NCBI RefSeq assembly: GCF_026619435.1
Contig: NZ_JAOVZQ010000001.1
Location: 3,169,501-3,233,500, forward strand
DNA: 64,000 bases
From: Hoeflea ulvae
GTDB taxonomy: Bacteria > Pseudomonadota > Alphaproteobacteria > Rhizobiales > Rhizobiaceae
Direction of reading: 5' to 3'
Each line of letters opens with the position of its first letter. Within the stretch, counting starts at the first letter, position 1. The notes below the pieces were generated by a model. It ran no database searches. It was not told the origin of the DNA and worked only from the letters and a program-made list of their open reading frames with translations. This document shows positions 1 through 64,000 of the stretch, one piece after another. The position numbers and the translations under genes were made by a program.

Positions 1-124
1 CGAGCAATGCGACCTGACGGATATTGCGCCGTCCGATCTCGGTGTCATCCTTGATCGGCAGCAGAAACAACACACAGATCAGCGGTATGAAGGTGACAAC
101 TGACAAAAGTGGCCAATCGGTCAT
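1..124 (-). CDS. nuoM: NADH-quinone oxidoreductase subunit M, N-terminal fragment (cut by window edge)
   Basis: This is the first 41 codons of NuoM, one of the three antiporter-like proton-pumping membrane subunits of complex I. The ATG shares its A with the nuoL TGA stop (TGATG), so translation is probably coupled. The visible peptide begins [20 protein letters not shown], a hydrophobic first helix typical of NuoM, followed by a charged loop. The rest of the gene, and presumably nuoN, lies beyond the left edge. Identification rests on its position after nuoL and on the N-terminal pattern; the discriminating transmembrane lysines are not visible. Confidence 0.9.
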   Translation of the reverse strand, partial: MTDWPLLSVVTFIPLICVLFLLPIKDDTEIGRRNIRQVALL

Positions 125-2109
125 CAGAATGCACTCCCGAGCATCATCCATGTGACAAGCGCTGCAATTCCGATCAGCATCACGAAGGCGTAGTGGTAAA
201 GATATCCGGTCTGCAGCCGGACAACCCAGCCGGTAATATCCTGCGCGCGGGCGACAACACCATTGGGGCCATAGCCGTCAATGATGCGGACATCGCCCTG
301 CTTCCACAGGAAGGTGCTGAGCCATTTTGCAGGCCGGACAAAGATGAAGTCGTAAAGCTCGTCGAAATACCATTTGTTGAGCAGGAACTGGTAGAGGACG
401 CGATGATCCTCGGCCAGCCGCTTGGGCGTTTCAGGCGAACGAATGTAGAAGTACCAGGCGGTCACAAGCCCCAGCAGCATGGCCACGAACGGGCTCAGCT
501 TGACCCACAGCGGCACATGGTGGAATTCCTCAAGGATCTCGTTGCCGGCGCCGGTAAACAGCGCCCCCTTCCAGAACTCGGCATATTCATGACCGAAGAA
601 GAACTCCTTGAACACCACGCCGGCGAACAGCGCACCGGCAGCCAGGATGAACAGCGGAACCAGCATCACCATCGGTGATTCATGGGCGTGATGCATCACA
701 TCGGCAGACGCCCGCGGCTTGCCGTGGAAGGTCATGAAGATCAGCCGCCAGGAATAGAAGCTGGTAAACAGCGCCGCGATCACCAGCAGGCCGAAGGCGA
801 TGCCGGCGGCGGACCCATGCGCGGCATAGGCCGATTCAATGATGATGTCCTTGGAGAAGAACCCGGCGGTGCCGATCAGCGTGCCGGGAATGCCGACGCC
901 GGTGAGCGCGATGGTGCCGATGATCATCATCCAGTAGGTCGTCGGGATCTTCTTGCGCAGGCCGCCCATGCGCCGCATGTCCTGCTCGTCGGAGACGGCA
1001 TGGATCACCGAACCGGCGCCAAGGAACAACAGCGCCTTGAAGAAGGCATGGGTGAAAAGGTGGAAGATGGCGCCGCCATAGGCGCCGATGCCGAGCGCCA
1101 CGAACATGTAGCCAAGCTGCGAACAGGTCGAATAGGCGATCACCCGCTTGATGTCGTTCTGCACCAGGCCGACGGTGGCTGCGAAGAAGGCCGTGATCGC
1201 TCCGATCCAGGTGACGAAGGTCAAGGCATCGGGCGACAATTCAAAGATCGGCGACATGCGCGCTACCAGGAACACACCGGCGGTGACCATGGTCGCGGCA
1301 TGGATCAGCGCCGACACGGGTGTCGGGCCTTCCATCGCGTCGGGCAACCAGGTGTGCAGCAGGAACTGTGCCGACTTGCCCATGGCGCCCATGAACAGGA
1401 GCAAGCAGATGCCGGTCAGCGCATGCGCCTTGTCGAGCTGCATGCCGAACAGCGTGATCACCGCGTCGCCCGCTTCGGCGCCTTCGGCCGGCAGGTAGTC
1501 GGCGGCACTGGCAAAGATCGTGTCGAAGGAGGCCGAGCCGAACAGAACGAACAGGCCGAAGATGCCGAGCAGGAAGCCGAAGTCGCCGACCCGGTTGACG
1601 ATGAAGGCCTTCATTGCCGCGGCATTGGCGGACGGCTTCTTGTACCAGAAACCGATCAGCAGATAGGAGGCCACGCCGACGCCTTCCCAGCCGAAGAACA
1701 TCTGCAGCAGATTGTCCGAGGTCACCAGCATCAGCATGGCGAAGGTGAAGAACGACAGATAGGCGAAGAAGCGCGGCCGGTGCGGGTCATTGTGCATGTA
1801 GCCGATCGAATAGACATGGACCAGGCAAGACACGGTATTGACCACCACCAGCATGACTGCCGTCAGCGTGTCGATGCGCAGCGACCACTCGACGCTCATA
1901 GCGCCCGAATCGATCCAGCGCATGATCGGGATACGGACCATTTCGCCATGGCCCATGGCGATGGTGAAGAACGCCACCCATGACAGCAGCGCCGCAACGA
2001 TCAGGAACGATGTCGTGACATATTCCGACGCCTTGGCGCCGATGGCACGGCCGCCGAAGCCGGCAATGAGGGCGCCCAGAAGAGGAAGAAAGACGATAGC
2101 TTGGTACAT
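124..2109 (-). CDS. nuoL: NADH-quinone oxidoreductase subunit L
   Basis: NuoL is the distal antiporter-like subunit of complex I, in the inner membrane, and carries the long amphipathic HL helix that runs along the membrane arm. The 661-residue product is of normal family length and is hydrophobic throughout. It contains the conserved glutamate region [11 protein letters not shown] near residue 140 and the family block [20 protein letters not shown] near residue 255, which carries residues of the proton channel. The C-terminal part after about residue 520 is amphipathic, as expected for HL. The start lies 7 bases after the nuoK stop with GAGAG upstream, and the stop overlaps nuoM. Nothing unusual was seen. 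Confidence 0.97.
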
Positions 2110-2116
2110 GGCTCTC

Positions 2117-2425
2117 TCAGCCCTTCATCATGTTGACGTCTTCCACGGCAATGGAGCCGCGGTTTCGGTAGAAGACGACGAGAATGGCCAGACCGATCGC
2201 CGCTTCCGCTGCGGCCACCGTCAGGATCAACAGCGCGAATACCTGACCGACGATGTCATTGAGATGCATCGAAAACGCCACCATGTTCAGATTGACGGCC
2301 AGCAGAATGAGCTCGATCGACATCAGGATGACGATCACATTCTTCCGGTTCAGGAAAATCCCGAAAATGCCGAGCGTGAACAGGATCGCGCTGACAGTCA
2401 GGTAATGGGAGAGTCCGATTTCCAT
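2117..2425 (-). CDS. nuoK: NADH-quinone oxidoreductase subunit K
   Basis: NuoK is a small three-helix membrane subunit (MrpC/MnhC homologue) that forms part of the proton path of complex I. The 102-residue length matches the family. Two buried acidic residues are visible in helices 2 and 3, in [13 protein letters not shown] near residue 35 and in [13 protein letters not shown] near residue 72; these are the conserved membrane glutamates. AAGGA lies 8 bases upstream of the ATG. It sits 26 bases after nuoJ and 7 bases before nuoL in the same operon. Confidence 0.97.
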
Positions 2426-2451
2426 TCGCTTGTTCCTTCACGTCGCCGCGT

Positions 2452-3066
2452 TCAAATGCCCTGGCCGGGTTTGACCTTGACCACTTCCATAGCGGTTTCG
2501 GGTGTCCGGGCGACCTGCTGGTTGATGTCTTGCCGTTTGATGTGTTCACGATGCCTGAGCGTCAGCACGATGGCGCCGATCATGGCCACCAGAAGCACCA
2601 GTCCGGCGATCTGGAAGTAGAAGATGAAATCGGTGTAGAGCACGTCGCCGAGCGCTTCGGTGTTGGTGCGCTCGCTCAGCGGCGGTATCGGATTGGCGCC
2701 GCTGCCCGCGGCCGCCGGATTGAAGGCGTTGCCGGCCAGGACCACGATCAGTTCGGCGGCGAGAATGATCCCGACAAGCGCGCCCATCGGCGCGTATTCG
2801 AGCGCGCCGGACTTCATTTCGGCGAAATCGACATCCAGCATCATCACCACGAACAGGAACAGCACCGCTACCGCGCCGACATAGACCACCAGCAGGATCA
2901 TCGCCAGGAATTCGGCGCCGGTGAGCAGGAACAGTCCGGCGGCGTTGAAGAAGGTGAGAATCAGGAACAAAACCGAATGCACGGGATTGCGGGCCGCGAT
3001 CACCATGAAGGCGGATGCCACTGCCACGAAGGCAAACAAATAGAAAAACAGAGCCTGCAGACCCAT
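2452..3066 (-). CDS. nuoJ: NADH-quinone oxidoreductase subunit J
   Basis: NuoJ (ND6 homologue) is a five-helix membrane subunit whose third helix contributes to the coupling between quinone reduction and proton pumping. The 204-residue product shows the family pattern: N-terminal helices, then MILLVVYVGAVAVLFLFVVM near residues 56-75 (the ND6 helix-3 pi-bulge region), a variable proline- and asparagine-rich loop, a last helix near residues 150-170, and a hydrophilic tail. It is separated from nuoI by 141 bases, the widest gap in this part of the operon; no gene was recognised in that gap. Confidence 0.96.
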   Translation of the reverse strand: MGLQALFFYLFAFVAVASAFMVIAARNPVHSVLFLILTFFNAAGLFLLTGAEFLAMILLVVYVGAVAVLFLFVVMMLDVDFAEMKSGALEYAPMGALVGIILAAELIVVLAGNAFNPAAAGSGANPIPPLSERTNTEALGDVLYTDFIFYFQIAGLVLLVAMIGAIVLTLRHREHIKRQDINQQVARTPETAMEVVKVKPGQGI

Positions 3067-3207
3067 GATCGGCGCCTTTTCGTCTTTCTCACGGGTAACA
3101 GGAACCGTCTGTCCCTGGCCCGAATAAGGGCGGGATTGGCTGATGCCGTCCCCTGCCCCGCGTAGGTTTCAAAACAGCGCGCCCAACCGGTGCGCCGCTT
3201 CGGTGTC

Positions 3208-3693
3208 TTATCTGTAGGGCGAATCGATCGCGATGTTGCGAGCGAGTTCCCGTTCCCAGCGGTCGCCATTGGCGAGCAGCCGGTCCTTGTCGTAATAGAG
3301 TTCTTCGCGCGTTTCGGTCGCGAATTCGAAATTCGGTCCTTCGACGATGGCATCGACCGGACAGGCTTCCTGGCAGAAGCCGCAATAGATGCACTTCACC
3401 ATGTCGATGTCGTAGCGCACCGTGCGGCGGGTGCCGTCATTGCGCCGCGGACCGGCCTCGATGGTGATCGCCTGTGCCGGGCAGATCGCCTCGCACAATT
3501 TGCAGGCGATGCAGCGTTCTTCGCCGTTGGGATAGCGCCGGAGCGCGTGCTCGCCGCGGAAGCGCGGGCTGACCGGTCCCTTTTCATTGGGATAGTTCAA
3601 CGTCGCCTTGGGCGCGAAGAAATAGCGCATCGACAGGAAGAACGCGCCAACGAACTCCTTCAGGAACAGCGATTTTGCGGCTTGAGCTAACAT
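3208..3693 (-). CDS. nuoI: NADH-quinone oxidoreductase subunit I (two [4Fe-4S] clusters)
   Basis: NuoI (TYKY homologue) carries clusters N6a and N6b, passing electrons from NuoG towards N2 in NuoB. Two ferredoxin motifs are intact: [12 protein letters not shown] near residues 61-72 and [12 protein letters not shown] near residues 100-111. The 161-residue length is typical of alphaproteobacteria. An amphipathic N-terminal segment, followed by [19 protein letters not shown], matches the family. The ATG has GGAG seven bases upstream. It lies 58 bases after nuoH. Confidence 0.98.
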
Positions 3694-3751
3694 GGTCAGA
3701 CTCCGCTCTTGCGTGGCTGGTTCAGCCCGGTGTTGGAAACGGTGGTGCGGA

Positions 3752-4798
3752 TCATGGGGCTGTTCCCGTCAATTTGAGAACGAAGGCCACGATCACCAGC
3801 ATGCCCAGCGACAGCGGCAGGAAGACCTTCCAGCCCAGGCGCATCAACTGGTCATAGCGGTAGCGCGGCACGAACGCCTTCACCATGGCGAACATGAAGA
3901 ACACCATGCAGGCCTTGAGCACGAACCAGATGATGCCGGGCACCCAGTTGAGGAACCACACATCCACCGGCGGCAGCCATCCACCCAGGAACAGGATCGT
4001 TGTCAGCGCGCACATCAGCACGATGGCCGCATATTCGCCCAGCATGAACATCATGTATGGCGTCGAGCCGTATTCGACCATGAAGCCGGCCACGAGTTCG
4101 GATTCGGCCTCGGGCAGATCGAATGGCGGACGGTTGGTTTCGGCAAGTGCCGAGATGAAGAAGATGATGAACAGCGGGAACAGCACGAACCAGTGCCAGT
4201 CAAACAGCGAATTGGGCAGGCCCATGCGGGTGCCGATGCCGTTGGACTGCGCCATGACGATGTCGGTCAGATTGAGCGAGCCGACGCAAAGCAGCACCGA
4301 GACAATGACAAAGCCGATCGAGACCTCGTAGGACACCATCTGTGCCGCAGACCGGAGCGCGCCCAAAAACGGGTATTTCGAGTTCGAGGCCCAGCCGCCC
4401 ATGATGATGCCGTAGACTTCGAGCGACGAGATCGCGAAGACAAACAGGATGCCGACATTGATGTCGGCGATCACCCAGCCTGCGCTGACCGGAATCACCG
4501 CCCAGGTCGCAAGCGCCAGCGTCACCGCGACCAGCGGCGCCAGCAGGAACACGCCCTTGTTGGCGCCCGACGGAATCACCGGCTCCTTGAAGACGAATTT
4601 CAGAAGGTCGGCAAAGGACTGGAACAGCCCCCAGGGACCGACCACATTGGGGCCGCGGCGCAGCTGCACGGCAGCCCAGATCTTGCGGTCGGCATACAGG
4701 ATATAGGCGACAAAGATCAGCAGCGAGACCAGCAGCAGCAGCGACTGCCCCAGCATGATGGCTGCAGGCCACAGGTAAGTTGAGATGAAACCGTCCAT
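3752..4798 (-). CDS. nuoH: NADH-quinone oxidoreductase subunit H
   Basis: NuoH (ND1 homologue) anchors the peripheral arm to the membrane and forms part of the quinone chamber. I chose the ATG giving [10 protein letters not shown], 14 bases after the nuoG stop; an in-frame upstream start would overlap nuoG and add 20 non-conserved residues. The 348-residue product contains the loop motif [20 protein letters not shown], near residues 207-226, which lines the quinone site, and about eight hydrophobic helices. The position between nuoG and nuoI is the standard order. Confidence 0.97.
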
Positions 4799-4812
4799 GA
4801 TGTGTCCCGCCC

Positions 4813-6894
4813 CTATTCCGCCGCCACTGCCTTGGCGGTCTTCGCCAAGGCCGAGCATTCAGCCATCACCGCCGAAGCGCGTGCGATCGGGTTGGTCAAA
4901 TAGAAGTCTTTGACCGTCGAAGCAAACGCCGATTTGTTCATCTTGCCCGGTTTCTTCGCAATTGCGGCAATTGCGCCACCATCGCCGGTGGATATCGCAT
5001 CGATTTCAGCGAAGTGCGGGTATTCGGCATAGAGCGCGGCACGCAGCGCCAGCAGCGAATCATAGGGCAGCTTCTTGCCCAGCACATCCGAAAGCGCCCT
5101 GAGCACCGCCCAGTCCTCGCGTGCTTCGCCAGGAGCGAAGGCAGCGCGGTTGGTCATCTGCACCCGGCCCTCTGTGTTGACATAGGTGCCCGACTTCTCG
5201 GTATAGGCAGCCGCCGGCAGGATCACGTCGGCATGATGGGCGCCATTGTCGCCATGGGTGCCGATATAGACGGTGAAGCCCGCGGTCTTCCGGGTGAAAT
5301 CGAGCTCGTCGGCGCCAAGCAGGAACAGCACGTCGGTGCCGGTCAGCATCTGTGCTGCATTGAGGCCGCCCTCGCCCGGCACCAGGCCGAGATCAAGACC
5401 GCCGACGCGCGCGGCTGCCGTGTGCAGCACCGCGAATCCGTTCCAGTCCTCGGTCACAGCGCCAATCGCATCGGCAAGCCTTGCGGCATTGGCCAGGACA
5501 CCGGCGCCGTCGCTGCGGGTGAGCGCACCCTGGCCGATGATGATCATCGGCTTCTTGGCGTTCTTCAGCGTGTCGGCAAAGGAGTTCGAGCCGTCGACCA
5601 GTCCGGCCAGCGTTTCAGGTCCGGCGCCGAGATATTCATGGCCGAAGCGCAGATCCGCCGCCTCGCCGATCAGCCCGATCGGCAATTCGCCCATCCGCCA
5701 GCGCTTGCGCAGCCGGGCGTTGAGGATCGCGGCTTCGCGGCGCGGATTGGAGCCGATGATCAGCACCGCATCGCAGTCCTCGATGCCCTCGATGGTCGGG
5801 TTGAAGATGTAGCTGGCGCGTCCCAGTGACGGGTCGAGCGCGGCACCGTCCTGACGGCAATCGATATTGGTGGAACCGAGCGAGGCGACAAGCGTCTTGA
5901 GCGCGTACATCTCCTCCACCGTTGCCAGGTCGCCGGCAATCGCGCCGATGCGTTCGGGCGCGGCGGCGGACACGGCCATGCCGATGGCGGCAAAGGCTTC
6001 GCCCCAGGATGCCACTTCCAGCTTGCCGTTGCGCCGCACATAGGGGCGGTCGAGCCGCTGGGTGCGCAGACCGTCCCAGATGAAGCGGGTCTTGTCGGAA
6101 ATCCATTCCTCGTTGATCTGCTCGTTGACGCGCGGCATCACCCGCATCACTTCGCGGCCGCGGGTATCCACCCGGATCGCCGAACCGACCGCATCCATCA
6201 CGTCGATGGATTCGGTCTTGTTGAGCTCCCACGGACGCGCCTGAAACGCGTAGGGCCGCGAGGTCAGCGCCCCGACCGGGCACAGATCGATGACATTGCC
6301 CTGCAGCTCGGAGCTCATGGCATGTTCGAGATAGGTGGTGATCTCGGCATCCTCGCCGCGGCCGATCAGGCCCAGCTCGGAAATGCCTGCCACTTCCGTG
6401 GTGAAGCGAACGCAGCGCGTGCAGTGAATGCAGCGGTTCATGATCGTCTTGACCAGCGGTCCGATATATTTGTCCTCGACCGCACGCTTGTTTTCGGCGT
6501 AGCGGGAATTGTCCATGCCGAAGGCCATGGCCTGGTCCTGCAGGTCGCATTCGCCGCCCTGGTCGCAGATCGGGCAATCCAGCGGATGGTTGATGAGCAA
6601 AAACTCCATCACCCCTTCGCGCGCCTTCTTGACCATCGGCGTGTTGGTGAAGACTTCCGGGGTCTCGCCATTGGGGCCGGGCCGCAGGTCGCGCACGCCC
6701 ATGGCGCAGGATGCGGTCGGCTTGGGCGGTCCGCCCTTCACCTCGATCAGGCACATGCGGCAATTGCCGGCAATCGACAGCCTTTCGTGAAAACAGAACC
6801 GCGGCACCTCTGCACCGGCCTCCTCGCACGCCTGCAACAGCGTGTAGTGGTCCGGCACTTGGATCTCGTTTCCATCAACCTTGATCTTGGCCAT
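4813..6894 (-). CDS. nuoG: NADH-quinone oxidoreductase subunit G
   Basis: NuoG is the large iron-sulfur subunit of the NADH-oxidising arm. In order, the 693-residue product shows an N-terminal [2Fe-2S] domain with [15 protein letters not shown] (N1b) near residues 34-48, the His-Cys3 motif [17 protein letters not shown] (N5) near residues 98-114, the N4 motif CIHCTRC with the partner CPVGAL, and a molybdopterin-oxidoreductase-like C-terminal domain that lacks a cofactor in this family. I saw no fourth cysteine set for the N7 cluster found in E. coli and Thermus, as expected for the alphaproteobacterial and mitochondrial form. A 107-base gap with a strong hairpin separates it from the upstream helix-hairpin-helix gene. 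Confidence 0.97.
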
Positions 6895-6965
6895 GCAAGC
6901 AGTCCTACCTTTGCGAACGGTCCATAAGACCGCGTATCATCCCTGAAAGGGACCTGATTGTGTCT

Positions 6966-6993
6966 GGCCGGGCGGCAGTCAAACCGCCCGGCC
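6966..6993 (-). other. Intra-operon hairpin between the HhH-protein gene and nuoG
   Basis: A perfect 10-base stem, GGCCGGGCGG paired with CCGCCCGGCC around an 8-base loop, lies just after the stop codon of the helix-hairpin-helix gene and about 70 bases before nuoG. No U-run follows on the minus strand, so it is not a standard intrinsic terminator. It could be an mRNA-processing or stabilising element within the nuo transcript; that role is inference. Confidence 0.5.
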
Positions 6994-7001
6994 CAAATCT
7001 G

Positions 7002-7934
7002 CTACCCGGCGGTTGCGCCGCCCTTTGCCAGCCTACTGGCCTGAGAAATCCAGTCGTCGCGGCCGATCCGGCCCTTGAACTGAAGATAATCCTCGACCCA
7101 GGCCACCTCTTCCGGCTGCCATTCGGCAATCTGCGCGTAGGTCCAGACCCCCAGGCCATTGAGCACCTGTTCGAGCTTCGGCCCGACCCCGGAAATCACT
7201 TTCAGATCGTCCGGCGTTTCGGGCTTCGCCATCTCGACAGGCCGGCGAAAATCCTCGGGCGCCAGGCCGGTTGCCGGATCCGCCTGCGCGGCCTTGGCAA
7301 CCGCAGAAGGCTCCTGCGCCATGGCAACGGCGACATCCGCGTCCGACTTGAGCTTCTCGACAACCACCGCTGCCGCATCCTTGGCGGCGGCGGGCGCCTT
7401 GGCCTCGGCCTGTGCAGCTTCGACCTTGGAAGCCTCGGCCTTCGCCGCCTTCGCCTTGGCAGTCGCCGGCTTTGTCTTGGCCGGCTTTGCCGCAGTCGTC
7501 TTGGCCGGTGCCGTCTTGGCCTTGACCGGCTGAACGGCCTCTGCCGCTGGAGCGGGTTTTTCGGCCTGCTTCAGCTCGACCACATCGGCGGACCTGGCTT
7601 TCGCCGCAGGCTTGGAAGCGACAATCGCTTCTGCCTCGTCCTCTTCCGGCGCCAGATCTTCCGCCAATCCGGGGATCATCCAGCTCATATCCGGATGCGC
7701 GCCCATCAGCGCGCTCTGGGTCTGCATGGCGCCCTGGACGGCGCCCAACATCAGCCCGGTCATCTGACCGGCAATGCCGAAACCCACGGCCGTGGCAGCC
7801 GCCGCGGCACCCAACGGATAGACCATCAGCGGCGAAACCGTAAGGTCTGCCGTCTTGGTCCAATCAGCCATCGGATTTATCGGTTTCATCATCTCGCTCA
7901 TGTTCATCTCGGTGGGAAAAGAAAACATCGACAT
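7002..7934 (-). CDS. Nuo-operon accessory protein with Ala/Lys-rich linker and C-terminal helix-hairpin-helix domain
   Basis: This 310-residue protein of unknown function sits between nuoF and nuoG. The N-terminal about 85 residues are Met-rich with one hydrophobic segment (LGAAAAATAVGFGIAG, near residues 42-57). A long Ala/Lys/Glu-rich linker follows, repetitive and probably disordered. From about residue 233 there is a compact domain with the helix-hairpin-helix core VISGVGPKLEQVLNGLG and the ending FKGRIGRDDW. By eye, 41 of 65 aligned positions are identical to the C-terminal extension of NuoE in the same operon. AGGAG lies 7 bases upstream of the ATG. Homologous genes are, to my knowledge, common at this position in rhizobia but uncharacterised. 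A role in complex I assembly or stability is inferred from location and the shared domain. Confidence 0.85.
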   Translation of the reverse strand: MSMFSFPTEMNMSEMMKPINPMADWTKTADLTVSPLMVYPLGAAAAATAVGFGIAGQMTGLMLGAVQGAMQTQSALMGAHPDMSWMIPGLAEDLAPEEDEAEAIVASKPAAKARSADVVELKQAEKPAPAAEAVQPVKAKTAPAKTTAAKPAKTKPATAKAKAAKAEASKVEAAQAEAKAPAAAKDAAAVVVEKLKSDADVAVAMAQEPSAVAKAAQADPATGLAPEDFRRPVEMAKPETPDDLKVISGVGPKLEQVLNGLGVWTYAQIAEWQPEEVAWVEDYLQFKGRIGRDDWISQASRLAKGGATAG

Positions 7935-8012
7935 CAGTTTCTCCTAAGTCGTCTGTTGGCTCTGATCCCCTGTGACGTTTCCTATCATGCCGGGTCCGGT
8001 TGTGCGGACCTC

Positions 8013-9323
8013 TTATTCAGCCGCTTCCAGCCGCACATTGCGGCTCTGGACGGCGTTTCGTGTGTACTGATCGATCCGCGCTTCCATCTCGGGACGGAAA
8101 TGCCGGATCAAACCCTGGATCGGCCAGGCGGCCGCATCGCCAAGCGCGCAGATGGTGTGGCCTTCGATCTGCTTGGTGACATCAAACAGCATGTCGATCT
8201 CGCGCTTCTGCGCATTGCCTTTGACCATACGCTCCATCACCCGCATCATCCAGCCGGTGCCTTCGCGGCACGGCGTGCACTGGCCGCAGCTCTCGTGCTT
8301 GTAGAAGGCCGACAGCCGCCAGATGGCTTTGACCACATCGGTCGACTTGTCCATGACGATCACCGCCGCGGTGCCAAGACCCGACTTGAGATCGCGCAGG
8401 CTGTCGAAATCCATCGGCGTGTCGATGATATCGGCGCCCGGCACCATCGGCACCGAGGACCCGCCCGGGATCACCGCCAGCAGATTGTCCCAGCCGCCGC
8501 GAATGCCGCCGCAATGGGTCTCGATCAGCTCGCGGAACGGAACCGACATCGCCTCTTCCACCGTGCAGGGCGTGTTGACGTGACCGGACACGCAAAACAG
8601 CTTGGTGCCGGTGTTGTTGGGGCGGCCGATGCCGGCGAACCAGGCGCCGCCACGGCGCAGGATGGTCGGGGCGACTGCAACCGATTCAACATTGTTGACG
8701 GTCGTCGGGCAGCCATAGAGGCCGACATTGGCCGGGAATGGCGGCTTCAGACGCGGCTGGCCTTTCTTGCCTTCAAGGCTTTCGAGCAGTGCAGTTTCCT
8801 CACCGCAGATATAGGCCCCGGCGCCATGGTGCAGATAGATGTCCATGTCGTAGCCGAGCTTGGAATTCTTGCCCAGCAGACCGGCATCATAGCACTCATC
8901 GATCGCGGTCTGCAGCGCTTCGCGTTCGCGCATATATTCGCCGCGCACATAGATATAGGTGGCGAAGGCGCCCATGGCGAAACCGGCGATCACGCAGCCT
9001 TCGATCAGCGTATGCGGATCATGGCGCATGATGTCGCGGTCCTTGCAGGTGCCCGGCTCGGACTCATCTGCATTGATGACGAGATAATGCGGACGGCCGT
9101 CGCTTTCCTTGGGCATGAACGACCATTTCAGCCCTGTCGGGAACCCGGCTCCGCCGCGTCCGCGCAGGCCTGATGCCTTCATCTCGGAGATGATCCAGTC
9201 GCGCCCCTTTTCCAGGAACCCCTTGGTGCCATCCCAATGGCCACGCGCCATCGCACCCTTCAGCGACTTGTCGTAAACGCCATAGATATTGGTGAAAATC
9301 CGGTCTTTGTCAGCTAGCATCAT
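8013..9323 (-). CDS. nuoF: NADH-quinone oxidoreductase subunit F (NADH and FMN binding)
   Basis: NuoF binds NADH and FMN and holds cluster N3, the entry point of electrons into complex I. The glycine-rich NADH/FMN motif [13 protein letters not shown] is near residues 56-68, a second conserved block [17 protein letters not shown] near residue 175, and the N3 cysteines lie in [11 protein letters not shown] near residues 347-357 with the fourth in TICALGD about 40 residues on. The 436-residue length is normal. Two consecutive ATG codons occur (9323 and 9320); the second is better spaced from GAGG, so the first methionine may not be used. It follows nuoE by 6 bases. Confidence 0.97.
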
Positions 9324-9329
9324 TCACCT

Positions 9330-10541
9330 CTATCGCGGCTTCTTGCCGAAGACTTTGAAGTACTCGGCCTCGCCGCCCTTGGCCAGCGCCTTGGCCTGGT
9401 TGAGCCAGTCATCCCGATCGATCCGGCCCTTGAACCGGAGATAGCCGTCGGCCCAGTCGCACTCCGCCTGTGTCCAGGCGGCGATCTGCTCGAACGTGTA
9501 GATTCCCAGCGAATTGAGAATGCCCTCGATCTTCGGACCGACGCCGGAGATCAGCTTGAGATCATCCGGATTGGCCGGCTTGTCGATCCCTGCGGGACGG
9601 TTCTCGTCGTCAAGCGACGGCTTGGCCGCGGCGGATTTGGTGCCGCCCTCAGCCCTGCCCGCAACGTCCGGTTTGGCATCGCCCTCGGTCGCAGGCTTGG
9701 TCTCGTCGCCGGCCTTGGCCGCAGCCGACGATGTCCGCGCTTCCTTGAGTTCGGGCGCATCGGTTGCGCTTTCCGCCGACTTGGCGTCCGCTCTCACATT
9801 GGCCTTGGCCTCTTCCGGCGATTTGGTCGCAGGCTCCGTTGCTGGCGACTTCGGACGTCCGGCCTTGGTTGCTTCGGGCGATCCCGCTCCGGCCACCGAA
9901 TCCGATGACGCGTCCATCCTGGCGGGCTTGATTTCCTCGGTCAGGCTCGTCAGCCCGCTTTCGGGCGCCGAATAGATCCGGTCGATCTGCGGCCCTGGCC
10001 GGATTTCCTCAGGCCGTCCTGCACCGAACCGGTCAATGATATAGGCCAGACGCTCCGGCGAAAGATCCTCGTAGGAATCCTTGAAGATCATCACCATCGG
10101 CGCGTTGACACAGGCGCCCTGGCACTCGACCTCTTCCCACGACAGCGTTCCCGCCTCGTTGAGATGGAACGGCTCCGGGTGGATCTTCGCGCGGCAGACA
10201 TCCATCAGCGCTTCCGAGCCGCGCAGCATGCATGGCGTGGTGCCGCAGACCTGGATATGGCCACGGGTGCCGACCGGCTTGAGCTGGAACTGGGTGTAGA
10301 AGGTCGCCACTTCCAGCGCGCGGATATAGGGCATGCCGAGCATGTCGGCGACCTTTTCGATCGCGCCCTTGGTGACCCAACCGTCCTGCTCCTGAGCCAG
10401 CATCAGCAACGGGATCACCGCCGATTGCTCGCGGCCCTTGGGATATTTCTTGATCCAAACCTGCGCCTGTGCGGCAAATTCGCTGTTGAAGGCGAAGCCT
10501 GCGGGCTGGACACTATCTTCGGCAAGTCGACGAACGGACAT
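9330..10541 (-). CDS. nuoE: NADH-quinone oxidoreductase subunit E with C-terminal helix-hairpin-helix extension
   Basis: The first about 170 residues are the thioredoxin-fold NuoE with cluster N1a ligands Cys99, Cys104, Cys140 and Cys144 (CGTTPC and ECQGAC motifs). The protein is 403 residues, about twice the size of E. coli NuoE. The additional half is an Ala/Lys/Glu/Ser-rich linker (about 215-320) ending in a helix-hairpin-helix domain from about residue 322 (LISGVGPKIEG), closely similar to that of the protein encoded between nuoF and nuoG. The ATG giving MSVRRLAEDS was chosen because an open frame extends 101 codons upstream with no family similarity and an AAAGAG site precedes this ATG. 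Such extensions are known among rhizobial NuoE proteins; their function is not established. Confidence 0.95.
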   Translation of the reverse strand: MSVRRLAEDSVQPAGFAFNSEFAAQAQVWIKKYPKGREQSAVIPLLMLAQEQDGWVTKGAIEKVADMLGMPYIRALEVATFYTQFQLKPVGTRGHIQVCGTTPCMLRGSEALMDVCRAKIHPEPFHLNEAGTLSWEEVECQGACVNAPMVMIFKDSYEDLSPERLAYIIDRFGAGRPEEIRPGPQIDRIYSAPESGLTSLTEEIKPARMDASSDSVAGAGSPEATKAGRPKSPATEPATKSPEEAKANVRADAKSAESATDAPELKEARTSSAAAKAGDETKPATEGDAKPDVAGRAEGGTKSAAAKPSLDDENRPAGIDKPANPDDLKLISGVGPKIEGILNSLGIYTFEQIAAWTQAECDWADGYLRFKGRIDRDDWLNQAKALAKGGEAEYFKVFGKKPR

Positions 10542-10641
10542 GGTGAACTCTTTGTCTTTCTTCCGGCCTAGTTGACGTCGCCGCAGCGCGGCGCGGTCAG
10601 TGTAACGTCGCTGCGGGAGCTTGCGACAGGTGCGATGCTGA

Positions 10642-11832
10642 TCACCGGTCGACCTCCCCGAACACGATATCGAGCGAGCCCAAGGCAGCGGACACGTCGG
10701 CCAGCTGGTGGCCGCGGCAGATGAAGTCCATCGCCTGCAGATGCGCGTATCCCGGCGCCCGGATCTTGCAACGGTAAGGCTTGTTGGAGCCATCCGAGAC
10801 CAGATAGACGCCGAATTCGCCCTTGGGCGCCTCGACCGCGGCATAGACCGCGCCTTCGGGCACCCGGTAGCCCTCGGTATAGAGCTTGAAGTGGTGGATC
10901 AGGGCTTCCATCGAGCGCTTCATCTCGCCGCGCTTGGGCGGCACGATCTTGCCGTCGGTGGCCGAGACCGGTCCGACCCGCTCCTTGCCGAGCAGCTGCT
11001 CGACACATTGCTTCATGATCTTCACCGATTCGCGCATTTCCTGCATGCGGATCAGGTAGCGGTCGTAACAGTCGCCATTCTTGCCGATCGGAATGTCGAA
11101 ATCGAGTTCCGAATAGCACTCGTAAGGCTGCGAGCGGCGCAGGTCCCAGGCAGCACCCGAGCCGCGCACCATGACGCCGGAAAAGCCCCAGGCCCAGGCG
11201 TCGTCGAGCGAGACGATGGCGATGTCGACATTGCGCTGCTTGAAGATCCGGTTGTCGGTCAGCAGCGTCTCGATGTCGTCACAGGTCTTCAGGAACGGAT
11301 CGCACCAGGCGCCGATGTCCTCGACAAGTTCATGCGGCAGGTCCTGATGAACGCCGCCGGGACGGAAATAGGCCGCATGCAGACGCGCACCACAGGCACG
11401 CTCGTAAAACACCATCAGCTTTTCGCGCTCTTCGAAGCCCCACAGCGGCGGGGTCAGCGCGCCGACATCCAGCGCCTGCGTGGTGATGTTGAGCAGGTGC
11501 GACAGGATCCGGCCGATTTCGGAGTAAAGCACCCGGATCAACTGGCCGCGCTTGGGCACGGTGGTGCCGGTCAGCTTCTCGATCGCCAGGGCGAAGGCGT
11601 GTTCCTGGTTCATCGGCGCGACATAGTCGAGCCGGTCGAAATAGGGAATTGCCTGCAGATAGGTCTTGGCCTCGATCAGCTTCTCGGTGCCGCGATGCAG
11701 CAGGCCGATATGCGGATCGACGCGCTCGACGATCTCGCCGTCGAGTTCCAGGACCAGCCGCAGCACGCCGTGCGCGGCCGGATGCTGGGGGCCGAAATTG
11801 ATGTTGAAGTTGCGGACGTTGTGTTCGTTCAT
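10642..11832 (-). CDS. nuoD: NADH-quinone oxidoreductase subunit D
   Basis: NuoD (49-kDa subunit) forms the quinone-binding pocket with NuoB and descends from [NiFe]-hydrogenase large subunits. The start at [10 protein letters not shown] gives 396 residues, the usual alphaproteobacterial length; a longer frame upstream only reads antisense-like residues over nuoC. The motif [13 protein letters not shown] near residues 11-23 includes the histidine that contacts the quinone headgroup, and [12 protein letters not shown] lies near residue 41. The C-terminus ends in the family pattern [13 protein letters not shown]. It follows nuoC by 10 bases and is separated from nuoE by 100 bases. Confidence 0.98.
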
Positions 11833-11842
11833 GGCTGCGCCC

Positions 11843-12448
11843 TCACCCCTTGGCTTTTTCATCGCCCGGAAGCACGTAGTCGGTGCCTTCCCAGGGGGAG
11901 AGAAAATCGAAATTGCGGAATTCCTGCCGGAGTTCCACCGGTTCGTACACCACCCGCTTGACCTCGTCGTCATAGCGGACTTCGACAAAACCGGTGAGCG
12001 GGAAATCCTTGCGCAGCGGATGACCCTCGAAACCGTAATCGGTGAGGATACGGCGCAGATCCGGATGGCCGGAGAACAGGATGCCGAACAGGTCATAGGC
12101 TTCGCGCTCGAACCAGTCGGCGCCCGGATAGACCGCCGTCAGCGACGGAACGGGCACATCCTCGGAGGTAGAGATCGACACCCGGATTCGGAAATTCTGC
12201 CGCGGCGACAAGAGGTGATAGACCACCTCGAACCGCTCCGGCCGGCCCGGCCAGTCCACACCGCAGATATCGATGAAGCTGACGAACTGGCACTGCGAAT
12301 CGTCGCGCAGGAAGGTCATCAGCTCGATCAGCTTCGACGGCTGCGTCGTCAGCGTCAGTTCGTCATAGGCGATCACCGCGCCGTCGAACAGATCGCCTTT
12401 GACTTCCGTGAGATAGTCCGAAAGTTCCTTGAGGGCTTGGCTCATCAT
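11843..12448 (-). CDS. nuoC: NADH-quinone oxidoreductase subunit C
   Basis: NuoC (30-kDa subunit) packs against NuoD in the peripheral arm and has no cofactor. Start chosen at the double ATG (12448/12445) giving [13 protein letters not shown], with AGGAG five bases upstream, 8 bases after nuoB; the longer frame would overlap nuoB. The 201-residue protein shows the diagnostic ERE-containing block [20 protein letters not shown] near residues 119-138, followed by [19 protein letters not shown]. NuoC and NuoD are separate genes here, as in mitochondria-like complexes and unlike the fused E. coli NuoCD. Confidence 0.97.
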
Positions 12449-12456
12449 CCGCTCTC

Positions 12457-13032
12457 CTAGCGCTCGATCGTGCCGGTGCGGCGCATCTTCTTTTGCAGAA
12501 GCAGCACCCCGTACAGCAGGGCTTCGGCTGTCGGCGGGCACCCGGGGACATAGATGTCCACCGGAACCACGCGGTCACAGCCGCGCACCACCGAGTAGGA
12601 ATAGTGGTAGTAACCGCCGCCATTGGCGCATGATCCCATCGAGATCACGTAGCGCGGCTCCGGCATCTGGTCATAGACCTTGCGCAGCGCCGGGGCCATC
12701 TTGTTGGTCAGGGTGCCGGCGACGATCATCACGTCCGACTGGCGCGGTGAGGCGCGCGGCGCGAAACCGAAGCGCTCGGCGTCATAGCGCGGCATCGACA
12801 TCTGCATCATCTCGACGGCGCAGCAGGCCAGGCCAAAGGTCATCCACATCAGCGAGCCGGTGCGCGACCAGTTGATCAGCTCATCGGTCGAGGTGACCAG
12901 AAAGCCCTTGTCGGCCAGCTCGTTGTTGATCTCGCCGAAAAACGGGTCATTGCTGCCCACCGGCTTGCCGGTGGCGGGATCAATGATGCCCTTGGGCGCA
13001 GGCGCCACCAATGGTGCGTTGATCACTCCCAT
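12457..13032 (-). CDS. nuoB: NADH-quinone oxidoreductase subunit B (cluster N2)
   Basis: NuoB (PSST homologue) holds cluster N2, the immediate electron donor to ubiquinone. The tandem-cysteine motif [11 protein letters not shown] and the further ligands in [10 protein letters not shown] and [12 protein letters not shown] are all present. I selected the ATG at 13032 ([10 protein letters not shown]), which has AGGGAG seven bases upstream and matches rhizobial N-termini; an ATG seven codons earlier (13053) is possible. The gene overlaps the end of nuoA by 10 bases. Length with this start is 191 residues. Confidence 0.96.
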
Positions 13033-13388
13033 TCGAGGGCTCCCTTTTTCCATTCATAGACAAAGCCGATGGTGAGCACGCCGAGAAACACCATCATCGA
13101 CCAGAATCCCATCCAGCCGATATCGCCGAACGACACCGCCCAGGGAAACAGGAATGCGACTTCAAGGTCAAAGATGATGAACAGGATCGACACCAGATAG
13201 AACCGCACGTCGAATTTCATGCGCGCGTCATCGAATGCGTTGAAGCCGCATTCATAGGCCGAGAGTTTTTCCGGATCCGGATTCTTGTATGCGATCGCGA
13301 AAGGCGCGATCAGCAAGGCCAGTCCGATGACCAGCGCAAGTCCGATGAAAATGGCAATTGGCACATAAGCGCCCAGAAGTTCCGTCAT
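13023..13388 (-). CDS. nuoA: NADH-quinone oxidoreductase subunit A
   Basis: NuoA (ND3 homologue) is a three-helix membrane subunit and the first gene of the operon. Helix 1 is near residues 8-32. The long loop between helices 1 and 2 contains [20 protein letters not shown], near residues 44-63, including the cysteine whose exposure marks the deactive state in mitochondrial ND3. Helices 2 and 3 follow. At 121 residues it has family length. Confidence 0.97.
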
Positions 13389-13812
13389 GACGTCCGTTCC
13401 TGTATCCGCGACAGTCGAGGCTCCGGTCCTGGCTCAAGGTCTGGAGCAGGCCCCTCACCTGCGCGGCTGATCATGTTGCAACGCGGCGTGGTTAGCGCAG
13501 CCCGGCACCCTGCGCAAGAGCACGCAAGGCATTTGCTGCTATAGTACCAGCTTTCACGCGTCATTGTTTCGCCAGACCGGCACCCCATGGCAAGCTTTTT
13601 CAGCAGCGTTCAGTTCAGGCCAATCGCCGCATCCCGCAGGAAATCGCGACAAGCCAGACTCATCCCCACAAGGAGGAGCAGTCTGGTATAGCCTGTGAAC
13701 AAGAGCAGGAACAGTCCGGACGAAACAATCGGGCGCCGGAGCGCCGAATGTTCGGTCTGTATGCAAGACTGAAGAAGGGGCTGTTTTGCGAAACAGCCGA
13801 AAAGTTGAAAAA
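13389..13812. promoter_or_regulatory. Intergenic region upstream of nuoA
   Basis: This 424-base gap between tRNA-Asp and nuoA should contain the nuo promoter, reading on the minus strand. A possible -10 element TACTAT is at 13541-13546 (minus strand), but I found no convincing -35 at 16-18 bases from it. No coding sequence with family features was recognised. Short open frames here carry no recognisable protein pattern. Confidence 0.3.
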
Positions 13813-13889
13813 TGGCGCGAGTGACGGGACTCGAACCCGCGACCTCCGGCGTGACAGGCCGGCACTCTAACCAACTGAGCTACACCCGC
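13813..13889 (-). tRNA. tRNA-Asp (GUC anticodon)
   Basis: Read on the minus strand, the 77-base gene starts GCGGGTGTAGCTCAG and ends CACTCGC-G-CCA, with the CCA encoded. The acceptor stem pairs over seven positions with one G-U. The anticodon arm is CCGGC-CTGTCAC-GCCGG, giving anticodon GTC, and the T arm contains GGTTCGAGTCC. All cloverleaf elements are present. Confidence 0.97.
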
Positions 13890-14136
13890 GCATTTTTCAG
13901 ACGAAACAGTGGGTGACCGCCGTTCCGTGAGCGGTGAATTACGGGGTTCGCACAGAGGTGTCAAGCGTCGATTGCGAAGGAAATCGACAAAGTTGAAACT
14001 TGTTGGAAAACAGCCCCCTCCAAACCCGTCTGCGAAGCGCGGGCAATCCCGCAAGCTTGCGCTTTGATGTCAAACCGGGCTGCTTTTTTCTTGCGGAACC
14101 GCCGCGAACCTCCTAAAGGAAGCGCCACCGAACTGG

Positions 14137-14212
14137 GGGCGATTAGCTCAGTTGGTAGAGCGCCTCGTTTACACCGAGGATGTCGGGAGTTCGAGTCTCT
14201 CATCGCCCACCA
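14137..14212 (+). tRNA. tRNA-Val (UAC anticodon)
   Basis: The 76-base gene begins GGGCGATTAGCTCAG and ends ATCGCCC-A-CCA with an encoded CCA. The acceptor stem pairs perfectly. The anticodon arm is CCTCG-TTTACAC-CGAGG, giving anticodon TAC (valine). The D and T arms have the standard conserved bases. Confidence 0.97.
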
Positions 14213-14299
14213 TATTCTCCCTGATTTCAGCATTCTCGCGTTGCCGCACCCGTCGCCCGGCAGAGCCATGTCCTGCGTCCGCAAACATGCGCCCTTGGC

Positions 14300-15497
14300 C
14301 TATGGTGCGCTCACCATCCAGCCGCGATTGTCGGCGCCGAACACCTCATGGCCGGATTCGGTGAGAATGACGGTGTCCTCGAGCTTGATATAGCCGCGCA
14401 CTGGGATGCTGCATGGTGGTTTCCACCGACAGCACCATGCCGGGCTGGAACGGCCTGTCGGCGTCACTGCCCTCATAGGCCACCGGATGGTTTGTCATCA
14501 GGAACGGCGCCTCGTGGCTGATCAGGCCCATGCCATGGGCAAAGAAGTCGTTATGGGCGGCATTGGGCCCGCGCCGCAGTTCAGCTTCGGCAGCAGTCAC
14601 CATCGCGGCGCCGGTTTTCCCCGGCGCGATCTCGGCAAAGGCCGCCTGCTGCACCGATTCGACCTCGGCAAGGATGTCGACCAGTTCCGAATCGGGATCG
14701 CCAAGTACGCCCATGCGGCAGATGTCGCCGATATAGCCGTGCAGATTGCCGCCCGAATCGATCGACATCACCTCGCCCTTGTTCCATCGCTGGCCTGAAC
14801 CGGCGCGAATGTGGCTGTCACCGAGCGTGAGCAGGCAATACTCGAATGTCAGCTCCCGCTTTGTCTCTTCCTGCCGCAGCCGCTCGATGATCTCGAATTT
14901 CGACGTCCCCTCGCCCGAAGCCTTTATCGTCGCCTGCATCGACTCGCTGATCCGCGCCGTCGCCTCGCGCAGGAGATCCAGCTCTTGCCCGGTCTTGATC
15001 ATCCTGAGCCGTGTCAGCACCATGCTGGCATCCGCAAAACTGGCCTGCGGCAGCGCCCCGGCAAGGGCGTCGTAGCCGTCCTTGGGCATGAACCCGGCTT
15101 CAAAGCCGATCCGCCCGCTGGCGACGCCGCAGGACTGCAGATAGTCGGCCGCGGCTTCCATGGTGTCGACCGAGCCCCAGTGGTCGGGCCGGAACTCCGG
15201 CACCCAGAACGGCGCCACCTTGTGCTCATAGATCTCCATCTTGTTGGCGAAATAGCCGGTCTTGCCGGCATCGCCCCGGATATAGACGAAGGCCGGCAGA
15301 TACCGGCTCTGGCCGATGGCATCCATCGCCGAGAAGAAGATGAACTGATAGCCGCCAAGCAGATAGCGGACATTGTGTTTCGAGGTGGCGACAATGGCAT
15401 CAAGCCCGGCGGCCTCCATTGCGGCGTCAAGGTCCTCGAACCGGTATGGCAGGTCCTGGGCGGATGCGGCATGCATCGGGGCGATATCGTGGATCAT
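14300..15497 (-). pseudogene. M24 family metallopeptidase (Xaa-Pro peptidase-like), frameshifted near the 3' end
   Basis: The product resembles M24 'pita-bread' peptidases that cleave Xaa-Pro bonds or related amides with two metal ions. Metal-ligand motifs seen are SIDSGGNLHGYIGDICRMG (two Asp), FFAHGMGLISHEAP (His) and VLSVETTM (Glu). After ...ETTMQHP the frame goes wrong: as sequenced it ends at 14346 with an unrelated Arg/His-rich tail. The -1 shifted frame continues RGYIKLEDTVILTESGHE to a TAG at 14300, restoring the fifth metal ligand (Glu in KLEDT). One extra C in CATCCCAGTG (plus-strand GGG near 14403-14405) explains this. It is the last gene of a unit with cupin, TIM-barrel and UPF0261 genes. 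It may be a true pseudogene or a sequencing error. The start at 15497 has AGGAAG upstream. Confidence 0.8.
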
Positions 15498-15512
15498 GGC
15501 AGTCTTCCTGGT

Positions 15513-15926
15513 TCAATCATGGGGCGGCAGGACAAGGCGGAAATCGGGCAGTTCGCGCAGCGCCTCCTCGGGCCCTGCCGGACTGTAGACCACAAACAGC
15601 TTCATCGGCTCGGAGCCGGTGTTGAGCGTCGAGTGGAAACGGCTTTCGGGCACGAAGATGGTGCAACCGGCGCGCACATGTTGGGTGACCGGGTTGCCGT
15701 CGGTATCCTCGATCATCTGCTCGCCGCTGCCTTCAAGCACATAGATGATCTCCTCGGCGCCGGGATGATTGCGGCGGGTGTGGCCCTGGCCGGACGGCAC
15801 ATGGACGACCCCGGCCGAGAATTTGCAGGCGCCATTGACCTTCGGCCCGCAGGTCAGCGTCAGATGGCCCCAGTCAAAGGCGAATCGCTCCACAGCTTCC
15901 GGATAGACAAATAGATTCTCGCTCAT
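15513..15926 (-). CDS. Cupin-domain protein
   Basis: A 137-residue single-domain cupin. Motif 1 has the metal-binding pattern [21 protein letters not shown] (His, His-like position, Glu, Gly; near residues 48-68) and motif 2 is [12 protein letters not shown] near residues 93-104. Small cupins with this arrangement often bind a metal and act as sugar isomerases, dioxygenases or ligand sensors, and the sequence alone does not choose among them. It overlaps the upstream TIM-barrel gene by 4 bases (ATGA), and the M24 gene follows 15 bases on, so all are co-translated. A role in the same carbohydrate-linked pathway is inferred. Confidence 0.85.
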
Positions 15927-16771
15927 GCCTGGCTTCCTTTCAGATTTGGCAGCGCCTTGAAGGTCTTGATCTGGTCGCGGATGGCGGTTTCCGCCGGCAG
16001 CCTTTCGGCCGAGCTTGCACCGTAAAAGCCGTGGCAGCCATTGCAGCGCGACAGCACATAGGCGGTGTCATCGGGCATCGAGATCGGCCCGCCGTGACAC
16101 AGGACGATGATGTCGGGGCGAATCGCCCGCGCCGCTGCGGCGATGCCATCGATTTCGCTCACGCAATCATCCAGGCTCTTGGCGGACGTCGCGCCGATGC
16201 TGCCGCCGGTGGTCACCCCCATATGGGCGACGATGATGTCGGCGCCGGCGCGGGTCATGGCTTCGGCCTCTTCCGGGTTGAAGACATAGGGCGTGGTCAG
16301 GAGATCCAGCTCGTGGGCCGCCGCAATCATGTCGACCTCGAGACCGAAGCCCATGCCGGTCTCCTCGAAACTCTGTCGCATGGCGCCGTCAAACAGGCCG
16401 ATGGTCGGAAAATTCTGCACCCCGGAAAAGCCCATGGCTTTCAGCTCCGCCAGGAATTGCGGCATCAGGATGAAGGGATCGGTGCCGTTGACGCCGGCCA
16501 GCACCGGGGTGTGACGCACCACCGGCAGCACTTCCACCGCCATTTCCTTGACGATCTCGTTGGCATTGCCATAGGCCAGAAGCCCGGCGGCCGAGCCGCG
16601 ACCGGCCATGCGGTAGCGGCCGGAATTGTAGATGATGATCAGATCGATGCCGCCGGCCTCCTCGGCCTTGGCCGAAAGCCCGGTCCCTGCCCCGCCGCCG
16701 ATGATCGGAACACCTTCGGCCACCATGGCTGTGAGTCGTGCGAGAATGTCGGAGCGGGAAATTGCTGGCAT
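15923..16771 (-). CDS. TIM-barrel protein of the phosphoenolpyruvate hydrolase-like family (Tm-1 C-terminal domain homologue)
   Basis: A 282-residue TIM-barrel protein. Recognisable features are the N-terminal [20 protein letters not shown] with [19 protein letters not shown] (near residues 20-65), then [11 protein letters not shown], the central [12 protein letters not shown] near residue 184, and [18 protein letters not shown] near residue 230. This pattern belongs to the COG5564 family, annotated as TIM-barrel or phosphoenolpyruvate hydrolase-like proteins. The plant Tm-1 resistance protein has this domain as its C-terminal half and UPF0261 as its N-terminal half; here the UPF0261 gene is the next one upstream, 11 bases away. 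No enzyme activity is established for the bacterial proteins to my knowledge. Confidence 0.82.
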
Positions 16772-16782
16772 GGATGGTCTTT

Positions 16783-17979
16783 CTAGGTCAGGTGATGGAC
16801 AGGAAGGCGTCGGCTGCGGCCACTGGCGAAGGCCGGATCATTGATATGCAGCGGCAGACGCTCGATGCGACGATTTTCGGAGGTCTCGAAGGCCGCCTCG
16901 ATTGCGCCAAACAGGGCCGCATCGGCTTCAGGATCGAAAAACGCGCCGCCCTCGATGTCGAGCGCCGAAACGCCGCGCTCGGGAATCAGAAACCGCACCG
17001 GGCCATTGCAGGCATTGAGCTTGCGGCCAATCCAGTCGCCGACCCGGCGGCAGTCTTCCGGTGTGGTCCGCATCAGCGTCACATTGGGATTGTGATGGTA
17101 GAATTTGCGGCCCGCATGGATCTCGGGGACCGTGTCCGGCGCCCAGAAATTGACCATGTCGAGCGCGCCCACTGATCCGACATAGGGCACGCCGCTGCGG
17201 GCGATCGCGTCAAAGCGCTCGGCGGTGGCCGGCAGCACTCCGCCCAGCAGGAGATCGCAGACCTCGGTGGTGGTGATATCGAGCACGCCGGAGAGCACCC
17301 GGTCATCGACCAGTTTTTCCATGGTTCGCCCGCCGACACCGGTTGCGTGAAACACCATGCAATCATGCGTGGCTTCAAGCCGGCTGACAATTGCGGTAAC
17401 GCAATCGGTGGTGACGCCGAACATGGTCAGCCCGATCGACTGCTGTCGATCCGTCTTTTCGTAAGGTGAGGCAGCCATGCCGGCGATGGCCCGGGCGGCA
17501 TTGTGAAGGATCATCCGGCTCAACTGGTTGAGCCCGGCAAAATCGGTGACCGAGGGCATCATGATGATGTCGGAAATGTCGACATAGGGCGCAACATCGC
17601 CGGACGCCAGCGTCGAGACCATGATCTTCGGCAACCCGTAGGGCAGCGCGCGCATGCCCTCGGTGATGATCGAGGTGCCGCCGCCGCCGCCGAAACCGAT
17701 GACTGCGGCAATATCGTCGCGGCCGACGACATACCGTGCGAATGCCTCGCCCATGGCGCTGACGGCCACGCCGCGGTCGTCACCGCCAAGCACCGCATCT
17801 GCGCCGTCGGGGTGATGAGCGGCCATCTCCCCGGCGCTCACATCGACCTCGACCGATCCCGCCCGGGTTCCCACATCAAGGCTGCGCACCGGCACACCCG
17901 CATCGGCGACACGCCGCGCCAGATAGGCGAGTTCCGCTCCCTTGGTGTCGGCAGTGCCGACCACATAGACGTATTTCAA
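16783..17979 (-). CDS. UPF0261 / Tm-1-like ATP-binding-domain protein
   Basis: The 398-residue product matches UPF0261 (COG5441), the bacterial counterpart of the ATP-binding N-terminal half of plant Tm-1. Features are [20 protein letters not shown] at the N-terminus, a glycine-rich loop [16 protein letters not shown] near residue 91, and [19 protein letters not shown] near residue 200. I place the start at a TTG (17979), with GGGAGG six bases upstream; the frame stays open 44 more codons, but these show no similarity to the family. It is the first gene of a four-gene unit (UPF0261, TIM barrel, cupin, M24). A GntR-type palindrome at 18100-18110 lies at its predicted promoter. Confidence 0.85.
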
Positions 17980-18099
17980 AGCTTCCTCCCGCCTTTCAAT
18001 ACCCTCTCCCGCGTCCGGCTCCGGTCCGGCGCGTCCGCCCGCCGGCAGACCCGGTCCTGACAGCACGATAGCCTCCTGCACCAGTCGATTCCGTCGATC

Positions 18100-18141
18100 T
18101 GGTCTTACCAAATAGGAGTCTGTTCAGCTTCAAACGTCAAG
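18100..18141 (-). promoter_or_regulatory. Predicted promoter and GntR-type operator for the UPF0261 unit
   Basis: On the minus strand, TTGACG (18140-18135) is followed after 17 bases by TCCTAT (18117-18112), a plausible sigma-70-like pair. One base further is the palindrome TGGTAAGACCA (18110-18100). It fits the pattern TGGTNNNACCA shared with three other intergenic sites in this island, placed to overlap the transcription start, consistent with repression. The TTG start of the first gene is about 120 bases downstream. The operator is seen directly; regulator identity is inferred. Confidence 0.6.
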
Positions 18142-18247
18142 TGAAATAGCGACAGTCAACCCAAACAAACTTCAAATTCCCTATGTTCCATGGCCTTTTT
18201 AGCTGAGAAGCCGGGGAAGTGCGCGAAAATCAGCTGACAGGAAGCGC

Positions 18248-18276
18248 TTGACCGTTTTGCTTTTTGGTAATACCAA
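18248..18276 (+). promoter_or_regulatory. Predicted promoter and GntR-type operator for the ABC transporter unit
   Basis: TTGGTAATACCAA at 18264-18276 is a perfect 13-base palindrome containing TGGTNNNACCA. TTGACC at 18248-18253 lies 17 bases before TACCAA (18271-18276), so the operator would cover the spacer and -10 of a promoter reading towards the binding-protein gene (start 18432). The -10 match is weak. The site resembles operators of UxuR/ExuR-like FadR-family GntR regulators (TTGGT..ACCAA). Confidence 0.6.
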
Positions 18277-18431
18277 TTTGGAATTAACCGTGACAGTGGA
18301 GGGTCACCCAGAACGCCACAGGAGTGAAGCATACCGGCAACGGTCAGGATCGCGGCGCAACTGCCACCGATTCACAATCCGAACATGTCGGCGACTGAAA
18401 ACCGAATGTGATTCAACGGGAGGAGAACAAC

Positions 18432-19742
18432 ATGCGCAATAAACTCATCGGCATGGCCGGCGGACTGGCGCTTGCACTGGCAAGCGGCACCTCGGCCTAT
18501 GCGCAGGAACTGACGATTTTCTGGGCGGAATGGGATCCGGCCAACTATCTTCAGGAGCTTGTCAACGAATATGAGGCCGAAACCGGCGTCTCGGTGACGG
18601 TGGAAACCACGCCGTGGTCGGATTTCCAGACCAAGGCGTTCACCGAATTCAACGCCCGCGGCTCGGCCTATGACATGATCGTCGGCGACAGCCAGTGGCT
18701 CGGCGCCGCATCAGAAGGCGGCCATTATGTCGACCTCACCGACTTCTTCAACGAGCACAATCTCGGCGAAGTCATGGCGCCGGCCACGGTGAAATACTAC
18801 GCCGAATATCCGGGCAATTCCGGGAAATACTGGGCGGTTCCGGCTGAAGGCGACGCCGTCGGCTGGTCCTATCGCAAGGACTGGTTCGAGGATCCCGCCG
18901 AAATGGCGGCGTTCAAGGAGAAATACGGCTATGACCTGGGCGTTCCGGCAGACTGGAAACAGCTCACCGACATCGCCGAGTTCTTCCACCGTCCCGACGA
19001 GAACCGCTACGGCATCGCCATCTACACCGACAATTCCTATGATGCGATGGTGATGGGTGTCGAGAACGCGATCTTCTCCTATGGCGCAGAACTCGGCAAT
19101 TTCGAGACCTACGAAGTCGACGGCTACGTCAACAGCGACAAGGCCGTGGCAGCGCTGGAGAACTACAAGAAGCTTTACAGCTTCACCCCTCCGGGTTGGG
19201 CCAAGACCTTCTTTGTCGAGAACAACCAGGCGATCACCGAAGGCCTCGTGGCCATGTCGATGAACTATTTCGCCTTCTTCCCGGCATTGCTCAACGATTC
19301 CACCAACCCGCACGCCGCCAATACCGGCTTCTTCGCCAATCCGGCAGGCCCGGATGGCGACCAGTTCGCCGCCCTTGGCGGACAGGGCATCTCCATCGTC
19401 AGCTATTCCGAAAATCAGGAAGAGGCGATGAAGTTCCTGGAATGGTTCATCAAGGACGAAACCCAGAAGCGCTGGGCCGAACTGGGTGGCTACACAGCCA
19501 GCGCGGCAGTGCTCAAATCCGACGAGTTCCGACAGGCCACGCCTTACAACGAGGCGTTCTACCAGACCATGTTCAAGGTCAAGGACTTCTGGGCAGTGCC
19601 GGAATTCGCCGAATTGCTGACCTCTGCCAACCAGCGTCTGTATCCGTTCATCGTCGGCAATGAAGGCACGGCCAAGGAAACCCTCGACGCCCTGGCGGCG
19701 GACTGGGAAGCCACCTTCAAGAAATACGGTCGCGCGCAGTAA
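18432..19742 (+). CDS. ABC transporter sugar-binding protein (periplasmic, COG1653-type)
   Basis: A 436-residue periplasmic solute-binding protein for an importer of sugars or sugar derivatives. It begins with a signal peptide (positively charged MRNKLIG, hydrophobic core, cleavage after SAYAQ near residue 26). The mature part starts ELTIFWAEWDPANYLQEL, a pattern of the UgpB/MalE-like extracellular binding proteins (SBP_bac_1). GGGAGGAG lies 6 bases upstream of the ATG. It is the first gene of a six-gene transport operon; a hairpin follows before the permeases, a common arrangement that raises binding-protein expression. The substrate cannot be read from the sequence; the neighbouring enzymes suggest a modified or acidic sugar or glycoside. 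Confidence 0.92.
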   Translation: MRNKLIGMAGGLALALASGTSAYAQELTIFWAEWDPANYLQELVNEYEAETGVSVTVETTPWSDFQTKAFTEFNARGSAYDMIVGDSQWLGAASEGGHYVDLTDFFNEHNLGEVMAPATVKYYAEYPGNSGKYWAVPAEGDAVGWSYRKDWFEDPAEMAAFKEKYGYDLGVPADWKQLTDIAEFFHRPDENRYGIAIYTDNSYDAMVMGVENAIFSYGAELGNFETYEVDGYVNSDKAVAALENYKKLYSFTPPGWAKTFFVENNQAITEGLVAMSMNYFAFFPALLNDSTNPHAANTGFFANPAGPDGDQFAALGGQGISIVSYSENQEEAMKFLEWFIKDETQKRWAELGGYTASAAVLKSDEFRQATPYNEAFYQTMFKVKDFWAVPEFAELLTSANQRLYPFIVGNEGTAKETLDALAADWEATFKKYGRAQ

Positions 19743-19767
19743 CAGCGTTCAATCACCGCGACACATA

Positions 19768-19789
19768 AAGGGGCGCTGCGGCGCCCCTT
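19768..19789 (+). terminator. Hairpin after binding-protein gene (partial terminator or mRNA stabiliser)
   Basis: AAGGGGCGC-TGCG-GCGCCCCTT forms a perfect 9-base stem with a 4-base loop, 25 bases after the binding-protein stop. No long U-run follows. In ABC importer operons such hairpins usually protect the upstream mRNA or cause partial termination, giving more binding protein than permease. Confidence 0.6.
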
Positions 19790-19826
19790 CCTTCCCAGCC
19801 AATCAGAAGCGCAAGGAATTTTACCC

Positions 19827-20732
19827 GTGGCGTCCCAAGTCATGACCAAACTCGACCCCGAATCGCGCGCCGCCGCCCGAGGGCTGAGTGACCTGACCAT
19901 CCGCAACCTGTTCATCATTCCGACAATTGCGTTCTTGATCATCTTCAACATTTTCCCGCTGCTCTATTCGCTGGCCTATTCGTTCACCGATTTCCGGGCA
20001 TCGACCAACGCGCCGGCAAATTTCGTCGGCCTGCAGAATTACCGTGACCTGCTCAGTGACCCTTTCATCTGGAAGAACTTCTCGATCACCGCGAAATATG
20101 TGCTGATCTCGGTCACCGGCCAGGTGTTCGTCGGCTTCGGCCTCGCCATGCTGCTCAACCGCTCGATTCCGGCCAAGGGGCTGATCACCACCCTGTTGCT
20201 GTTGCCGATGATGCTGTCGATGGCCGTGGTCGGGCTGTTCTGGAAACTGCTTTACGATCCCAATTTCGGCATCATCAACTATTTCCTCGGCCTCGACAAA
20301 TTCGAATGGCTGGCCGATCCGGACATGGCGCTCTACGCCATCGCCATTGTCGACATCTGGATGTGGGCGCCCTTCGTCATGCTGTTGTCGCTGGCCGGGC
20401 TGTCGGCGGTTCCAAAACATCTCTACGAGGCCGCCGAGATCGACCGCGCCTCGGGGCTTTACACCTTCTTCCGCATCACCCTGCCCCTGGTGGCGCCGAT
20501 CCTGATGATCGCCATCATTTTCCGCACCATGGAAGCCTTCAAGACTTTCGATCTGGCCTATGTGCTGTCGTCGCAGCCGACGACCGAGCTGATCGCCATC
20601 CGGCTCTACAAGATGGCGTTTCAGGAATGGCAGACCGGCATGTCCTCGGCGCTGGCCTACATCGTGCTCATCATGGTGGTGGCAATCACCAATATCTATG
20701 TGAAATACCTCAACAAAGTGAAGGCGCGCTAA
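19827..20732 (+). CDS. ABC sugar transporter permease (MalF-like)
   Basis: A 301-residue inner-membrane permease with six predicted helices. The first, IRNLFIIPTIAFLIIFNIFP, lies near residues 25-44. The cytoplasmic EAA-like loop that docks on the ATPase is visible as VPKHLYEAAEIDRASG near residues 195-210. The start is a GTG at 19827 with AAGGAA upstream; an ATG five codons later is possible. Its partner permease follows after one base. Typical of the MalF/UgpA class of carbohydrate importers. Confidence 0.92.
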   Translation: MASQVMTKLDPESRAAARGLSDLTIRNLFIIPTIAFLIIFNIFPLLYSLAYSFTDFRASTNAPANFVGLQNYRDLLSDPFIWKNFSITAKYVLISVTGQVFVGFGLAMLLNRSIPAKGLITTLLLLPMMLSMAVVGLFWKLLYDPNFGIINYFLGLDKFEWLADPDMALYAIAIVDIWMWAPFVMLLSLAGLSAVPKHLYEAAEIDRASGLYTFFRITLPLVAPILMIAIIFRTMEAFKTFDLAYVLSSQPTTELIAIRLYKMAFQEWQTGMSSALAYIVLIMVVAITNIYVKYLNKVKAR

Positions 20733-20733
20733 G

Positions 20734-21696
20734 ATGGCCGGCGTTCGTACCCCCCAGGAAAAATGGACGAACCGTGTGGCAATTGTCGCGGTGTTCGTTG
20801 CCCTCGCAATCATGCTGACCCCGATCTACTGGATCGCGGCCACCTCGTTCAAACCGCGCAATCTGGCGACCACCATTCCGCCGACGGTGGTGTTCCAGCC
20901 GACCGTGTCGCCCTTCGTCAAGCTGTTTACCAAGCGCTCGCAACTGCGCGACCAGCCAAGTGCGGAAGAATATGCCGCCGCCCCCTGGTGGGAGCAGATG
21001 GTGTTTGACGGCGGCGAGAAGGTTGTCCGCAACGGCAAGACCGGCGAGGTCCGCTCATCGGGCTATGGCGACCGCTTCACAAATTCGCTGATCATCTCGA
21101 TCGTCTCGACCATATTGGCGGTGTCAATGGGAACGCTGACCGCCTATGGCTTCAGCCGCTTCAAGGTGGCGGGCGAGGACGACTGGCTGTTCTTCATCCT
21201 GTCGACGCGCATGCTGCCGCCGGTGGTCGTCGCCATCCCGATGTTCCTGATGTACCGGGTGGTCGGGCTCAACGACACCCATCTGGGGCTGATCATCCTC
21301 TACACAGCCTTCAATCTGAGCTTTTCGGTGTGGATCATGAAGGGCTTCATCGACGAGATCCCGCGCGAATACGAGGAAGCAGCCCTTGTCGACGGCTACA
21401 CGAGGATGCAGGCCTTCTTCAAGGTGGTGCTGCCCGAGGCGCTGACCGGCATGGCGGCAACTGCGGTGTTCTGTTTCATCACCGCCTGGAACGAATATGC
21501 CTTCGCCCTGATCATGACCAACCGCAACGCCCAGACCGCGCCGCCCTATATCCCGTCCCAGGTCGGCAGCGGTCTGCCGGACTGGACCGTGATTGCCGCA
21601 GGCACATTGCTGTTCCTGATCCCGGTGGCGATCTTCACCTTCCTTCTGCGCAACCATCTGCTGCGCGGCATGTCCTTCGGAGCGATCCGCAAATGA
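20734..21696 (+). CDS. ABC sugar transporter permease (MalG-like) with enlarged periplasmic loop
   Basis: A 320-residue permease of the MalG/UgpE class. Helix 1 is near residues 15-38. The EAA loop IPREYEEAALVDGYTRMQAF is near residues 209-228. Between helix 1 and the conserved segment FTNSLIISIVSTIL there is a hydrophilic stretch (about residues 63-110, with TKRSQLRDQPSAEEY and a Gly/Lys-rich part) that is roughly 35 residues longer than in typical MalG proteins; it should face the periplasm. The stop overlaps the next start (ATGA). Confidence 0.92.
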   Translation: MAGVRTPQEKWTNRVAIVAVFVALAIMLTPIYWIAATSFKPRNLATTIPPTVVFQPTVSPFVKLFTKRSQLRDQPSAEEYAAAPWWEQMVFDGGEKVVRNGKTGEVRSSGYGDRFTNSLIISIVSTILAVSMGTLTAYGFSRFKVAGEDDWLFFILSTRMLPPVVVAIPMFLMYRVVGLNDTHLGLIILYTAFNLSFSVWIMKGFIDEIPREYEEAALVDGYTRMQAFFKVVLPEALTGMAATAVFCFITAWNEYAFALIMTNRNAQTAPPYIPSQVGSGLPDWTVIAAGTLLFLIPVAIFTFLLRNHLLRGMSFGAIRK

Positions 21697-21965
21697 GTTT
21701 TCGCAGCATCAACCAACGCTTCCTTGCCCCTGCGGCGCAGAGCCTGATGATCTTCGGCATCATCTCGCTGTGCCAGCCCTGGAGCCTGTTCCTGCACAAA
21801 TACGGCGTCACGCTGACGCTGATCGGACTGATCACCTTCATGATTACCTCGAAAATTGCCCCCGATCCCGAGCCCGAGGAAAGCTTCATCGACGAATCCC
21901 TCGACACGCTGGAAATCAATGACAAGGCCCCGAGCAGCGGCTCCGGCATCGCGGGGACCAACTGA
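21693..21965 (+). CDS. Small two-helix membrane protein encoded in the ABC transporter operon
   Basis: A 90-residue protein with two hydrophobic segments (about residues 17-31 and 37-52) and an acidic C-terminal tail (PEPEESFIDESLDTLEIND). The ATG overlaps the upstream permease stop (ATGA) and its TGA overlaps the next ATPase start (TGATG), so it is translationally locked into the operon and very likely real. I do not recognise a named family. The rhizobial glycerol importer operon glpSTPQV also has two ATPases plus a small membrane protein (DUF2160) of unclear role; this one may be functionally analogous. An accessory transporter subunit is inferred. Confidence 0.75.
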   Translation: MSFRSINQRFLAPAAQSLMIFGIISLCQPWSLFLHKYGVTLTLIGLITFMITSKIAPDPEPEESFIDESLDTLEINDKAPSSGSGIAGTN

Positions 21966-23053
21966 TGGCGCAGATCGACATTCGCAATGTGCAGAAATTC
22001 TTCGGCCACCTGCAGGTGCTCAAGGATCTGAACCTGACCATCGAGGACGGCGAATTCGTCGTCATGCTGGGCCAGTCCGGCGGCGGCAAGACCACCGCTC
22101 TGCGGGCAATCGCCGGGCTTGAAACCGTGACCTCGGGACAGATCCTGATCAATGGCACGGAAGTGCAGGATCGCAAGGCTGCCGACCGCGACATTGCCTT
22201 CGTGTTCCAGTCGTTCTCGCTCTACCCGCACATGACGGTGCGCGAGAACATAGCCTTCCCGCTGCGCGCTGTGCGGATGAACGCCGCTGACCGCGACAAG
22301 GCCGTCAACGAGGTCGCCGAGACCCTGCAGATCGCCGAACACCTCAACCGCAAGCCCTCGGCGCTGTCGGGCGGCGACATGCAGCGCGTGGCCATCGGCC
22401 GGGCGCTTGTGCGGCGTCCGCAGGCCTTGCTGATGGATGAGCCCCTGGGCGTGCTCGACGCCAAGCTGCGCGAGCAGATGCGCGCCGAGATCAAGCGCCT
22501 GCACATCGCCCGCGGTTCGACCTCGGTCTATGTCACCCATGACCAGATCGAGGCGATGAGCCTGGCCGACCGCATCGTCATCCTGCATGACGGCGTGCTG
22601 CAGCAGGTGGGAGCGCCCGATGAAGTCTATCTGCATCCCACCAACCTGTTCGTGGCCAAATTCGTCGGCTCGCCGGTGATGAATGTCAGCGATGTCCGCA
22701 TCACGGACGACACCGTCGCCCTTGATGGCGCGCAATCGGGTTTCCGCTTCCCGGCCGAGGCACTGGCCAATGTCCGCAATGCCGGCGTGCCGCTGGCACT
22801 GGGCATCCGCCCCGAAGCGGTGCTGCTGGCGCATGACCAGACCGACGGCTTCATCGAAGCCGTGACCACCAATATCGAGCCCCTGGGCAGTCACGATATC
22901 GTCGATGTCCGCGTCGGCAACACCTCGCTGCGCGCCCGCACGGCCAGCGGCTTCGTCTCCGGCGAGGGACAGCGGGTCTGGGTCAATCTGGCCCCTGCAC
23001 AAGCCCATTTCTTTGACACGGCCACCGGCCTCAATCTACGCGGAGCACACTGA
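21965..23053 (+). CDS. ABC sugar transporter ATP-binding protein 1 (UgpC/MalK-like, variant motifs)
   Basis: A 362-residue MalK-class ATPase with a nucleotide-binding domain (about 1-235) and a C-terminal regulatory TOBE/MOP-like region. Walker A is GQSGGGKTTAL near residues 37-47, the signature is LSGGDMQR near residue 136 (Asp where Gln or Glu is usual), Walker B/D-loop is LLMDEPLGVLD near residue 157 (Gly-Val where Ser-Asn/Ala is usual), and the switch is YVTHDQIEAM near residue 190. All catalytic residues are present. It is immediately followed by a second ATPase gene (TGATG overlap), so the transporter probably uses a heterodimer. Confidence 0.93.
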   Translation: MAQIDIRNVQKFFGHLQVLKDLNLTIEDGEFVVMLGQSGGGKTTALRAIAGLETVTSGQILINGTEVQDRKAADRDIAFVFQSFSLYPHMTVRENIAFPLRAVRMNAADRDKAVNEVAETLQIAEHLNRKPSALSGGDMQRVAIGRALVRRPQALLMDEPLGVLDAKLREQMRAEIKRLHIARGSTSVYVTHDQIEAMSLADRIVILHDGVLQQVGAPDEVYLHPTNLFVAKFVGSPVMNVSDVRITDDTVALDGAQSGFRFPAEALANVRNAGVPLALGIRPEAVLLAHDQTDGFIEAVTTNIEPLGSHDIVDVRVGNTSLRARTASGFVSGEGQRVWVNLAPAQAHFFDTATGLNLRGAH

Positions 23054-24123
23054 TGGCCGATATTGCGCTGAAAGGCATCACCAAGAAATTCGGCCCCAAC
23101 AGCGCCCTGCGGGAGCTGGACCTCGACATCAAGGACGGCGAGTTCTTCGTGCTGCTTGGACAGACCGGGGCCGGCAAGACCACCACCTTGCGGGTGATCG
23201 CCGGGCTGGAAATCCCCAATTCGGGCCAGGTGATGATCGATGGCAAGGACGCGACCAAATGGAACGCCGCCGAGCGCGACGTGGCGCTGGTGCTGCAGCA
23301 ATACTCGCTCTATCCGCGCCTGACCGTGCGCGGCAATCTGGAGTTTCCGCTGAAATCCAGGACGCAGAACTTCACCGCCGCCGAAATCAAGGAACGCGTC
23401 GACCGCGTCGCCGAAACCCTGCAGATCACCAAGCTGCTCGACCGCAAGGTCGAACGGCTGTCGGGCGGCGAAATGCAGCGGGTGTCGATCGGCCGCGCCA
23501 TCGTGCGCAAACCGCGGGTGTTCCTGATGGACGAGCCGCTGTCGGCGCTTGACGCCAATCTGCGCGACGTGCTGCGGGTGGAGCTCAAGAAGCTGCACAG
23601 CGAATTGGGCGCGACCTTCGTCTTCGTCACCCACGACCAGGTCGAGGCCATGTCGATGGGCGACAAGATCGGTGTGCTCAACAAGGGCAGACTGGTGCAG
23701 GTCGGCACCCCGTCGGAAATCTATGCCAGACCGATCAACACCTTTGTCGCCCGCTCGGTCGGCACCCCGCCGATGAACCTGCTGGATGGTACCCTGAGCG
23801 GATCAAATGCGGTTCTGGACGCCGGCAGTTTCAGCCTCCCGGTCACAGCCCCCGCCGGATCAGATGGTGCAAAGCTGCGCTTCGGCATCCGGCCGGAAGA
23901 TGTGCTGCTGGATTCCCAGGGACCGGCAACCGGCCGCGTCTTCGACATCGAAAACCACGGCGTGATCAAGATCCTGACGCTGGATGTCGGCGGCGTCCAC
24001 CTGCATGCCACGGTGTCGGCACAGACCAGGGTTCAGATCGACGAAACCGTGACATTCGGCTGGCGGCCCGACAAGGTGCTCTATTTCGATCCGGCAACCG
24101 GGCGCAATCTGGCACTGGCCTGA
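23053..24123 (+). CDS. ABC sugar transporter ATP-binding protein 2 (UgpC/MalK-like)
   Basis: A 356-residue paralogue of the preceding ATPase with canonical motifs: Walker A GQTGAGKTTTL near residues 36-46, signature LSGGEMQRVSIGRA near residue 136, Walker B LMDEPLSALDANLR near residue 158 and switch FVTHDQVEAM near residue 190. The C-terminal regulatory domain ends FGWRPDKVLYFDPATGRNL. Paired, non-identical ATPases in one sugar importer are unusual compared with single-MalK systems but occur in the rhizobial glycerol importer. The gene ends 40 bases from a convergent dehydrogenase gene. Confidence 0.93.
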   Translation: MADIALKGITKKFGPNSALRELDLDIKDGEFFVLLGQTGAGKTTTLRVIAGLEIPNSGQVMIDGKDATKWNAAERDVALVLQQYSLYPRLTVRGNLEFPLKSRTQNFTAAEIKERVDRVAETLQITKLLDRKVERLSGGEMQRVSIGRAIVRKPRVFLMDEPLSALDANLRDVLRVELKKLHSELGATFVFVTHDQVEAMSMGDKIGVLNKGRLVQVGTPSEIYARPINTFVARSVGTPPMNLLDGTLSGSNAVLDAGSFSLPVTAPAGSDGAKLRFGIRPEDVLLDSQGPATGRVFDIENHGVIKILTLDVGGVHLHATVSAQTRVQIDETVTFGWRPDKVLYFDPATGRNLALA

Positions 24124-24162
24124 GCCAGGCCGTATCGCTTCGGCCGGCGCGCGCAGAGCATG

Positions 24163-25137
24163 TCAGCCGAAGCGCCTTAGATATCTTTCCCAGGCAGTCG
24201 GGTTGCAGAAATTATCCGGCCGTTCGCCCGCCAGGATGCGCCTGGTTTCCATCACCACGCCCTGCCCCATGCGCAGCATGCTCTCCTCGGTGATGCCCGC
24301 CATATGCGGCGTCAGGATCACATTGTGCATCGCCAGATAGGGATGGTCGTCCGGCAAGGGCTGCGTGTCGAACACATCCAGCACCGCGCCGCCGATCCTG
24401 CCGCTCTCAAGCGCCGAAATCAGCGCCTGCTCATGAACCACCGGGCCCCGCGCGACATTGACGAGAATGGCGCCCGCAGACATCAGGCCAATCTCATCGG
24501 CTCCGATCATCCCCCGGGTGGCTTCGGTCAGCGGGCAGCACAGCACCACCACATCGCTCTGCGACAGCACATCGCGCAACGCCGCCGCCTGCGCGCCCTC
24601 GGGCAGAGCTTCGGGCCGGCTGGTCACGGCAAGAACCTTCATGCCGAACCCCGCATGGGCGATGCGAAACAGCGCATTGCCCACATTGCCCATGCCGACA
24701 ATGCCGAGCGTCCGGCCGCTGAGTTCCCGGCCATGGTCCGAATGCGCCCGCGCCTTGGTCCAGCCGTCCGATTTCAGATCGTGGCTCAGCTGCGGATAGC
24801 GGCGCAACAGCGCCAGCGCCGACCAGATGCAATGTTCGGCCACGGTCACCGCGTTGACGCCGGGCACATTGGCGACCAGCACACCGGCTGCCGTTGCCGC
24901 ATCAAGCGGGATCATGTCGAGCCCCGCGCCATGCCTTACCGCCGCCCGCAGGCCCGGTTCGCGGGCAAATATCTCCGCAGGAATTGGCGCCCGCACGACG
25001 ATGATCGACGCCCCGGCGCTTTCAGCCAGGATCGCCGCAGGCGACGGTTCGCTGGCCACCACCAGCGTGCCGAGGCTGCGCAGCTCCCCGGTCACTTGCG
25101 GATGCAGCGGATGGGTGGAGAAGATTTTCTCAGACAT
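24163..25137 (-). CDS. D-isomer-specific 2-hydroxyacid dehydrogenase family protein with catalytic Glu replaced by Gln
   Basis: A 324-residue protein of the D-2-hydroxyacid dehydrogenase family, expected to reduce 2-oxoacids (or oxidise 2-hydroxyacids) with NAD(P)H. The nucleotide motif GIVGMGNVG is at residues 145-153, followed by LSQSDVVVLCCPLT. The catalytic Arg230 (NVARGPVV) and His278 (LTPHMAG) are present. At the position of the conserved catalytic Glu (E. coli SerA Glu269) it has Gln259 (DVFDTQPLP); the 29-residue spacing from the Arg is the same as in SerA. The start MSEKIFSTHP overlaps the end of the GntR gene by 8 bases, indicating coupling. It is last in the TIM barrel-enolase-GntR unit. 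Confidence 0.88.
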   Translation of the reverse strand: MSEKIFSTHPLHPQVTGELRSLGTLVVASEPSPAAILAESAGASIIVVRAPIPAEIFAREPGLRAAVRHGAGLDMIPLDAATAAGVLVANVPGVNAVTVAEHCIWSALALLRRYPQLSHDLKSDGWTKARAHSDHGRELSGRTLGIVGMGNVGNALFRIAHAGFGMKVLAVTSRPEALPEGAQAAALRDVLSQSDVVVLCCPLTEATRGMIGADEIGLMSAGAILVNVARGPVVHEQALISALESGRIGGAVLDVFDTQPLPDDHPYLAMHNVILTPHMAGITEESMLRMGQGVVMETRRILAGERPDNFCNPTAWERYLRRFG

Positions 25138-25861
25138 GGACGCGTGGGGCGTTGCCCAGGCCAGTGTCCTGCTCGACGCCATTGTCCAGAATTTCCGTCC
25201 AGTAGCTTTGCGCGCGTCCCAGATGCGTGTTCATCAGCGCCTGGGCCAGAATGCTGTCGCGGCGGTACAGCGCCTCGAAGATCTGCTGATGCTCCTGGTG
25301 GGATTTGAGATTGCGGTCCGGCTTGCCGAAATAGATCGGCATGCGCTGCTCGCTGGCGGCATAAAAGCCCGAACAGATCTTGTAGAACATCTCGTTCTGG
25401 GTGGCGCGCACGATCTCGAGATGGAACTCGCCATCGAGCCGGTAGAGCCCCAGCCCGTCGGCGATCTGTTTTTCCGAGCGGTCGAGAATGTCGCGCAGCC
25501 GGTCAAGATTGTCCTCGGTGGCGCGTTGGGCTGCGAGTTCGGCGGCCTTGATCTCGTGGATCTTGCGCAATTCCACCGCTTCGAAGATCTGCCGCGCGTT
25601 GAGCTGGACGCCGGCGCGCGCCAGCAGCGCCATCGAGCTCAGCCCGGCTGCGTCCATGGTCAGGTAGATCCCGGATTTGGCGCGCCGTTCGATCAGTTGC
25701 ATGGCTTCCAGTATCGCCAGTGATTCCCGCACCTGGCCACGGCTCACGGCAAAATGCTCGGCCAGTTCCCGCTCCGAAGGCGCCTTGTTGCCATTGACGC
25801 TCGCCACCGCCACGATGTGCGCCACCAGGTTGGGCAAGAAATCAGTTTCGGAACTTGTCAT
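25130..25861 (-). CDS. GntR-family transcriptional regulator (FadR/FCD subfamily)
   Basis: A 243-residue regulator. The N-terminal winged helix (about 10-70) contains NGNKAPSERELAEHFAVSRG, QVRESLAILEAMQLIERR and a wing KSGIYLT. The C-terminal all-helical FCD domain has likely metal/ligand residues in LDGEFHLEIV, SHQEHQQIFEAL and NTHLGRA (Asp-His-His-His pattern), suggesting a small organic acid or sugar acid as effector. It overlaps the enolase-superfamily gene (ATGA) and the dehydrogenase gene, so it is expressed from the promoter upstream of 27976 and is probably autoregulated. FadR-family proteins recognise palindromes like TGGTNNNACCA; four such sites flank units of this island. Confidence 0.93.
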   Translation of the reverse strand: MTSSETDFLPNLVAHIVAVASVNGNKAPSERELAEHFAVSRGQVRESLAILEAMQLIERRAKSGIYLTMDAAGLSSMALLARAGVQLNARQIFEAVELRKIHEIKAAELAAQRATEDNLDRLRDILDRSEKQIADGLGLYRLDGEFHLEIVRATQNEMFYKICSGFYAASEQRMPIYFGKPDRNLKSHQEHQQIFEALYRRDSILAQALMNTHLGRAQSYWTEILDNGVEQDTGLGNAPRVHV

Positions 25862-27027
25862 AGGGGCCTTGCATAGGTCTGCAGAACGGCTTCGTTCATG
25901 GTGAATCCAAGTCCGGGTTTGTCCGGAATTTCGATCATTCCATCCCGCGCTTCGACAGTGTCGTCAATGATATCATGTATCATCGGATTGGCGCCAAGGG
26001 AAAACTCCACGGTAAAACTCGCCGGAGACGCCGCGCAGACATGCAATCCTGCGAAAAAGCACGGGGCGCCGGCCCATAGATGCGGCGCCAGCCGCAGATT
26101 GAAGGCCGAGGCAATGGTGCCGATGCGCATCGATTCGGTGATGCCGCCGCAAAAGGCGGGATCGGGCTGGAAGATGTCGGCCGCCCGCATCACCGCCAGG
26201 TCACGAAAGGCAAACCGCGTCGCCTCGCTCTCGCCCGTGGCGATCGGCACCGAAACCGACGCCCGCAACTCGGCGATACCCGCCTTGTCGTCGGCGATGA
26301 TCGGTTCCTCGAACCACGCAAGGTCGCAATCCGACACCAGATGCGCAAACCGCCGCGCACCGGCGACAGTGAAGGTGCCATGGGCGTCGACCGCCAGCTC
26401 GACGTCCGGCCCAAGTGCTGCGCGCGCGGCCTTGACCCGTAGCGCCGAGGCATGCGGCGACGCATCCATGGCGCCGACCCGCATCTTGACCGCTCTGAAG
26501 CCGCCGATATCGATATAGGATTTGAGCTGGTCGCCGATCTGGTCCGCGCCGGCCCATCCGCCCGACGCATAGGCAGGCATCCGATCCGCCTTGCGGCCGC
26601 CAAGCAGTTTCCACACCGGCTTTCCGTCAGCCTTGCCCAGAATGTCCCACAGCGCGATGTCGATGGCGCTGATCGCCGAGACCGTGAGCCCGCGCCGCGC
26701 CATTTCCGGCATGGCATGTCCGGCGCGGGCGGATTTTTCGGCGCGGACGCCATTGTAGAGGTCTTCCCAGATGAAGGTGACGTCGGCCGGATCGCGGCCG
26801 ATCAGCCGCGGCCCGAAATCCTCGTTGATCAGGTGAACCAGGGTCGCGTAATTGCCGGAGCTGCCGGCGGCATTCTTGCCCTCGCCCCAGCCGACCACGC
26901 CATCATCGGTCTCGATCCGCAGGATGGCGGCATCGAAGGTGCGCAGCGTTCCGAAATCGCTGGTGTGCTGGCGTGCTTGCTCGATCGGTATCTGGATCCA
27001 CCAAGCGCGGACGGATTTGATTTTCAT
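25858..27027 (-). CDS. Mandelate racemase/muconate lactonizing enzyme family protein (enolase superfamily), probable sugar-acid dehydratase
   Basis: A 389-residue enolase-superfamily enzyme. The capping domain is about residues 1-125, followed by the barrel. Catalytic-site residues by position: Lys181-x-Arg183 (VKMRVG), metal ligands Asp214 (VDAHG), Glu240 (WFEEP) and Glu266 (TGESE), and the Asp289 (QPD) and His316 (APHLW) dyad. This mandelate-racemase-subgroup arrangement fits abstraction of a proton alpha to a carboxylate, most often dehydration of an aldonic or uronic acid. The K-x-R in place of K-x-K narrows but does not fix the substrate. It is encoded between an epimerase-like gene and the GntR gene. 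Confidence 0.9.
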   Translation of the reverse strand: MKIKSVRAWWIQIPIEQARQHTSDFGTLRTFDAAILRIETDDGVVGWGEGKNAAGSSGNYATLVHLINEDFGPRLIGRDPADVTFIWEDLYNGVRAEKSARAGHAMPEMARRGLTVSAISAIDIALWDILGKADGKPVWKLLGGRKADRMPAYASGGWAGADQIGDQLKSYIDIGGFRAVKMRVGAMDASPHASALRVKAARAALGPDVELAVDAHGTFTVAGARRFAHLVSDCDLAWFEEPIIADDKAGIAELRASVSVPIATGESEATRFAFRDLAVMRAADIFQPDPAFCGGITESMRIGTIASAFNLRLAPHLWAGAPCFFAGLHVCAASPASFTVEFSLGANPMIHDIIDDTVEARDGMIEIPDKPGLGFTMNEAVLQTYARPL

Positions 27028-27043
27028 GGCAAGGGCCCTCGCC

Positions 27044-27072
27044 CTCCGCCGGCGGCAACCGCCGCCCCGGAG
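27044..27072 (-). other. Imperfect hairpin between epimerase-like and enolase-superfamily genes
   Basis: CTCCG..GGCGG-CAA-CCGCC..CGGAG forms two 5-base stems separated by an internal loop. It lies between the stop at 27089 and the start at 27027, close to the enolase-gene ribosome-binding region on the minus strand. It could affect relative expression; this is inference. Confidence 0.3.
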
Positions 27073-27088
27073 GAGCGCCTGATTCGGG

Positions 27089-27976
27089 TTACTTGATCAG
27101 CGGCAGCAGCGTTTCCGCTGTGATCCGCATCTGGTCCGAATAGAATTTTTCGGTGAGCAGGCTGGATCCGTGATCCTGGATGAATTTCAGCTGCTCGGGC
27201 GAGATGTCGACCGGGTCGCGCTCCACCATGTCGGGATAGATCGCCGCCGGCGTGCGGTCGACCGGTGCGACGAACTCGTTGGTGAGCGCGCCGTCATAGC
27301 CGATCTCCTTCAGCGTCTCGACGATCTTCGGCCAGTTGAGATGGCCGAGCCCCGCGGCAAAGCGGTTGTTGTCGGCGACATGGAAGTCGAACAGACGCCT
27401 GCCGGCCAGCCGAATGGCGTCATAGATGTCGGATTCTTCCATGTTGAGATGGTAAGCGTCGAGGCACACACCGCAATCGGGATGCACGGCGTCAGCCAGG
27501 GCCAGCGCCTGCGCACAGCGGTTGAAGATATAGGTCTCGAAACGGTTGAGCGGCTCGATGCCGATCTTCACCCCGACTTTCTGGGAATGCGCGAAACATT
27601 CCTTCGTGGCTTCAACCAGCCAGCCCCACTCTTCCTCCTCGGTCGCATCCGGCTGCACCTTGCCCACCGTTGCCGGAACCAGTGTGATCACCTCGCCTTC
27701 GAGCTCGCTGACCATGGTCAGCACGCTCTTGACGTAATCGACCGTGCGCGCGCGCTGGCCCTCGTCCTTGGCCGCCAGGTTGCGCTCGCCCAGGGTCAGC
27801 GTCACCGCCCCCCAGCAGCGAATGCCGTGCTCCTTGAGCAGCTTGCGGGTTTCCTTGGTGTCGTACTGGGTGGGCTCACCCGAAATCTCGATGCTTTCAT
27901 AGCCGAATTGCTTGATCCGGCGAAGCGTGACCTCAAGCGGCTCGGCCCGCATCCAGTTGTGAGTCGACAGGTGCAT
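27089..27976 (-). CDS. TIM-barrel sugar isomerase/epimerase, D-tagatose 3-epimerase-like
   Basis: A 295-residue xylose-isomerase-like TIM-barrel protein. The metal-site motifs resemble ketose 3-epimerases: IEPLNRFETYIFN (Glu, near residue 150), CLDAYHLNMEESD (Asp and His, near residue 183), FHVADNNR...G-G-LNW (His) and a late Glu in NEF near residue 246. The start MHLSTHNWMR has GGGAGG upstream; the frame is open 13 codons further without a better site. It is first in a four-gene unit (this gene, enolase superfamily, GntR, dehydrogenase) and divergent from a second epimerase-like gene. A ketose or 2-keto sugar-acid epimerase is likely; substrate unknown. Confidence 0.85.
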   Translation of the reverse strand: MHLSTHNWMRAEPLEVTLRRIKQFGYESIEISGEPTQYDTKETRKLLKEHGIRCWGAVTLTLGERNLAAKDEGQRARTVDYVKSVLTMVSELEGEVITLVPATVGKVQPDATEEEEWGWLVEATKECFAHSQKVGVKIGIEPLNRFETYIFNRCAQALALADAVHPDCGVCLDAYHLNMEESDIYDAIRLAGRRLFDFHVADNNRFAAGLGHLNWPKIVETLKEIGYDGALTNEFVAPVDRTPAAIYPDMVERDPVDISPEQLKFIQDHGSSLLTEKFYSDQMRITAETLLPLIK

Positions 27977-28034
27977 GATGATCCTCCCTTGCTGCAGGAC
28001 TCCTCCATCCTGCACTGTGTTGCATTACCTCTTC

Positions 28035-28072
28035 TGGTTAGACCAATTAAGCCCAAAATGGATTCTAATCAA
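28035..28072 (-). promoter_or_regulatory. Predicted promoter and GntR-type operator for the epimerase-enolase-GntR unit
   Basis: On the minus strand TTGATT (28072-28067) is followed after 17 bases by TAATTG (28049-28044), and the palindrome TGGTCTAACCA (28045-28035) begins inside this -10. It matches TGGTNNNACCA. A bound repressor would block polymerase, and since the unit includes the GntR gene this would give autoregulation. The operator is visible; the promoter assignment is inference. Confidence 0.6.
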
Positions 28073-28174
28073 GCCGACCACACCGAGAAATATTCCATGA
28101 ACGCCAGTCAAACGCGCTATTTTGGCACTTGCGCGCCGTTTGCAAACATGATTGCGTATCTCCTGTCGCTATTT

Positions 28175-28185
28175 TGGTATTACCA
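28175..28185 (+). promoter_or_regulatory. GntR-type operator for the plus-strand TIM barrel-Gfo/Idh unit
   Basis: TGGTATTACCA is the fourth TGGTNNNACCA site of the island. It lies 24 bases upstream of the GTG start at 28210. TATTTT at 28170-28175 directly before it may be a -10 element, but I found no good -35. Operators at 28035 and 28175 are 140 bases apart in the divergent promoter region. Confidence 0.55.
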
Positions 28186-28209
28186 GTTACCGTCAAAACG
28201 AGGAACGCT

Positions 28210-29082
28210 GTGAAAATCGGGATGAACATGTTTCTGTGGGCCACCCATATCGGCCCGGAACACGAACCGCTGCTGCGCGCGCTCAAGGCGACCGGCTATG
28301 ACGGGGTGGAAATTCCGGTCTTCGAGGGCGACGTCAGCCATTACACCGAGCTTGGCCGCATGCTCGACGATATCGGGCTCGAACGCACCGCGGTCACGGC
28401 GATGGGCGACCCCGCGATGAACCTGATCGGGCCGGATGCGGCGCGTGCCCGCGGCGTCGACTACATGCGCGCCACGCTAGACAGGACACAGGCGCTCGGC
28501 GCCAGGTTGATCTGCGGCCCGCTGCATTCGACGCTGGGGCATTTCTCCGGCGAAGGCCCGACGGCTGATGAATTGTCACGCTCGGTCGCTTCGCAGCGCC
28601 TGATCGGCGACCATGCGGCGGGCTTGGGCATCACCATTGCGCTCGAAGCGCTCAACCGCTTCGAATGCTACCTGGTCAACACCATGGATGCCCTGGCAGC
28701 GCATCTGGTCGAGATCGGCCATCCGAATATCCGCGCCATGTACGACACCTTCCATGCCAATATCGAGGAAGCCGACCCGATCGGGGCGCTGAACCGCAAC
28801 GCCGATGTGGTCGCCCACATCCATATTTCCGAAAATGACCGGGGTGTGCCCGGCCGCGGAAACATTCCGTGGCGCGAGACCTATGCCGCGATAGTCGAAA
28901 CCGGTTATGACGGATGGCTGACGATTGAAAGTTTCGGCCGCGGCCTGCCCGATCTGGCGGCAGCGACAAAAGTATGGAGAGACTTCGCCGAGAGCCCGGA
29001 AGCGGTGTATCGAGACGGATACAAACATATTACAAGGTCACTCAAGGCGGCCGAACTATTTTCTGGAGGAGAAAACCGATGA
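28210..29082 (+). CDS. TIM-barrel ketose 3-epimerase-like protein (D-tagatose/D-psicose 3-epimerase family)
   Basis: A 290-residue protein strongly patterned on ketose 3-epimerases, which invert C3 of ketoses through a metal-bound enediolate. Motifs are ALEALNRFECYLVN (Glu near residue 150), MYDTFHANIEEAD (Asp and His near residue 183), HIHISENDRGVPGRG (near residue 210) and the last ligand TIESFGR near residue 245. I choose the GTG at 28210 (MKIGMNMFLW) because GAGG lies 6 bases upstream and it follows the operator; the open frame reaches back to 28129. It overlaps the next gene (ATGA). Confidence 0.87.
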   Translation: MKIGMNMFLWATHIGPEHEPLLRALKATGYDGVEIPVFEGDVSHYTELGRMLDDIGLERTAVTAMGDPAMNLIGPDAARARGVDYMRATLDRTQALGARLICGPLHSTLGHFSGEGPTADELSRSVASQRLIGDHAAGLGITIALEALNRFECYLVNTMDALAAHLVEIGHPNIRAMYDTFHANIEEADPIGALNRNADVVAHIHISENDRGVPGRGNIPWRETYAAIVETGYDGWLTIESFGRGLPDLAAATKVWRDFAESPEAVYRDGYKHITRSLKAAELFSGGENR

Positions 29083-30134
29083 AAACCATCAAGGGTCCAG
29101 CGCTGTTTCTGGCGCAATTTGCAAGCGACGAGGCACCGTTTGATTCCTGGGCCTCGATCACCAAATGGGCGGCCGATTGCGGCTACAAGGGGGTGCAGGT
29201 CCCGAGCTGGGACGGACGGCTGATCGACCTGCAGAAGGCCGCCGATTCAAAGGACTATTGCGACGAATTCAAGGGCGTCGCAGCCGAAAACGGCGTCGAG
29301 GTCACCGAATTGTCGACCCATCTGCAGGGCCAGCTTGTCGCCGTGCATCCCGCCTATGACGAGGCTTTTGACGGATTTGCGGCGCCGGAAGTGCGCGGCA
29401 ATCCCAAGGCGCGGCAGGAATGGGCGGTCAACCAGGTGCGGCTGGCGCTGACTGCCTCCAAACACATGGGCATCGGCGCGATGGCGAGCTTTTCCGGCGC
29501 GCTGGCCTGGCCCTATGTCTATCCGTGGCCGCAACGGCCGGCCGGACTGGTCGAGACCGCCTTTGACGAACTGGCCAGACGCTGGCGGCCGATCCTTGAT
29601 CACGCCGAGGATTGCGGCGTCGATGTCTGCTACGAAATTCACCCCAGTGAAGACCTGCATGACGGCATCACCTTCGAGATGTTTCTGGAGCGCGTTGGCA
29701 ACCATGCCCGCTGCAACATGCTCTACGACCCGTCGCATTACCTGCTGCAATGCCTCGACTACATCGACAACATCGACATCTACAAGGACCGGATCAAGAT
29801 GTTCCACGTCAAGGATGCCGAGTTCAATCCGACCGGACGCCAGGGCGTCTATTCGGGGTACCAGCCGTGGGTGGACCGGGCCGGACGGTTTCGCTCGCTC
29901 GGCGACGGACAAGTCGATTTCGGCGCGATCTTCTCGAAGATGGCCGCCAATGATTTTGACGGCTGGGCCGTGGTCGAATGGGAATGCTGCCTAAAACACC
30001 CCGAAGACGGCGCACGCGAAGGCGCGCAGTTTGTCTCCGACCATATCATCCGCGTCACCGAGCGCGCCTTCGACGATTTCGCCGATGGCGGCACCGACGA
30101 CGCCGCCAATCGCCGCATGCTCGGCATTTCGTGA
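29079..30134 (+). CDS. Sugar phosphate isomerase/epimerase family TIM-barrel protein
   Basis: A 351-residue AP-endonuclease-2/xylose-isomerase-like TIM barrel, larger than the two epimerase-like neighbours. Likely metal ligands are in CYEIHPSEDLHDG (Glu, His; near residue 188), LYDPSHYLLQ (Asp, His; near residue 220), FHVKDAEF (His; near residue 247) and VVEWECCLKHP near residue 302. GGAGGAG lies 7 bases upstream of the ATG, which overlaps the previous stop. Proteins of this size class paired with a Gfo/Idh/MocA oxidoreductase occur in pathways that oxidise a sugar at C3 and then epimerise or eliminate it; assignment to such chemistry here is inference. Confidence 0.85.
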   Translation: MKTIKGPALFLAQFASDEAPFDSWASITKWAADCGYKGVQVPSWDGRLIDLQKAADSKDYCDEFKGVAAENGVEVTELSTHLQGQLVAVHPAYDEAFDGFAAPEVRGNPKARQEWAVNQVRLALTASKHMGIGAMASFSGALAWPYVYPWPQRPAGLVETAFDELARRWRPILDHAEDCGVDVCYEIHPSEDLHDGITFEMFLERVGNHARCNMLYDPSHYLLQCLDYIDNIDIYKDRIKMFHVKDAEFNPTGRQGVYSGYQPWVDRAGRFRSLGDGQVDFGAIFSKMAANDFDGWAVVEWECCLKHPEDGAREGAQFVSDHIIRVTERAFDDFADGGTDDAANRRMLGIS

Positions 30135-30148
30135 GCGGGAGGGACACA

Positions 30149-31336
30149 ATGGCTATCGAAGGTTCCAGCACCTCATCCACGCGCCGCATTCGTCTCGGCA
30201 TGGTCGGCGGCGGGCGCGACGCATTCATCGGCGGCGTGCACCGCATCGCCTCGCGCATCGACGATCGCTATGAGCTGGTCGCCGGTGCATTTTCCTCCAC
30301 GCCCGAGAAATCAAAGGCCTCGGCCGCCGATCTCGGCGTGGCGGACGACCGCGCCTATGGCGATTATGTCGAGATGGCCAAGCGGGAAGCGCGGTTGAAA
30401 AACGGCATTGAGGCGGTGGCGATCGTCACCCCCAATCACATGCACTTCCCCGTCGCGCGCGAATTCCTCAAGCGCGGCATCCATGTGATCTGCGACAAGC
30501 CGCTGACCTCGACGCTGGCCGACGCCCGCAAGCTGGCGAAAGTGGCCGAGGCGTCAGGCGCGCTGTTCGTGCTGACCCACAACTACACCGGCTATCCGAT
30601 GATCCGGCAGGCACGCGAGATGATCGCCCGGGGAGACATCGGCGCCATCCGGCTGGTGCAGGTCGAATATGCCCAGGACTGGCTGTCGGAACCGCTCGAG
30701 GAAACCGGGCAGAAACAGGCCGGCTGGCGCACCGATCCGGCGCAGTCGGGTGCCGGCGGCTCGACTGGCGACATCGGCACCCATGCCTTCAACCTGGCAA
30801 GCTTTGTCTCGGGGCTCGAACTCTCCCAGCTCTGCGCCGATCTCGATAGTTTTGTCGAAGGCCGGCAGCTTGATGACAACGGCCATGTGCTGATGCGGTT
30901 TTCGGGCGGCGCCAAGGGCATGCTGTGGTGCAGCCAGGTCGCACCCGGCAACGAGAATGCCCTGAAACTGCGCATCTATGGCGAAAAGGGCGGGCTCGAA
31001 TGGGCCCAGGAAGATCCCAACTACCTCTGGTACACGCCGCTGGGACAGCCCAAGCAGCTGCTCACCCGCAACGGCGCTGGCGCCACAGCCGCCGGACAAC
31101 GGCTCAGCCGCATTCCCGGCGGCCATCCCGAGGGCTATCTCGAAGGCTTCGCCAATATCTACACCGAAGCCGCCGATGCCATTGTCGCCCGCCGCAGCGG
31201 CAATCCGATACCCGATGGCGTGATGTTCCCCGGCATTGACGAGGGCCTCGCCGGCGTCGCCTTCGTCACGGCCTGCGTGGAATCCTCGCGCCGTGGCGGA
31301 AGCTGGGTGAAATTCGGTACCTATTGCAAGCGCTGA
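30149..31336 (+). CDS. Gfo/Idh/MocA-family NAD(P)-dependent oxidoreductase
   Basis: A 395-residue sugar or cyclitol dehydrogenase. The N-terminal Rossmann motif is RLGMVGGGRDAFIGGVHR near residues 14-31, and the conserved catalytic-lysine motif of the family is ICDKPLTSTL near residue 115 (EKP/DKP). The C-terminal domain contains GAGGSTGDIGTHAFNL near residue 202, with the Asp/His pair typical of this family. GGGAGG lies 7 bases upstream of the ATG at 30149. It is the last gene of the unit, and a strong terminator follows. It probably oxidises a hydroxyl of the imported sugar; substrate unknown. Confidence 0.9.
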   Translation: MAIEGSSTSSTRRIRLGMVGGGRDAFIGGVHRIASRIDDRYELVAGAFSSTPEKSKASAADLGVADDRAYGDYVEMAKREARLKNGIEAVAIVTPNHMHFPVAREFLKRGIHVICDKPLTSTLADARKLAKVAEASGALFVLTHNYTGYPMIRQAREMIARGDIGAIRLVQVEYAQDWLSEPLEETGQKQAGWRTDPAQSGAGGSTGDIGTHAFNLASFVSGLELSQLCADLDSFVEGRQLDDNGHVLMRFSGGAKGMLWCSQVAPGNENALKLRIYGEKGGLEWAQEDPNYLWYTPLGQPKQLLTRNGAGATAAGQRLSRIPGGHPEGYLEGFANIYTEAADAIVARRSGNPIPDGVMFPGIDEGLAGVAFVTACVESSRRGGSWVKFGTYCKR

Positions 31337-31380
31337 AGCCCGTTCCGGGTTGAGGTGACTGAACGCCAGACCGCGCGAAA

Positions 31381-31413
31381 CTGAAGTGCCGGCAAGATCT
31401 GCCGGCACTTCAG
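31381..31413. terminator. Bidirectional terminator hairpin
   Basis: CTGAAGTGCCGGCA-AGATC-TGCCGGCACTTCAG is a perfect 14-base stem with a 5-base loop, between convergent genes (Gfo/Idh ending at 31336 and the AI-2E gene ending at 31484). It probably ends transcription from both sides and marks the right boundary of the carbohydrate island. Confidence 0.8.
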
Positions 31414-31483
31414 TGCATTTATGAGATCACGACAAGGCGTGGCAACGAACCGGAGCCGCGTGCCGCGTCAATGCGAGCCGCGC

Positions 31484-32539
31484 TCAGCCATCCTCGGGTT
31501 CATTGGCAAACAGCGACCAGGCCGAAATGAACATGGCGGCGATCAGCGGCCCGACAATGAACCCGTTGATGCCGAACAGCGCCATGCCGCCAACCGTCGA
31601 AATCAGCACGACATAATCCGGAAGCTTCGATTCCTTGCCGACCAGAGGCGGCCGCAGCAAATTGTCGATCAGGCCGATGACGAAGAGGCCGACCATGATC
31701 AGGACCACGCCCTTGATCCAGGCGCCGCTGAACAGGAAGAACACCGCTGCAGGGGCCCAGATGAAGGCCGCGCCGACGGCGGGCAGCATCGAAAAGAAGG
31801 TCATGACCACGCCCCACAGCAGCGCCGCCTCGACCCCCAGCGCCCAGAATGTGACGCCGCCGATAGTGCCCTGGATCATCGCGATGATGATGTTGCCGCG
31901 CACCGTGGCATTGATGACGGAAGTGAATTTTTCGAGGAACTGGCGGGAATAGTCGCTGCTGAGCGGCATCCCGCGCTTGATCCTGTCGACCAGGCCCTCG
32001 CCGTCGCGAAACAGGAAGAACAGCAGATAGAGCATGATCCCGGATCCGATGAAGAAGTTCAGCGTGGTCTCGCCCAGATTGACCAGGTGCCCCGCCATCG
32101 ACTGGCTGGCCTGCATGATCCCGCCGGAGAACTTGTCGCGGAGTTCGGGAAAATCGCCAAGCTGGATCGGCGTCCAGCGCTCGATGAAGCTCGGCACCGC
32201 GCTGGCAATGGTCTCGATGCGCCCCTGCAGGTCAAATTCCGGATCGCTGACCTTCTGGTAGAGGCTCGCGCCCTCCTGGGCGATGGAAGCGAAGATGACC
32301 ACGACGGGAATGATCACGAGACAGATGCACATCAAGACGCACAGCAGTGCCGCCGCCCCCTTCCGGCCCCTGAGCCGGCGAAGCAGGAACTGCTGCACCG
32401 GATGGAAGATGATCGCCAGGATCACCGCCCACAGGATGGCGGTATAGAACGGGGAAAGCAGAATGCAGAATGCCACCGTGATCAGCGCCAGCATCAGATA
32501 GAAGCTCACATGCTCAACCGAGCTCTTGTTCTGTTCCAT
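31484..32539 (-). CDS. AI-2E family transporter (TqsA/PerM-like permease)
   Basis: A 350-residue inner-membrane protein with about seven to eight hydrophobic helices and the family block MLPAVGAAFIWAPAAVFFLF near residues 250-270, followed by GLIDNLLRPPLVG, a motif shared by AI-2E/YdbI proteins. Members export or exchange small molecules; few have known substrates and the AI-2 link is only partly supported. The ATG giving MEQNKSSVEH has AAGGA seven bases upstream. It stands alone, convergent with the preceding island. Confidence 0.88.
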   Translation of the reverse strand: MEQNKSSVEHVSFYLMLALITVAFCILLSPFYTAILWAVILAIIFHPVQQFLLRRLRGRKGAAALLCVLMCICLVIIPVVVIFASIAQEGASLYQKVSDPEFDLQGRIETIASAVPSFIERWTPIQLGDFPELRDKFSGGIMQASQSMAGHLVNLGETTLNFFIGSGIMLYLLFFLFRDGEGLVDRIKRGMPLSSDYSRQFLEKFTSVINATVRGNIIIAMIQGTIGGVTFWALGVEAALLWGVVMTFFSMLPAVGAAFIWAPAAVFFLFSGAWIKGVVLIMVGLFVIGLIDNLLRPPLVGKESKLPDYVVLISTVGGMALFGINGFIVGPLIAAMFISAWSLFANEPEDG

Positions 32540-32784
32540 AGCGGATCCTTCACAACACGGCGTTGCCGGGCAGGAGCAGGTGCTGCTCGTCAACCGCTAT
32601 GTAGCCGACACGCCCGGATTGTCCAAGCGCCATCCACGGCCCGTCAGCCGTAACGGCAGTCGGCGCGGCAAGATCGGCGGATGGATGTCCCGTTTCAGAT
32701 TCATGGCGGCGGATTGCGCTATATCAAATCCCCCGTGCTGCGATGCGCTATAAATCAGTCCCGGACCAGATTGAGGGAATGATG

Positions 32785-33060
32785 ATGACACAGCCCAGCC
32801 TGAGGGACGAGATTGCAGGCCTGCGCGCGGAAGTCGAGCAATTGCGTCGCGCATCCGCTCAGCCCAGGCCGGACCCCGACCCCGCCAATCCCGACTCCGA
32901 CACCCCGCCCGACGAGATCCAGAGTCTGCTCGCCGAAGTCTCCGGCCTTGTGCAGACCATGCTCGACGAGGCCGAGGAAAGCTTCACCGAACATCCGGTC
33001 GCGTCGGTTTCAGCCGCGCTGGCGCTCGGCATCGTCATTGGCCGTCTAACAGCAAGGTAA
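32785..33060 (+). CDS. DUF883/YqjD-like small membrane-anchored protein
   Basis: A 91-residue protein with an N-terminal coiled coil (LRDEIAGLRAEVEQLRRA), a Pro/Asp-rich linker, a second helix, and a C-terminal glycine/alanine helix EHPVASVSAALALGIVIGRL like the membrane anchor of ElaB/YqjD proteins, which tether ribosomes to the membrane in stationary phase. Three ATGs in a row occur; the third (32785) has the best spacing to GAGGG. It is followed by a YqjE-like gene 9 bases on, the same order as E. coli yqjD-yqjE. Confidence 0.7.
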   Translation: MTQPSLRDEIAGLRAEVEQLRRASAQPRPDPDPANPDSDTPPDEIQSLLAEVSGLVQTMLDEAEESFTEHPVASVSAALALGIVIGRLTAR

Positions 33061-33069
33061 TGTGAAGCC

Positions 33070-33543
33070 ATGTCAGTCCATACAATCGTCAGGATCCTGC
33101 GCCTTTATCTCCGCTCCGAACTGATGGTCGGCGAGATCCGTCTGAAGCTGCAGTTGCGGAAATTCTCGCTGATGATCTTTGCGACGCTGATCACCCTGAT
33201 GGCGCTGGTGTTTCTCAACATCGCCACCTATCAGTGGCTGCTCGCCGGCTGGGGCGCAATCCATGCGCCGCTGATACTTGCCGTCGCCAATATCGGCCTC
33301 GCCGTCATTCTCGTTATCATAGCCTCCTTCACCAGTCCCGGCCCCGACCTCGCCGCCGCCGGGGAACTGCGCGACCTGACCTCGGCGACGCTGGAAAACG
33401 AGTTGAAATCGAATCCGGCATCGGCCGCATTCGGAAGCATTGCGGGTCTCAACGGCTTCAAGGGCTGGGACAATGCCCGGCTTCTGGTTCCGGTCATCTC
33501 CGCCATCATCCGCAGCCTGCGACGCCGCAAGACGGAGTCCTGA
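33070..33543 (+). CDS. YqjE/holin-superfamily-like membrane protein
   Basis: A 157-residue protein with two strong transmembrane helices (about residues 34-55 and 65-90) and a basic N-terminal amphipathic region; the C-terminus ends in a basic tail RSLRRRKTES. The arrangement matches the phage-holin-superfamily or YqjE proteins found next to DUF883 genes. No lytic function is implied by this family. Function in envelope stress is inferred from the neighbouring gene. Confidence 0.65.
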   Translation: MSVHTIVRILRLYLRSELMVGEIRLKLQLRKFSLMIFATLITLMALVFLNIATYQWLLAGWGAIHAPLILAVANIGLAVILVIIASFTSPGPDLAAAGELRDLTSATLENELKSNPASAAFGSIAGLNGFKGWDNARLLVPVISAIIRSLRRRKTES

Positions 33544-33622
33544 CAGGTTCAAAACCTCAACGCGCCTGCGCTCACCGCGCCTGCCTGCGCTCAACCCATC
33601 CACCCAAGACAAGGAAACGACA

Positions 33623-33859
33623 ATGGCCGACCTCAACAAAATGACCGAAGAGCTCAAACAGAATTATGATGAAATCAAGCTCAAGGTGCATCTCGGCTCG
33701 AAGGATGCGCAGGACGAATGGGACGAGCTTCAGGAGCGCTGGAGACATTTTGAAAGCCAGGCAAACCTGAAAAAGAGCAAGGAAGACCTGGGCGATGCCC
33801 TCGAGATCCTCGGCTCGGAACTCAAGCAGGCCTTTGACCGGATCCGCAAGGCTCTCTGA
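33623..33859 (+). CDS. Small soluble coiled-coil protein, third member of the YqjD/YqjE-like trio
   Basis: A 78-residue, highly charged helical protein (MADLNKMTEELKQNYDEIKL onwards) with no membrane segment. AAGGAA lies 7 bases upstream of the ATG. It follows the YqjE-like gene by 79 bases and may be in the same operon. In E. coli the third gene of this neighbourhood, yqjK, is also small and uncharacterised. I do not recognise a specific family; short Glu/Lys-rich helical proteins of this sort are common in alphaproteobacteria. Confidence 0.6.
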   Translation: MADLNKMTEELKQNYDEIKLKVHLGSKDAQDEWDELQERWRHFESQANLKKSKEDLGDALEILGSELKQAFDRIRKAL

Positions 33860-33928
33860 ACGCGAAAGGCGCGAACGCTTCGGCGCCATTTCCGGCACGC
33901 GCCAGCCGGAATGGCGCCATGGGCCCCG

Positions 33929-35065
33929 CTAGGGACGCGCCAGAACGCCACCGGTGGCGGGCTCCTTCACGCCGGTAGTGCCGGGATAGGTCAGCGGCAG
34001 GCCGTGCAGCGAGCGCACCGCCAGCCAGGCCCAGGCCTCGGCTTCCATCGAATCGCCGTTCAGACCCGCCTCTTCCGCCACAATCACGCGGCCCGAATGC
34101 CGGGTGGCGACGGTCAGGTCCTCGACGATGATCCGGTTGTGGCGGCCGCCGCCGGTCAGGATCCACAGTTTCGGCTTGGCCGGAAAATGCGCTTGCGCCT
34201 TGGCAATGGCTGCGGCTGAAACAAAGGCGAGCGTGCGCGCGCCATCTTCAAGCCCGGCCTCGTCATCGGCGGGCAGCGTGAAATCATTGCGGTCAAGCGA
34301 GATACGTTCTTTGGCTGTGAAGAAGGGCGAGGCCAGATAGCGGTTGGCGAGCCCCGACAGCACCCGCCCCTCCGAGGCGATGGCGCCGCCGGAATCATAG
34401 GGAATGCCGGCATGGCGCGCCACCCACTGGTCAATCAGCGTGTTGCCCGGGCCGCTGTCGAAGGCCAGCAATTCGGATTGCGGATCGACATAGGTGATGT
34501 TGGAAATGCCGCCGATATTGACGAAGGCCACCGGCGTCTCGCTGGCCAAATCGTCAGGCAATCCGGCCGCCAGCGCGCGGTGATAGGCCGGGACCAGCGG
34601 CGCGCCCTGCCCGCCCAGCGTCATGTCGTGAGCGCGGAGATCATAGACGACATCGATACCCAGCCGTTTCGCCATCCGCTGGCCGTCGCCCAGTTGCACC
34701 GTCAGCGCCTTGAGCGGCCGGTGCAGCACGGTCTGGCCGTGAAAGCCTATCACATCAATATCCGTGGCCTCCAGCCCTTCCCGCGCCAGAAAGGCTTCGA
34801 CCGTCGCCGCATGCCGGTCGGTCAGGTCGGCCTCCAGCCCGGCCAGATCGTCCGGCCGGTCGCTGCGGGCGTCGATGCTTTTGGCGGTTTCAAGAGCTGC
34901 CTCGAGCCGCTTGCGGAAGGCCGCGTCATAGGGCGTGGACGAAGAGGCGCCGCGATGCACAATGCTGTCGCCGTCGGTCTCGAGCATGGCCAGGTCGATC
35001 CCGTCCATCGAGGTGCCGCTCATCAGACCGATCGCCCGTTTGAGATCGCTGCCAGTCGCCATCAT
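33929..35065 (-). CDS. anmK: Anhydro-N-acetylmuramic acid kinase
   Basis: AnmK phosphorylates 1,6-anhydro-MurNAc during cell-wall recycling, yielding MurNAc-6-phosphate with ring opening. The 378-residue product carries the family N-terminus [18 protein letters not shown] (near residues 11-28), [14 protein letters not shown] near residue 107, the block [13 protein letters not shown] near residue 183, and [13 protein letters not shown] near residue 205 with the catalytic Asp region. The start is the double ATG at 35065; a longer frame has no support. It is divergent from tyrS, an arrangement I recall as common in Rhizobiales. Confidence 0.95.
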
Positions 35066-35276
35066 CCGCTGTCCCTGTTGATCGGCTGCTCCTCTTTTAG
35101 GAATCAGCCCCGTTGCGGGTGAGAACCTACATGCCCAAGCAGTGTCCGTCAGCAACGGAAGCGTGGCCTGAGTTGAATGCGCCTGCCGCTAATGCTAAAG
35201 GCCCGCCCGGGCACCACATACTGATCGGCGCCCCTTATGTTTCCGGAACAGCCGAGATAACCGCAAGGACAGTGAT

Positions 35277-36530
35277 ATGTCAGCCTTCAAGTCCGATTTC
35301 CTGCGCACTCTTTCCGAGCGCGGGTTCATTCACCAGGCCTCCGACGAGAAGGGCCTTGATGATCTGTTCCGGACAGAGACGGTCACGGCCTATATCGGCT
35401 TCGACCCGACCGCCTCGAGCCTTCACGCCGGCGGTCTGATCCAGATCATGATGCTGCACTGGATGCAGCAGACCGGTCACCGGCCAATCGCGCTGATGGG
35501 CGGCGGCACCGGCATGGTCGGCGACCCCTCCTTCAAGGATGAGGCGCGCAAGCTGATGACGCCGGAACTGATCAACGAGAACATCGCCGGCATCAAGAGC
35601 GTCTTTTCCAATTACCTCACCTTCGGTGACGGTCCGCAGGACGCGGTGATGGCCAACAATGCCGACTGGCTGATGGGCCTCAACTATGTCGAGTTCCTGC
35701 GCGATGTCGGCCGCCATTTCTCGGTCAACCGGATGCTGGCCTTCGATTCGGTCAAGACCCGGCTCGACCGCGAGCAGTCGCTGTCGTTCCCGGAATTCAA
35801 CTACATGATTCTCCAGGCCTATGATTTCGTCGAGCTCAACAAGCGCTATGGCTGCCGCCTGCAGATGGGCGGATCGGACCAGTGGGGCAACATCATCAAC
35901 GGCATTGATCTCGGTCACCGCATGGACTGCCCGCAGCTCTACGCGCTGACCTCGCCGCTTCTGACCACCTCTTCGGGCGCCAAGATGGGCAAATCCGCCA
36001 ATGGCGCGATCTGGCTCAACGCCGACATGCTCGGCGCCTACGAGTTCTGGCAGTACTGGCGCAATTCGGAAGATGCCGATGTCAGCCGCTTTCTCAAGCT
36101 CTACACCACCCTGCCACTCGACGAGATTGCCAGGCTGGACGCGCTGGGCGGCGCCGAGATCAACGAAGCCAAGAAGATCCTGGCGACCGAGGTTACCGCC
36201 ATGCTGCACGGCCGTGCCGCAGCCGAGCAGGCATCTGCGACCGCGCGCAAGACCTTTGAAGAGGGCCAGACCGCAACCGATCTGCCCTCCATCACGGTCG
36301 CCGCGTCCGAGCTAGATGCCGGCATCGGCCTGCTGGCGCTGTTCGTTCAGGCCGGTCTCGCCGGCTCCAATGGCGAAGCCCGCCGCCATGTCCAGGGCGG
36401 CGCGATCAAGCTCAACGACGTGGCCATCAGCGACGACAAGACCATGGTCAATTCCGGCTTCCTCAACGACGATGGCGTCATCAAGCTGTCGCTGGGCAAG
36501 AAGAAGCACGTGCTGGTGCGTCCGCAATAG
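35277..36530 (+). CDS. tyrS: Tyrosyl-tRNA synthetase
   Basis: A class I aminoacyl-tRNA synthetase, 417 residues. The HIGH-type motif appears as [19 protein letters not shown] near residues 42-60, the tyrosine-binding region includes [11 protein letters not shown] near residue 198, and the KMSKS loop is [10 protein letters not shown] near residue 236. The last about 65 residues form an S4 RNA-binding domain ([19 protein letters not shown]). The ATG at 35277 has AAGGA upstream. No T-box-like leader was seen, as expected outside Firmicutes. Confidence 0.97.
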
Positions 36531-36560
36531 GCCGCGACCCGGCTGAAACAAACCCGATCA

Positions 36561-36590
36561 ATGCCGCCGGAGCACCTGTTTCGGCGGCGT
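36561..36590. terminator. Possible bidirectional terminator between tyrS and the DUF3971 gene
   Basis: GCCGCCG and CGGCGGC (36563-36569 and 36582-36588) form a 7-base stem, extendable by G-U and A-U pairs, in the 66-base gap between convergent genes. There is no long U-run, so confidence is modest. Confidence 0.4.
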
Positions 36591-36596
36591 TGTGCA

Positions 36597-39500
36597 TCAG
36601 GGCCTGTATTCGAAGATCGAGCGGAACACGCCTGGCGCGATCACCGAGAGCGGATTGACCTGCAGCAGCGGCGAGTCGGTCTTGCCGGCAAGCCGGAAGG
36701 TGATGCCGATCAGGCCGCGATCGCGGCCATTGCCGAGCAACAGTCCGATCAGCGGCAATTCGCCAAACAGCCGGTTGACCCCGTAGGCCGGCATGAAGGT
36801 TCCGGTCAGATCGATGTCACCCTTGGCATTGTGCACCAGCCCCTGGAACGACGCGCCGATCTGCGGGCCGCGGACAATACCTTCGCTGATCCTGAGCTCC
36901 CCGTTGCCGGAGACGACCCGGGCATTGGCAACCTCGAATTCCGCCACCGAAAGGTCGATGTCGCTGTTGACCGCATCGCTGAGGCTCTTGCCGTCCTGCT
37001 TGCTCGGCGTCGACACCAGCGAATTGAGCCGCGGCTCGCCCACCACTTCGAAATTGCGGATATCGACGACACCGCGCCGCAATGGGCCACCCTCCCGCTT
37101 GAGCCTGACATTGAGCAGGCCACCGCGGATCCGGGCATAGATGCCGGCAAAGCGGGCGAATGCACCGGCGTCACCGCTGGTCACCTCCACCGATTCACCG
37201 CCCGCATCGCGCATCACCGCCATCACCAGAGCCTGCCCGCTCTTGGTCACCGCCTTGAAATCGAGCAGGTCAATACGCGCGCCCTGCCCCTTGTAGACGA
37301 AACTCGCGGTGGACAGGGTCTCGTCGGAATATCCGTGCACGGCGTCGACACTGCCGGAAAGTTCGACCTGCGCCGTCTTGGAATCGTCCACCGTTTCGCC
37401 GCCCTCGACCGACTTTGCCAGCGCAATCAGCGGCCGCACATCGATGGACTTGCCGCCAAGCTCGATCATGTAGCCCTTGCCCTTGCGGGTGATGGCCACG
37501 TGGTAATCGTCGCGCGGCGAAAGCGCCACATGATCAAATGTCGCCGTGGTCAGTTGCCCCTGAGTGAGGGAGACCTGGCCGGTTGCCCTGAATCCCTCGC
37601 CCGAAAGGGTCAGATTCGACAGGCCGGTCACCTCGCCATCCGTGTGCATCGAAAACTCAAGTGTCGCCGCCACACCCTTGCCCTTGGTCCAGCCAAGCCC
37701 CGGCACGACAAGCCTGGCCGGCTTGAGATCGAGCGACACCGTCTGGCTGCCATCGGGCTGGCTGGCCATGTTGAAGCCGACCGGACCGGTGATCAGGGCA
37801 TCCGTGCCGGGCGCCAGCAATTCGCGTGCCTCGGGCGACAGCGTGCCCGACAGGGTCCGCCTGGCCTCGATGCCGGAATCGCCCACCGGCTGCACCACGT
37901 CGAGCGCCATCCGCGCGCCGTCGACCAGCGCCTCGGCCTTGAGTTCGGCCTGTTGCGGGGTCACGTAAAGCCGGCCATTCATATCGGTCAGCATCCGCCC
38001 CTCGATCGGCTTGGCGATATTGACTCCGCCCATGTCGAGATCTGCGGTCCAGTCCGGCGGCGGTGGCGACTGGTCCGGAATCAGCCCGAAACGCGCCGTC
38101 ACCGTCGACGAGATCGAGCCGCTGAGCTCTTCCGGTTTCAGACCGATCTGGTCGAGCACATTGATCGGGTGATAGGTGATCAGTTCGGCCACCGCATCGG
38201 CCTCGCCGCGAACCGACATCGACAGTTCCGCCATCAGCGGCCGTTCATGGGTGGCGGGGATCGAGAACACCGCATCGGCGACCTCGACGGTCCGGCCGGT
38301 GGGGAAAAACGCCGTTGCGGAATCGATCTTGAAACTGATCTCCGAGCCGCGCAACCGCATGTGGCCGACAGTGTCGCGCAATGGCGGAATGTCGCCTGCC
38401 ACATTCATCCGCGCCCGGGCGATGTCGAAATCGATCTGCAACTGGTCCTCGTCGAAGCGGACATCTTCAAAGGGTTTGTAGTGGCCCGCCGGCGTCGCCA
38501 GCTGGATCCGCCCATTGCTGACCGTGCCGCCATATAGATTGTTGAGCACCCATTGCCGGGCGCGTTTGCCCATCCAGTAGGGCCAGAACTGCTTCACCGC
38601 CGCCGTCGTCATCTGCGGCACTTCCGCCACCATGTTGATTTCCGGCGATATGCCTTCGACAAAGCGCCAGGAGGCCGATCCGAGCAGGTTGCCCTGCGTT
38701 GTCGACACCGCCAGTTGCTCGGCCACCAGCCGCCGGTTGGCCGCGTCGAACCATCCCAGCGCCTTGCCCGCGAACGGGATCGCGGCCTCGCCGGAATCGC
38801 CGGGGTCGGCCAGTCCGTTGGTGATGACGAAATCAAAGGCAATTCCGGCACCCTCGACCTTGTCGGTCCTGTCGGCATCGATCAGGCCGCCGGTAAAGGG
38901 CAGCACGGCATCGGCCGCCCGGATGATGGAAGGCGTGATCTCGATCTTGTTGGCCAGCGGCATGTAGACCAGGTTGACCCGCGCCTCCTGCAGGCTTGCC
39001 TGGATGCCGCCCATGGTCAGAGTGCCGCCCAGCGCCGTTGTCTTGACGGACAGCGCCGGCTGCTTGCCCGGCAGGGCGCGCGCCGCGGTGAAGGTGACGC
39101 CGAGCGGTGTCGCCACACCGTTTTGCCGGTTGGTGGCGCCTTCGGTCAGAAAATCGATGACCAGGCCCTCGATCTTGCCGGTGATGCGCGAAAGCCCGGC
39201 CTGGTCGGGGACCGCGCTGGCCTTGCCGGAAATGGTAAAGCTCTGCTTCTTGCCGGCGATATCGGCTTCGAACTGATAATTGCGCCCGTCAATCCGGCGC
39301 ACCTCCGCCGTTTCGATCGCCACATCGCCCCCGGCGCCGGTAACGCTGATGTCGGAAAACCGGAACGACCCGGCATCCACCGCGTCCACCTGTGTGGCGA
39401 TCCGGTTGAGAACCGAAAACATCTGCTCGATAATCGCGCCGGTCTCGTCGACCCGGAACGCGGCAAGATCGGTAAGATTGAATCCGTCGCCTTCCGTGGA

Positions 39501-39980
39501 GGCGAGCCCCACCCCGGTGATGTCGACCGAAGCCACCGAGATCCGGCCCCTGAGAAGCGCCCAGGGTTCGAGCGCGATCATCACCCTTTCGATGCTGTTG
39601 ACATCCGACGGATCGTCGCCGCGCTGAAGCACCACATCGCCCGCGACAAGGGCGAGCTTGCCGCCGGCGGTCAGGCGCAGGGCGGCGGAGGTCAGTTCCG
39701 CATGGTTGTCGGGGCCCACGGCCTGCGCAAGAGCCATTCTTGCCCGGTCCCGGATGAAGCCGTCGACGACCCCCGCTTCCAGCGCCGCAAGCAATCCGCC
39801 GATCATCAGCGCCAGCACCAGCACAGTGCCCAGCGTCCAGCGCATTGCCGAATGCCGCCATTTGCGCGGGTGGTGCCCCCGCACCAGGATCGATCCATCG
39901 ACATTGGCCGACGGCAGCTCATGCAGCGAAACGATGTCGCGCTTCTTGAACTGAACCTTGTCTATCGGTTGATCCGGCAT
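36597..39980 (-). CDS. Large AsmA-like / DUF3971 domain protein
   Basis: A 1127-residue protein with one N-terminal transmembrane helix (LGTVLVLALMIGGLLAALEA, near residues 49-68), then a long beta-rich body. The architecture matches the DUF3971 plus AsmA-like C-terminal family (YhdP/TamB-related), proposed to bridge the periplasm and help phospholipid transport to the outer membrane. Family-like blocks are WPYWMGKRARQWVLNNLYGG near the middle and PAYGVNRLFGELPLIGLLLG near the C-terminus. The ATG giving MPDQPIDKVQ was chosen; the frame stays open 58 codons further but would overlap the divergent peroxiredoxin gene. The proposed role is family-based. Confidence 0.88.
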   Translation of the reverse strand: MPDQPIDKVQFKKRDIVSLHELPSANVDGSILVRGHHPRKWRHSAMRWTLGTVLVLALMIGGLLAALEAGVVDGFIRDRARMALAQAVGPDNHAELTSAALRLTAGGKLALVAGDVVLQRGDDPSDVNSIERVMIALEPWALLRGRISVASVDITGVGLASTEGDGFNLTDLAAFRVDETGAIIEQMFSVLNRIATQVDAVDAGSFRFSDISVTGAGGDVAIETAEVRRIDGRNYQFEADIAGKKQSFTISGKASAVPDQAGLSRITGKIEGLVIDFLTEGATNRQNGVATPLGVTFTAARALPGKQPALSVKTTALGGTLTMGGIQASLQEARVNLVYMPLANKIEITPSIIRAADAVLPFTGGLIDADRTDKVEGAGIAFDFVITNGLADPGDSGEAAIPFAGKALGWFDAANRRLVAEQLAVSTTQGNLLGSASWRFVEGISPEINMVAEVPQMTTAAVKQFWPYWMGKRARQWVLNNLYGGTVSNGRIQLATPAGHYKPFEDVRFDEDQLQIDFDIARARMNVAGDIPPLRDTVGHMRLRGSEISFKIDSATAFFPTGRTVEVADAVFSIPATHERPLMAELSMSVRGEADAVAELITYHPINVLDQIGLKPEELSGSISSTVTARFGLIPDQSPPPPDWTADLDMGGVNIAKPIEGRMLTDMNGRLYVTPQQAELKAEALVDGARMALDVVQPVGDSGIEARRTLSGTLSPEARELLAPGTDALITGPVGFNMASQPDGSQTVSLDLKPARLVVPGLGWTKGKGVAATLEFSMHTDGEVTGLSNLTLSGEGFRATGQVSLTQGQLTTATFDHVALSPRDDYHVAITRKGKGYMIELGGKSIDVRPLIALAKSVEGGETVDDSKTAQVELSGSVDAVHGYSDETLSTASFVYKGQGARIDLLDFKAVTKSGQALVMAVMRDAGGESVEVTSGDAGAFARFAGIYARIRGGLLNVRLKREGGPLRRGVVDIRNFEVVGEPRLNSLVSTPSKQDGKSLSDAVNSDIDLSVAEFEVANARVVSGNGELRISEGIVRGPQIGASFQGLVHNAKGDIDLTGTFMPAYGVNRLFGELPLIGLLLGNGRDRGLIGITFRLAGKTDSPLLQVNPLSVIAPGVFRSIFEYRP

Positions 39981-40105
39981 GGGCGTGAAGCTGTGATCTC
40001 TTGGTTGGGGATGATTCTTCTGGACTGTGGCTGTTGCGCTTATATATCCCCTTGGGGCAGGTTCACCTGAAAAACAGCCGACTGAATCGATGAAAGGTAT
40101 AGACA

Positions 40106-40573
40106 ATGAGCGAACTTGCCGAAGGCATGACAGCGCCTGGCTTCGATCTGCCACGCGATGGCGGCGGAAACGTGTCGCTGGGCGGATTGGCCGGCAAGAT
40201 CGTGGTGCTCTATTTCTACCCCAAGGACAACACCAGCGGCTGCACGGTCGAAGCCATCGACTTCACCGCGCTCGGCAGCGAACTCGACGCAGCCGGCGCG
40301 GTCGTGGTCGGCATGTCGCCCGATCCGGTCAAGGCGCATGACAAATTCGTCGCCAAGCACCAGCTCGGCGTCATCCTGGCGTCCGATGAAGACAAAGCGG
40401 TCCTCGAAGCCTATGGGGTCTGGAAGGAAAAGAGCATGTATGGCCGCAAATATATGGGTGTCGAGCGCTCGACATTCCTCATCGATAAAGACGGCAAGAT
40501 CGCCAGGACCTGGCGCAAGGTCAAAGTTCCCGGCCATGCCCAGGCCGTGCTCGACGCGGTAAAGGCACTGTGA
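40106..40573 (+). CDS. Peroxiredoxin of the BCP/PrxQ type with a single cysteine
   Basis: A 155-residue thiol peroxidase that reduces hydroperoxides in the cytoplasm. The peroxidatic Cys46 lies in PKDNTSGCTVEA with the preceding Thr43 and Pro39 of the catalytic site; Arg in the family position follows at VERSTFLID. In most BCP proteins a resolving cysteine sits five residues after the peroxidatic one; here that position is Ile51, and Cys46 is the only cysteine. It should therefore work as a 1-Cys enzyme with an external thiol. It diverges from the DUF3971 gene. Confidence 0.92.
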   Translation: MSELAEGMTAPGFDLPRDGGGNVSLGGLAGKIVVLYFYPKDNTSGCTVEAIDFTALGSELDAAGAVVVGMSPDPVKAHDKFVAKHQLGVILASDEDKAVLEAYGVWKEKSMYGRKYMGVERSTFLIDKDGKIARTWRKVKVPGHAQAVLDAVKAL

Positions 40574-40607
40574 TCCGCCCAAAAGCTCCGAAGACGGGAT
40601 CCCGCAC

Positions 40608-41438
40608 TTGCTGAACGAGACGCCCCCCGTTCTTTCGCTGCGCGACGGTGCGGCACGGGCAATCATGGCCGAAGACCTTGATGTCAAGACCGCGCTGGCC
40701 CAGTCCGTCGCCACACGCTGGCAGGAACGGCGGCTGTCCCTGCGCTCGCCGCTCGATGCGCTTGCGCCGCTGCGGCCGGGGCGCCCCGCCAAGCCCGATC
40801 TGGTGCCGCCGACCCAGGTTGCCCGGCGCTCGCTGCATACGCCGCATGGCCGGATCGCCCTGCTGCATGCCATCGCCCATATCGAGCTCAACGCCGTCGA
40901 TCTTGCGCTCGACATCGTCGCCCGCTTTGCCGCAGCGCCGATGCCGCAGAGTTTCTTCGACGGCTGGATGCAGGTCGCCTTTGAAGAAGCCAAGCATTTC
41001 AACCTTGTACGCGGGCGGCTTCATGCACTTGACGCCGATTATGGCGACCTGCCGGCCCATGACGGGCTGTGGCAGGCAGCGCATGACACCCGCAACGACC
41101 TGACCGCCCGGCTGGCGGTGGTGCCGCTCATTCTCGAAGCCAGGGGCCTTGATGTCACCCCCTCTTTGCTGCTCAAGATGCGCGAAGTCGGCGATGACGA
41201 AAGCGCTGCCGTTCTCGACATCATCTATGAGGACGAGAAGAAGCATGTCGCCATCGGCGCCAAGTGGTTCCGCTTCATCTGCGCCCGCGAAGGCAAGGAT
41301 GCGGCGGCCACTTTCCGGCTACTGGTCCGCGCCAATTTCCGCGGCGGGCTGAAACCGCCATTCAACGACCTCGCCCGCGCCGCAGCCGGTCTCACACCCA
41401 CCTTTTACCGGGCGCTGACCAGCCAGAACATGTCCTGA
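40608..41438 (+). CDS. DUF455 family ferritin-like protein
   Basis: A 276-residue helical protein. Carboxylate/His motifs of a di-iron ferritin-like fold are visible: HIELNAVDLALD (near residue 91), FEEAKHFNLV (near residue 125), and YEDEKKHVAIG (near residue 208). DUF455 members are annotated as ferritin-like but have no settled function. The start is uncertain: TTG at 40608 gives the best fit to the conserved N-terminal region (LSLRDGAARAIM), with only a weak GGGAT upstream; ATG at 40665 would remove it. It follows the peroxiredoxin by 34 bases, suggesting an oxidative-stress context. Confidence 0.8.
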   Translation: MLNETPPVLSLRDGAARAIMAEDLDVKTALAQSVATRWQERRLSLRSPLDALAPLRPGRPAKPDLVPPTQVARRSLHTPHGRIALLHAIAHIELNAVDLALDIVARFAAAPMPQSFFDGWMQVAFEEAKHFNLVRGRLHALDADYGDLPAHDGLWQAAHDTRNDLTARLAVVPLILEARGLDVTPSLLLKMREVGDDESAAVLDIIYEDEKKHVAIGAKWFRFICAREGKDAAATFRLLVRANFRGGLKPPFNDLARAAAGLTPTFYRALTSQNMS

Positions 41439-41547
41439 TCCGCAGGAAATGACGCCAGACGGCAAATGTTCAAACGTTTATTAACCTTAACAGGGTGTAA
41501 TCGGCCTCGAACCAGCAATGGCAACCCGTTCCGGCGAGGATTATCGA

Positions 41548-42852
41548 GTGTCGCAGAGGCAGGACAGCCGCGTATTTGGCAAACGGCCAAAACGGTCCCA
41601 CACGATCATATTCGCCAGTGGTGACACCATAAGACACATGACCATACGCCCGTGGATTGCGGGGCTTTGCGTTTCGGTTCTCGGCGTCATGGCCATCGGC
41701 TACCTGGCAGCGACCACCTATCTGGTGCTGCGCGACGACCTGATCGGCGCCTCGATGGCCCGCCAGGCCCGCATGCAGCACGCCTATGAAGACCGCATTG
41801 CCGCGCTGCGCTCGCAGGTCGACAGGGTTACCAGCCGTCAATTGCTCGACCAGCAGCTGATGGAAGAGAAGGTCGCCGAACTGATTGCCCGGCAGGAAGC
41901 CCTGACCAACCGCCACGGCAAGCTGGGCCCCTTGCTTGACCGGGCCGGCGCCGAGCCGAAGAACATTCCGGTTCCGGTCGCCAATCCGAAGAATCATGCC
42001 GGGCTTGCCACCGCCTCGACCAAGACCAGGCGCCTCGCAGCCCTCACAAGCCAGCCGCAGCAGCCGCTGGCCGCCGCGCCCACCATCAACGTCAATCCTC
42101 TGGCCTATGCCGCGCTTTCGAGCAGCCGCAACGCGGAGACCGTCGGCGAACGGGCCGACCGGATTTTCTCGACCGTCACCCTGTCGCTCAAGTCGATCGA
42201 ACGCGAGCAGATCGAGAAAATGCAAAATCTCGCCATCGACGCCTTCGAGACCGCCTCCGAGATCGACGAGATCATCACCGCCGCAGGCCTGCCGATGCCG
42301 GACATTCAGGACACCGCCGTCGGCGGTCCGTTCGTGCGGCCGAATGATCCCAATGCTTTCGAAGCCACGCTTGGCGATCTCGACCAGGCACTGGGCCGCC
42401 TCGACGCCGTGCGCCGCAGCGCCCGCAAGCTGCCGATCGGCATCCCTGCCCCCGGCGCTGAAATCACCTCGAAATTCGGCAATCGCCGTGACCCTTTCCT
42501 CGGCCGGCTCGCCTTTCACGGCGGCATCGATTTTCGCGTCAAGAGCGGAACCCCGGTCTACAGCACCGCTTCGGGCAAGGTTGTCCATGCCGGCCGCAAT
42601 GGCGGCTACGGCAAGATGGTCGAGATCCAGCACGGCAACGGGCTGACCACCCGCTACGCCCATCTCTCCAGCGTCTCCGTCAACAAGGGCGACGTGGTGA
42701 CCATCGGCACGCGCATCGGCAAATCCGGCTCGACCGGCCGCTCCACCGGCCCGCATCTGCACTATGAAGTGCGCCGCAACGGCAATGCCATCGACCCGAT
42801 GCGCTTTCTCCGGACAGCCAAGAAACTCAAGCCGCTGCTGGTCTCCAACTGA
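41548..42852 (+). CDS. M23 family metallopeptidase (murein endopeptidase-like), membrane-anchored
   Basis: An N-terminal cytoplasmic stretch (VFGKRPKRSHTIIF), one transmembrane helix (about residues 36-58), a periplasmic coiled coil and a C-terminal LytM/M23 domain. Zinc-site motifs are FHGGIDFRVKSGTPV (His, Asp), RYAHLSSVSVNKGD (His) and GPHLHYEVRRNG (HxH). All are intact, so it may be an active peptidoglycan DD-endopeptidase. I favour the GTG at 41548 because GAGG lies 8 bases upstream; an ATG at 41518 adds ten residues but has no ribosome-binding site. It stands alone between DUF455 and the helicase gene. Confidence 0.88.
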   Translation: MSQRQDSRVFGKRPKRSHTIIFASGDTIRHMTIRPWIAGLCVSVLGVMAIGYLAATTYLVLRDDLIGASMARQARMQHAYEDRIAALRSQVDRVTSRQLLDQQLMEEKVAELIARQEALTNRHGKLGPLLDRAGAEPKNIPVPVANPKNHAGLATASTKTRRLAALTSQPQQPLAAAPTINVNPLAYAALSSSRNAETVGERADRIFSTVTLSLKSIEREQIEKMQNLAIDAFETASEIDEIITAAGLPMPDIQDTAVGGPFVRPNDPNAFEATLGDLDQALGRLDAVRRSARKLPIGIPAPGAEITSKFGNRRDPFLGRLAFHGGIDFRVKSGTPVYSTASGKVVHAGRNGGYGKMVEIQHGNGLTTRYAHLSSVSVNKGDVVTIGTRIGKSGSTGRSTGPHLHYEVRRNGNAIDPMRFLRTAKKLKPLLVSN

Positions 42853-43160
42853 CCGACCTGTCGCTTTTCCAAGCGATAGAACGGGACGCAACGCGAGCCT
42901 GGTGTCAGCGCTTGCCGAGGTAGGATTTGCACAACAACGGTTTTGCCAATGCCTGACTTGGCTAAGTTGATTTTGCTGTCGCGAGCGCCCTGCAGGAACA
43001 TTAAAACACTGCCACAGGAAGCGCCACGCCGCAGCAACGCTCAATTCCGGGCTTTTTCTTGACTTAATGCACTGCAGCGACTATTCGAGACCCATAGGGA
43101 TCGCCTCAAGAGCGCGCTCCCGCGCAAAGCCGCACACTCCGAAACGGATAACGCCCCCAA
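42853..43160 (+). promoter_or_regulatory. Intergenic region upstream of the DEAD-box helicase gene with a possible promoter
   Basis: This 308-base gap holds TTGACT (43059-43064) followed after 17 bases by TATTCG (43082-43087), a weak promoter candidate giving a leader of about 70 bases before the TTG start at 43161. Nothing else recognisable was seen; no coding sequence or RNA gene is supported. Confidence 0.35.
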
Positions 43161-44732
43161 TTGACCACTTTTGCTGATCTTGGCTTGAGCCAAAAAGTAC
43201 TGTCCGCCGTGACTGACGCTGGATACACGACGCCAACTCCTATCCAGGAAGGCGCCATCCCGCCTGCGCTCGAACGGCGCGACATTCTGGGCATCGCCCA
43301 GACCGGAACCGGCAAGACCGCCGGCTTCGTGCTGCCAATGCTGACCATGCTGGAAAGAGGCCGCGCCCGCGCCCGCATGCCGCGCACCCTGATCCTTGAA
43401 CCAACGCGCGAACTCGCAGCCCAGGTTCACGAGAATTTCGAGAAATACGGCAAGAATCACCGCCTCAACATCGTGCTGCTGATCGGCGGCGTCTCCTTTG
43501 ACGAGCAGGACCGCAAGCTCGAACGTGGCGCAGACGTGCTGATCGCCACCCCGGGCCGCCTGCTCGACCACACCGAACGCGGCAAGCTGTTGATGACCGG
43601 CGTGGAAATCCTGGTGATCGACGAAGCCGACAGAATGCTCGACATGGGCTTCATTCCCGACATCGAGCGCATCGTCAAATTCATTCCGTTTACCCGTCAG
43701 ACCCTGTTCTTCTCGGCCACCATGCCGCCGGAAATCCAGAAGCTGGCTGACAAGTTCCTGCAGAACCCTGCCCGCATCGAAGTGGCACCGCCATCCTCCA
43801 CGGCCGCCACCGTCGAGCAGCGCCTGGTTGCCTGCGGTAGCAAGGACTTTGAGAAGCGCGAACGCCTGCGCGATCTGATCAAGACGCAGACCGAACTGAC
43901 CAACGCCATCATTTTCTGCAACCGCAAGAAAGACGTGGCCGATCTTTACAAATCGCTGGAGAAGCACGGCTTTTCCGTCGGCGCCCTGCATGGCGACATG
44001 GATCAGCGCTCGCGCACCAACATGCTGCAGGGCTTCAAGGACAACGAGATCACCTTGCTGGTGGCTTCCGATGTCGCCGCCCGCGGCCTCGACATTCCGG
44101 CCGTCAGTCACGTGTTCAATTTCGACGTGCCGATCCATGCCGAGGATTATGTCCACCGCATCGGCCGCACCGGCCGTGCCGGACGCGCCGGCGCAGCCTT
44201 CACCATGGTCTCGCGCAAGGACGCCAAATATGTCGACGCCATCACCAAGCTGATCGATCGCGACATCGAATGGCTTGATGGCAAGGACGCCATTCAGGCG
44301 TCTTCCGAAGATGCGGACGAAAAACCCGGCCGTGGCCGCCGCAGCGACAGCAAGGGAACGGCACGCCGGTCCAGCCGTGGCGAGAAGAAGAGCCAGGAAG
44401 AAAAGCCCGCGGCTGTCGAAGCTGCAGCGCCTGTGGCCGAGACTGCAGCGCAGCCCGAAGCGGTGACCGAGACCGTCACCCGCGACGCGCCCCGCGAAGA
44501 AGCCCGGCCCCGCCACGAGGCCCGCGAAGAGCGCAAGCCTCGTGAAGAGCGCCAGCCCAAGCAGGAACGCCAGGAGCGTCCGGCACCGCAGCGCGCGCAG
44601 GAACCGGCCAACGCCAATGAAGACCGCAACCGCAATCGCAACAACCGCCGTGGCCGTGACAATGACGACCGCGAGCCGACACCGGTTGGATTCGGCGACG
44701 AGATTCCCGCCTTCATGATGATCGGCGGCTGA
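43161..44732 (+). CDS. rhlE: RhlE-type DEAD-box RNA helicase with long charged C-terminal tail
   Basis: A 523-residue ATP-dependent RNA helicase. Motifs in order are Q-motif PTPIQEGAIP near residue 25, motif I AQTGTGKT near residue 46, Ia PTREL, II VIDEADRM near residue 153, III SAT, and VI HRIGRTGRAGR near residue 333. From about residue 375 the tail is rich in Lys, Arg, Glu and Ala and ends in RNRNNRRGRDNDDREP, a typical RNA-binding extension. The start appears to be a TTG at 43161 (MTTFADLGLS); no upstream ATG fits, and the ribosome-binding site is weak, so expression may be regulated. Likely role is ribosome assembly or cold adaptation, by family. Confidence 0.92.
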   Translation: MTTFADLGLSQKVLSAVTDAGYTTPTPIQEGAIPPALERRDILGIAQTGTGKTAGFVLPMLTMLERGRARARMPRTLILEPTRELAAQVHENFEKYGKNHRLNIVLLIGGVSFDEQDRKLERGADVLIATPGRLLDHTERGKLLMTGVEILVIDEADRMLDMGFIPDIERIVKFIPFTRQTLFFSATMPPEIQKLADKFLQNPARIEVAPPSSTAATVEQRLVACGSKDFEKRERLRDLIKTQTELTNAIIFCNRKKDVADLYKSLEKHGFSVGALHGDMDQRSRTNMLQGFKDNEITLLVASDVAARGLDIPAVSHVFNFDVPIHAEDYVHRIGRTGRAGRAGAAFTMVSRKDAKYVDAITKLIDRDIEWLDGKDAIQASSEDADEKPGRGRRSDSKGTARRSSRGEKKSQEEKPAAVEAAAPVAETAAQPEAVTETVTRDAPREEARPRHEAREERKPREERQPKQERQERPAPQRAQEPANANEDRNRNRNNRRGRDNDDREPTPVGFGDEIPAFMMIGG

Positions 44733-44756
44733 GCCCGCGCATCACGACCTTGCATG

Positions 44757-44791
44757 AAAAGGCCGTCGGCATCCCAGCCGGCGGCCTTTTT
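44757..44791 (+). terminator. Intrinsic terminator of the RhlE helicase gene
   Basis: AAAAGGCCGTCGGC-ATCCCA-GCCGGCGGCCTTTT with one G-U pair forms a 14-base stem and is followed by a fifth T. It lies 24 bases after the helicase stop codon. This is a textbook rho-independent terminator. Confidence 0.88.
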
Positions 44792-44839
44792 CATGCGGAT
44801 CGCCCGGGATGACCCGTGGCAAAGATGACCGCCTGGTTC

Positions 44840-44943
44840 TCCAAAGCACGTTGCATTCAATCATATTCATGCAATCTGCTTCAGGATTTTGTTTTGACGC
44901 ATGTTTTTTCCGCAAACCGGTTCCCACTGTTCGGAACACGTTT
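44840..44943. repeat. Possible dispersed intergenic repeat (Rhizobiales RIME-like), target flank of the IS element
   Basis: Non-coding stretch with internal inverted repeats (TTGCAT at 44851-44856 and ATGCAA at 44869-44874) and the segment GACGCATG...CCGCAAACCGG...TTCGG. It resembles, from memory, intergenic mosaic repeats of rhizobia that carry 'gacgcatgt...cgcaaaaccg...' blocks. Only one copy was noticed in this window, so the repeat status is unproven. Confidence 0.3.
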
Positions 44944-45992
44944 TAAAGCGTGTCTCAGCTTTTCAGATTCAGGATTCCCTGACTGATTGATTTATGATTC
45001 ACTTTCTCCATGGAAGGAGAACCGCCATGGGCAAGCCGCATCCGGTCGAGTTGCGTGCGCGTGTCGTTGGGTTTGTAGAAGAAGGTAACAGCCATCGGGA
45101 GGCGGCTCGGCATTTCCGGGTGTCGCCGAGATTTGTCAATAACATGATGATCCTGCATCGAGCCACCGGCTCGCTTGCGCCTGCAAGGCAGGGCCATCCG
45201 CAAGGCGGCAAGCTGACGGCGCATGGCGGATGGATTGAGTCCCGTGTCGCTGCGAATGGTGAAGTGACGCTCGACGAACTCTGCGTCGAACTCGCCGAGC
45301 GTGGCGTTGAAGTGCACCGCTCGACGGTCGGCCGGTTTCTCAATCAGCTTGGGCTGAGCCATAAAAAAAGTCTCAAGGCAAGCGAACAGTTGCGGCCGGA
45401 GATCGCCCACGCTCGTGATCTCTGGATCGAACGACGCCGGCGCTTCTTCAACAAGGCATTGGCGCGGCTGATTTTTATCGATGAAACATCGACCAACACC
45501 AAACTGACCAAACGCACAGGATGGTCAGCCAAAGGTCAGCGCTTCAACGCCTATACGCCGTTCGGCGCATGGAAAACGCAGACCTTCATCGCCGGCTTGC
45601 GCAGTCACGGACTGACCGCGCCATGGATCGTCAACGCGCCGATGAACGGGCGCATCTTCGAAACCTGGGTCGAAACCCAACTGGCTCCAACCCTGTCAAA
45701 AGGCGACATCGTCATTCTCGACAATGTCGCCTTCCACAAAAGCGAGCGGGCCGAGCAATTGGTCAGGGCCAAAGGAGCCTGGCTCCTCTTCCTGCCACCC
45801 TATAGCCCAGATCTCAATCCCATCGAGATGGCCTTTTCAAAGCTCAAGGCGCTGCTGCGAAAGCACGCAGCACGCAGCTTCGATGCCATCAGCATGGCGC
45901 TCGGCGAAATTGTAGATCTCTTCTCCGTCACCGAATGCCGCAACTTCTTCAAGGCTGCAGGCTATGAGGCACAATAGATGCGACACGCTTTA
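44944..45992 (+). mobile_element. Complete IS630-family insertion sequence with TA target duplication
   Basis: Both ends carry an imperfect inverted repeat: TAAAGCGTGTCTCAGCT at 44944-44960 and its counterpart at 45976-45992 (reverse complement TAAAGCGTGTCGCATCT), matching 15 of 17 positions including the flanking TA. The TA at each outer edge is the expected IS630 target duplication, so the element proper is about 44946-45990 (about 1.05 kb). It contains one intact transposase gene. The right end lies within the TAA stop codon of the LysR gene. Confidence 0.85.
45027..45977 (+). CDS. IS630-family transposase
   Basis: A 316-residue transposase. An N-terminal helix-turn-helix (VELRARVVGFVEEGNSHREA) is followed by a second DNA-binding segment (VELAERGVEVHRSTVGRFLN) and the DDE catalytic domain: FIDETST (Asp, near residue 151), VILDNVAFHKS (Asp, near residue 230) and LNPIEMAFSKLK (Glu, near residue 266). 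GGAAGGAG lies upstream of the ATG. The frame is intact from end to end, so the copy may be active. This is a single-frame gene, unlike IS630 relatives that need frameshifting. Confidence 0.93.
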   Translation: MGKPHPVELRARVVGFVEEGNSHREAARHFRVSPRFVNNMMILHRATGSLAPARQGHPQGGKLTAHGGWIESRVAANGEVTLDELCVELAERGVEVHRSTVGRFLNQLGLSHKKSLKASEQLRPEIAHARDLWIERRRRFFNKALARLIFIDETSTNTKLTKRTGWSAKGQRFNAYTPFGAWKTQTFIAGLRSHGLTAPWIVNAPMNGRIFETWVETQLAPTLSKGDIVILDNVAFHKSERAEQLVRAKGAWLLFLPPYSPDLNPIEMAFSKLKALLRKHAARSFDAISMALGEIVDLFSVTECRNFFKAAGYEAQ

Positions 45993-46880
45993 GTCCCGCT
46001 GCAAGAGCCGCGCCGCCAGTTGATCGGCCAGGGCGCGCACCCGCCTGGGCTGGGCCCGGCTCGGCGGAAACAGCATCTGGATCGGCGTCGGCGGCGGCGC
46101 GTGCTCGGCCAGCAGCTCGACCAGGCGCCCTGCCCTGATATCGGGCCCGACATCGAGCTCCGAGCGGAACATGATGCCATGCCCGTCCAGGGCCCATTGC
46201 CGCACCAGCGCACTGTCATTGGCCACCCGGTCACCCTGCACCGTGACGATCTGCTGCATCGCATGCGGACCAAGCCGCCAGACATTGTCGAGATTGACAC
46301 CGAACCGCATCACCAGGCAATTGTGATCCTTGAGATCGGCAGGCGCCCGCGGCGTGCCGTGCCGCGCGAGATACGCGGGCGCAGCGCAGACCAGACGGCG
46401 CCATTCGCCCATGCTTCGCACACGCAGAGAACTGTCGATCACCGTGCCGAAGCGCACCGCCATGTCAAAGCCCTGACCGACAATGTCGATATAACCGTCC
46501 GACAGCAGCAACTCGACCGAAATTGACGGGTGCTGCGCCAGAAACAGATTGATCTGTTCGGAAACAATGGTGCGGCCAAGATCGCTGGGCGCGCTGACGC
46601 GGATCAGGCCTGAAAGGGTCTGCGCGCCGTGGCGGATGCGGGTTTCCAGATCCTCGATCTCGCCCAGCACATGCTTGGCGCCCTCGACCAGCGTCCGGCC
46701 TTCCTCGGTCAGGCTGATGGCGCGGGTGGTGCGGTTGAGCAGCACGATGCCGTAATGGGCTTCCAGCGCCGACAGCCGTTCGGAGACAGTGGTCGGCGAC
46801 AGCCCCAGCTCGCGTCCGGCAGCCGACAGGCTGCCTTTCTCGACGATCTTTTGAAACAGGGCGATGTTGTTGAGCAGCAT
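45990..46880 (-). CDS. LysR-family transcriptional regulator
   Basis: A 296-residue LysR regulator. The N-terminal winged helix is MLLNNIALFQKIVEKGSLSA, then AGRELGLSPTTVSERLSALE, and the effector domain starts near residue 90 (LIRVSAPSDLGRTIV). I use the ATG at 46880, the usual start position for the family; the frame extends 19 residues upstream. It diverges from a small monooxygenase gene, so it probably controls the next three plus-strand genes. Its TAA stop is shared with the right end of the IS630 element; the pre-insertion sequence would also read GAC TAA, so the protein is unchanged. Confidence 0.9.
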   Translation of the reverse strand: MLLNNIALFQKIVEKGSLSAAGRELGLSPTTVSERLSALEAHYGIVLLNRTTRAISLTEEGRTLVEGAKHVLGEIEDLETRIRHGAQTLSGLIRVSAPSDLGRTIVSEQINLFLAQHPSISVELLLSDGYIDIVGQGFDMAVRFGTVIDSSLRVRSMGEWRRLVCAAPAYLARHGTPRAPADLKDHNCLVMRFGVNLDNVWRLGPHAMQQIVTVQGDRVANDSALVRQWALDGHGIMFRSELDVGPDIRAGRLVELLAEHAPPPTPIQMLFPPSRAQPRRVRALADQLAARLLQRD

Positions 46881-46978
46881 TTTGCGGAATTTCCGGATTA
46901 TCAATTTGCATATTGCCGGTTTATTCGGATTAGGCAAGAAGCTACATCTCCGCCATCACCAATTGGGGAGTTACCACA

Positions 46979-47269
46979 ATGAGCAAACTGACCATCGTCG
47001 CCAATATAAAGGCCAATCCGGACAAGATCGCCCTGGTCAAGAAGGAGCTCGAAAAGCTCCTCGCCGTGACCCGCGCCGAAGCCGGCTGCATCAATTACGA
47101 CCTGCACCAGGACAACGACAATCCCGCACATTTCATGTTCTATGAAAACTGGGAATCGCGCGAATTGTGGCAGACCCACATGAACGCCCCGCATCTGGCC
47201 GCCTATATGCAGGCCACTGACGGTGCCGTCGCCGAATTCGTGCTCAACGAAATGACCCGGATCGGCTGA
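46979..47269 (+). CDS. Antibiotic biosynthesis monooxygenase (ABM)-domain protein, YgiN-like
   Basis: A 96-residue ferredoxin-like alpha/beta barrel protein. The pattern EAGCINYDLHQDNDNPAHFM and FYENWESRELWQTHMNAPHL is typical of ABM-domain proteins such as quinol monooxygenase YgiN, which act as dimers without cofactor or metal. GGGGAG lies 8 bases upstream of the ATG. It is the first of three plus-strand genes divergent from the LysR gene, followed by an SDR and a quinone-oxidoreductase-like gene; together they suggest response to quinones or reactive carbonyls. Confidence 0.88.
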   Translation: MSKLTIVANIKANPDKIALVKKELEKLLAVTRAEAGCINYDLHQDNDNPAHFMFYENWESRELWQTHMNAPHLAAYMQATDGAVAEFVLNEMTRIG

Positions 47270-47292
47270 CCGCCGGACAGCAAGGAAGCACC

Positions 47293-48105
47293 ATGCAGAA
47301 GACAATCCTCATCACCGGTTCCACCGACGGCATCGGCCTGGAAACAGCTAAGCTGCTGGTCGCAGACAGCCACACCGTGCTGCTGCATGGCCGCAACCCG
47401 GCAAAACTGGCGCAAGCCGAAGAAGTCCTCGCAGCACTTGGCAAGGGCGGGAGCGTCGAAACCTATGTCGCCGATCTGTCGCGCATGGCCGATGTCGAAG
47501 CCTTGGCGACAGCTGTGGCCGGGCGGCGTGACAGGCTCGATGTGCTGATCAACAATGCGGGCGTCTACCACGCACCGGTAACCGTCACGGCTGACGGGCT
47601 TGATGTCCGTTTCGCTGTCAATACCATCGCACCCTACCTGCTGACACAAAGGCTTCTGCCGCTGCTGGGCGAAACCGGACGGGTGATCAACCTGTCGTCA
47701 GCCGCCCAGTCTCCGGTCAATCTCGAAGCCCTCTCCGGCAAAGCCCGGCTGTCAGATGGTGCGGCCTACGCGCAAAGCAAGCTGGCGCTGACCATGTGGT
47801 CGCGCGCCATGGCCGTATCAAGCAAGCAGAGCGGTCCGGTTGTCGTTGCGGTCAATCCCGGATCCTTGCTTGGCAGCAAGATGGTCAAGCAGGCTTTCGG
47901 CGTGGCTGGCGGAGATCTTGCCATCGGTGCCGAGATTCTCTTCCGCGCCGCTCTCTCGGATGAGTTCGCTCAGGCCACCGGCCTGTATTTCGACAATGAT
48001 AGTGGCAAGTTTGCCTCGCCCCATCCCGACGCGCTCAACACCCAAAAGTCCGAAGACGTCGTCAGCATGATCGAGACGATTCTCTCCAAACTCATAAAAC
48101 AATAG
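47293..48105 (+). CDS. Short-chain dehydrogenase/reductase (SDR)
   Basis: A 270-residue classical or extended-type SDR acting on a carbonyl or alcohol with NAD(P)H. Cofactor motif TGSTDGIGLETA is at residues 8-19, NNAGVYHAPV near residue 90, and the catalytic set is Ser (NLSSAAQSP near residue 135), Tyr and Lys (AYAQSK near residue 158). An Arg (LLHGRNPAKL near residue 34) at the end of the second strand favours NADP(H). It lies 23 bases after the ABM gene. Confidence 0.9.
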   Translation: MQKTILITGSTDGIGLETAKLLVADSHTVLLHGRNPAKLAQAEEVLAALGKGGSVETYVADLSRMADVEALATAVAGRRDRLDVLINNAGVYHAPVTVTADGLDVRFAVNTIAPYLLTQRLLPLLGETGRVINLSSAAQSPVNLEALSGKARLSDGAAYAQSKLALTMWSRAMAVSSKQSGPVVVAVNPGSLLGSKMVKQAFGVAGGDLAIGAEILFRAALSDEFAQATGLYFDNDSGKFASPHPDALNTQKSEDVVSMIETILSKLIKQ

Positions 48106-48115
48106 GAAGATCCCC

Positions 48116-49126
48116 ATGAAAGCCGTCGCTCTTACCCATTACCTTCCCATCGAAAATCCGAAATCCTTCCTCGATGTCGATCTGCCCAAGCCGGTTGCTT
48201 CCGGCCGCGACATCCTCGTTGCCGTCAGGGCCATCTCGGTCAACCCGGTCGACACCAAGGTCCGCGCCCCCAAGGATACGATCGAGGAAACGCCGCGCGT
48301 CATCGGCTATGACGCCTCCGGCATTGTCGAATCCGTCGGCCCCGAGGTCACGCTGTTCAAGGCCGGCGACGAGGTCTATTACGCCGGCGATATCACCCGC
48401 TCGGGCACCAACCAGCAATTCCATCTCGTCGATGAGCGCATTGTCGGCCGCAAGCCGAAGAGCCTGAGCTTTGCCGAAGCCGCGGCCCTGCCGCTGACCA
48501 CGATCACCGCTTACGAGGCCTTCTTCGACCGCCTTCATATCGACCGCGAAGGCGCCGACAAGGGCCAGACCGTTCTGATCATCGGCGCCGGCGGCGGTGT
48601 CGGCTCGATCGGCATCCAGCTGGCCAAGGCCGCCGGCCTTGTCGTCATCGCCACCGCCTCACGCCCGGAAACCGAAAGCTGGGTCAGGGAACTTGGCGCC
48701 GATCACGTCGTCAATCACCGCAAGGACATGGTGGCGCAAGTCCGCGCGCTCGGCATCCACACGGTCGATCACATCGCCATCTTCAACGACATGCGCCACT
48801 GGGAAACGGCGGTTGAGCTGATCCGTCCGCAGGGCGGCATCGTCTCCATCGACGACACCGATCTGCCGATGCCAATGGGTGGCATGAAGATGAAGGCCGC
48901 CAGCCTGCATTGGGAATTCATGTTTGCCCGCGCCATGCACCAGACGCCGGATATGATCGAGCAGCACAATCTGCTCAGCTATGTCGCCGATGAGATCGAC
49001 GCCGGCCGGATCCGCACCACGCTCGACACAGTGCTGAGCCCGATCAACGCCGAAAACATGCGTAAGGCGCATGCGCTGATCGAAACCGGCACCGCAAAGG
49101 GCAAGGTCGTCGTCGAGGGCTTCTGA
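48116..49126 (+). CDS. Zinc-type alcohol dehydrogenase-like / NADPH:quinone reductase-like protein
   Basis: A 336-residue MDR superfamily protein. The N-terminal GroES-like domain contains VNPVDTKVRAPKDTIEETPR and GYDASGIVESVGPEVTLFKA, and the Rossmann motif is VLIIGAGGGVGSIGIQLAK near residues 159-177. Typical zinc-ligand cysteines are absent, as in the quinone-reductase branch. By family it reduces quinones or enones using NADPH. It is the third gene of the LysR-linked unit, with a terminator after it. Confidence 0.88.
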   Translation: MKAVALTHYLPIENPKSFLDVDLPKPVASGRDILVAVRAISVNPVDTKVRAPKDTIEETPRVIGYDASGIVESVGPEVTLFKAGDEVYYAGDITRSGTNQQFHLVDERIVGRKPKSLSFAEAAALPLTTITAYEAFFDRLHIDREGADKGQTVLIIGAGGGVGSIGIQLAKAAGLVVIATASRPETESWVRELGADHVVNHRKDMVAQVRALGIHTVDHIAIFNDMRHWETAVELIRPQGGIVSIDDTDLPMPMGGMKMKAASLHWEFMFARAMHQTPDMIEQHNLLSYVADEIDAGRIRTTLDTVLSPINAENMRKAHALIETGTAKGKVVVEGF

Positions 49127-49163
49127 TCAGTCTGATCGTGACTGGTCGCACCTGACCCTGTTC

Positions 49164-49194
49164 AAGCCTCCGGCCTTCCACGGGCCGGAGGCTT
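49164..49194. terminator. Bidirectional terminator hairpin
   Basis: AAGCCTCCGGCC and GGCCGGAGGCTT form a perfect 12-base stem with a 7-base loop, followed by CTTGCT on the plus strand. It sits between convergent genes ending at 49126 and 49219. Confidence 0.78.
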
Positions 49195-49218
49195 CTTGCT
49201 GTCTGGTGGCAATCGTTG

Positions 49219-49536
49219 CTACTGCTTCGCCCGCAGTGCCGCGGCCCGGGCAAGAGCCACCCATCTGGCAAGCTCCTCGGGATCATCAAGCGCTGCCTCG
49301 GGGATTGTCCAGTAGGGCATTGCCACCGGCTTGGTCTTGCCGTCATAGACCCACTGGATGGCGCCGGCTTGCGCAAAGTCCGGCGCAGTCTCCGCGTCAG
49401 CCTTGAGCAGGATGTCGCCGCTCACTTCGAGCGCCAGGATCCTGCCCTGGTGATAGATGCCCTTGCCGCCAAACATGCGCTTGATCGTCACCTCGCCGAG
49501 GCTGTCGAACATCTCGCGGATCGCCTCATTGTCCAT
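49219..49536 (-). CDS. TfoX/Sxy N-terminal domain protein
   Basis: A 105-residue protein matching the N-terminal TfoX domain: EVTIKRMFGGKGIYHQGRIL near residues 15-34, with DILLKADAETAPDF and the MPYWTIPEAALDD block. In gammaproteobacteria Sxy proteins act in competence; the stand-alone N-terminal domain has no established role in alphaproteobacteria. Its start overlaps the upstream MocA-like gene by 11 bases, so it is translationally coupled to the molybdenum-enzyme maturation genes, though a functional link is not evident. Confidence 0.85.
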   Translation of the reverse strand: MDNEAIREMFDSLGEVTIKRMFGGKGIYHQGRILALEVSGDILLKADAETAPDFAQAGAIQWVYDGKTKPVAMPYWTIPEAALDDPEELARWVALARAAALRAKQ

Positions 49537-51175
49537 CCGCAGCCCCTTTCCTCTCGGTCACCCCGCCGGCCAGACGCACCGCGTCCGGGGTGTCGACGTC
49601 GAGCCGTGCCGCCGGCCCGATCTCGACATCGATCACCGGCCAGGCGCCGCTCTCGATCAGTGTCCGCGCGCCGACATCGCCGGCAAGCTGCATAGCCTCT
49701 CCAAAGGCCGAGCGCGGCAGGATCACCGGATTACCGCGGCGATCGCCGTCACAGGCGCGGACGATCGCAGTGCCGCCACTTTCGACGAAGGCGCTGACAA
49801 GCCGGTCGAGATGCTCCGCCCGCAGCGCCGGCATGTCGCCCAGCAGCACCAGCGCACCCGAAAAATTCTCGGCAAGCGCACCAAGTCCAAGCTTCAGCGA
49901 AGACGCCATGCCTGATGCGAAATCCGGATTGTCCACCAGCTCCAGCGCCAGGCCGGAAAGGCTCGCGGCAATGTCATCGCCGCGATGGCCGGTGACCACA
50001 ACCGTCGCATCGGCCCCGGAGGCAAGGGCGGTGCGCGCCATCTTGCGGATCAGCGGCTCGCCGCCGAAATCCGCCAGCAGCTTGTGCCCGGCCGCCTCCC
50101 CCATGCGGCTGGCCTTGCCTGCCGCGAGCAGCACAACGCCGACCGAGACCGCTGCCTGGTCGGCATCGGGCCGCGCTGCCTGTTGCCGTGGCTGTGGCCG
50201 CGTTGCGATCTCCTTGAGCAGTCCGCCCACCCCCATCCGGGAGATGTCGCGCGCCGATGGCGTCTCTTCGGCCAGAACCCGTGCCAGCACCCAGTCAAAA
50301 CCGTTTTCCTTGGGACTGCGGGCACAGCCGGGCGCGCCGATCACCTGGGCATTGCCGGCAGATCCCAGCACCAGCAGATTGCCCGGATCGACCGGCATGC
50401 CGACCCGCTCCACCGCGCCGCCGGCCTTGCGGATGGCGGCCGGAATGACATCGTCGCGATCGGTCACCGCCGAGGCCCCGAACACGATCACCAGTTCATA
50501 GCTTGCCCCCATTCGGACAATCTCGGCAGCCACCGCATCGGTCGCGTGCGGCACCCGGCTTTCCTCGACCAGGCGCGAGCCACTCGGCGCCAGGCGGCTG
50601 CGCAGCAACTCCCGGGTCTTGTCCATGACGGTGGATTTCAGCGTCGGCAGCATGGTTGCGATCAGCCCGACGCGCATCGCCCGGAACGGCGCGACATAAG
50701 CGAGGTTTCGCGCAGCAATGGCCGTCTTAGCCTGTTTGAGCGAAGCCCCCGAGACCGCCAGCGGGATGATCTTGATGGTCGCCACCATTTCATCGGGCAG
50801 CACCGAGCTGCGATCGGCAAGGCAGGCAAATGTGATGGCCGGATCAATGGCATTGAAATGGTCGACCGAAAGCCGTTCGGCCCGGAACAGCCCGGCCCGC
50901 GTCGCATGCAGGTTGACCCGTCCGGTGGCGGCATTGGCGGCCCGGATATGCGCGCCGGAAAAGGCCTGCGCCAGGATTTCCGCTGCCTGGTCCTCCCCGA
51001 CATCGGTGTCGCCGAGCCGTGCCACGATCACCTCGGTCACGCCCCCTTGCCCCAGCATCATCACGTCTGCGCTGGTCAGCACATGGCCTTTCTTCAGCCG
51101 CCAGGTGCCCAGTGACAGCGAATGCGCCAGCACCGCGCCCTCGGCGTCAGCAATCGCGACAGGGCCGAATTTCAT
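49526..51175 (-). CDS. Fusion of molybdopterin-binding (MoeA/CinA-like) domain with MocA/MobA-like nucleotidyltransferase
   Basis: A 549-residue two-domain protein. The N-terminal about 335 residues are MoeA/MogA-like, with the sugar-binding pattern YELVIVFGASAVTDRDDVIP near residue 230. The C-terminal domain begins near residue 350 with VGVVLLAAGKASRMGE and HKLLADFGGEPL, the MobA/MocA nucleotidyltransferase signature; ALVLLGDMPAL is the metal-binding Asp segment. It should attach CMP to molybdopterin, as needed by xanthine dehydrogenase-type enzymes. ATGA overlap with the XdhC C-terminal gene upstream. Such fusions are known in rhizobial molybdoenzyme clusters. Confidence 0.88.
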   Translation of the reverse strand: MKFGPVAIADAEGAVLAHSLSLGTWRLKKGHVLTSADVMMLGQGGVTEVIVARLGDTDVGEDQAAEILAQAFSGAHIRAANAATGRVNLHATRAGLFRAERLSVDHFNAIDPAITFACLADRSSVLPDEMVATIKIIPLAVSGASLKQAKTAIAARNLAYVAPFRAMRVGLIATMLPTLKSTVMDKTRELLRSRLAPSGSRLVEESRVPHATDAVAAEIVRMGASYELVIVFGASAVTDRDDVIPAAIRKAGGAVERVGMPVDPGNLLVLGSAGNAQVIGAPGCARSPKENGFDWVLARVLAEETPSARDISRMGVGGLLKEIATRPQPRQQAARPDADQAAVSVGVVLLAAGKASRMGEAAGHKLLADFGGEPLIRKMARTALASGADATVVVTGHRGDDIAASLSGLALELVDNPDFASGMASSLKLGLGALAENFSGALVLLGDMPALRAEHLDRLVSAFVESGGTAIVRACDGDRRGNPVILPRSAFGEAMQLAGDVGARTLIESGAWPVIDVEIGPAARLDVDTPDAVRLAGGVTERKGAADGQ

Positions 51176-51903
51176 CGCACCGGACTGCCTGCCGCTGGAG
51201 ACGACGGTTGCTCCTGTGCAGGGTCCGTCGGGCGTCGCAAAGCCGCAATCACCTGCGCCAGGATCGCCACGGCAATCTCGGCCGGGCTCTGCGCCCCGAT
51301 ATCAAGCCCGATCGGGGCGGCAATCCGGCCAATCTGGCGCGCGTCGAGCCCGGCTGCCGTCAGCCGTTCCACCCGCCGTCCATGGGTCTTGCGCGAGCCC
51401 AGCGCCCCGACATAGAACGCCTCCGCATTGAGCGCACTGGTCAGCGGCCAGTCGTCGATCTTGGGGTCATGAGTGACGGCGACAAGTGCTGTGAACGCAT
51501 CGATGGGCTGGTCCTCGAGCGCATCCTCGGGCCAGTCGGCAACCAGATCGACATCCGAGAACCGCGCCGGCGTGGCAAATGCAGTGCGCGGATCGATCAC
51601 CCGAACGTCAAATCCCGCCATCTGCGCCATCGGCGCCAGCGCTTGCGAAATATGCACAGCGCCGATGATCACCATGCGCGGCGACGGCACATGCACATTG
51701 AGAAAGAGCCGCTGTCCATCGGCTTCGACAATGCCGGACCTGGCCGAAAGGAAGGCCTTGGCGACTGCCGTCCCCAGATCGCCCGTTACCGGGTCACCCT
51801 TCAGGATCAGCCGGCTGCCACCGTCGCCGAGGTCGGTGAGCAAGATCGCCGCCTGCCGGTTGCGCCGCGCCGCATTGAGCTGTGTGAGCAGTTGCAGGTC
51901 CAT
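51172..51903 (-). CDS. XdhC/CoxI-family protein, Rossmann (C-terminal) part
   Basis: A 243-residue protein corresponding to the C-terminal NAD-type domain of XdhC: VIIGAVHISQALAPMAQMAG near residues 78-97, DVRVIDPRTAFATPARF, and FYVGALGSRKTHGRRVERL near residue 163. XdhC binds molybdenum cofactor, promotes its sulfuration and inserts it into xanthine dehydrogenase-family enzymes. The N-terminal XdhC part is a separate gene directly upstream with a one-base overlap (TGATG). Together they make one XdhC split over two polypeptides. Confidence 0.88.
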   Translation of the reverse strand: MDLQLLTQLNAARRNRQAAILLTDLGDGGSRLILKGDPVTGDLGTAVAKAFLSARSGIVEADGQRLFLNVHVPSPRMVIIGAVHISQALAPMAQMAGFDVRVIDPRTAFATPARFSDVDLVADWPEDALEDQPIDAFTALVAVTHDPKIDDWPLTSALNAEAFYVGALGSRKTHGRRVERLTAAGLDARQIGRIAAPIGLDIGAQSPAEIAVAILAQVIAALRRPTDPAQEQPSSPAAGSPVR

Positions 51904-52250
51904 CAGACGATCCGTTCCAGATAGACCTGGATCTTGCCGCCACAGGACAGCCCGACCTGCCAGGCGGTCTCGTCGGCGACACCGAATTCGAGCATTTTTG
52001 GCTCGCCGCTGGAAATCACCTCGGCGGCTTCCGAAATCACCGCGCCTTCGACACAGCCACCCGACACCGAACCACTGAAATTGCCGTCGGCGTCAATCAC
52101 CAGATGCGATCCCACCGGCCGAGGTGCCGAGCCCCAGGTCTCGATCACCGTGGCGACAGCGACCTTGCGGCCATCCGCCATCCAGCGCTCCGCCAGCGTC
52201 AGCGGATCAAGTTGGTCGTCCAGGGTCTGTCCGGGGATCGGAGTTGTCAT
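51903..52250 (-). CDS. XdhC/CoxI-family protein, N-terminal part
   Basis: A 115-residue protein equivalent to the XdhC N-terminal domain: AVATVIETWGSAPRPVGSHL near residues 31-50, then GSVSGGCVEGAVISEA and a second cysteine in GLSCGGKIQVYLE. The two cysteines are typical of the XdhC/CoxI N-terminal domain and have been linked to cofactor handling. The ATG at 52250 (MTTPIPGQTL) has a strong GGAGG six bases upstream, so an open frame further upstream is not needed. It lies 146 bases after the CoxE-like gene. Confidence 0.87.
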   Translation of the reverse strand: MTTPIPGQTLDDQLDPLTLAERWMADGRKVAVATVIETWGSAPRPVGSHLVIDADGNFSGSVSGGCVEGAVISEAAEVISSGEPKMLEFGVADETAWQVGLSCGGKIQVYLERIV

Positions 52251-52396
52251 GCCTGCCTCCATCGACTGCAACGGGCAGTATGGCCACCGCGCCGGGATGA
52301 TTTCAAGTAAGTTTGTCAACCAAATGCAGCGCCTGCCGCTTTGCCGGGAAAAGCCCGTAAATTGCCGAGCCGAATGGGTCGGACTTCAGCGTGGCT

Positions 52397-53623
52397 TTAC
52401 AGATAGCGGCGTGGATCGGCTTTCGCGGAACCGGTCTCGCCAAGCGCTGCGACAAGATCGGCCATCGCCTCGATGCTGTGCACGGCGCGGAATTCATCGA
52501 CATGGGCTAGCATGGTGCGAACCCCGCGCGCCCGCGCTTCGAAACCATCGAACCGCAGCAGCGGATTGAGCCAGATCAGCCGCCGGCAGGACCGGTGCAG
52601 ACGGTCGATCTCGGTGTCGAGTTCCTCGATCGAATCGCGCTCGAGCCCGTCGGTGATCAGGATCACCACGGCGCCTTGCCCCAACACCCGGCGTGACCAT
52701 TGCCGGTTGAACAGGCGGAGCGCCTCGCCGATACGGGTGCCGCCCGACCAGTCCTTGACCGCGCCGGTGCACTGGTCCACCGCCTCGTCGGGATCCTTGT
52801 TGCGCATCTGCCGGGTGATGTTGGTCAGCCGCGTGCCGAACAGGAAGGTGTGCACCCCGCGGCGCTTTTCGCTGATCACATGCATGAAATGCAGAAAGAT
52901 CCGCGTGTACTGGCTCATCGATCCGGAAATATCGGCGATGATGACCAGCGGCGGATGCACCTTGCGGCGTTTGCGGAACCGCGGCAGGATCAGATCACCC
53001 CCGGTCCGCATGGCCGCGCGCATGGTGGCGCGCGGGTCAATCCGTTTCGGTGTCGAGGATGGCTTGTAGCGCCGGGTCTCGACCTGGTCGAATGGCAGCG
53101 CCAGCCCGGCAATCGCCCGCTTCGCCGCGGCCAGTTCAAGCGCGCTCATCTGGGCAAAGTCCTGCTGGCGCAGCACCTCGTTGCCCGAGGTCGTCTCCCG
53201 CGCATCGATGTCGATGATCGGCTTGTCTTCCGGCGGACGCTGCTTCTCATGGCCTTCAAACAGCGCCTGGCTGACCCGGGTCTCCCCGGCCTTGAGTTTT
53301 TCGCGCTGCCGGTTTTCTATCGCCACCGGCGAGAACATGGCGATCATCTTTGCCACCAGATCACGCGAGCGCCAATACAGCCTGAAAGCCTGGTCGAAAA
53401 CCTGATGATCCTCGCGCCGCTTGACGAAGACCGAATGCAGGATCCAGTAGAATTCTTCGCGGCTGCCGATCCCGGCAATCTGCACCGCCTCGACCGCATC
53501 GCGCACCGCCGCCGGCCCGACCTTCATCCCCGCCTTGCGCAGCACCCGGGCGAAAAAGACGATGTTGTGCACCAGGCGGCCATCCGCGGCGTCTGCGCCA
53601 TCCGGGTGGGCGGCTTGCTCCAT
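52397..53623 (-). CDS. coxE: CoxE-like protein with von Willebrand factor A domain
   Basis: A 408-residue VWA-domain protein. The metal-ion-dependent adhesion motif is intact: IIADISGSMSQYTR near residue 222, with later TDG and DRL elements. The N-terminal region (VHNIVFFARVLRKAGMKVGP) is characteristic of CoxE. With the MoxR ATPase CoxD it forms a chaperone pair needed to mature the active site of Mo/Cu CO dehydrogenase in Oligotropha and likely related molybdenum hydroxylases. The start overlaps the CoxD stop (TGATG). Gene name given by similarity of family and order only. Confidence 0.86.
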   Translation of the reverse strand: MEQAAHPDGADAADGRLVHNIVFFARVLRKAGMKVGPAAVRDAVEAVQIAGIGSREEFYWILHSVFVKRREDHQVFDQAFRLYWRSRDLVAKMIAMFSPVAIENRQREKLKAGETRVSQALFEGHEKQRPPEDKPIIDIDARETTSGNEVLRQQDFAQMSALELAAAKRAIAGLALPFDQVETRRYKPSSTPKRIDPRATMRAAMRTGGDLILPRFRKRRKVHPPLVIIADISGSMSQYTRIFLHFMHVISEKRRGVHTFLFGTRLTNITRQMRNKDPDEAVDQCTGAVKDWSGGTRIGEALRLFNRQWSRRVLGQGAVVILITDGLERDSIEELDTEIDRLHRSCRRLIWLNPLLRFDGFEARARGVRTMLAHVDEFRAVHSIEAMADLVAALGETGSAKADPRRYL

Positions 53624-54546
53624 CAGAGCCCCTGAGCCAGCTCGGCCTTCACTTCGCTCAACAGTTCACGGCCCGCCGAGCCCTCGATGCGGGCGATGTC
53701 GTCCTGATATTTGAGCAGGGTCCCGAGCGTGTCCGACACGGTTTCGGGATCAAGCGCCAGCCGGTCCAGCTCGGTCAGCGCCGTCGCCCAGTCAATGGTT
53801 TCGGCGACACCGGGGCTCTTGAACAGGTCCATCTGCCTCAGCTTCTGCACATAGGCCACGACCTGGCGCGACAGTTCCTCGTGGCAGCCGGGCACCTTGA
53901 GCCGGACAATTTCGAGCTCGACCTCGGCACTGGGATAGTCCACCCAGTGATACAGGCAGCGCCGCTTCAAGGCGTCATGGATCTCGCGGGTGCGGTTGGT
54001 GGTGATGATGACGATCGGCGGCTCATCGGCCTTGATGGTACCGAGTTCGGGGATCGTGACCTGGTAGTCCGACAGGATTTCCAGCAAAAACGCCTCGAAC
54101 GCCTCGTCGGTCCGGTCAAGTTCGTCGATCAGGAACACCGGCGCACGGCCGCCTGTACCTTCGAGCGCCTGCAGCACCGGACGCCGGATCAGGTGCTTTT
54201 CCGAGAATATCGACCGCTCGATTGCCGAACGGTCATCCTCACCGGTCGCTTCGGCCAGCCGGATTTCCAGCATCTGCGCCGGATAGTTCCACTCATAGAC
54301 CGCAGAGGACACGTCCAGCCCCTCATAGCACTGCAGCCGAATCAGCGGCCGGTCCAGCGCGTTCGACAGTACCTTGGCAATTTCGGTCTTGCCGACACCG
54401 GCCTCGCCTTCGAGAAACAGCGGCCGCTGCATCCGCAGGCTGAGGAACAGCACCGTCGCCAGCGCCTTGCTGGAGACGTAGCCCTGGCTCGAAAGCAGCG
54501 CGCGGGTTTCATCGATGGAAGTCGGCAACGGATTGGATATCGACAT
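53623..54546 (-). CDS. coxD: MoxR-family AAA+ ATPase, CoxD-like
   Basis: A 307-residue AAA+ ATPase. Walker A is LFLEGEAGVGKTEIAKVL near residue 43, Walker B VFLIDELDRTDE near residue 120, and sensor 1 IVITTNRTREIHDALKRR near residue 160. MoxR proteins work with VWA partners as metal-enzyme chaperones; here the partner is the adjacent CoxE-like protein. The start MSISNPLPTS has GGAGC upstream; the frame runs 13 codons further without support. It heads the maturation operon, 41 bases after a flavin reductase gene. Confidence 0.88.
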   Translation of the reverse strand: MSISNPLPTSIDETRALLSSQGYVSSKALATVLFLSLRMQRPLFLEGEAGVGKTEIAKVLSNALDRPLIRLQCYEGLDVSSAVYEWNYPAQMLEIRLAEATGEDDRSAIERSIFSEKHLIRRPVLQALEGTGGRAPVFLIDELDRTDEAFEAFLLEILSDYQVTIPELGTIKADEPPIVIITTNRTREIHDALKRRCLYHWVDYPSAEVELEIVRLKVPGCHEELSRQVVAYVQKLRQMDLFKSPGVAETIDWATALTELDRLALDPETVSDTLGTLLKYQDDIARIEGSAGRELLSEVKAELAQGL

Positions 54547-54587
54547 CGGGGCTCCGTCAGGAAGGTCAGAACTGGGCCCCGCCAAAG

Positions 54588-55082
54588 CTAAACGCTATGG
54601 TATCCGCGGTCCATATACAAAAGCGCCGGTCCGGGCGGGCCGACCCGCAGCCCGATGACCTCGCCGATCAGGATCGTGTGAGTCGCCACCGTCTTGGCCT
54701 CGATCAGGCGGCAGTCAAACACCGTGGCGGCCCCGATCAGCGCCGGCGCACCGGTTGTGATCTGGTCCCATTCGGCCAGCGCGAATCGCGCGTCGACATC
54801 AAGGTGATCGACACCGGAAAAGGCAACCGCCAGCGGCTGGTGCTCGGCCATCAGGGTGTTGAGTGCAAACACGCCCGACTGGATGAACAGCTCATTGTGC
54901 GGATTGGAGTGGTTGAGGCAGACCAGCAATGTGCCCGGATTGTCCGAAACCGAACAGGCCGCCGTGACCGTTACACCACGCCGCACGCCGTCATGCATGG
55001 TCGTGGCAAGCTGCACATGCCCGGCATAGCGCGCCATCGCGTCGCGATACTCCCGAGAATCAATGGTTTGCCGTTTCAACAC
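54588..55082 (-). CDS. Flavin reductase family protein (HpaC/RutF-like)
   Basis: A 164-residue FMN-binding split-barrel protein. Family features are GHVQLATTMHDGVRRGVTVT near residue 21, ACSVSDNPGTLLVCLNHSNP near residue 43, and the C-terminal GEVIGLRVG-PPGPALLYMDRGYH. Members supply reduced flavin to two-component monooxygenases. No oxygenase gene is adjacent. It lies 41 bases upstream of coxD on the same strand and may share its transcript. Confidence 0.87.
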   Translation of the reverse strand: MLKRQTIDSREYRDAMARYAGHVQLATTMHDGVRRGVTVTAACSVSDNPGTLLVCLNHSNPHNELFIQSGVFALNTLMAEHQPLAVAFSGVDHLDVDARFALAEWDQITTGAPALIGAATVFDCRLIEAKTVATHTILIGEVIGLRVGPPGPALLYMDRGYHSV

Positions 55083-55346
55083 GCATGCGCCTCAATGTTG
55101 TGACCGTTGCCGGTATCTCTTGGTCTGATGACCATACATAAAGAGCGGATCGGAATTTGAAACCCGCGGCCGCGACTTTTTCTCGTTCAGGCCCGCCGCA
55201 CACGGCCTGTACGGCCGAAATCGGCGTAAAAAGCGAGACAGGAAGGCGTGAGTCTGATCGCGGCCGGGTGGAATTGGCAGAACGCCTGCCTTTTGCCATC
55301 CGGCAAGGCGCTTCCCTTTGCGGATGATCGGCTCTAAATATCGGCC

Positions 55347-56471
55347 ATGATGATCCGTTCTGCACTTGCCGGTCTGGCGCTCGCCCTGACCTTCCTGATG
55401 ACCGCCGCGCCTGTCAGCGCGCAAACCGTGCGCGTCGGCATCGTCATTCCCCAGTCCGGGCAGTTCAAGCTGCTGGGCGATCATGTCCGCCAGGCCTTCG
55501 AGGTGTGGAACGCAGGCAATCCGGGTGTGTTCAGCGATGTCGTCGAAGGCGATGACGGCTGCACCGAGCAATCGGGCAAGGATGCGGCCGCAGCCATGGC
55601 CGAGGCCGGTGTCGATATCGTCGTCGGGTTCCTGTGCACCGAAACCCTTGCCGCAGCGCTGCCGCTGCTGACCGCGGAGGGCATTCCGGTGATGACCCTG
55701 ACGGTCCGCGCCGACATCATCGCCGAAGAGGCGGCGCGGCTGGGCTGGAAATTCTTTCGCCTCGCGCCGCGGGCCGGGTCCGAGGCCGACATTGCCGCCG
55801 ATGCCATTTTCCGCCTCTGGGCCGACCAGCCTTTCGCGCTGATCGAGGACGGCGCCATTTCCGGCCGTGAACTGGTAGAGGCGATCCGCATCCAGCTCGA
55901 GAACCGCGGGCTCAAGCCGACTTTCGTCGACAATTACCGGCCCGGACAGGCAACCCAGCCAAGCCTGATGCGGCGGCTCAAATCCGCCGGCGTCTCCCGC
56001 GTCTTTGTCGGCGGCGAACGCGCCGACCTGGCGGTGATCGCCTATGAGGCCGATTACCAGAGCGTTCCGCTCAAATTCATGGGCGGCGACGCGCTCAATG
56101 CGCCGGAAGGCGAAAATCCGATTCCCGAGGGAACCATCGCCGTGCTGGCAGCCGCCGCCACATCCGGTCCGGAGGACCAGGCTGCCCGCGACGCCTTTGC
56201 CGGCCACGGCCTGATCGCCGAAGGGTTGCGCATTCCCGCCTATGCGGCGGCGGAAATCATCGGCGCGGCCGCGACCCGCATGACCTATGGCGAAACCAGC
56301 CTGCAGGACCTGCTCGGCCAGACCACATTTTCCACCGCGCTTGGACCGGTGACATTCGAACCTGATGGCGAACGCCGCGAGCCGGGCTTCGTGCTCGCCA
56401 TTCTCGAGGACGGCAGTTTCCGGCGGCTGAGCATCGAGGATACCGCGGCCCTGGCCGGAGACAGCAATTGA
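55347..56471 (+). CDS. Periplasmic substrate-binding protein (Peripla_BP_6, branched-chain amino acid type)
   Basis: A 374-residue ABC-type binding protein. Signal peptide: basic MMIRSALAG, hydrophobic core, cleavage after PVSAQ near residue 26. The mature protein begins TVRVGIVIPQSGQFKLLGDH, the LivJ-like pattern, with DGCTEQSGKDAAAAMAEAG and VGFLCTETLAAALPLL. Cysteines in DGCTEQ and FLCTET may pair. No permease or ATPase genes are near, so it is an orphan binding or sensory protein. The stop overlaps the TTG start of the P1 peptidase gene. Confidence 0.86.
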   Translation: MMIRSALAGLALALTFLMTAAPVSAQTVRVGIVIPQSGQFKLLGDHVRQAFEVWNAGNPGVFSDVVEGDDGCTEQSGKDAAAAMAEAGVDIVVGFLCTETLAAALPLLTAEGIPVMTLTVRADIIAEEAARLGWKFFRLAPRAGSEADIAADAIFRLWADQPFALIEDGAISGRELVEAIRIQLENRGLKPTFVDNYRPGQATQPSLMRRLKSAGVSRVFVGGERADLAVIAYEADYQSVPLKFMGGDALNAPEGENPIPEGTIAVLAAAATSGPEDQAARDAFAGHGLIAEGLRIPAYAAAEIIGAAATRMTYGETSLQDLLGQTTFSTALGPVTFEPDGERREPGFVLAILEDGSFRRLSIEDTAALAGDSN

Positions 56472-57477
56472 CCAGCACCGGCCCCCGCAACCTGATCACC
56501 GATGTGGCCGGCCTCAAGGTCGGCAATGCCGGCGACTGCGATCTCAATTCCGGCGTCACCGTTGTCGTCTGCGATCCTCCGGCCACCGCAGCCGTGCAGG
56601 TTCTCGGCGGTGCCCCCGGCACCCGCGAAACCGATCTGCTCGAACCGCACAATTCGGTCGAGACCGTCAACGGTCTGGTTCTTTCGGGCGGGTCAGCCTT
56701 TGGCCTCGATGCCGCCAGCGGCGCCCGGGCATGGATGCGGCAACAGGGCATGGGTTTCGAAGTCGGTCCACACCGCATTCCCATCGTGCCCGCGGCGATC
56801 CTGTTCGACCTGATCAATGGCGGCGACAAGGATTGGGGCCGGTACCCGCCCTATCGCGAGCTTGGCTACCAGGCCGCCGCTGCCGCCGCGCAGGAGTTCG
56901 AGATCGGAACCGCCGGCGCGGGCATCGGCGCCTTGACCGCGACCTTCAAGGGCGGCCTCGGCTCGGCTTCCGCGCTGACGCCGGATCAGTATTGCATCGG
57001 CGCGCTGGTCGCGGCCAATCCGATGGGCTCGGCCACCATTGGCGACAGCGGTCATTTCTGGGCCGCACCTTTCGAGGCCGGTGCGGAATTCGGCGGGCTT
57101 GGCATGCCTTCCCCTTCCCGGCCGACGCTGAAGATCTGAGGATCAAGTTCCGCGATCTCGCCCGGGGCGTCTCCAACACCACGATTGCCGTCATCGCCAC
57201 CGACGCGGTGCTGACCAAGGCCGAAGCCAAGCGGCTTGCGATTGCCGCCCATGCCGGCTTCGCCCGCGCGATCTGGCCAAGCCATACCCCGTTTGACGGC
57301 GACCTGGTCTTTGCGCTGGCAACCGGCGCATCGGGCCGCAAACCGTCACCCGATGCGTTTCTGGACATGTGCGCGGCGGCGGCCTCGACCATGAGCCGCG
57401 CCATTGCCCGCGGCGTCCATGCGGCAACACCCGATCCGCGTGACCTGATGCCCGCCTGGGTGACGCACCAAGATTGA
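56468..57477 (+). pseudogene. P1 (S58) family peptidase, frameshifted
   Basis: The first frame (56468-57139) encodes the N-terminal two thirds: NLITDVAGLKVGNAGDCDLN, GLVLSGGSAFGLDAASGAR and AGAGIGALTATFKGGLGSAS, all typical of DmpA/NylC-type self-processing amidohydrolases. It stops after GLGMPSPSRPTLKI. The remaining family sequence (LRIKFRDLARGVSNTTIAVI, then HAGFARAIWPSHTPFDGD) is in another frame and ends at 57477. One missing base in the C-run CCTTCCCCTTCCC near 57107-57120 accounts for it. The catalytic Thr after Asn (NTT) is in the second part, so the product as written is inactive. Start is a TTG overlapping the binding-protein stop. Confidence 0.8.
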
Positions 57478-57546
57478 ACCGGTTGCGGTTGCCCGCCCGC
57501 CCCGGCAGTGCTACCCGGAGCATTCTGACCAATCCGAGAACCCGCG

Positions 57547-58278
57547 ATGCCAGCCCTACGCCATTTGCTGTTTGCCGTCATTGCCTTGAGCTTCGAGGCC
57601 GGTGCTGCGACCGCCGGGGAATTTGCGGAATTCCGGCCCATCGGCTTTTCACAGGACGGCAAGGTCTTCGCGTTTGAGGAATTCGGCATTCAGGACGGAT
57701 CCGGCTTTGCCTTTGCCAACCGCTTCTTCATCGACACCACCGATGATTCGTTCCTGCCCTCATCCACCGTGCGCATCGTCATCAAGGACGATCCCGGCTC
57801 CATCGGCGACGCCCGGGCCAGGGCTGCGGCGCAGTCGGCAACGCTGGAGGCCCGATACAGGTTTGCGGACACACCCGGCACTTTCGCCGCCTTCAATCCG
57901 CTTTCCAATCTTGATGGCGCGGCCCATCTCTTGCGCTACACGGCCTTCTCCATGGTACCGCAGCCCTTCGCCCCCTATGCGGTGACCCTGCAGGAAAAGC
58001 CGCTGCCGCCCTCGGCGCTCTGCGAGGCCTTCAGCGACCGCTCCGTCGGCTTCCGGCTGGAACTGGCCGAGATCAATGGCGAACCCGCCTCGCTGGTGCT
58101 TCACGACGACAAGTCGGTGCCGCAAAGCCGCGGCTGCCCGACCGGTTACCGCATCGGCGGCGCTCTCACACATCTTGCAGATGGCGTGTCGACCCATGTC
58201 GTGCTGGTGCTGGTCCGCTCGCTCGGCTTTGAAGGCGAAAACGGCCGCTGGATCGCCGTCACCCGACGCCTGGAATGA
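57547..58278 (+). CDS. Secreted DUF2259-type protein
   Basis: A 243-residue protein with a signal peptide (cleavage after TATAG near residue 22). The beginning of the mature part, EFRPIGFSQDGKVFAFEEFG, matches DUF2259 proteins (predicted secreted proteins of alphaproteobacteria with unknown function). Two cysteines (LCEAFS and GCPTGY) may form a disulfide. It overlaps the next membrane-protein gene by 4 bases (ATGA). Function is unknown. Confidence 0.78.
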   Translation: MPALRHLLFAVIALSFEAGAATAGEFAEFRPIGFSQDGKVFAFEEFGIQDGSGFAFANRFFIDTTDDSFLPSSTVRIVIKDDPGSIGDARARAAAQSATLEARYRFADTPGTFAAFNPLSNLDGAAHLLRYTAFSMVPQPFAPYAVTLQEKPLPPSALCEAFSDRSVGFRLELAEINGEPASLVLHDDKSVPQSRGCPTGYRIGGALTHLADGVSTHVVLVLVRSLGFEGENGRWIAVTRRLE

Positions 58279-58880
58279 AAACTCCCGTCAAACGGCACAA
58301 GGGCCCGGCGCCAAGACCGGCCAATGACAATTCCAACCTGCGCGACCGGCTCCGCGCGGCCCGGATTTCCTGGCGCGACGGCGTGCTCGGCGCCATCGGC
58401 TGGGGCGCTGCCATGGCGCTTTCGGCGCAGGCCTCGCTGTGGCTGTCGACGGCGGCGCTGACCAGCCATTACTGGAGCCTGACGGCGCTGGCGTTTTTTG
58501 GCGCTGCCCTTGCCTGGCCCTTCAGTCTCGCCTGTTGCCGCTTCATCTCCTATGGCCGGGCCCGCGAGGCAGCCTTTGCCGCAGCCTTCCTGTGCCTGAC
58601 CATTTTCACCATCGGCGTGACCTCGGTGACCTTCGCCCTTGTCTACCGCACCTTCTATGCCCAATGGCACGGTGACCCCTTCACCATGCTCTGGCTGATG
58701 CAGCTGGTTTTCACCATCGGCGCAGCACTTTACCAGTTCGCGGTCCAGGGGCTGCGGCTCTATCTGCCGCTCGGTGTGGTGTTCCTGTTTGCCGCATCGG
58801 TCCTGCTGGCGAAGCATCACGACCGCGCAAAACGGGCCAAAACCCGTAATATCCCCCGGGAAAACCGATCTGCCGTTTGA
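58275..58880 (+). CDS. Uncharacterised integral membrane protein
   Basis: A 201-residue protein with a basic N-terminal tail (about 30 residues) and four predicted helices (about residues 38-56, 67-87, 105-125, 142-180). The C-terminal tail is basic. No family recognised with confidence. It is translationally coupled to the DUF2259 gene (ATGA overlap), suggesting a shared envelope function. Its C-terminus is 56 bases before the purB start. Confidence 0.7.
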   Translation: MKTPVKRHKGPAPRPANDNSNLRDRLRAARISWRDGVLGAIGWGAAMALSAQASLWLSTAALTSHYWSLTALAFFGAALAWPFSLACCRFISYGRAREAAFAAAFLCLTIFTIGVTSVTFALVYRTFYAQWHGDPFTMLWLMQLVFTIGAALYQFAVQGLRLYLPLGVVFLFAASVLLAKHHDRAKRAKTRNIPRENRSAV

Positions 58881-58936
58881 TTTCGGTTCAAAATGAACTA
58901 GACCCGGCGCAACGCAACAAACCCACGGAACCTGCC

Positions 58937-60265
58937 ATGATCCCGCGCTATTCCCGCCCTGAAATGGTCGACATCTGGTCGCCGGAAGCCAAGTTCCGCA
59001 TCTGGTTCGAAATCGAGGCGCACGCCTGCGATGCGCTGGCCGAACTGGGCGTGATCCCCAAGGAAGCCGCAAAGACAATCTGGGAAAAGGGCAATGCGGC
59101 GAAATTCGACGTCGCCCGCATCGACGAGATCGAGGCTGTCACCAAGCATGACGTGATCGCCTTCCTGACCCATCTGGCCGAAATCGTCGGCCCCGACGCG
59201 CGGTTCGTGCATCAGGGCATGACATCGTCGGATGTGCTCGACACCTGCTTCAACGTGCAGCTGGTCAATGCCACCGACCTGTTGCTGGCCGAGATGGACG
59301 CGCTGCTGGCGGCAATCAAGCGCCGCGCATTCGAGCACAAGGACACCGTCTGCATCGGCCGCTCGCACGGCATTCACGCCGAGCCGGTCACCTTCGGGCT
59401 GAAGATGGCCGAGGCCTATGCCGAATTCGACCGCAGCCGCACCCGGCTGATCAATGCCCGCGCCGAGATCGCCACCTGCGCCATTTCCGGCGCTGTCGGC
59501 ACCTTCGCCAATATCGACCCGCGGGTCGAGGAACATGTCGCCAAGGCAATGGGACTGACCGCCGAGCCGGTCTCCACCCAGGTGATCCCGCGTGACCGCC
59601 ACGCGATGTATTTCGCCACGCTCGGCGTCGTCGCCTCCTCGATCGAGCGCGTCGCCACGGAAATCCGCCATCTGCAGCGCACCGAGGTGCTCGAAGCCGA
59701 AGAATATTTCTCTCCCGGCCAAAAGGGCTCGTCGGCAATGCCGCACAAGCGCAACCCGGTTCTGACCGAGAATCTCACCGGCCTGTCGCGGCTGGTGCGC
59801 ATGGCGGTGACGCCGGCGATGGAAAATGTCGCGCTGTGGCATGAGCGCGATATCTCGCACTCCTCGGTCGAGCGCATGATCGGCCCCGATACCACCGTCA
59901 CGCTCGACTTCGCGCTTCACCGCCTCACCGGCGTCATCGACAAGCTGATGATCTATCCTGAGCGGATGATGGGCAATATGGACCGTCTCGGCGGCCTTGT
60001 GCATTCCCAGCGCATCCTGCTGGCGCTGACCCAGGCCGGCTCGTCGCGCGAGGACGCCTATCGTCTGGTCCAGCGCAACGCCATGAAGGTCTGGGACAGC
60101 TACCAGGTCTCCGGTGATTCCAGCGTCGACTTTCTCACCGAGCTTCTGGCCGACGAGGATGTGCGCAAATACCTTTCCGAAGCCGACATTCGCGACCGCT
60201 TCGACCTTGGCTATCACACCAAACATGTCGATGTGATCTTCAATCGAGTGTTCGGCGAGAGCTAG
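58937..60265 (+). CDS. purB: Adenylosuccinate lyase
   Basis: PurB catalyses two eliminations in purine synthesis (SAICAR to AICAR and adenylosuccinate to AMP). The 442-residue protein shows MIPRYSRPEMVDIWSPEAKF at the start, FVHQGMTSSDVLDTC near residue 92, and the fumarase/aspartase signature SSAMPHKRNP near residue 265 with the flexible catalytic Ser loop. GGAAC lies 6 bases upstream of the ATG. The related purC and purS genes lie 2.5 kb downstream, so purine genes are loosely grouped. Confidence 0.97.
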   Translation: MIPRYSRPEMVDIWSPEAKFRIWFEIEAHACDALAELGVIPKEAAKTIWEKGNAAKFDVARIDEIEAVTKHDVIAFLTHLAEIVGPDARFVHQGMTSSDVLDTCFNVQLVNATDLLLAEMDALLAAIKRRAFEHKDTVCIGRSHGIHAEPVTFGLKMAEAYAEFDRSRTRLINARAEIATCAISGAVGTFANIDPRVEEHVAKAMGLTAEPVSTQVIPRDRHAMYFATLGVVASSIERVATEIRHLQRTEVLEAEEYFSPGQKGSSAMPHKRNPVLTENLTGLSRLVRMAVTPAMENVALWHERDISHSSVERMIGPDTTVTLDFALHRLTGVIDKLMIYPERMMGNMDRLGGLVHSQRILLALTQAGSSREDAYRLVQRNAMKVWDSYQVSGDSSVDFLTELLADEDVRKYLSEADIRDRFDLGYHTKHVDVIFNRVFGES

Positions 60266-60400
60266 CGCGTCCACAGGTTAACGGCTGTCACCGGAAGTGA
60301 TCGGGGTGCATGATTTTGCCCCCGTGTCGCCGCTGTTGTGTCGCCATGTCGCCGCGGTTGCCGCCCAATCTGCCGGTCAATCCACGTCATGGAGGACGCT

Positions 60401-60634
60401 ATGCAGAATTATCCGCCGGTTTTCGACCAGGACCGCCGCGATCGCCGGGACCACGGCTATGAACCCCGCGAACCCAATGCCAGCGGCGCGAGCCTCTGGG
60501 TGACCGCGGCCGTGGTCATCGTGTCGCTCGCCGCCTTGCTGTTGCTCAATGAAGGCAAATTGAACAATGGCGGCGCGCCTTTCGTCATCACGCCGCCAAG
60601 CCAGGCGACGGCCACCCCCGCTGTGAACCTCTGA
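60401..60634 (+). CDS. Small single-helix membrane protein
   Basis: A 77-residue protein with an Asp/Arg-rich N-terminal half (FDQDRRDRRDHGYEPREP) and one transmembrane helix (LWVTAAVVIVSLAALLLL, near residues 34-51), then a Pro/Ala/Thr-rich tail. The ATG at 60401 has GGAGGAC five bases upstream, which supports translation. I recognise no family. It lies 135 bases after purB. Confidence 0.62.
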   Translation: MQNYPPVFDQDRRDRRDHGYEPREPNASGASLWVTAAVVIVSLAALLLLNEGKLNNGGAPFVITPPSQATATPAVNL

Positions 60635-60725
60635 TCGTCGGCGCCAACTGACGGCGCGGCCCTTGCCGCATCCCGCACCTGATCCACCGGTTGACATTTG
60701 CGCCGTGTTCACCCACCTCGGCAGC

Positions 60726-61274
60726 ATGAAAGTTGCAGACGCCGACATCCTCATCGTTCCCGGCTACACCAATTCCGGACCCGACCACTGGCAGACCCGC
60801 TGGCAGGCGCGGCTGTCGACCGCGCGCCGGGTCGAACAGGATTCCTGGGCCAAGCCGGTGCGCGAAGACTGGACCGCCCGCTTTGCGGAATGCGTCAATC
60901 AATCCAAAAGACCGGTGGTGGTCATCGCCCATTCGCTGGGCGTCGCCACGGCCCTGCAGGCCTTGCCGCAATGCAACAGGAAAATTGCCGGCGCCTTTCT
61001 GGTTGCCCCTCCGGAAGTGGCCAATCCCGGCATCCGGCCCCGGCACCTGATGACCTTCGGCCCCTATAACGAGGACCCCTTGCCGTTCCCGTCGATCGTG
61101 GTGGCAAGCCGCAACGATCCTTTCGGCTCCTTCGAGCATGCCGGAGACATGGCCAATGCCTGGGGCTCCCGGCTGGTCGATGCCGGCGAGGCCGGGCATA
61201 TCAATGCCGAATCAGGCCATGGCCCCTGGCCCGAAGGCATCATGGTGCTGGCCCGGTTCCTCTCCCGGCTCTAG
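60726..61274 (+). CDS. RBBP9/YdeN-family alpha/beta hydrolase
   Basis: A 182-residue small serine hydrolase. The N-terminal segment ILIVPGYTNSGPDHWQTRW carries the oxyanion region, the nucleophile is in VIAHSLGVATAL near residue 72, the acid is Asp in ASRNDPFG near residue 130, and the catalytic His is in GEAGHINAESGHGPWPEG near residue 160. Proteins of this family (e.g. YdeN, human RBBP9) have poorly defined substrates. The start ATG is 60726; an open frame upstream lacks family similarity. It ends 9 bases before the convergent aldolase gene. Confidence 0.87.
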   Translation: MKVADADILIVPGYTNSGPDHWQTRWQARLSTARRVEQDSWAKPVREDWTARFAECVNQSKRPVVVIAHSLGVATALQALPQCNRKIAGAFLVAPPEVANPGIRPRHLMTFGPYNEDPLPFPSIVVASRNDPFGSFEHAGDMANAWGSRLVDAGEAGHINAESGHGPWPEGIMVLARFLSRL

Positions 61275-61283
61275 ATCGCCGGA

Positions 61284-62045
61284 TCAGGCGCACGCCTTGC
61301 CGAGCATTACCGCTGCGCCGGCATGGAAGATACCCGGATCGGTGTTGAGCGCCGCCATGCGGTAGCCCATCCGGGCAAAACCCGGCACATCGGACGGGTC
61401 GACCGCGAAGATGGAGGCAAACTTGCCCGCTTCACGGGTACGCCGGCCGATTTCGGCAAGCACGTCCTGCAGTTCGGCATTGCGCGGGTCAACGCCTGCG
61501 CCATTGAACCAGGATATCGACAGGTCGGACGGCCCGACAAAAATGCCGTCGATCCCGTCATTGCCGAGAATTCCGTCAAGCGCCGCAAACGCCTCGCGGG
61601 TCTCGATCATCGCCAGCGCCAGGGTCTCCCGGTTGGCTGCTGCGAAATAGCTTTCCGGCGAATGCGACCGGTGCATCTGCAGCGCCTTCGTCGGCCCCCA
61701 GGATCGCTCCCCCAATGGCGGATATTTCATCGCCTTCGCGAAGGCGTCCGCGTCGGCGACCGAATTGATCATCGGTGCGATGACGGCTTCAAATCCCATG
61801 TCGAGCGCCCGGCTGGCCAGATCATTGCGCCCCACCGGAATGCGCAGCATCGCGGGCTTTCCCGCGGCAAAGATCGCCTTGGCCGAGGCAAAGGCCGAAG
61901 CCTCGTCATGGGCGCCATGCTGCATGTCGACGGTGACCGTGTCGAAGCCACACCCGGCAAGCGCGCCCGCCATGTCGGCCGAGGCCGATGACGACCAGGC
62001 CGTGATCAACACCTTGTCCTGATCGATTTCATCTCGCAACTGCAT
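61284..62045 (-). CDS. HpcH/HpaI-family aldolase/citrate lyase-type protein
   Basis: A 253-residue class II pyruvate aldolase fold. The catalytic His is in VDMQHGAHD near residue 44, the Arg in LRIPVGRND near residue 70, and metal ligands are Glu in AMIETREAF near residue 145 and Asp in VGPSDLSIS near residue 171. These enzymes cleave 4-hydroxy-2-oxoacids to pyruvate plus an aldehyde. GGGAGGAG lies 6 bases upstream of the ATG at 62045. It is a single gene, terminating towards the RBBP9-like gene. Substrate unknown. Confidence 0.9.
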   Translation of the reverse strand: MQLRDEIDQDKVLITAWSSSASADMAGALAGCGFDTVTVDMQHGAHDEASAFASAKAIFAAGKPAMLRIPVGRNDLASRALDMGFEAVIAPMINSVADADAFAKAMKYPPLGERSWGPTKALQMHRSHSPESYFAAANRETLALAMIETREAFAALDGILGNDGIDGIFVGPSDLSISWFNGAGVDPRNAELQDVLAEIGRRTREAGKFASIFAVDPSDVPGFARMGYRMAALNTDPGIFHAGAAVMLGKACA

Positions 62046-62107
62046 GGCTGGCTCCTCCCGAATCACCACTTCGCCCCCCAAAGGGTGCCCCGTTTCCTCA
62101 ATCCAAC

Positions 62108-62139
62108 AAAAAACCGCCTGCGGCAAGCCGCAGACGGTT
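62108..62139 (-). terminator. Intrinsic terminator of the zeta-inhibitor gene
   Basis: On the minus strand, AACCG(T)CTGCGGC-TT-GCCGCAG(G)CGGTT, a 13-base stem with one G-U pair, is followed by a T-run (plus-strand AAAAAA at 62108-62113). It lies 25 bases after the stop of the gene at 62164 and fits a rho-independent terminator. Confidence 0.85.
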
Positions 62140-62163
62140 CTGGAAAATCAGACCTTGACGGGA

Positions 62164-62484
62164 TCAGCCGGCCTGGATCTGCTCGACGGCGAGAGCCAGC
62201 AGCTCGTCCATCTTGCGGCGCAGCTGGTGGTCGGACTGGCCGACATTGCCGGCGTCGAAATCGGCACGGACCTTGCGGAACACATCCTCATCGCCGGCTT
62301 CTTCGAAATCGGCCATCACCACGCTCTTGGCATAGGTCTCGGCATCGTCGCCTGTCTTGCCAAGCAATTCGGCGGCCCAGAGCCCCAAAAGCTTGTTGCG
62401 GCGGGCTTCCGCCTTGAACTTCAGTTCCGCATCGTGAGCAAACTTGTTCTCGAATGCGTTTTCGCGATCTTTCATGTTGCTCAT
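62164..62484 (-). CDS. DUF1476 protein, F1F0-ATPase inhibitor zeta-subunit family
   Basis: A 106-residue helical protein. Its N-terminal region, KDRENAFENKFAHDAELKFK, and the following ARRNKLLGLWAAELLGKTGD match DUF1476, whose Paracoccus member is the zeta subunit that blocks ATP hydrolysis by the F1 motor. The N-terminal inhibitory helix is present; whether this member inhibits (inhibition varies among species) cannot be told. GGAG lies 6 bases upstream of the ATG at 62484; an ATG three codons later is also possible. It is divergent from purC. Confidence 0.88.
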   Translation of the reverse strand: MSNMKDRENAFENKFAHDAELKFKAEARRNKLLGLWAAELLGKTGDDAETYAKSVVMADFEEAGDEDVFRKVRADFDAGNVGQSDHQLRRKMDELLALAVEQIQAG

Positions 62485-62708
62485 GGCTGGCTCCAGACTG
62501 TGAATCAATGATCCCTATATGGGGGTTTGCCCCATAAAACAAAAGACCGCCGAAAGTGCAATGCAAACCCGCATGTTGCGGCTTATTTCCGGGGACATTG
62601 CCGACAACGGCGTTGTGAAAGCCGGGACAATCCGCTAAAGCACGGCTCAAAATCGACCCTATGCCGAGTTGCCGCGGCTTCAGCCGGCTCAAAAGACAGA
62701 GATGCTCC

Positions 62709-63473
62709 ATGACCCGTCGTCGCCGTATCTACGAAGGCAAGGCCAAGATCTTGTATGAAGGCCCCGAGCCCGGCACGCTGATCCAGTTTTTCAAGGACGA
62801 CGCCACCGCGTTCAACAAGAAGAAGCACGATGTCATCGACGGCAAGGGCGTGCTCAACAACCGGATCTCCGAATACATCTTCTCGCATCTGAACCGGATC
62901 GGCATTCCGACCCACTTCATCAAGCGCATCAACATGCGCGAGCAATTGATCAAGGAAGTCGAGATCATCCCGCTCGAAGTTGTGGTCCGCAACATCGCAG
63001 CCGGCTCGCTGTCCAAGCGCCTCGGCATCGAGGAAGGCACGGTCCTGCCGCGCTCGATCATCGAATTCTACTACAAGGCCGATGCGCTCGACGACCCGAT
63101 GGTCTCCGAAGAGCATGTTACAGCCTTTGGCTGGGCCAGCCCGCAGGAAATCGACGACATCATGGCCCTCGCCATCCGCGTCAACGATTTCCTCACCGGC
63201 CTGTTCCTCGGTGTCGGCATCCAGCTGGTCGATTTCAAGATCGAATGCGGCCGGCTGTTCGAGGGCGACATGATGCGCATCGTCGTTGCCGACGAGATTT
63301 CGCCCGATTCCTGCCGGCTCTGGGACATCAACACCAGCGAGAAGTTCGACAAGGATGTCTTCCGTCGCGATCTCGGCAGCTTGGTCGAAGCCTATCAGGA
63401 AGTCGCCCGCCGCCTCGGCATCATGAACGAGAATGAGCCGAACCGTCCCACCGGACCGGTTCTGGTCAAGTAA
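62709..63473 (+). CDS. purC: Phosphoribosylaminoimidazole-succinocarboxamide (SAICAR) synthase
   Basis: PurC joins CAIR with aspartate using ATP. The 254-residue product contains [14 protein letters not shown] near residue 5, [12 protein letters not shown] near residue 28, [20 protein letters not shown] near residue 79, and [20 protein letters not shown] near residue 174, all standard for the family. The ATG at 62709 ([10 protein letters not shown]) gives the usual length; an alternative upstream start is unsupported. It leads the purC-purS-purQ row. Confidence 0.97.
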
Positions 63474-63490
63474 GGTTTGGAGTTGCGGAC

Positions 63491-63733
63491 ATGATCAAGG
63501 CACGCGTCACGGTAACGCTGAAGAACGGCGTTCTCGACCCGCAGGGCAAGGCCATCGAGCACGCGCTCGGCGGCCTCGGCTTTTCCGGCGTCGATTCGGT
63601 CCGCCAGGGCAAGATCTTCGATGTGGTTCTGGCAACCTCCGACCGCAAGGAAGCCGAAGCCGAGATCAAGGCGATGGCGGCCAAACTGCTCGCCAATTCC
63701 GTGATCGAGGATTTTTCGGTCGAGGTGATCTGA
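63491..63733 (+). CDS. purS: Phosphoribosylformylglycinamidine synthase subunit PurS
   Basis: An 80-residue PurS, the small bridging subunit of the three-part FGAM synthase (PurS, PurQ, PurL). It begins MIKARVTVTLKNGVLDPQGK and shows GLGFSGVDSVRQGKIFDVVL in the middle. It lies 17 bases after purC and 3 bases before purQ, the conserved Rhizobiales order. Confidence 0.96.
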   Translation: MIKARVTVTLKNGVLDPQGKAIEHALGGLGFSGVDSVRQGKIFDVVLATSDRKEAEAEIKAMAAKLLANSVIEDFSVEVI

Positions 63734-63736
63734 GCC

Positions 63737-64000
63737 ATGAAAGCCGCAGTCATCCTGCTTCCCGGCCTCAACCGCGATCGCGACATGATCGCGGCCCTGA
63801 CCACCATTTCCGGCCAGGCGCCGCTGACCATCTGGCAGACCGAGACCTCGATCCCCGATGATGTCGACCTGATCGTCATCCCGGGCGGTTTTTCCTATGG
63901 CGATTACCTGCGTTGCGGCGCCATTGCCGCCCGCATGCCGGTCATGCAGGCCGTGCGTGAAAAGGCCGAAAAAGGCACCCGCGTCATCGGTGTCTGCAAC
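63737..64000 (+). CDS. purQ: Phosphoribosylformylglycinamidine synthase subunit PurQ, N-terminal fragment (cut by window edge)
   Basis: The glutaminase subunit of FGAM synthase. The first 88 codons are visible: [40 protein letters not shown], and at the edge VIGVCN, which includes the catalytic Cys of the triad-type glutaminase (GVCNG in full). The remainder, with the His-Glu pair, lies beyond the window. It is three bases after purS. Confidence 0.95.

Follow-up and report, generated by a model that had tools for sequence, protein, structure and literature searches.

The window analysed here, a 64,000-nucleotide stretch of Hoeflea ulvae DNA (contig NZ_JAOVZQ010000001.1), holds a sugar-type catabolic gene cluster with two intergenic regions that carry four short palindromes. 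The features are as follows, with putative operators and promoter elements placed among the genes.

14346–15926, minus strand: cupin and M24 peptidase/creatinase-like proteins
15923–16771, minus strand: PEP-hydrolase-like protein (PF09370)
16783–17979, minus strand: UPF0261 protein, homologous to PDB chains of tomato Tm-1
18100–18110, no strand: predicted operator B1, TGGTCTTACCA, the upstream one of the two sites in the transporter module
18112–18140, minus strand: possible UPF0261 promoter TTGACG-N17-TCCTAT (8/12 matches), adjoining B1
18248–18253, plus strand: putative SBP −35, TTGACC; TTGAC is conserved near there in TetR-bearing relatives
18265–18275, no strand: predicted operator A1, TGGTAATACCA, overlapping the putative −10 of the SBP/ABC-transporter promoter
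18432–19742, plus strand: SBP, sugar-type solute-binding protein
19827–21696, plus strand: two ABC permeases
21693–21965, plus strand: small ORF of ~90 aa, matched in two congeners
21965–24123, plus strand: two MalK/UgpC-type ATPases
24163–25182, minus strand: HADH, D-2-hydroxyacid dehydrogenase-like
25130–25861, minus strand: GntR/FCD regulator of 243 aa, presumed to bind the sites (Pfam GntR and FCD, conservation, model)
25858–27027, minus strand: MLE, MR_MLE enolase-superfamily dehydratase-like (domain search)
27089–27976, minus strand: epi1, xylose-isomerase-like TIM barrel, ketose 3-epimerase-like
28035–28045, no strand: predicted operator B2, TGGTTAGACCA, just 3′ of the putative epi1 −10; also the upstream member of the epi2 module
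28062–28067, minus strand: putative −10 TAGAAT of the epi1–MLE–gntR–HADH promoter, aligning with conserved TAG columns
28175–28185, no strand: predicted operator A2, TGGTATTACCA, before epi2 (GTG at 28210)
28210–29082, plus strand: epi2, epimerase-like TIM barrel
28974–30134, plus strand: ORF of an IolE-like TIM-barrel protein, true start probably later
30110–31336, plus strand: Gfo/Idh/MocA oxidoreductase, start approximate

Searches with epi1 used 27089–27979, and epi2 was searched as the ORF 28129–29082. As to substrate, matches of the cluster proteins reach broad families only. In the literature searched, no paper was recognised as describing this GntR regulon.

All four TGGTNNNACCA palindromes of the original prediction were found where it had placed them. 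The window contains five exact copies in total, the fifth (41619–41629) lying within long ORFs, and dinucleotide shuffles of the window gave a mean of 0.36 copies and a maximum of 2. Across the whole genome (5.118 Mb) there are 40 distinct sites compared with 117 for a backward-pattern control, and thus the motif is not common in this genome, which answers the concern that it might be frequent at random positions. All 35 sites besides these four and 41619 were inspected too; a rough ORF caller put 30 of them within ORFs and five outside (L007, L087 with two, L088 and L094). An extended 19-bp pattern with at most two mismatches picked out seven places in the genome, three of them island sites and the remaining four with a broken TGGT/ACCA core, the site at 28035 being more than two mismatches away; at up to three mismatches there were 85 places versus 36 for the backward control. 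Among the matches listed for the 35 sites and the 19-bp pattern, no convincing further regulon member was found in the H. ulvae genome.

The protein encoded at 25130–25861 has an N-terminal GntR winged helix-turn-helix (PF00392, 42.7 bits, cut-off 27) and a C-terminal FCD domain (PF07729, 86.5 bits, cut-off 24.3). By helix count, its AlphaFold2 model (mean pLDDT 88.4) would place it in the FadR group, with seven C-terminal helices (74–82, 89–113, 116–134, 140–153, 157–169, 181–199 and 203–226, plus an extra four-residue piece at 174–177), and not in the six-helix VanR group. Residues D143, H147, H191 and H213, together with R41 and R45, are invariant in 28 aligned sequences, and the metal-binding FCD signature Asp/Asn-x3-His…His…His is present as a sequence pattern. 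A TGGT-N3-ACCA palindrome at target promoters, as found here, is the operator form of a FadR-type regulator; sites of this subfamily are described as A/T-rich palindromes with TKGT/ACMA boxes (PMC4494728). The NCBIfam equivalog and subfamily cut-offs for NanR (98.5 of 260 bits), UxuR (69 of 442 bits) and LldR (65.3 of 311 bits) were not reached, so by this test the island protein is not LldR.

Conservation of the sites was then assessed in the loci of relatives, where 335 exact sites fall within module windows and 14 outside (2,237,507 bp), both counts including overlapping loci. Tallied over distinct sequences, which are not independent genomes, the 400 bp upstream of epi1 hold at least one exact site in 99 of 99 cases (93 with two, the other six with a one-mismatch B), and those upstream of SBP in 64 of 64 (43 with two, the other 21 with a one-mismatch B). 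The corresponding figures for internal genes were 0/100 (MLE), 0/101 (HADH), 0/68 (perm1) and 0/86 (atp2), with single exact sites for atp1 (1/83), GntR (1/101) and PEPH (1/58). Sites were present upstream of epi2 in 35/75 and of iolE in 12/22 sequences, either of which may lead its unit, and upstream of UPF0261 in 11/60. Incomplete upstream regions led to the omission of L075 for SBP and of L123, L154 and L217 for epi1, and the genome set overlaps the named-locus set (e.g. L149 and G139). No SBP was seen in the available stretch of 40/80 named loci, which are therefore uninformative on the SBP module. The GntR gene occurs in 34/151 genomes of the family and epi1 in 35, these being the same 34 plus G089, so that GntR accompanies the cluster in 34/35 genomes; in G089 the contig ends inside GntR. 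In addition, SBP/transporter operons located away from GntR still hold the site pair (6/6). Records with the regulon bear the labels Rhizobiaceae, Phyllobacteriaceae, Paracoccaceae and Roseobacteraceae.

Neither intergenic region yielded a promoter when scanned for the sigma-70 consensus, and the proposal that three of the sites overlap or abut predicted −10 elements is consequently not confirmed as it was worded; promoters were instead placed from columns conserved among relatives. The promoter score at A was 8.28 versus 7.05 shuffled in SBP modules (n=60) and 7.92 versus 6.92 in epi modules (n=72), with just 7.33 versus 7.09 for the epi1 promoter. The −35 TTGAC is strong in 47 TetR-bearing SBP modules and reads CTGGA in the 13 TetR-less ones; it is weaker in the epi modules, and A2 of the window has no clear TTGAC. 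A possible SBP −10, TACCAA (18271–18276), lies inside A1 and 17 bp from the TTGACC. A general promoter beside B, directed toward the left-hand gene, was rejected, since mean scores lay below shuffled values in both the TetR-less (7.23 versus 7.28; 13 modules) and TetR-bearing groups (6.66 versus 6.93; 47 modules). Such a promoter looks plausible in individual cases, namely the window, L156 and L164.

On these data we consider it very probable that the GntR/FCD protein uses the four palindromes as its operators and acts as a local catabolic repressor. A FadR-type GntR regulon, as originally predicted, is borne out by motif enrichment, near-restriction of the sites to the island, co-occurrence of regulator and sites, and position at promoters; the repressor regulon is thus well supported, with binding itself predicted. 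Without effector, GntR would bind A1 at the transporter promoter, A2 at the epi2 promoter and B2 immediately downstream of the putative epi1 −10, and occupation of these three sites would shut down uptake, catabolism and the gntR gene itself. The proposed self-control is accordingly likely, by way of the epi1–MLE–gntR–HADH unit that carries the regulator gene. A sugar acid or some other carboxylated intermediate of the pathway is the probable effector, bound at the predicted Asp-His-His-His metal site.

The sites form modules of a promoter site A and an upstream site B, with one A+B pair in each intergenic region. B–A spacing is 138–184 bp in 129/132 non-redundant modules, and three SBP modules have short spacings of 65, 65 and 99 bp; the modules have two operators within ~200 bp, as in a looping repressor of the Atu1419 type. 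Small p values were obtained in Rayleigh tests at periods of 10, 10.5 and 11 (R 0.38–0.49), but this is not a valid test of phasing, because the spacings are clustered and partly inherited from common ancestors; moreover, lac repressor is reported to form loops of ~150 bp even between out-of-phase sites (PMC2553838), and helical phase alone would therefore not decide.

The transporter pair and the UPF0261 operon are separated by a TetR gene in 47/60 loci (the total of 60 includes the window), and UPF0261 has its own TetR-linked promoter element there; both sites would thus serve the transporter side. UPF0261 adjoins site B in 13/60 loci only, H. ulvae included. The original reading is thus supported in part: its ‘one site per direction’ needs revision, as do its ‘four units’, and of the ‘about 17 genes in four units’ the gene count fits (4+6+4+3) while the UPF0261 unit is in question. 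At the H. ulvae locus the TetR gene and its linked element are missing, which leaves B1 121 bp away from TTG 17979, the likely start of UPF0261, and the TetR protein had no match at E ≤ 1e-5 elsewhere in this genome. An empty result of this kind shows nothing unless a positive control goes with it; the TetR protein does pick up other loci by tblastn, though in a separate run with a different program. For this reason B1 may now control UPF0261 too in H. ulvae, although GntR control of this fourth unit is putative, unproven and lineage-specific. As no conserved promoter of B's own exists in TetR-bearing relatives, the transporter B probably reinforces the repression exerted at A, through co-binding or looping.

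The alternative that each palindrome represses its adjacent promoter only, one per direction and with no co-operation between B and A, seems to us possible though rather doubtful. It draws on the epi1/epi2 region, where B–A spacing grows with gap length (rho 0.70, n=66), so that separate sites are favoured there, as growing spacing has been read before (PMC4494728), and on the TTGACG-N17-TCCTAT adjoining B1 in the window. At the transporter, however, B is kept in the 47 loci despite the intervening TetR gene and with no conserved promoter beside it, and spacing ignores gap length (rho −0.03, n=55), with medians of 174.5 bp in gaps of 1092 bp and 176 bp in gaps of 363 bp. An activating or dual role for GntR at these promoters is improbable: FCD activators such as CitO exist (PMC4746285) and B, far upstream of A, is in a possible activator position, but A covers the putative −10 and B2 lies just 3′ of that of epi1. 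Least probable of all is binding by another FadR-type regulator, since, even though 24 FCD proteins of the genome exceed the cut-off (island GntR included) and TGGTNNNACCA is described as a general FadR-subfamily motif, the island GntR co-occurs closely with the cluster and promoter sites are nearly limited to it in the H. ulvae genome and rare outside modules in relatives' loci.

The local repressor reading has parallels in known systems. Atu1419 of Agrobacterium fabrum, an FCD-GntR protein of the VanR group, likewise represses a local catabolic region, and itself; a single promoter region there holds two palindromes with 190 bp between them, resembling A+B, and its metal site of three His and one Asn (N137, H141, H192, H214) compares with D143/H147/H191/H213 here (PMC7797058). 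Its structures are among the fold matches of the island GntR model. However, its palindrome is ATGTATACAT and not TGGTNNNACCA (PMC7797058), and it has six C-terminal helices where our model has seven longer ones after the winged helix. The consensus given for LldR is TGGTNNNACCA (PMC9600882) and its Zn ligands are three His and one Asp (PMC7797058), although its gene neighbourhood differs from that of the island. DgoR of Escherichia coli is a FadR-family repressor with two inverted repeats over its own promoter and a sugar-acid effector bound via metal, with an Asp-x3-His pair (PMC7674646), but it serves another pathway and its 7c7e structure matched at E 6.9e-10 only. The best PDB match is PmiR of Pseudomonas aeruginosa (7xp0 by sequence, 7xp1 by fold), which shows 23–26% identity in fold alignments; the likeness is one of sequence and fold.

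The cluster offers a regulon with a directly testable operator definition, and beside its catabolic genes lie bacterial homologues of Tm-1, a plant protein of virus resistance. The window UPF0261 protein hits a Tm-1 chain with E 1.2e-88 and the adjoining gene is PF09370, which we take to be the TIM-barrel part of Tm-1. In Tm-1-like proteins the UPF0261 domain, described as uncharacterized, is fused to a TIM-barrel domain (PMC5028733), whereas here there are two separate genes in a bacterial operon; a Brucella comparison mentions UPF0261 by name only (PMC2364660). Presence or absence of TetR requires eight state changes by parsimony, six of them forced by well-supported branches, and this repeated change between fixed operators forms a natural series on how an operon may change repressor. 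We suggest, tentatively and with some doubt, a portable module in which B, ~170 bp upstream of A, is bridged to it by one GntR oligomer. With the position of B kept by its role at the transporter promoter, every independent loss of TetR would drop the Tm-1-like UPF0261 operon beside a ready GntR operator, so that this operon would change repressor repeatedly in evolution. Close UPF0261 copies occur in 34 of the 35 cluster genomes, G080 having distant copies only. Among the more distant copies, the 20 of 29 that were examined had no site within 1 kb upstream; for one of them the nearest is at 1.6 kb and falls within an ATPase gene.

The original prediction placed four copies of an 11-bp TGGT-N3-ACCA palindrome in the two divergent promoter regions of the carbohydrate island, and all four are exact and correctly positioned, in this arrangement:

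First region: sites B1 (18100) and A1 (18265)
First region, leftward: UPF0261, PEP-hydrolase-like, cupin and M24 genes
First region, rightward: solute-binding protein (SBP), two permeases, a small ORF and two ATPases
Second region: sites B2 (28035) and A2 (28175)
Second region, leftward: epimerase-like epi1, an MR_MLE enzyme, GntR (25130-25861, minus strand) and a 2-hydroxyacid dehydrogenase
Second region, rightward: epimerase-like epi2, an IolE-like protein and a Gfo/Idh/MocA oxidoreductase

Chance does not account for four palindromes in two intergenic regions separated by 10 kb. Shuffling the window gave a mean of 0.36 matches and a maximum of 2. Nor is the motif frequent genome-wide: the 5,118,054 bases (two contigs; closest named relatives in Hoeflea) contain 40 distinct sites, and the reversed control pattern gives 117. 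A further window site, 41619, lies within long ORFs, and all 35 others in the genome were examined with a rough ORF caller, which put 30 inside ORFs and five outside. The UPF0261 gene likely starts at TTG 17979, because the family models match from residue 46 of the long ORF and a Shine–Dalgarno-like GGAGG lies ahead; site 18100 would therefore sit 121 bp upstream of the gene and not within it.

Strong matches to the GntR protein were found in 34 of 151 family genomes, our own included, and epi1 in 35, the extra one (G089) having a contig that ends within GntR. In footprints of loci from 32 relatives plus 80 named loci, an exact site lay in the upstream 400 bp of epi1 in 99/99 distinct regions and of SBP in 64/64. 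The same interval before internal genes gave 0/100 for MR_MLE, 0/101 for the dehydrogenase, 0/68 for the first permease, 1/83 and 0/86 for the two ATPases and 1/101 for GntR. Altogether, 335 exact sites fell inside the module windows and 14 in the 2,237,507 bp outside, a count that includes overlapping loci. Overall, the GntR regulon is very probably real. As to its proposed four units, a three-unit core is conserved, but the fourth, UPF0261, is lineage-specific and is best described as a putative, unproven addition.

Sites of a diffusible regulator should persist at transporter operons distant from its gene, and this prediction was run as a test. The SBP operon lies apart from GntR in six genomes, on a different contig in G067, G134, G086, G089 and G032 and approx. 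45 kb away in G038, and the pair was present in 6/6. As draft contigs may be neighbours in the cell, the clear cases are G032, with both places well inside contigs of >1.5 Mb, and G038. The UPF0261 operons of G129 and G030, which have no SBP within the fetched stretch, carry no site. Of 29 more distant UPF0261 copies, 20 were fetched and none had a site in the upstream kilobase; in one, a site lay 1.6 kb off, within the coding region of an ATPase.

A TetR gene (PF00440) lies between UPF0261 and SBP in 47 of the 60 loci showing both genes, the window included; in the three with ORFs listed (L046, L052 and L058) it runs in the SBP direction and ends at or over B. We scored 62 distinct UPF0261 upstream regions for a TATGATAC-like element and a pattern-recognized inverted repeat. 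The element occurred in 47/47 regions with TetR nearby, the repeat being recognized in 35 of these; neither was present in any of the 13 without TetR. L108 and L110 keep both, with TetR approx. 4 kb away; these UPF0261 operons lack the SBP transporter in the fetched stretch and have a distantly related ABC ATPase. The conserved form, TTGACGTGAGAC...TATGATAC...GTCTCA, was seen in 49 distinct regions; in L046 and L052, for example, it lies between UPF0261 and TetR. Its presence follows that of the TetR gene, and it is probably a TetR operator. A search of our own genome for TetR gave no match. On a quick-method tree of the 60 UPF0261+SBP rows, TetR state changes eight times by parsimony, six of them forced by starred branches, and the window, lacking TetR, pairs with TetR-bearing G046 (support 82); these changes may be read as repeated loss.

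Reading towards the transporter or epi2/iolE, the order in each region is B, then A. Site A is mostly TGGTAATACCA or TGGTATTACCA, and B mostly TGGTTMGACCA flanked as AATC...GATT. TTGAC starts 18 bp before A in 47 non-redundant TetR-bearing SBP modules and 17 bp before it in the window; 13 TetR-less modules have CTGGA there, and 72 epi modules a weaker TTGAC signal. In the second region, B lies directly downstream of conserved TAG columns, taken as the putative epi1 −10, and at TetR-bearing first regions (n=47) conservation around B scarcely exceeds the extended palindrome. The B–A spacing of SBP modules did not follow the UPF0261–SBP gap (rho −0.03, n=55); its median was 174.5 bp in TetR-bearing loci (n=42) and 176 bp in TetR-less ones (n=13). 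Three SBP modules are shorter (65, 65 and 99 bp). In the epi1/epi2 region, wider gaps went with wider spacing (rho 0.70, n=66). By a criterion taken from PMC4494728, which tells cooperating pairs from separate sites by spacing versus gap, the SBP sites look like a cooperating pair and the epi1/epi2 sites like separate ones. We infer that the operators may act as pairs.

The regulator belongs to the FCD proteins, and its Asp-His-His-His set is invariant. Its structure model is confident (pLDDT 88.4), and it has matches to structures of PmiR, NanR, FadR and Atu1419; against named models including NanR, UxuR and LldR, scores were far under the cut-offs. Its closest working precedent is Atu1419, an FCD repressor whose tetramer was seen looping two palindromes 190 bp apart (PMC7797058).

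In the window, UPF0261 and PEP-hydrolase-like genes are adjacent (15923-17979); several of the family's more distant UPF0261 matches fall in open frames of approx. 740–820 residues, which may point to a fused, Tm-1-like bacterial form. The small ORF (21693-21965, approx. 90 residues) between permeases and ATPases has a hydrophobic stretch and matches in two congeners. Elsewhere in the genome, two more exact sites, 93 bp apart (L087 1001-1011 and 1094-1104; G000:C1:2378224 and 2378317), lie in a gene-poor stretch with no obvious target gene by eye, and a near-match, CATCTGGTCTTGCCAAATT (G000:C1:4255950-4255968), lies a few kb off two other FCD genes (4249085 and 4250472).
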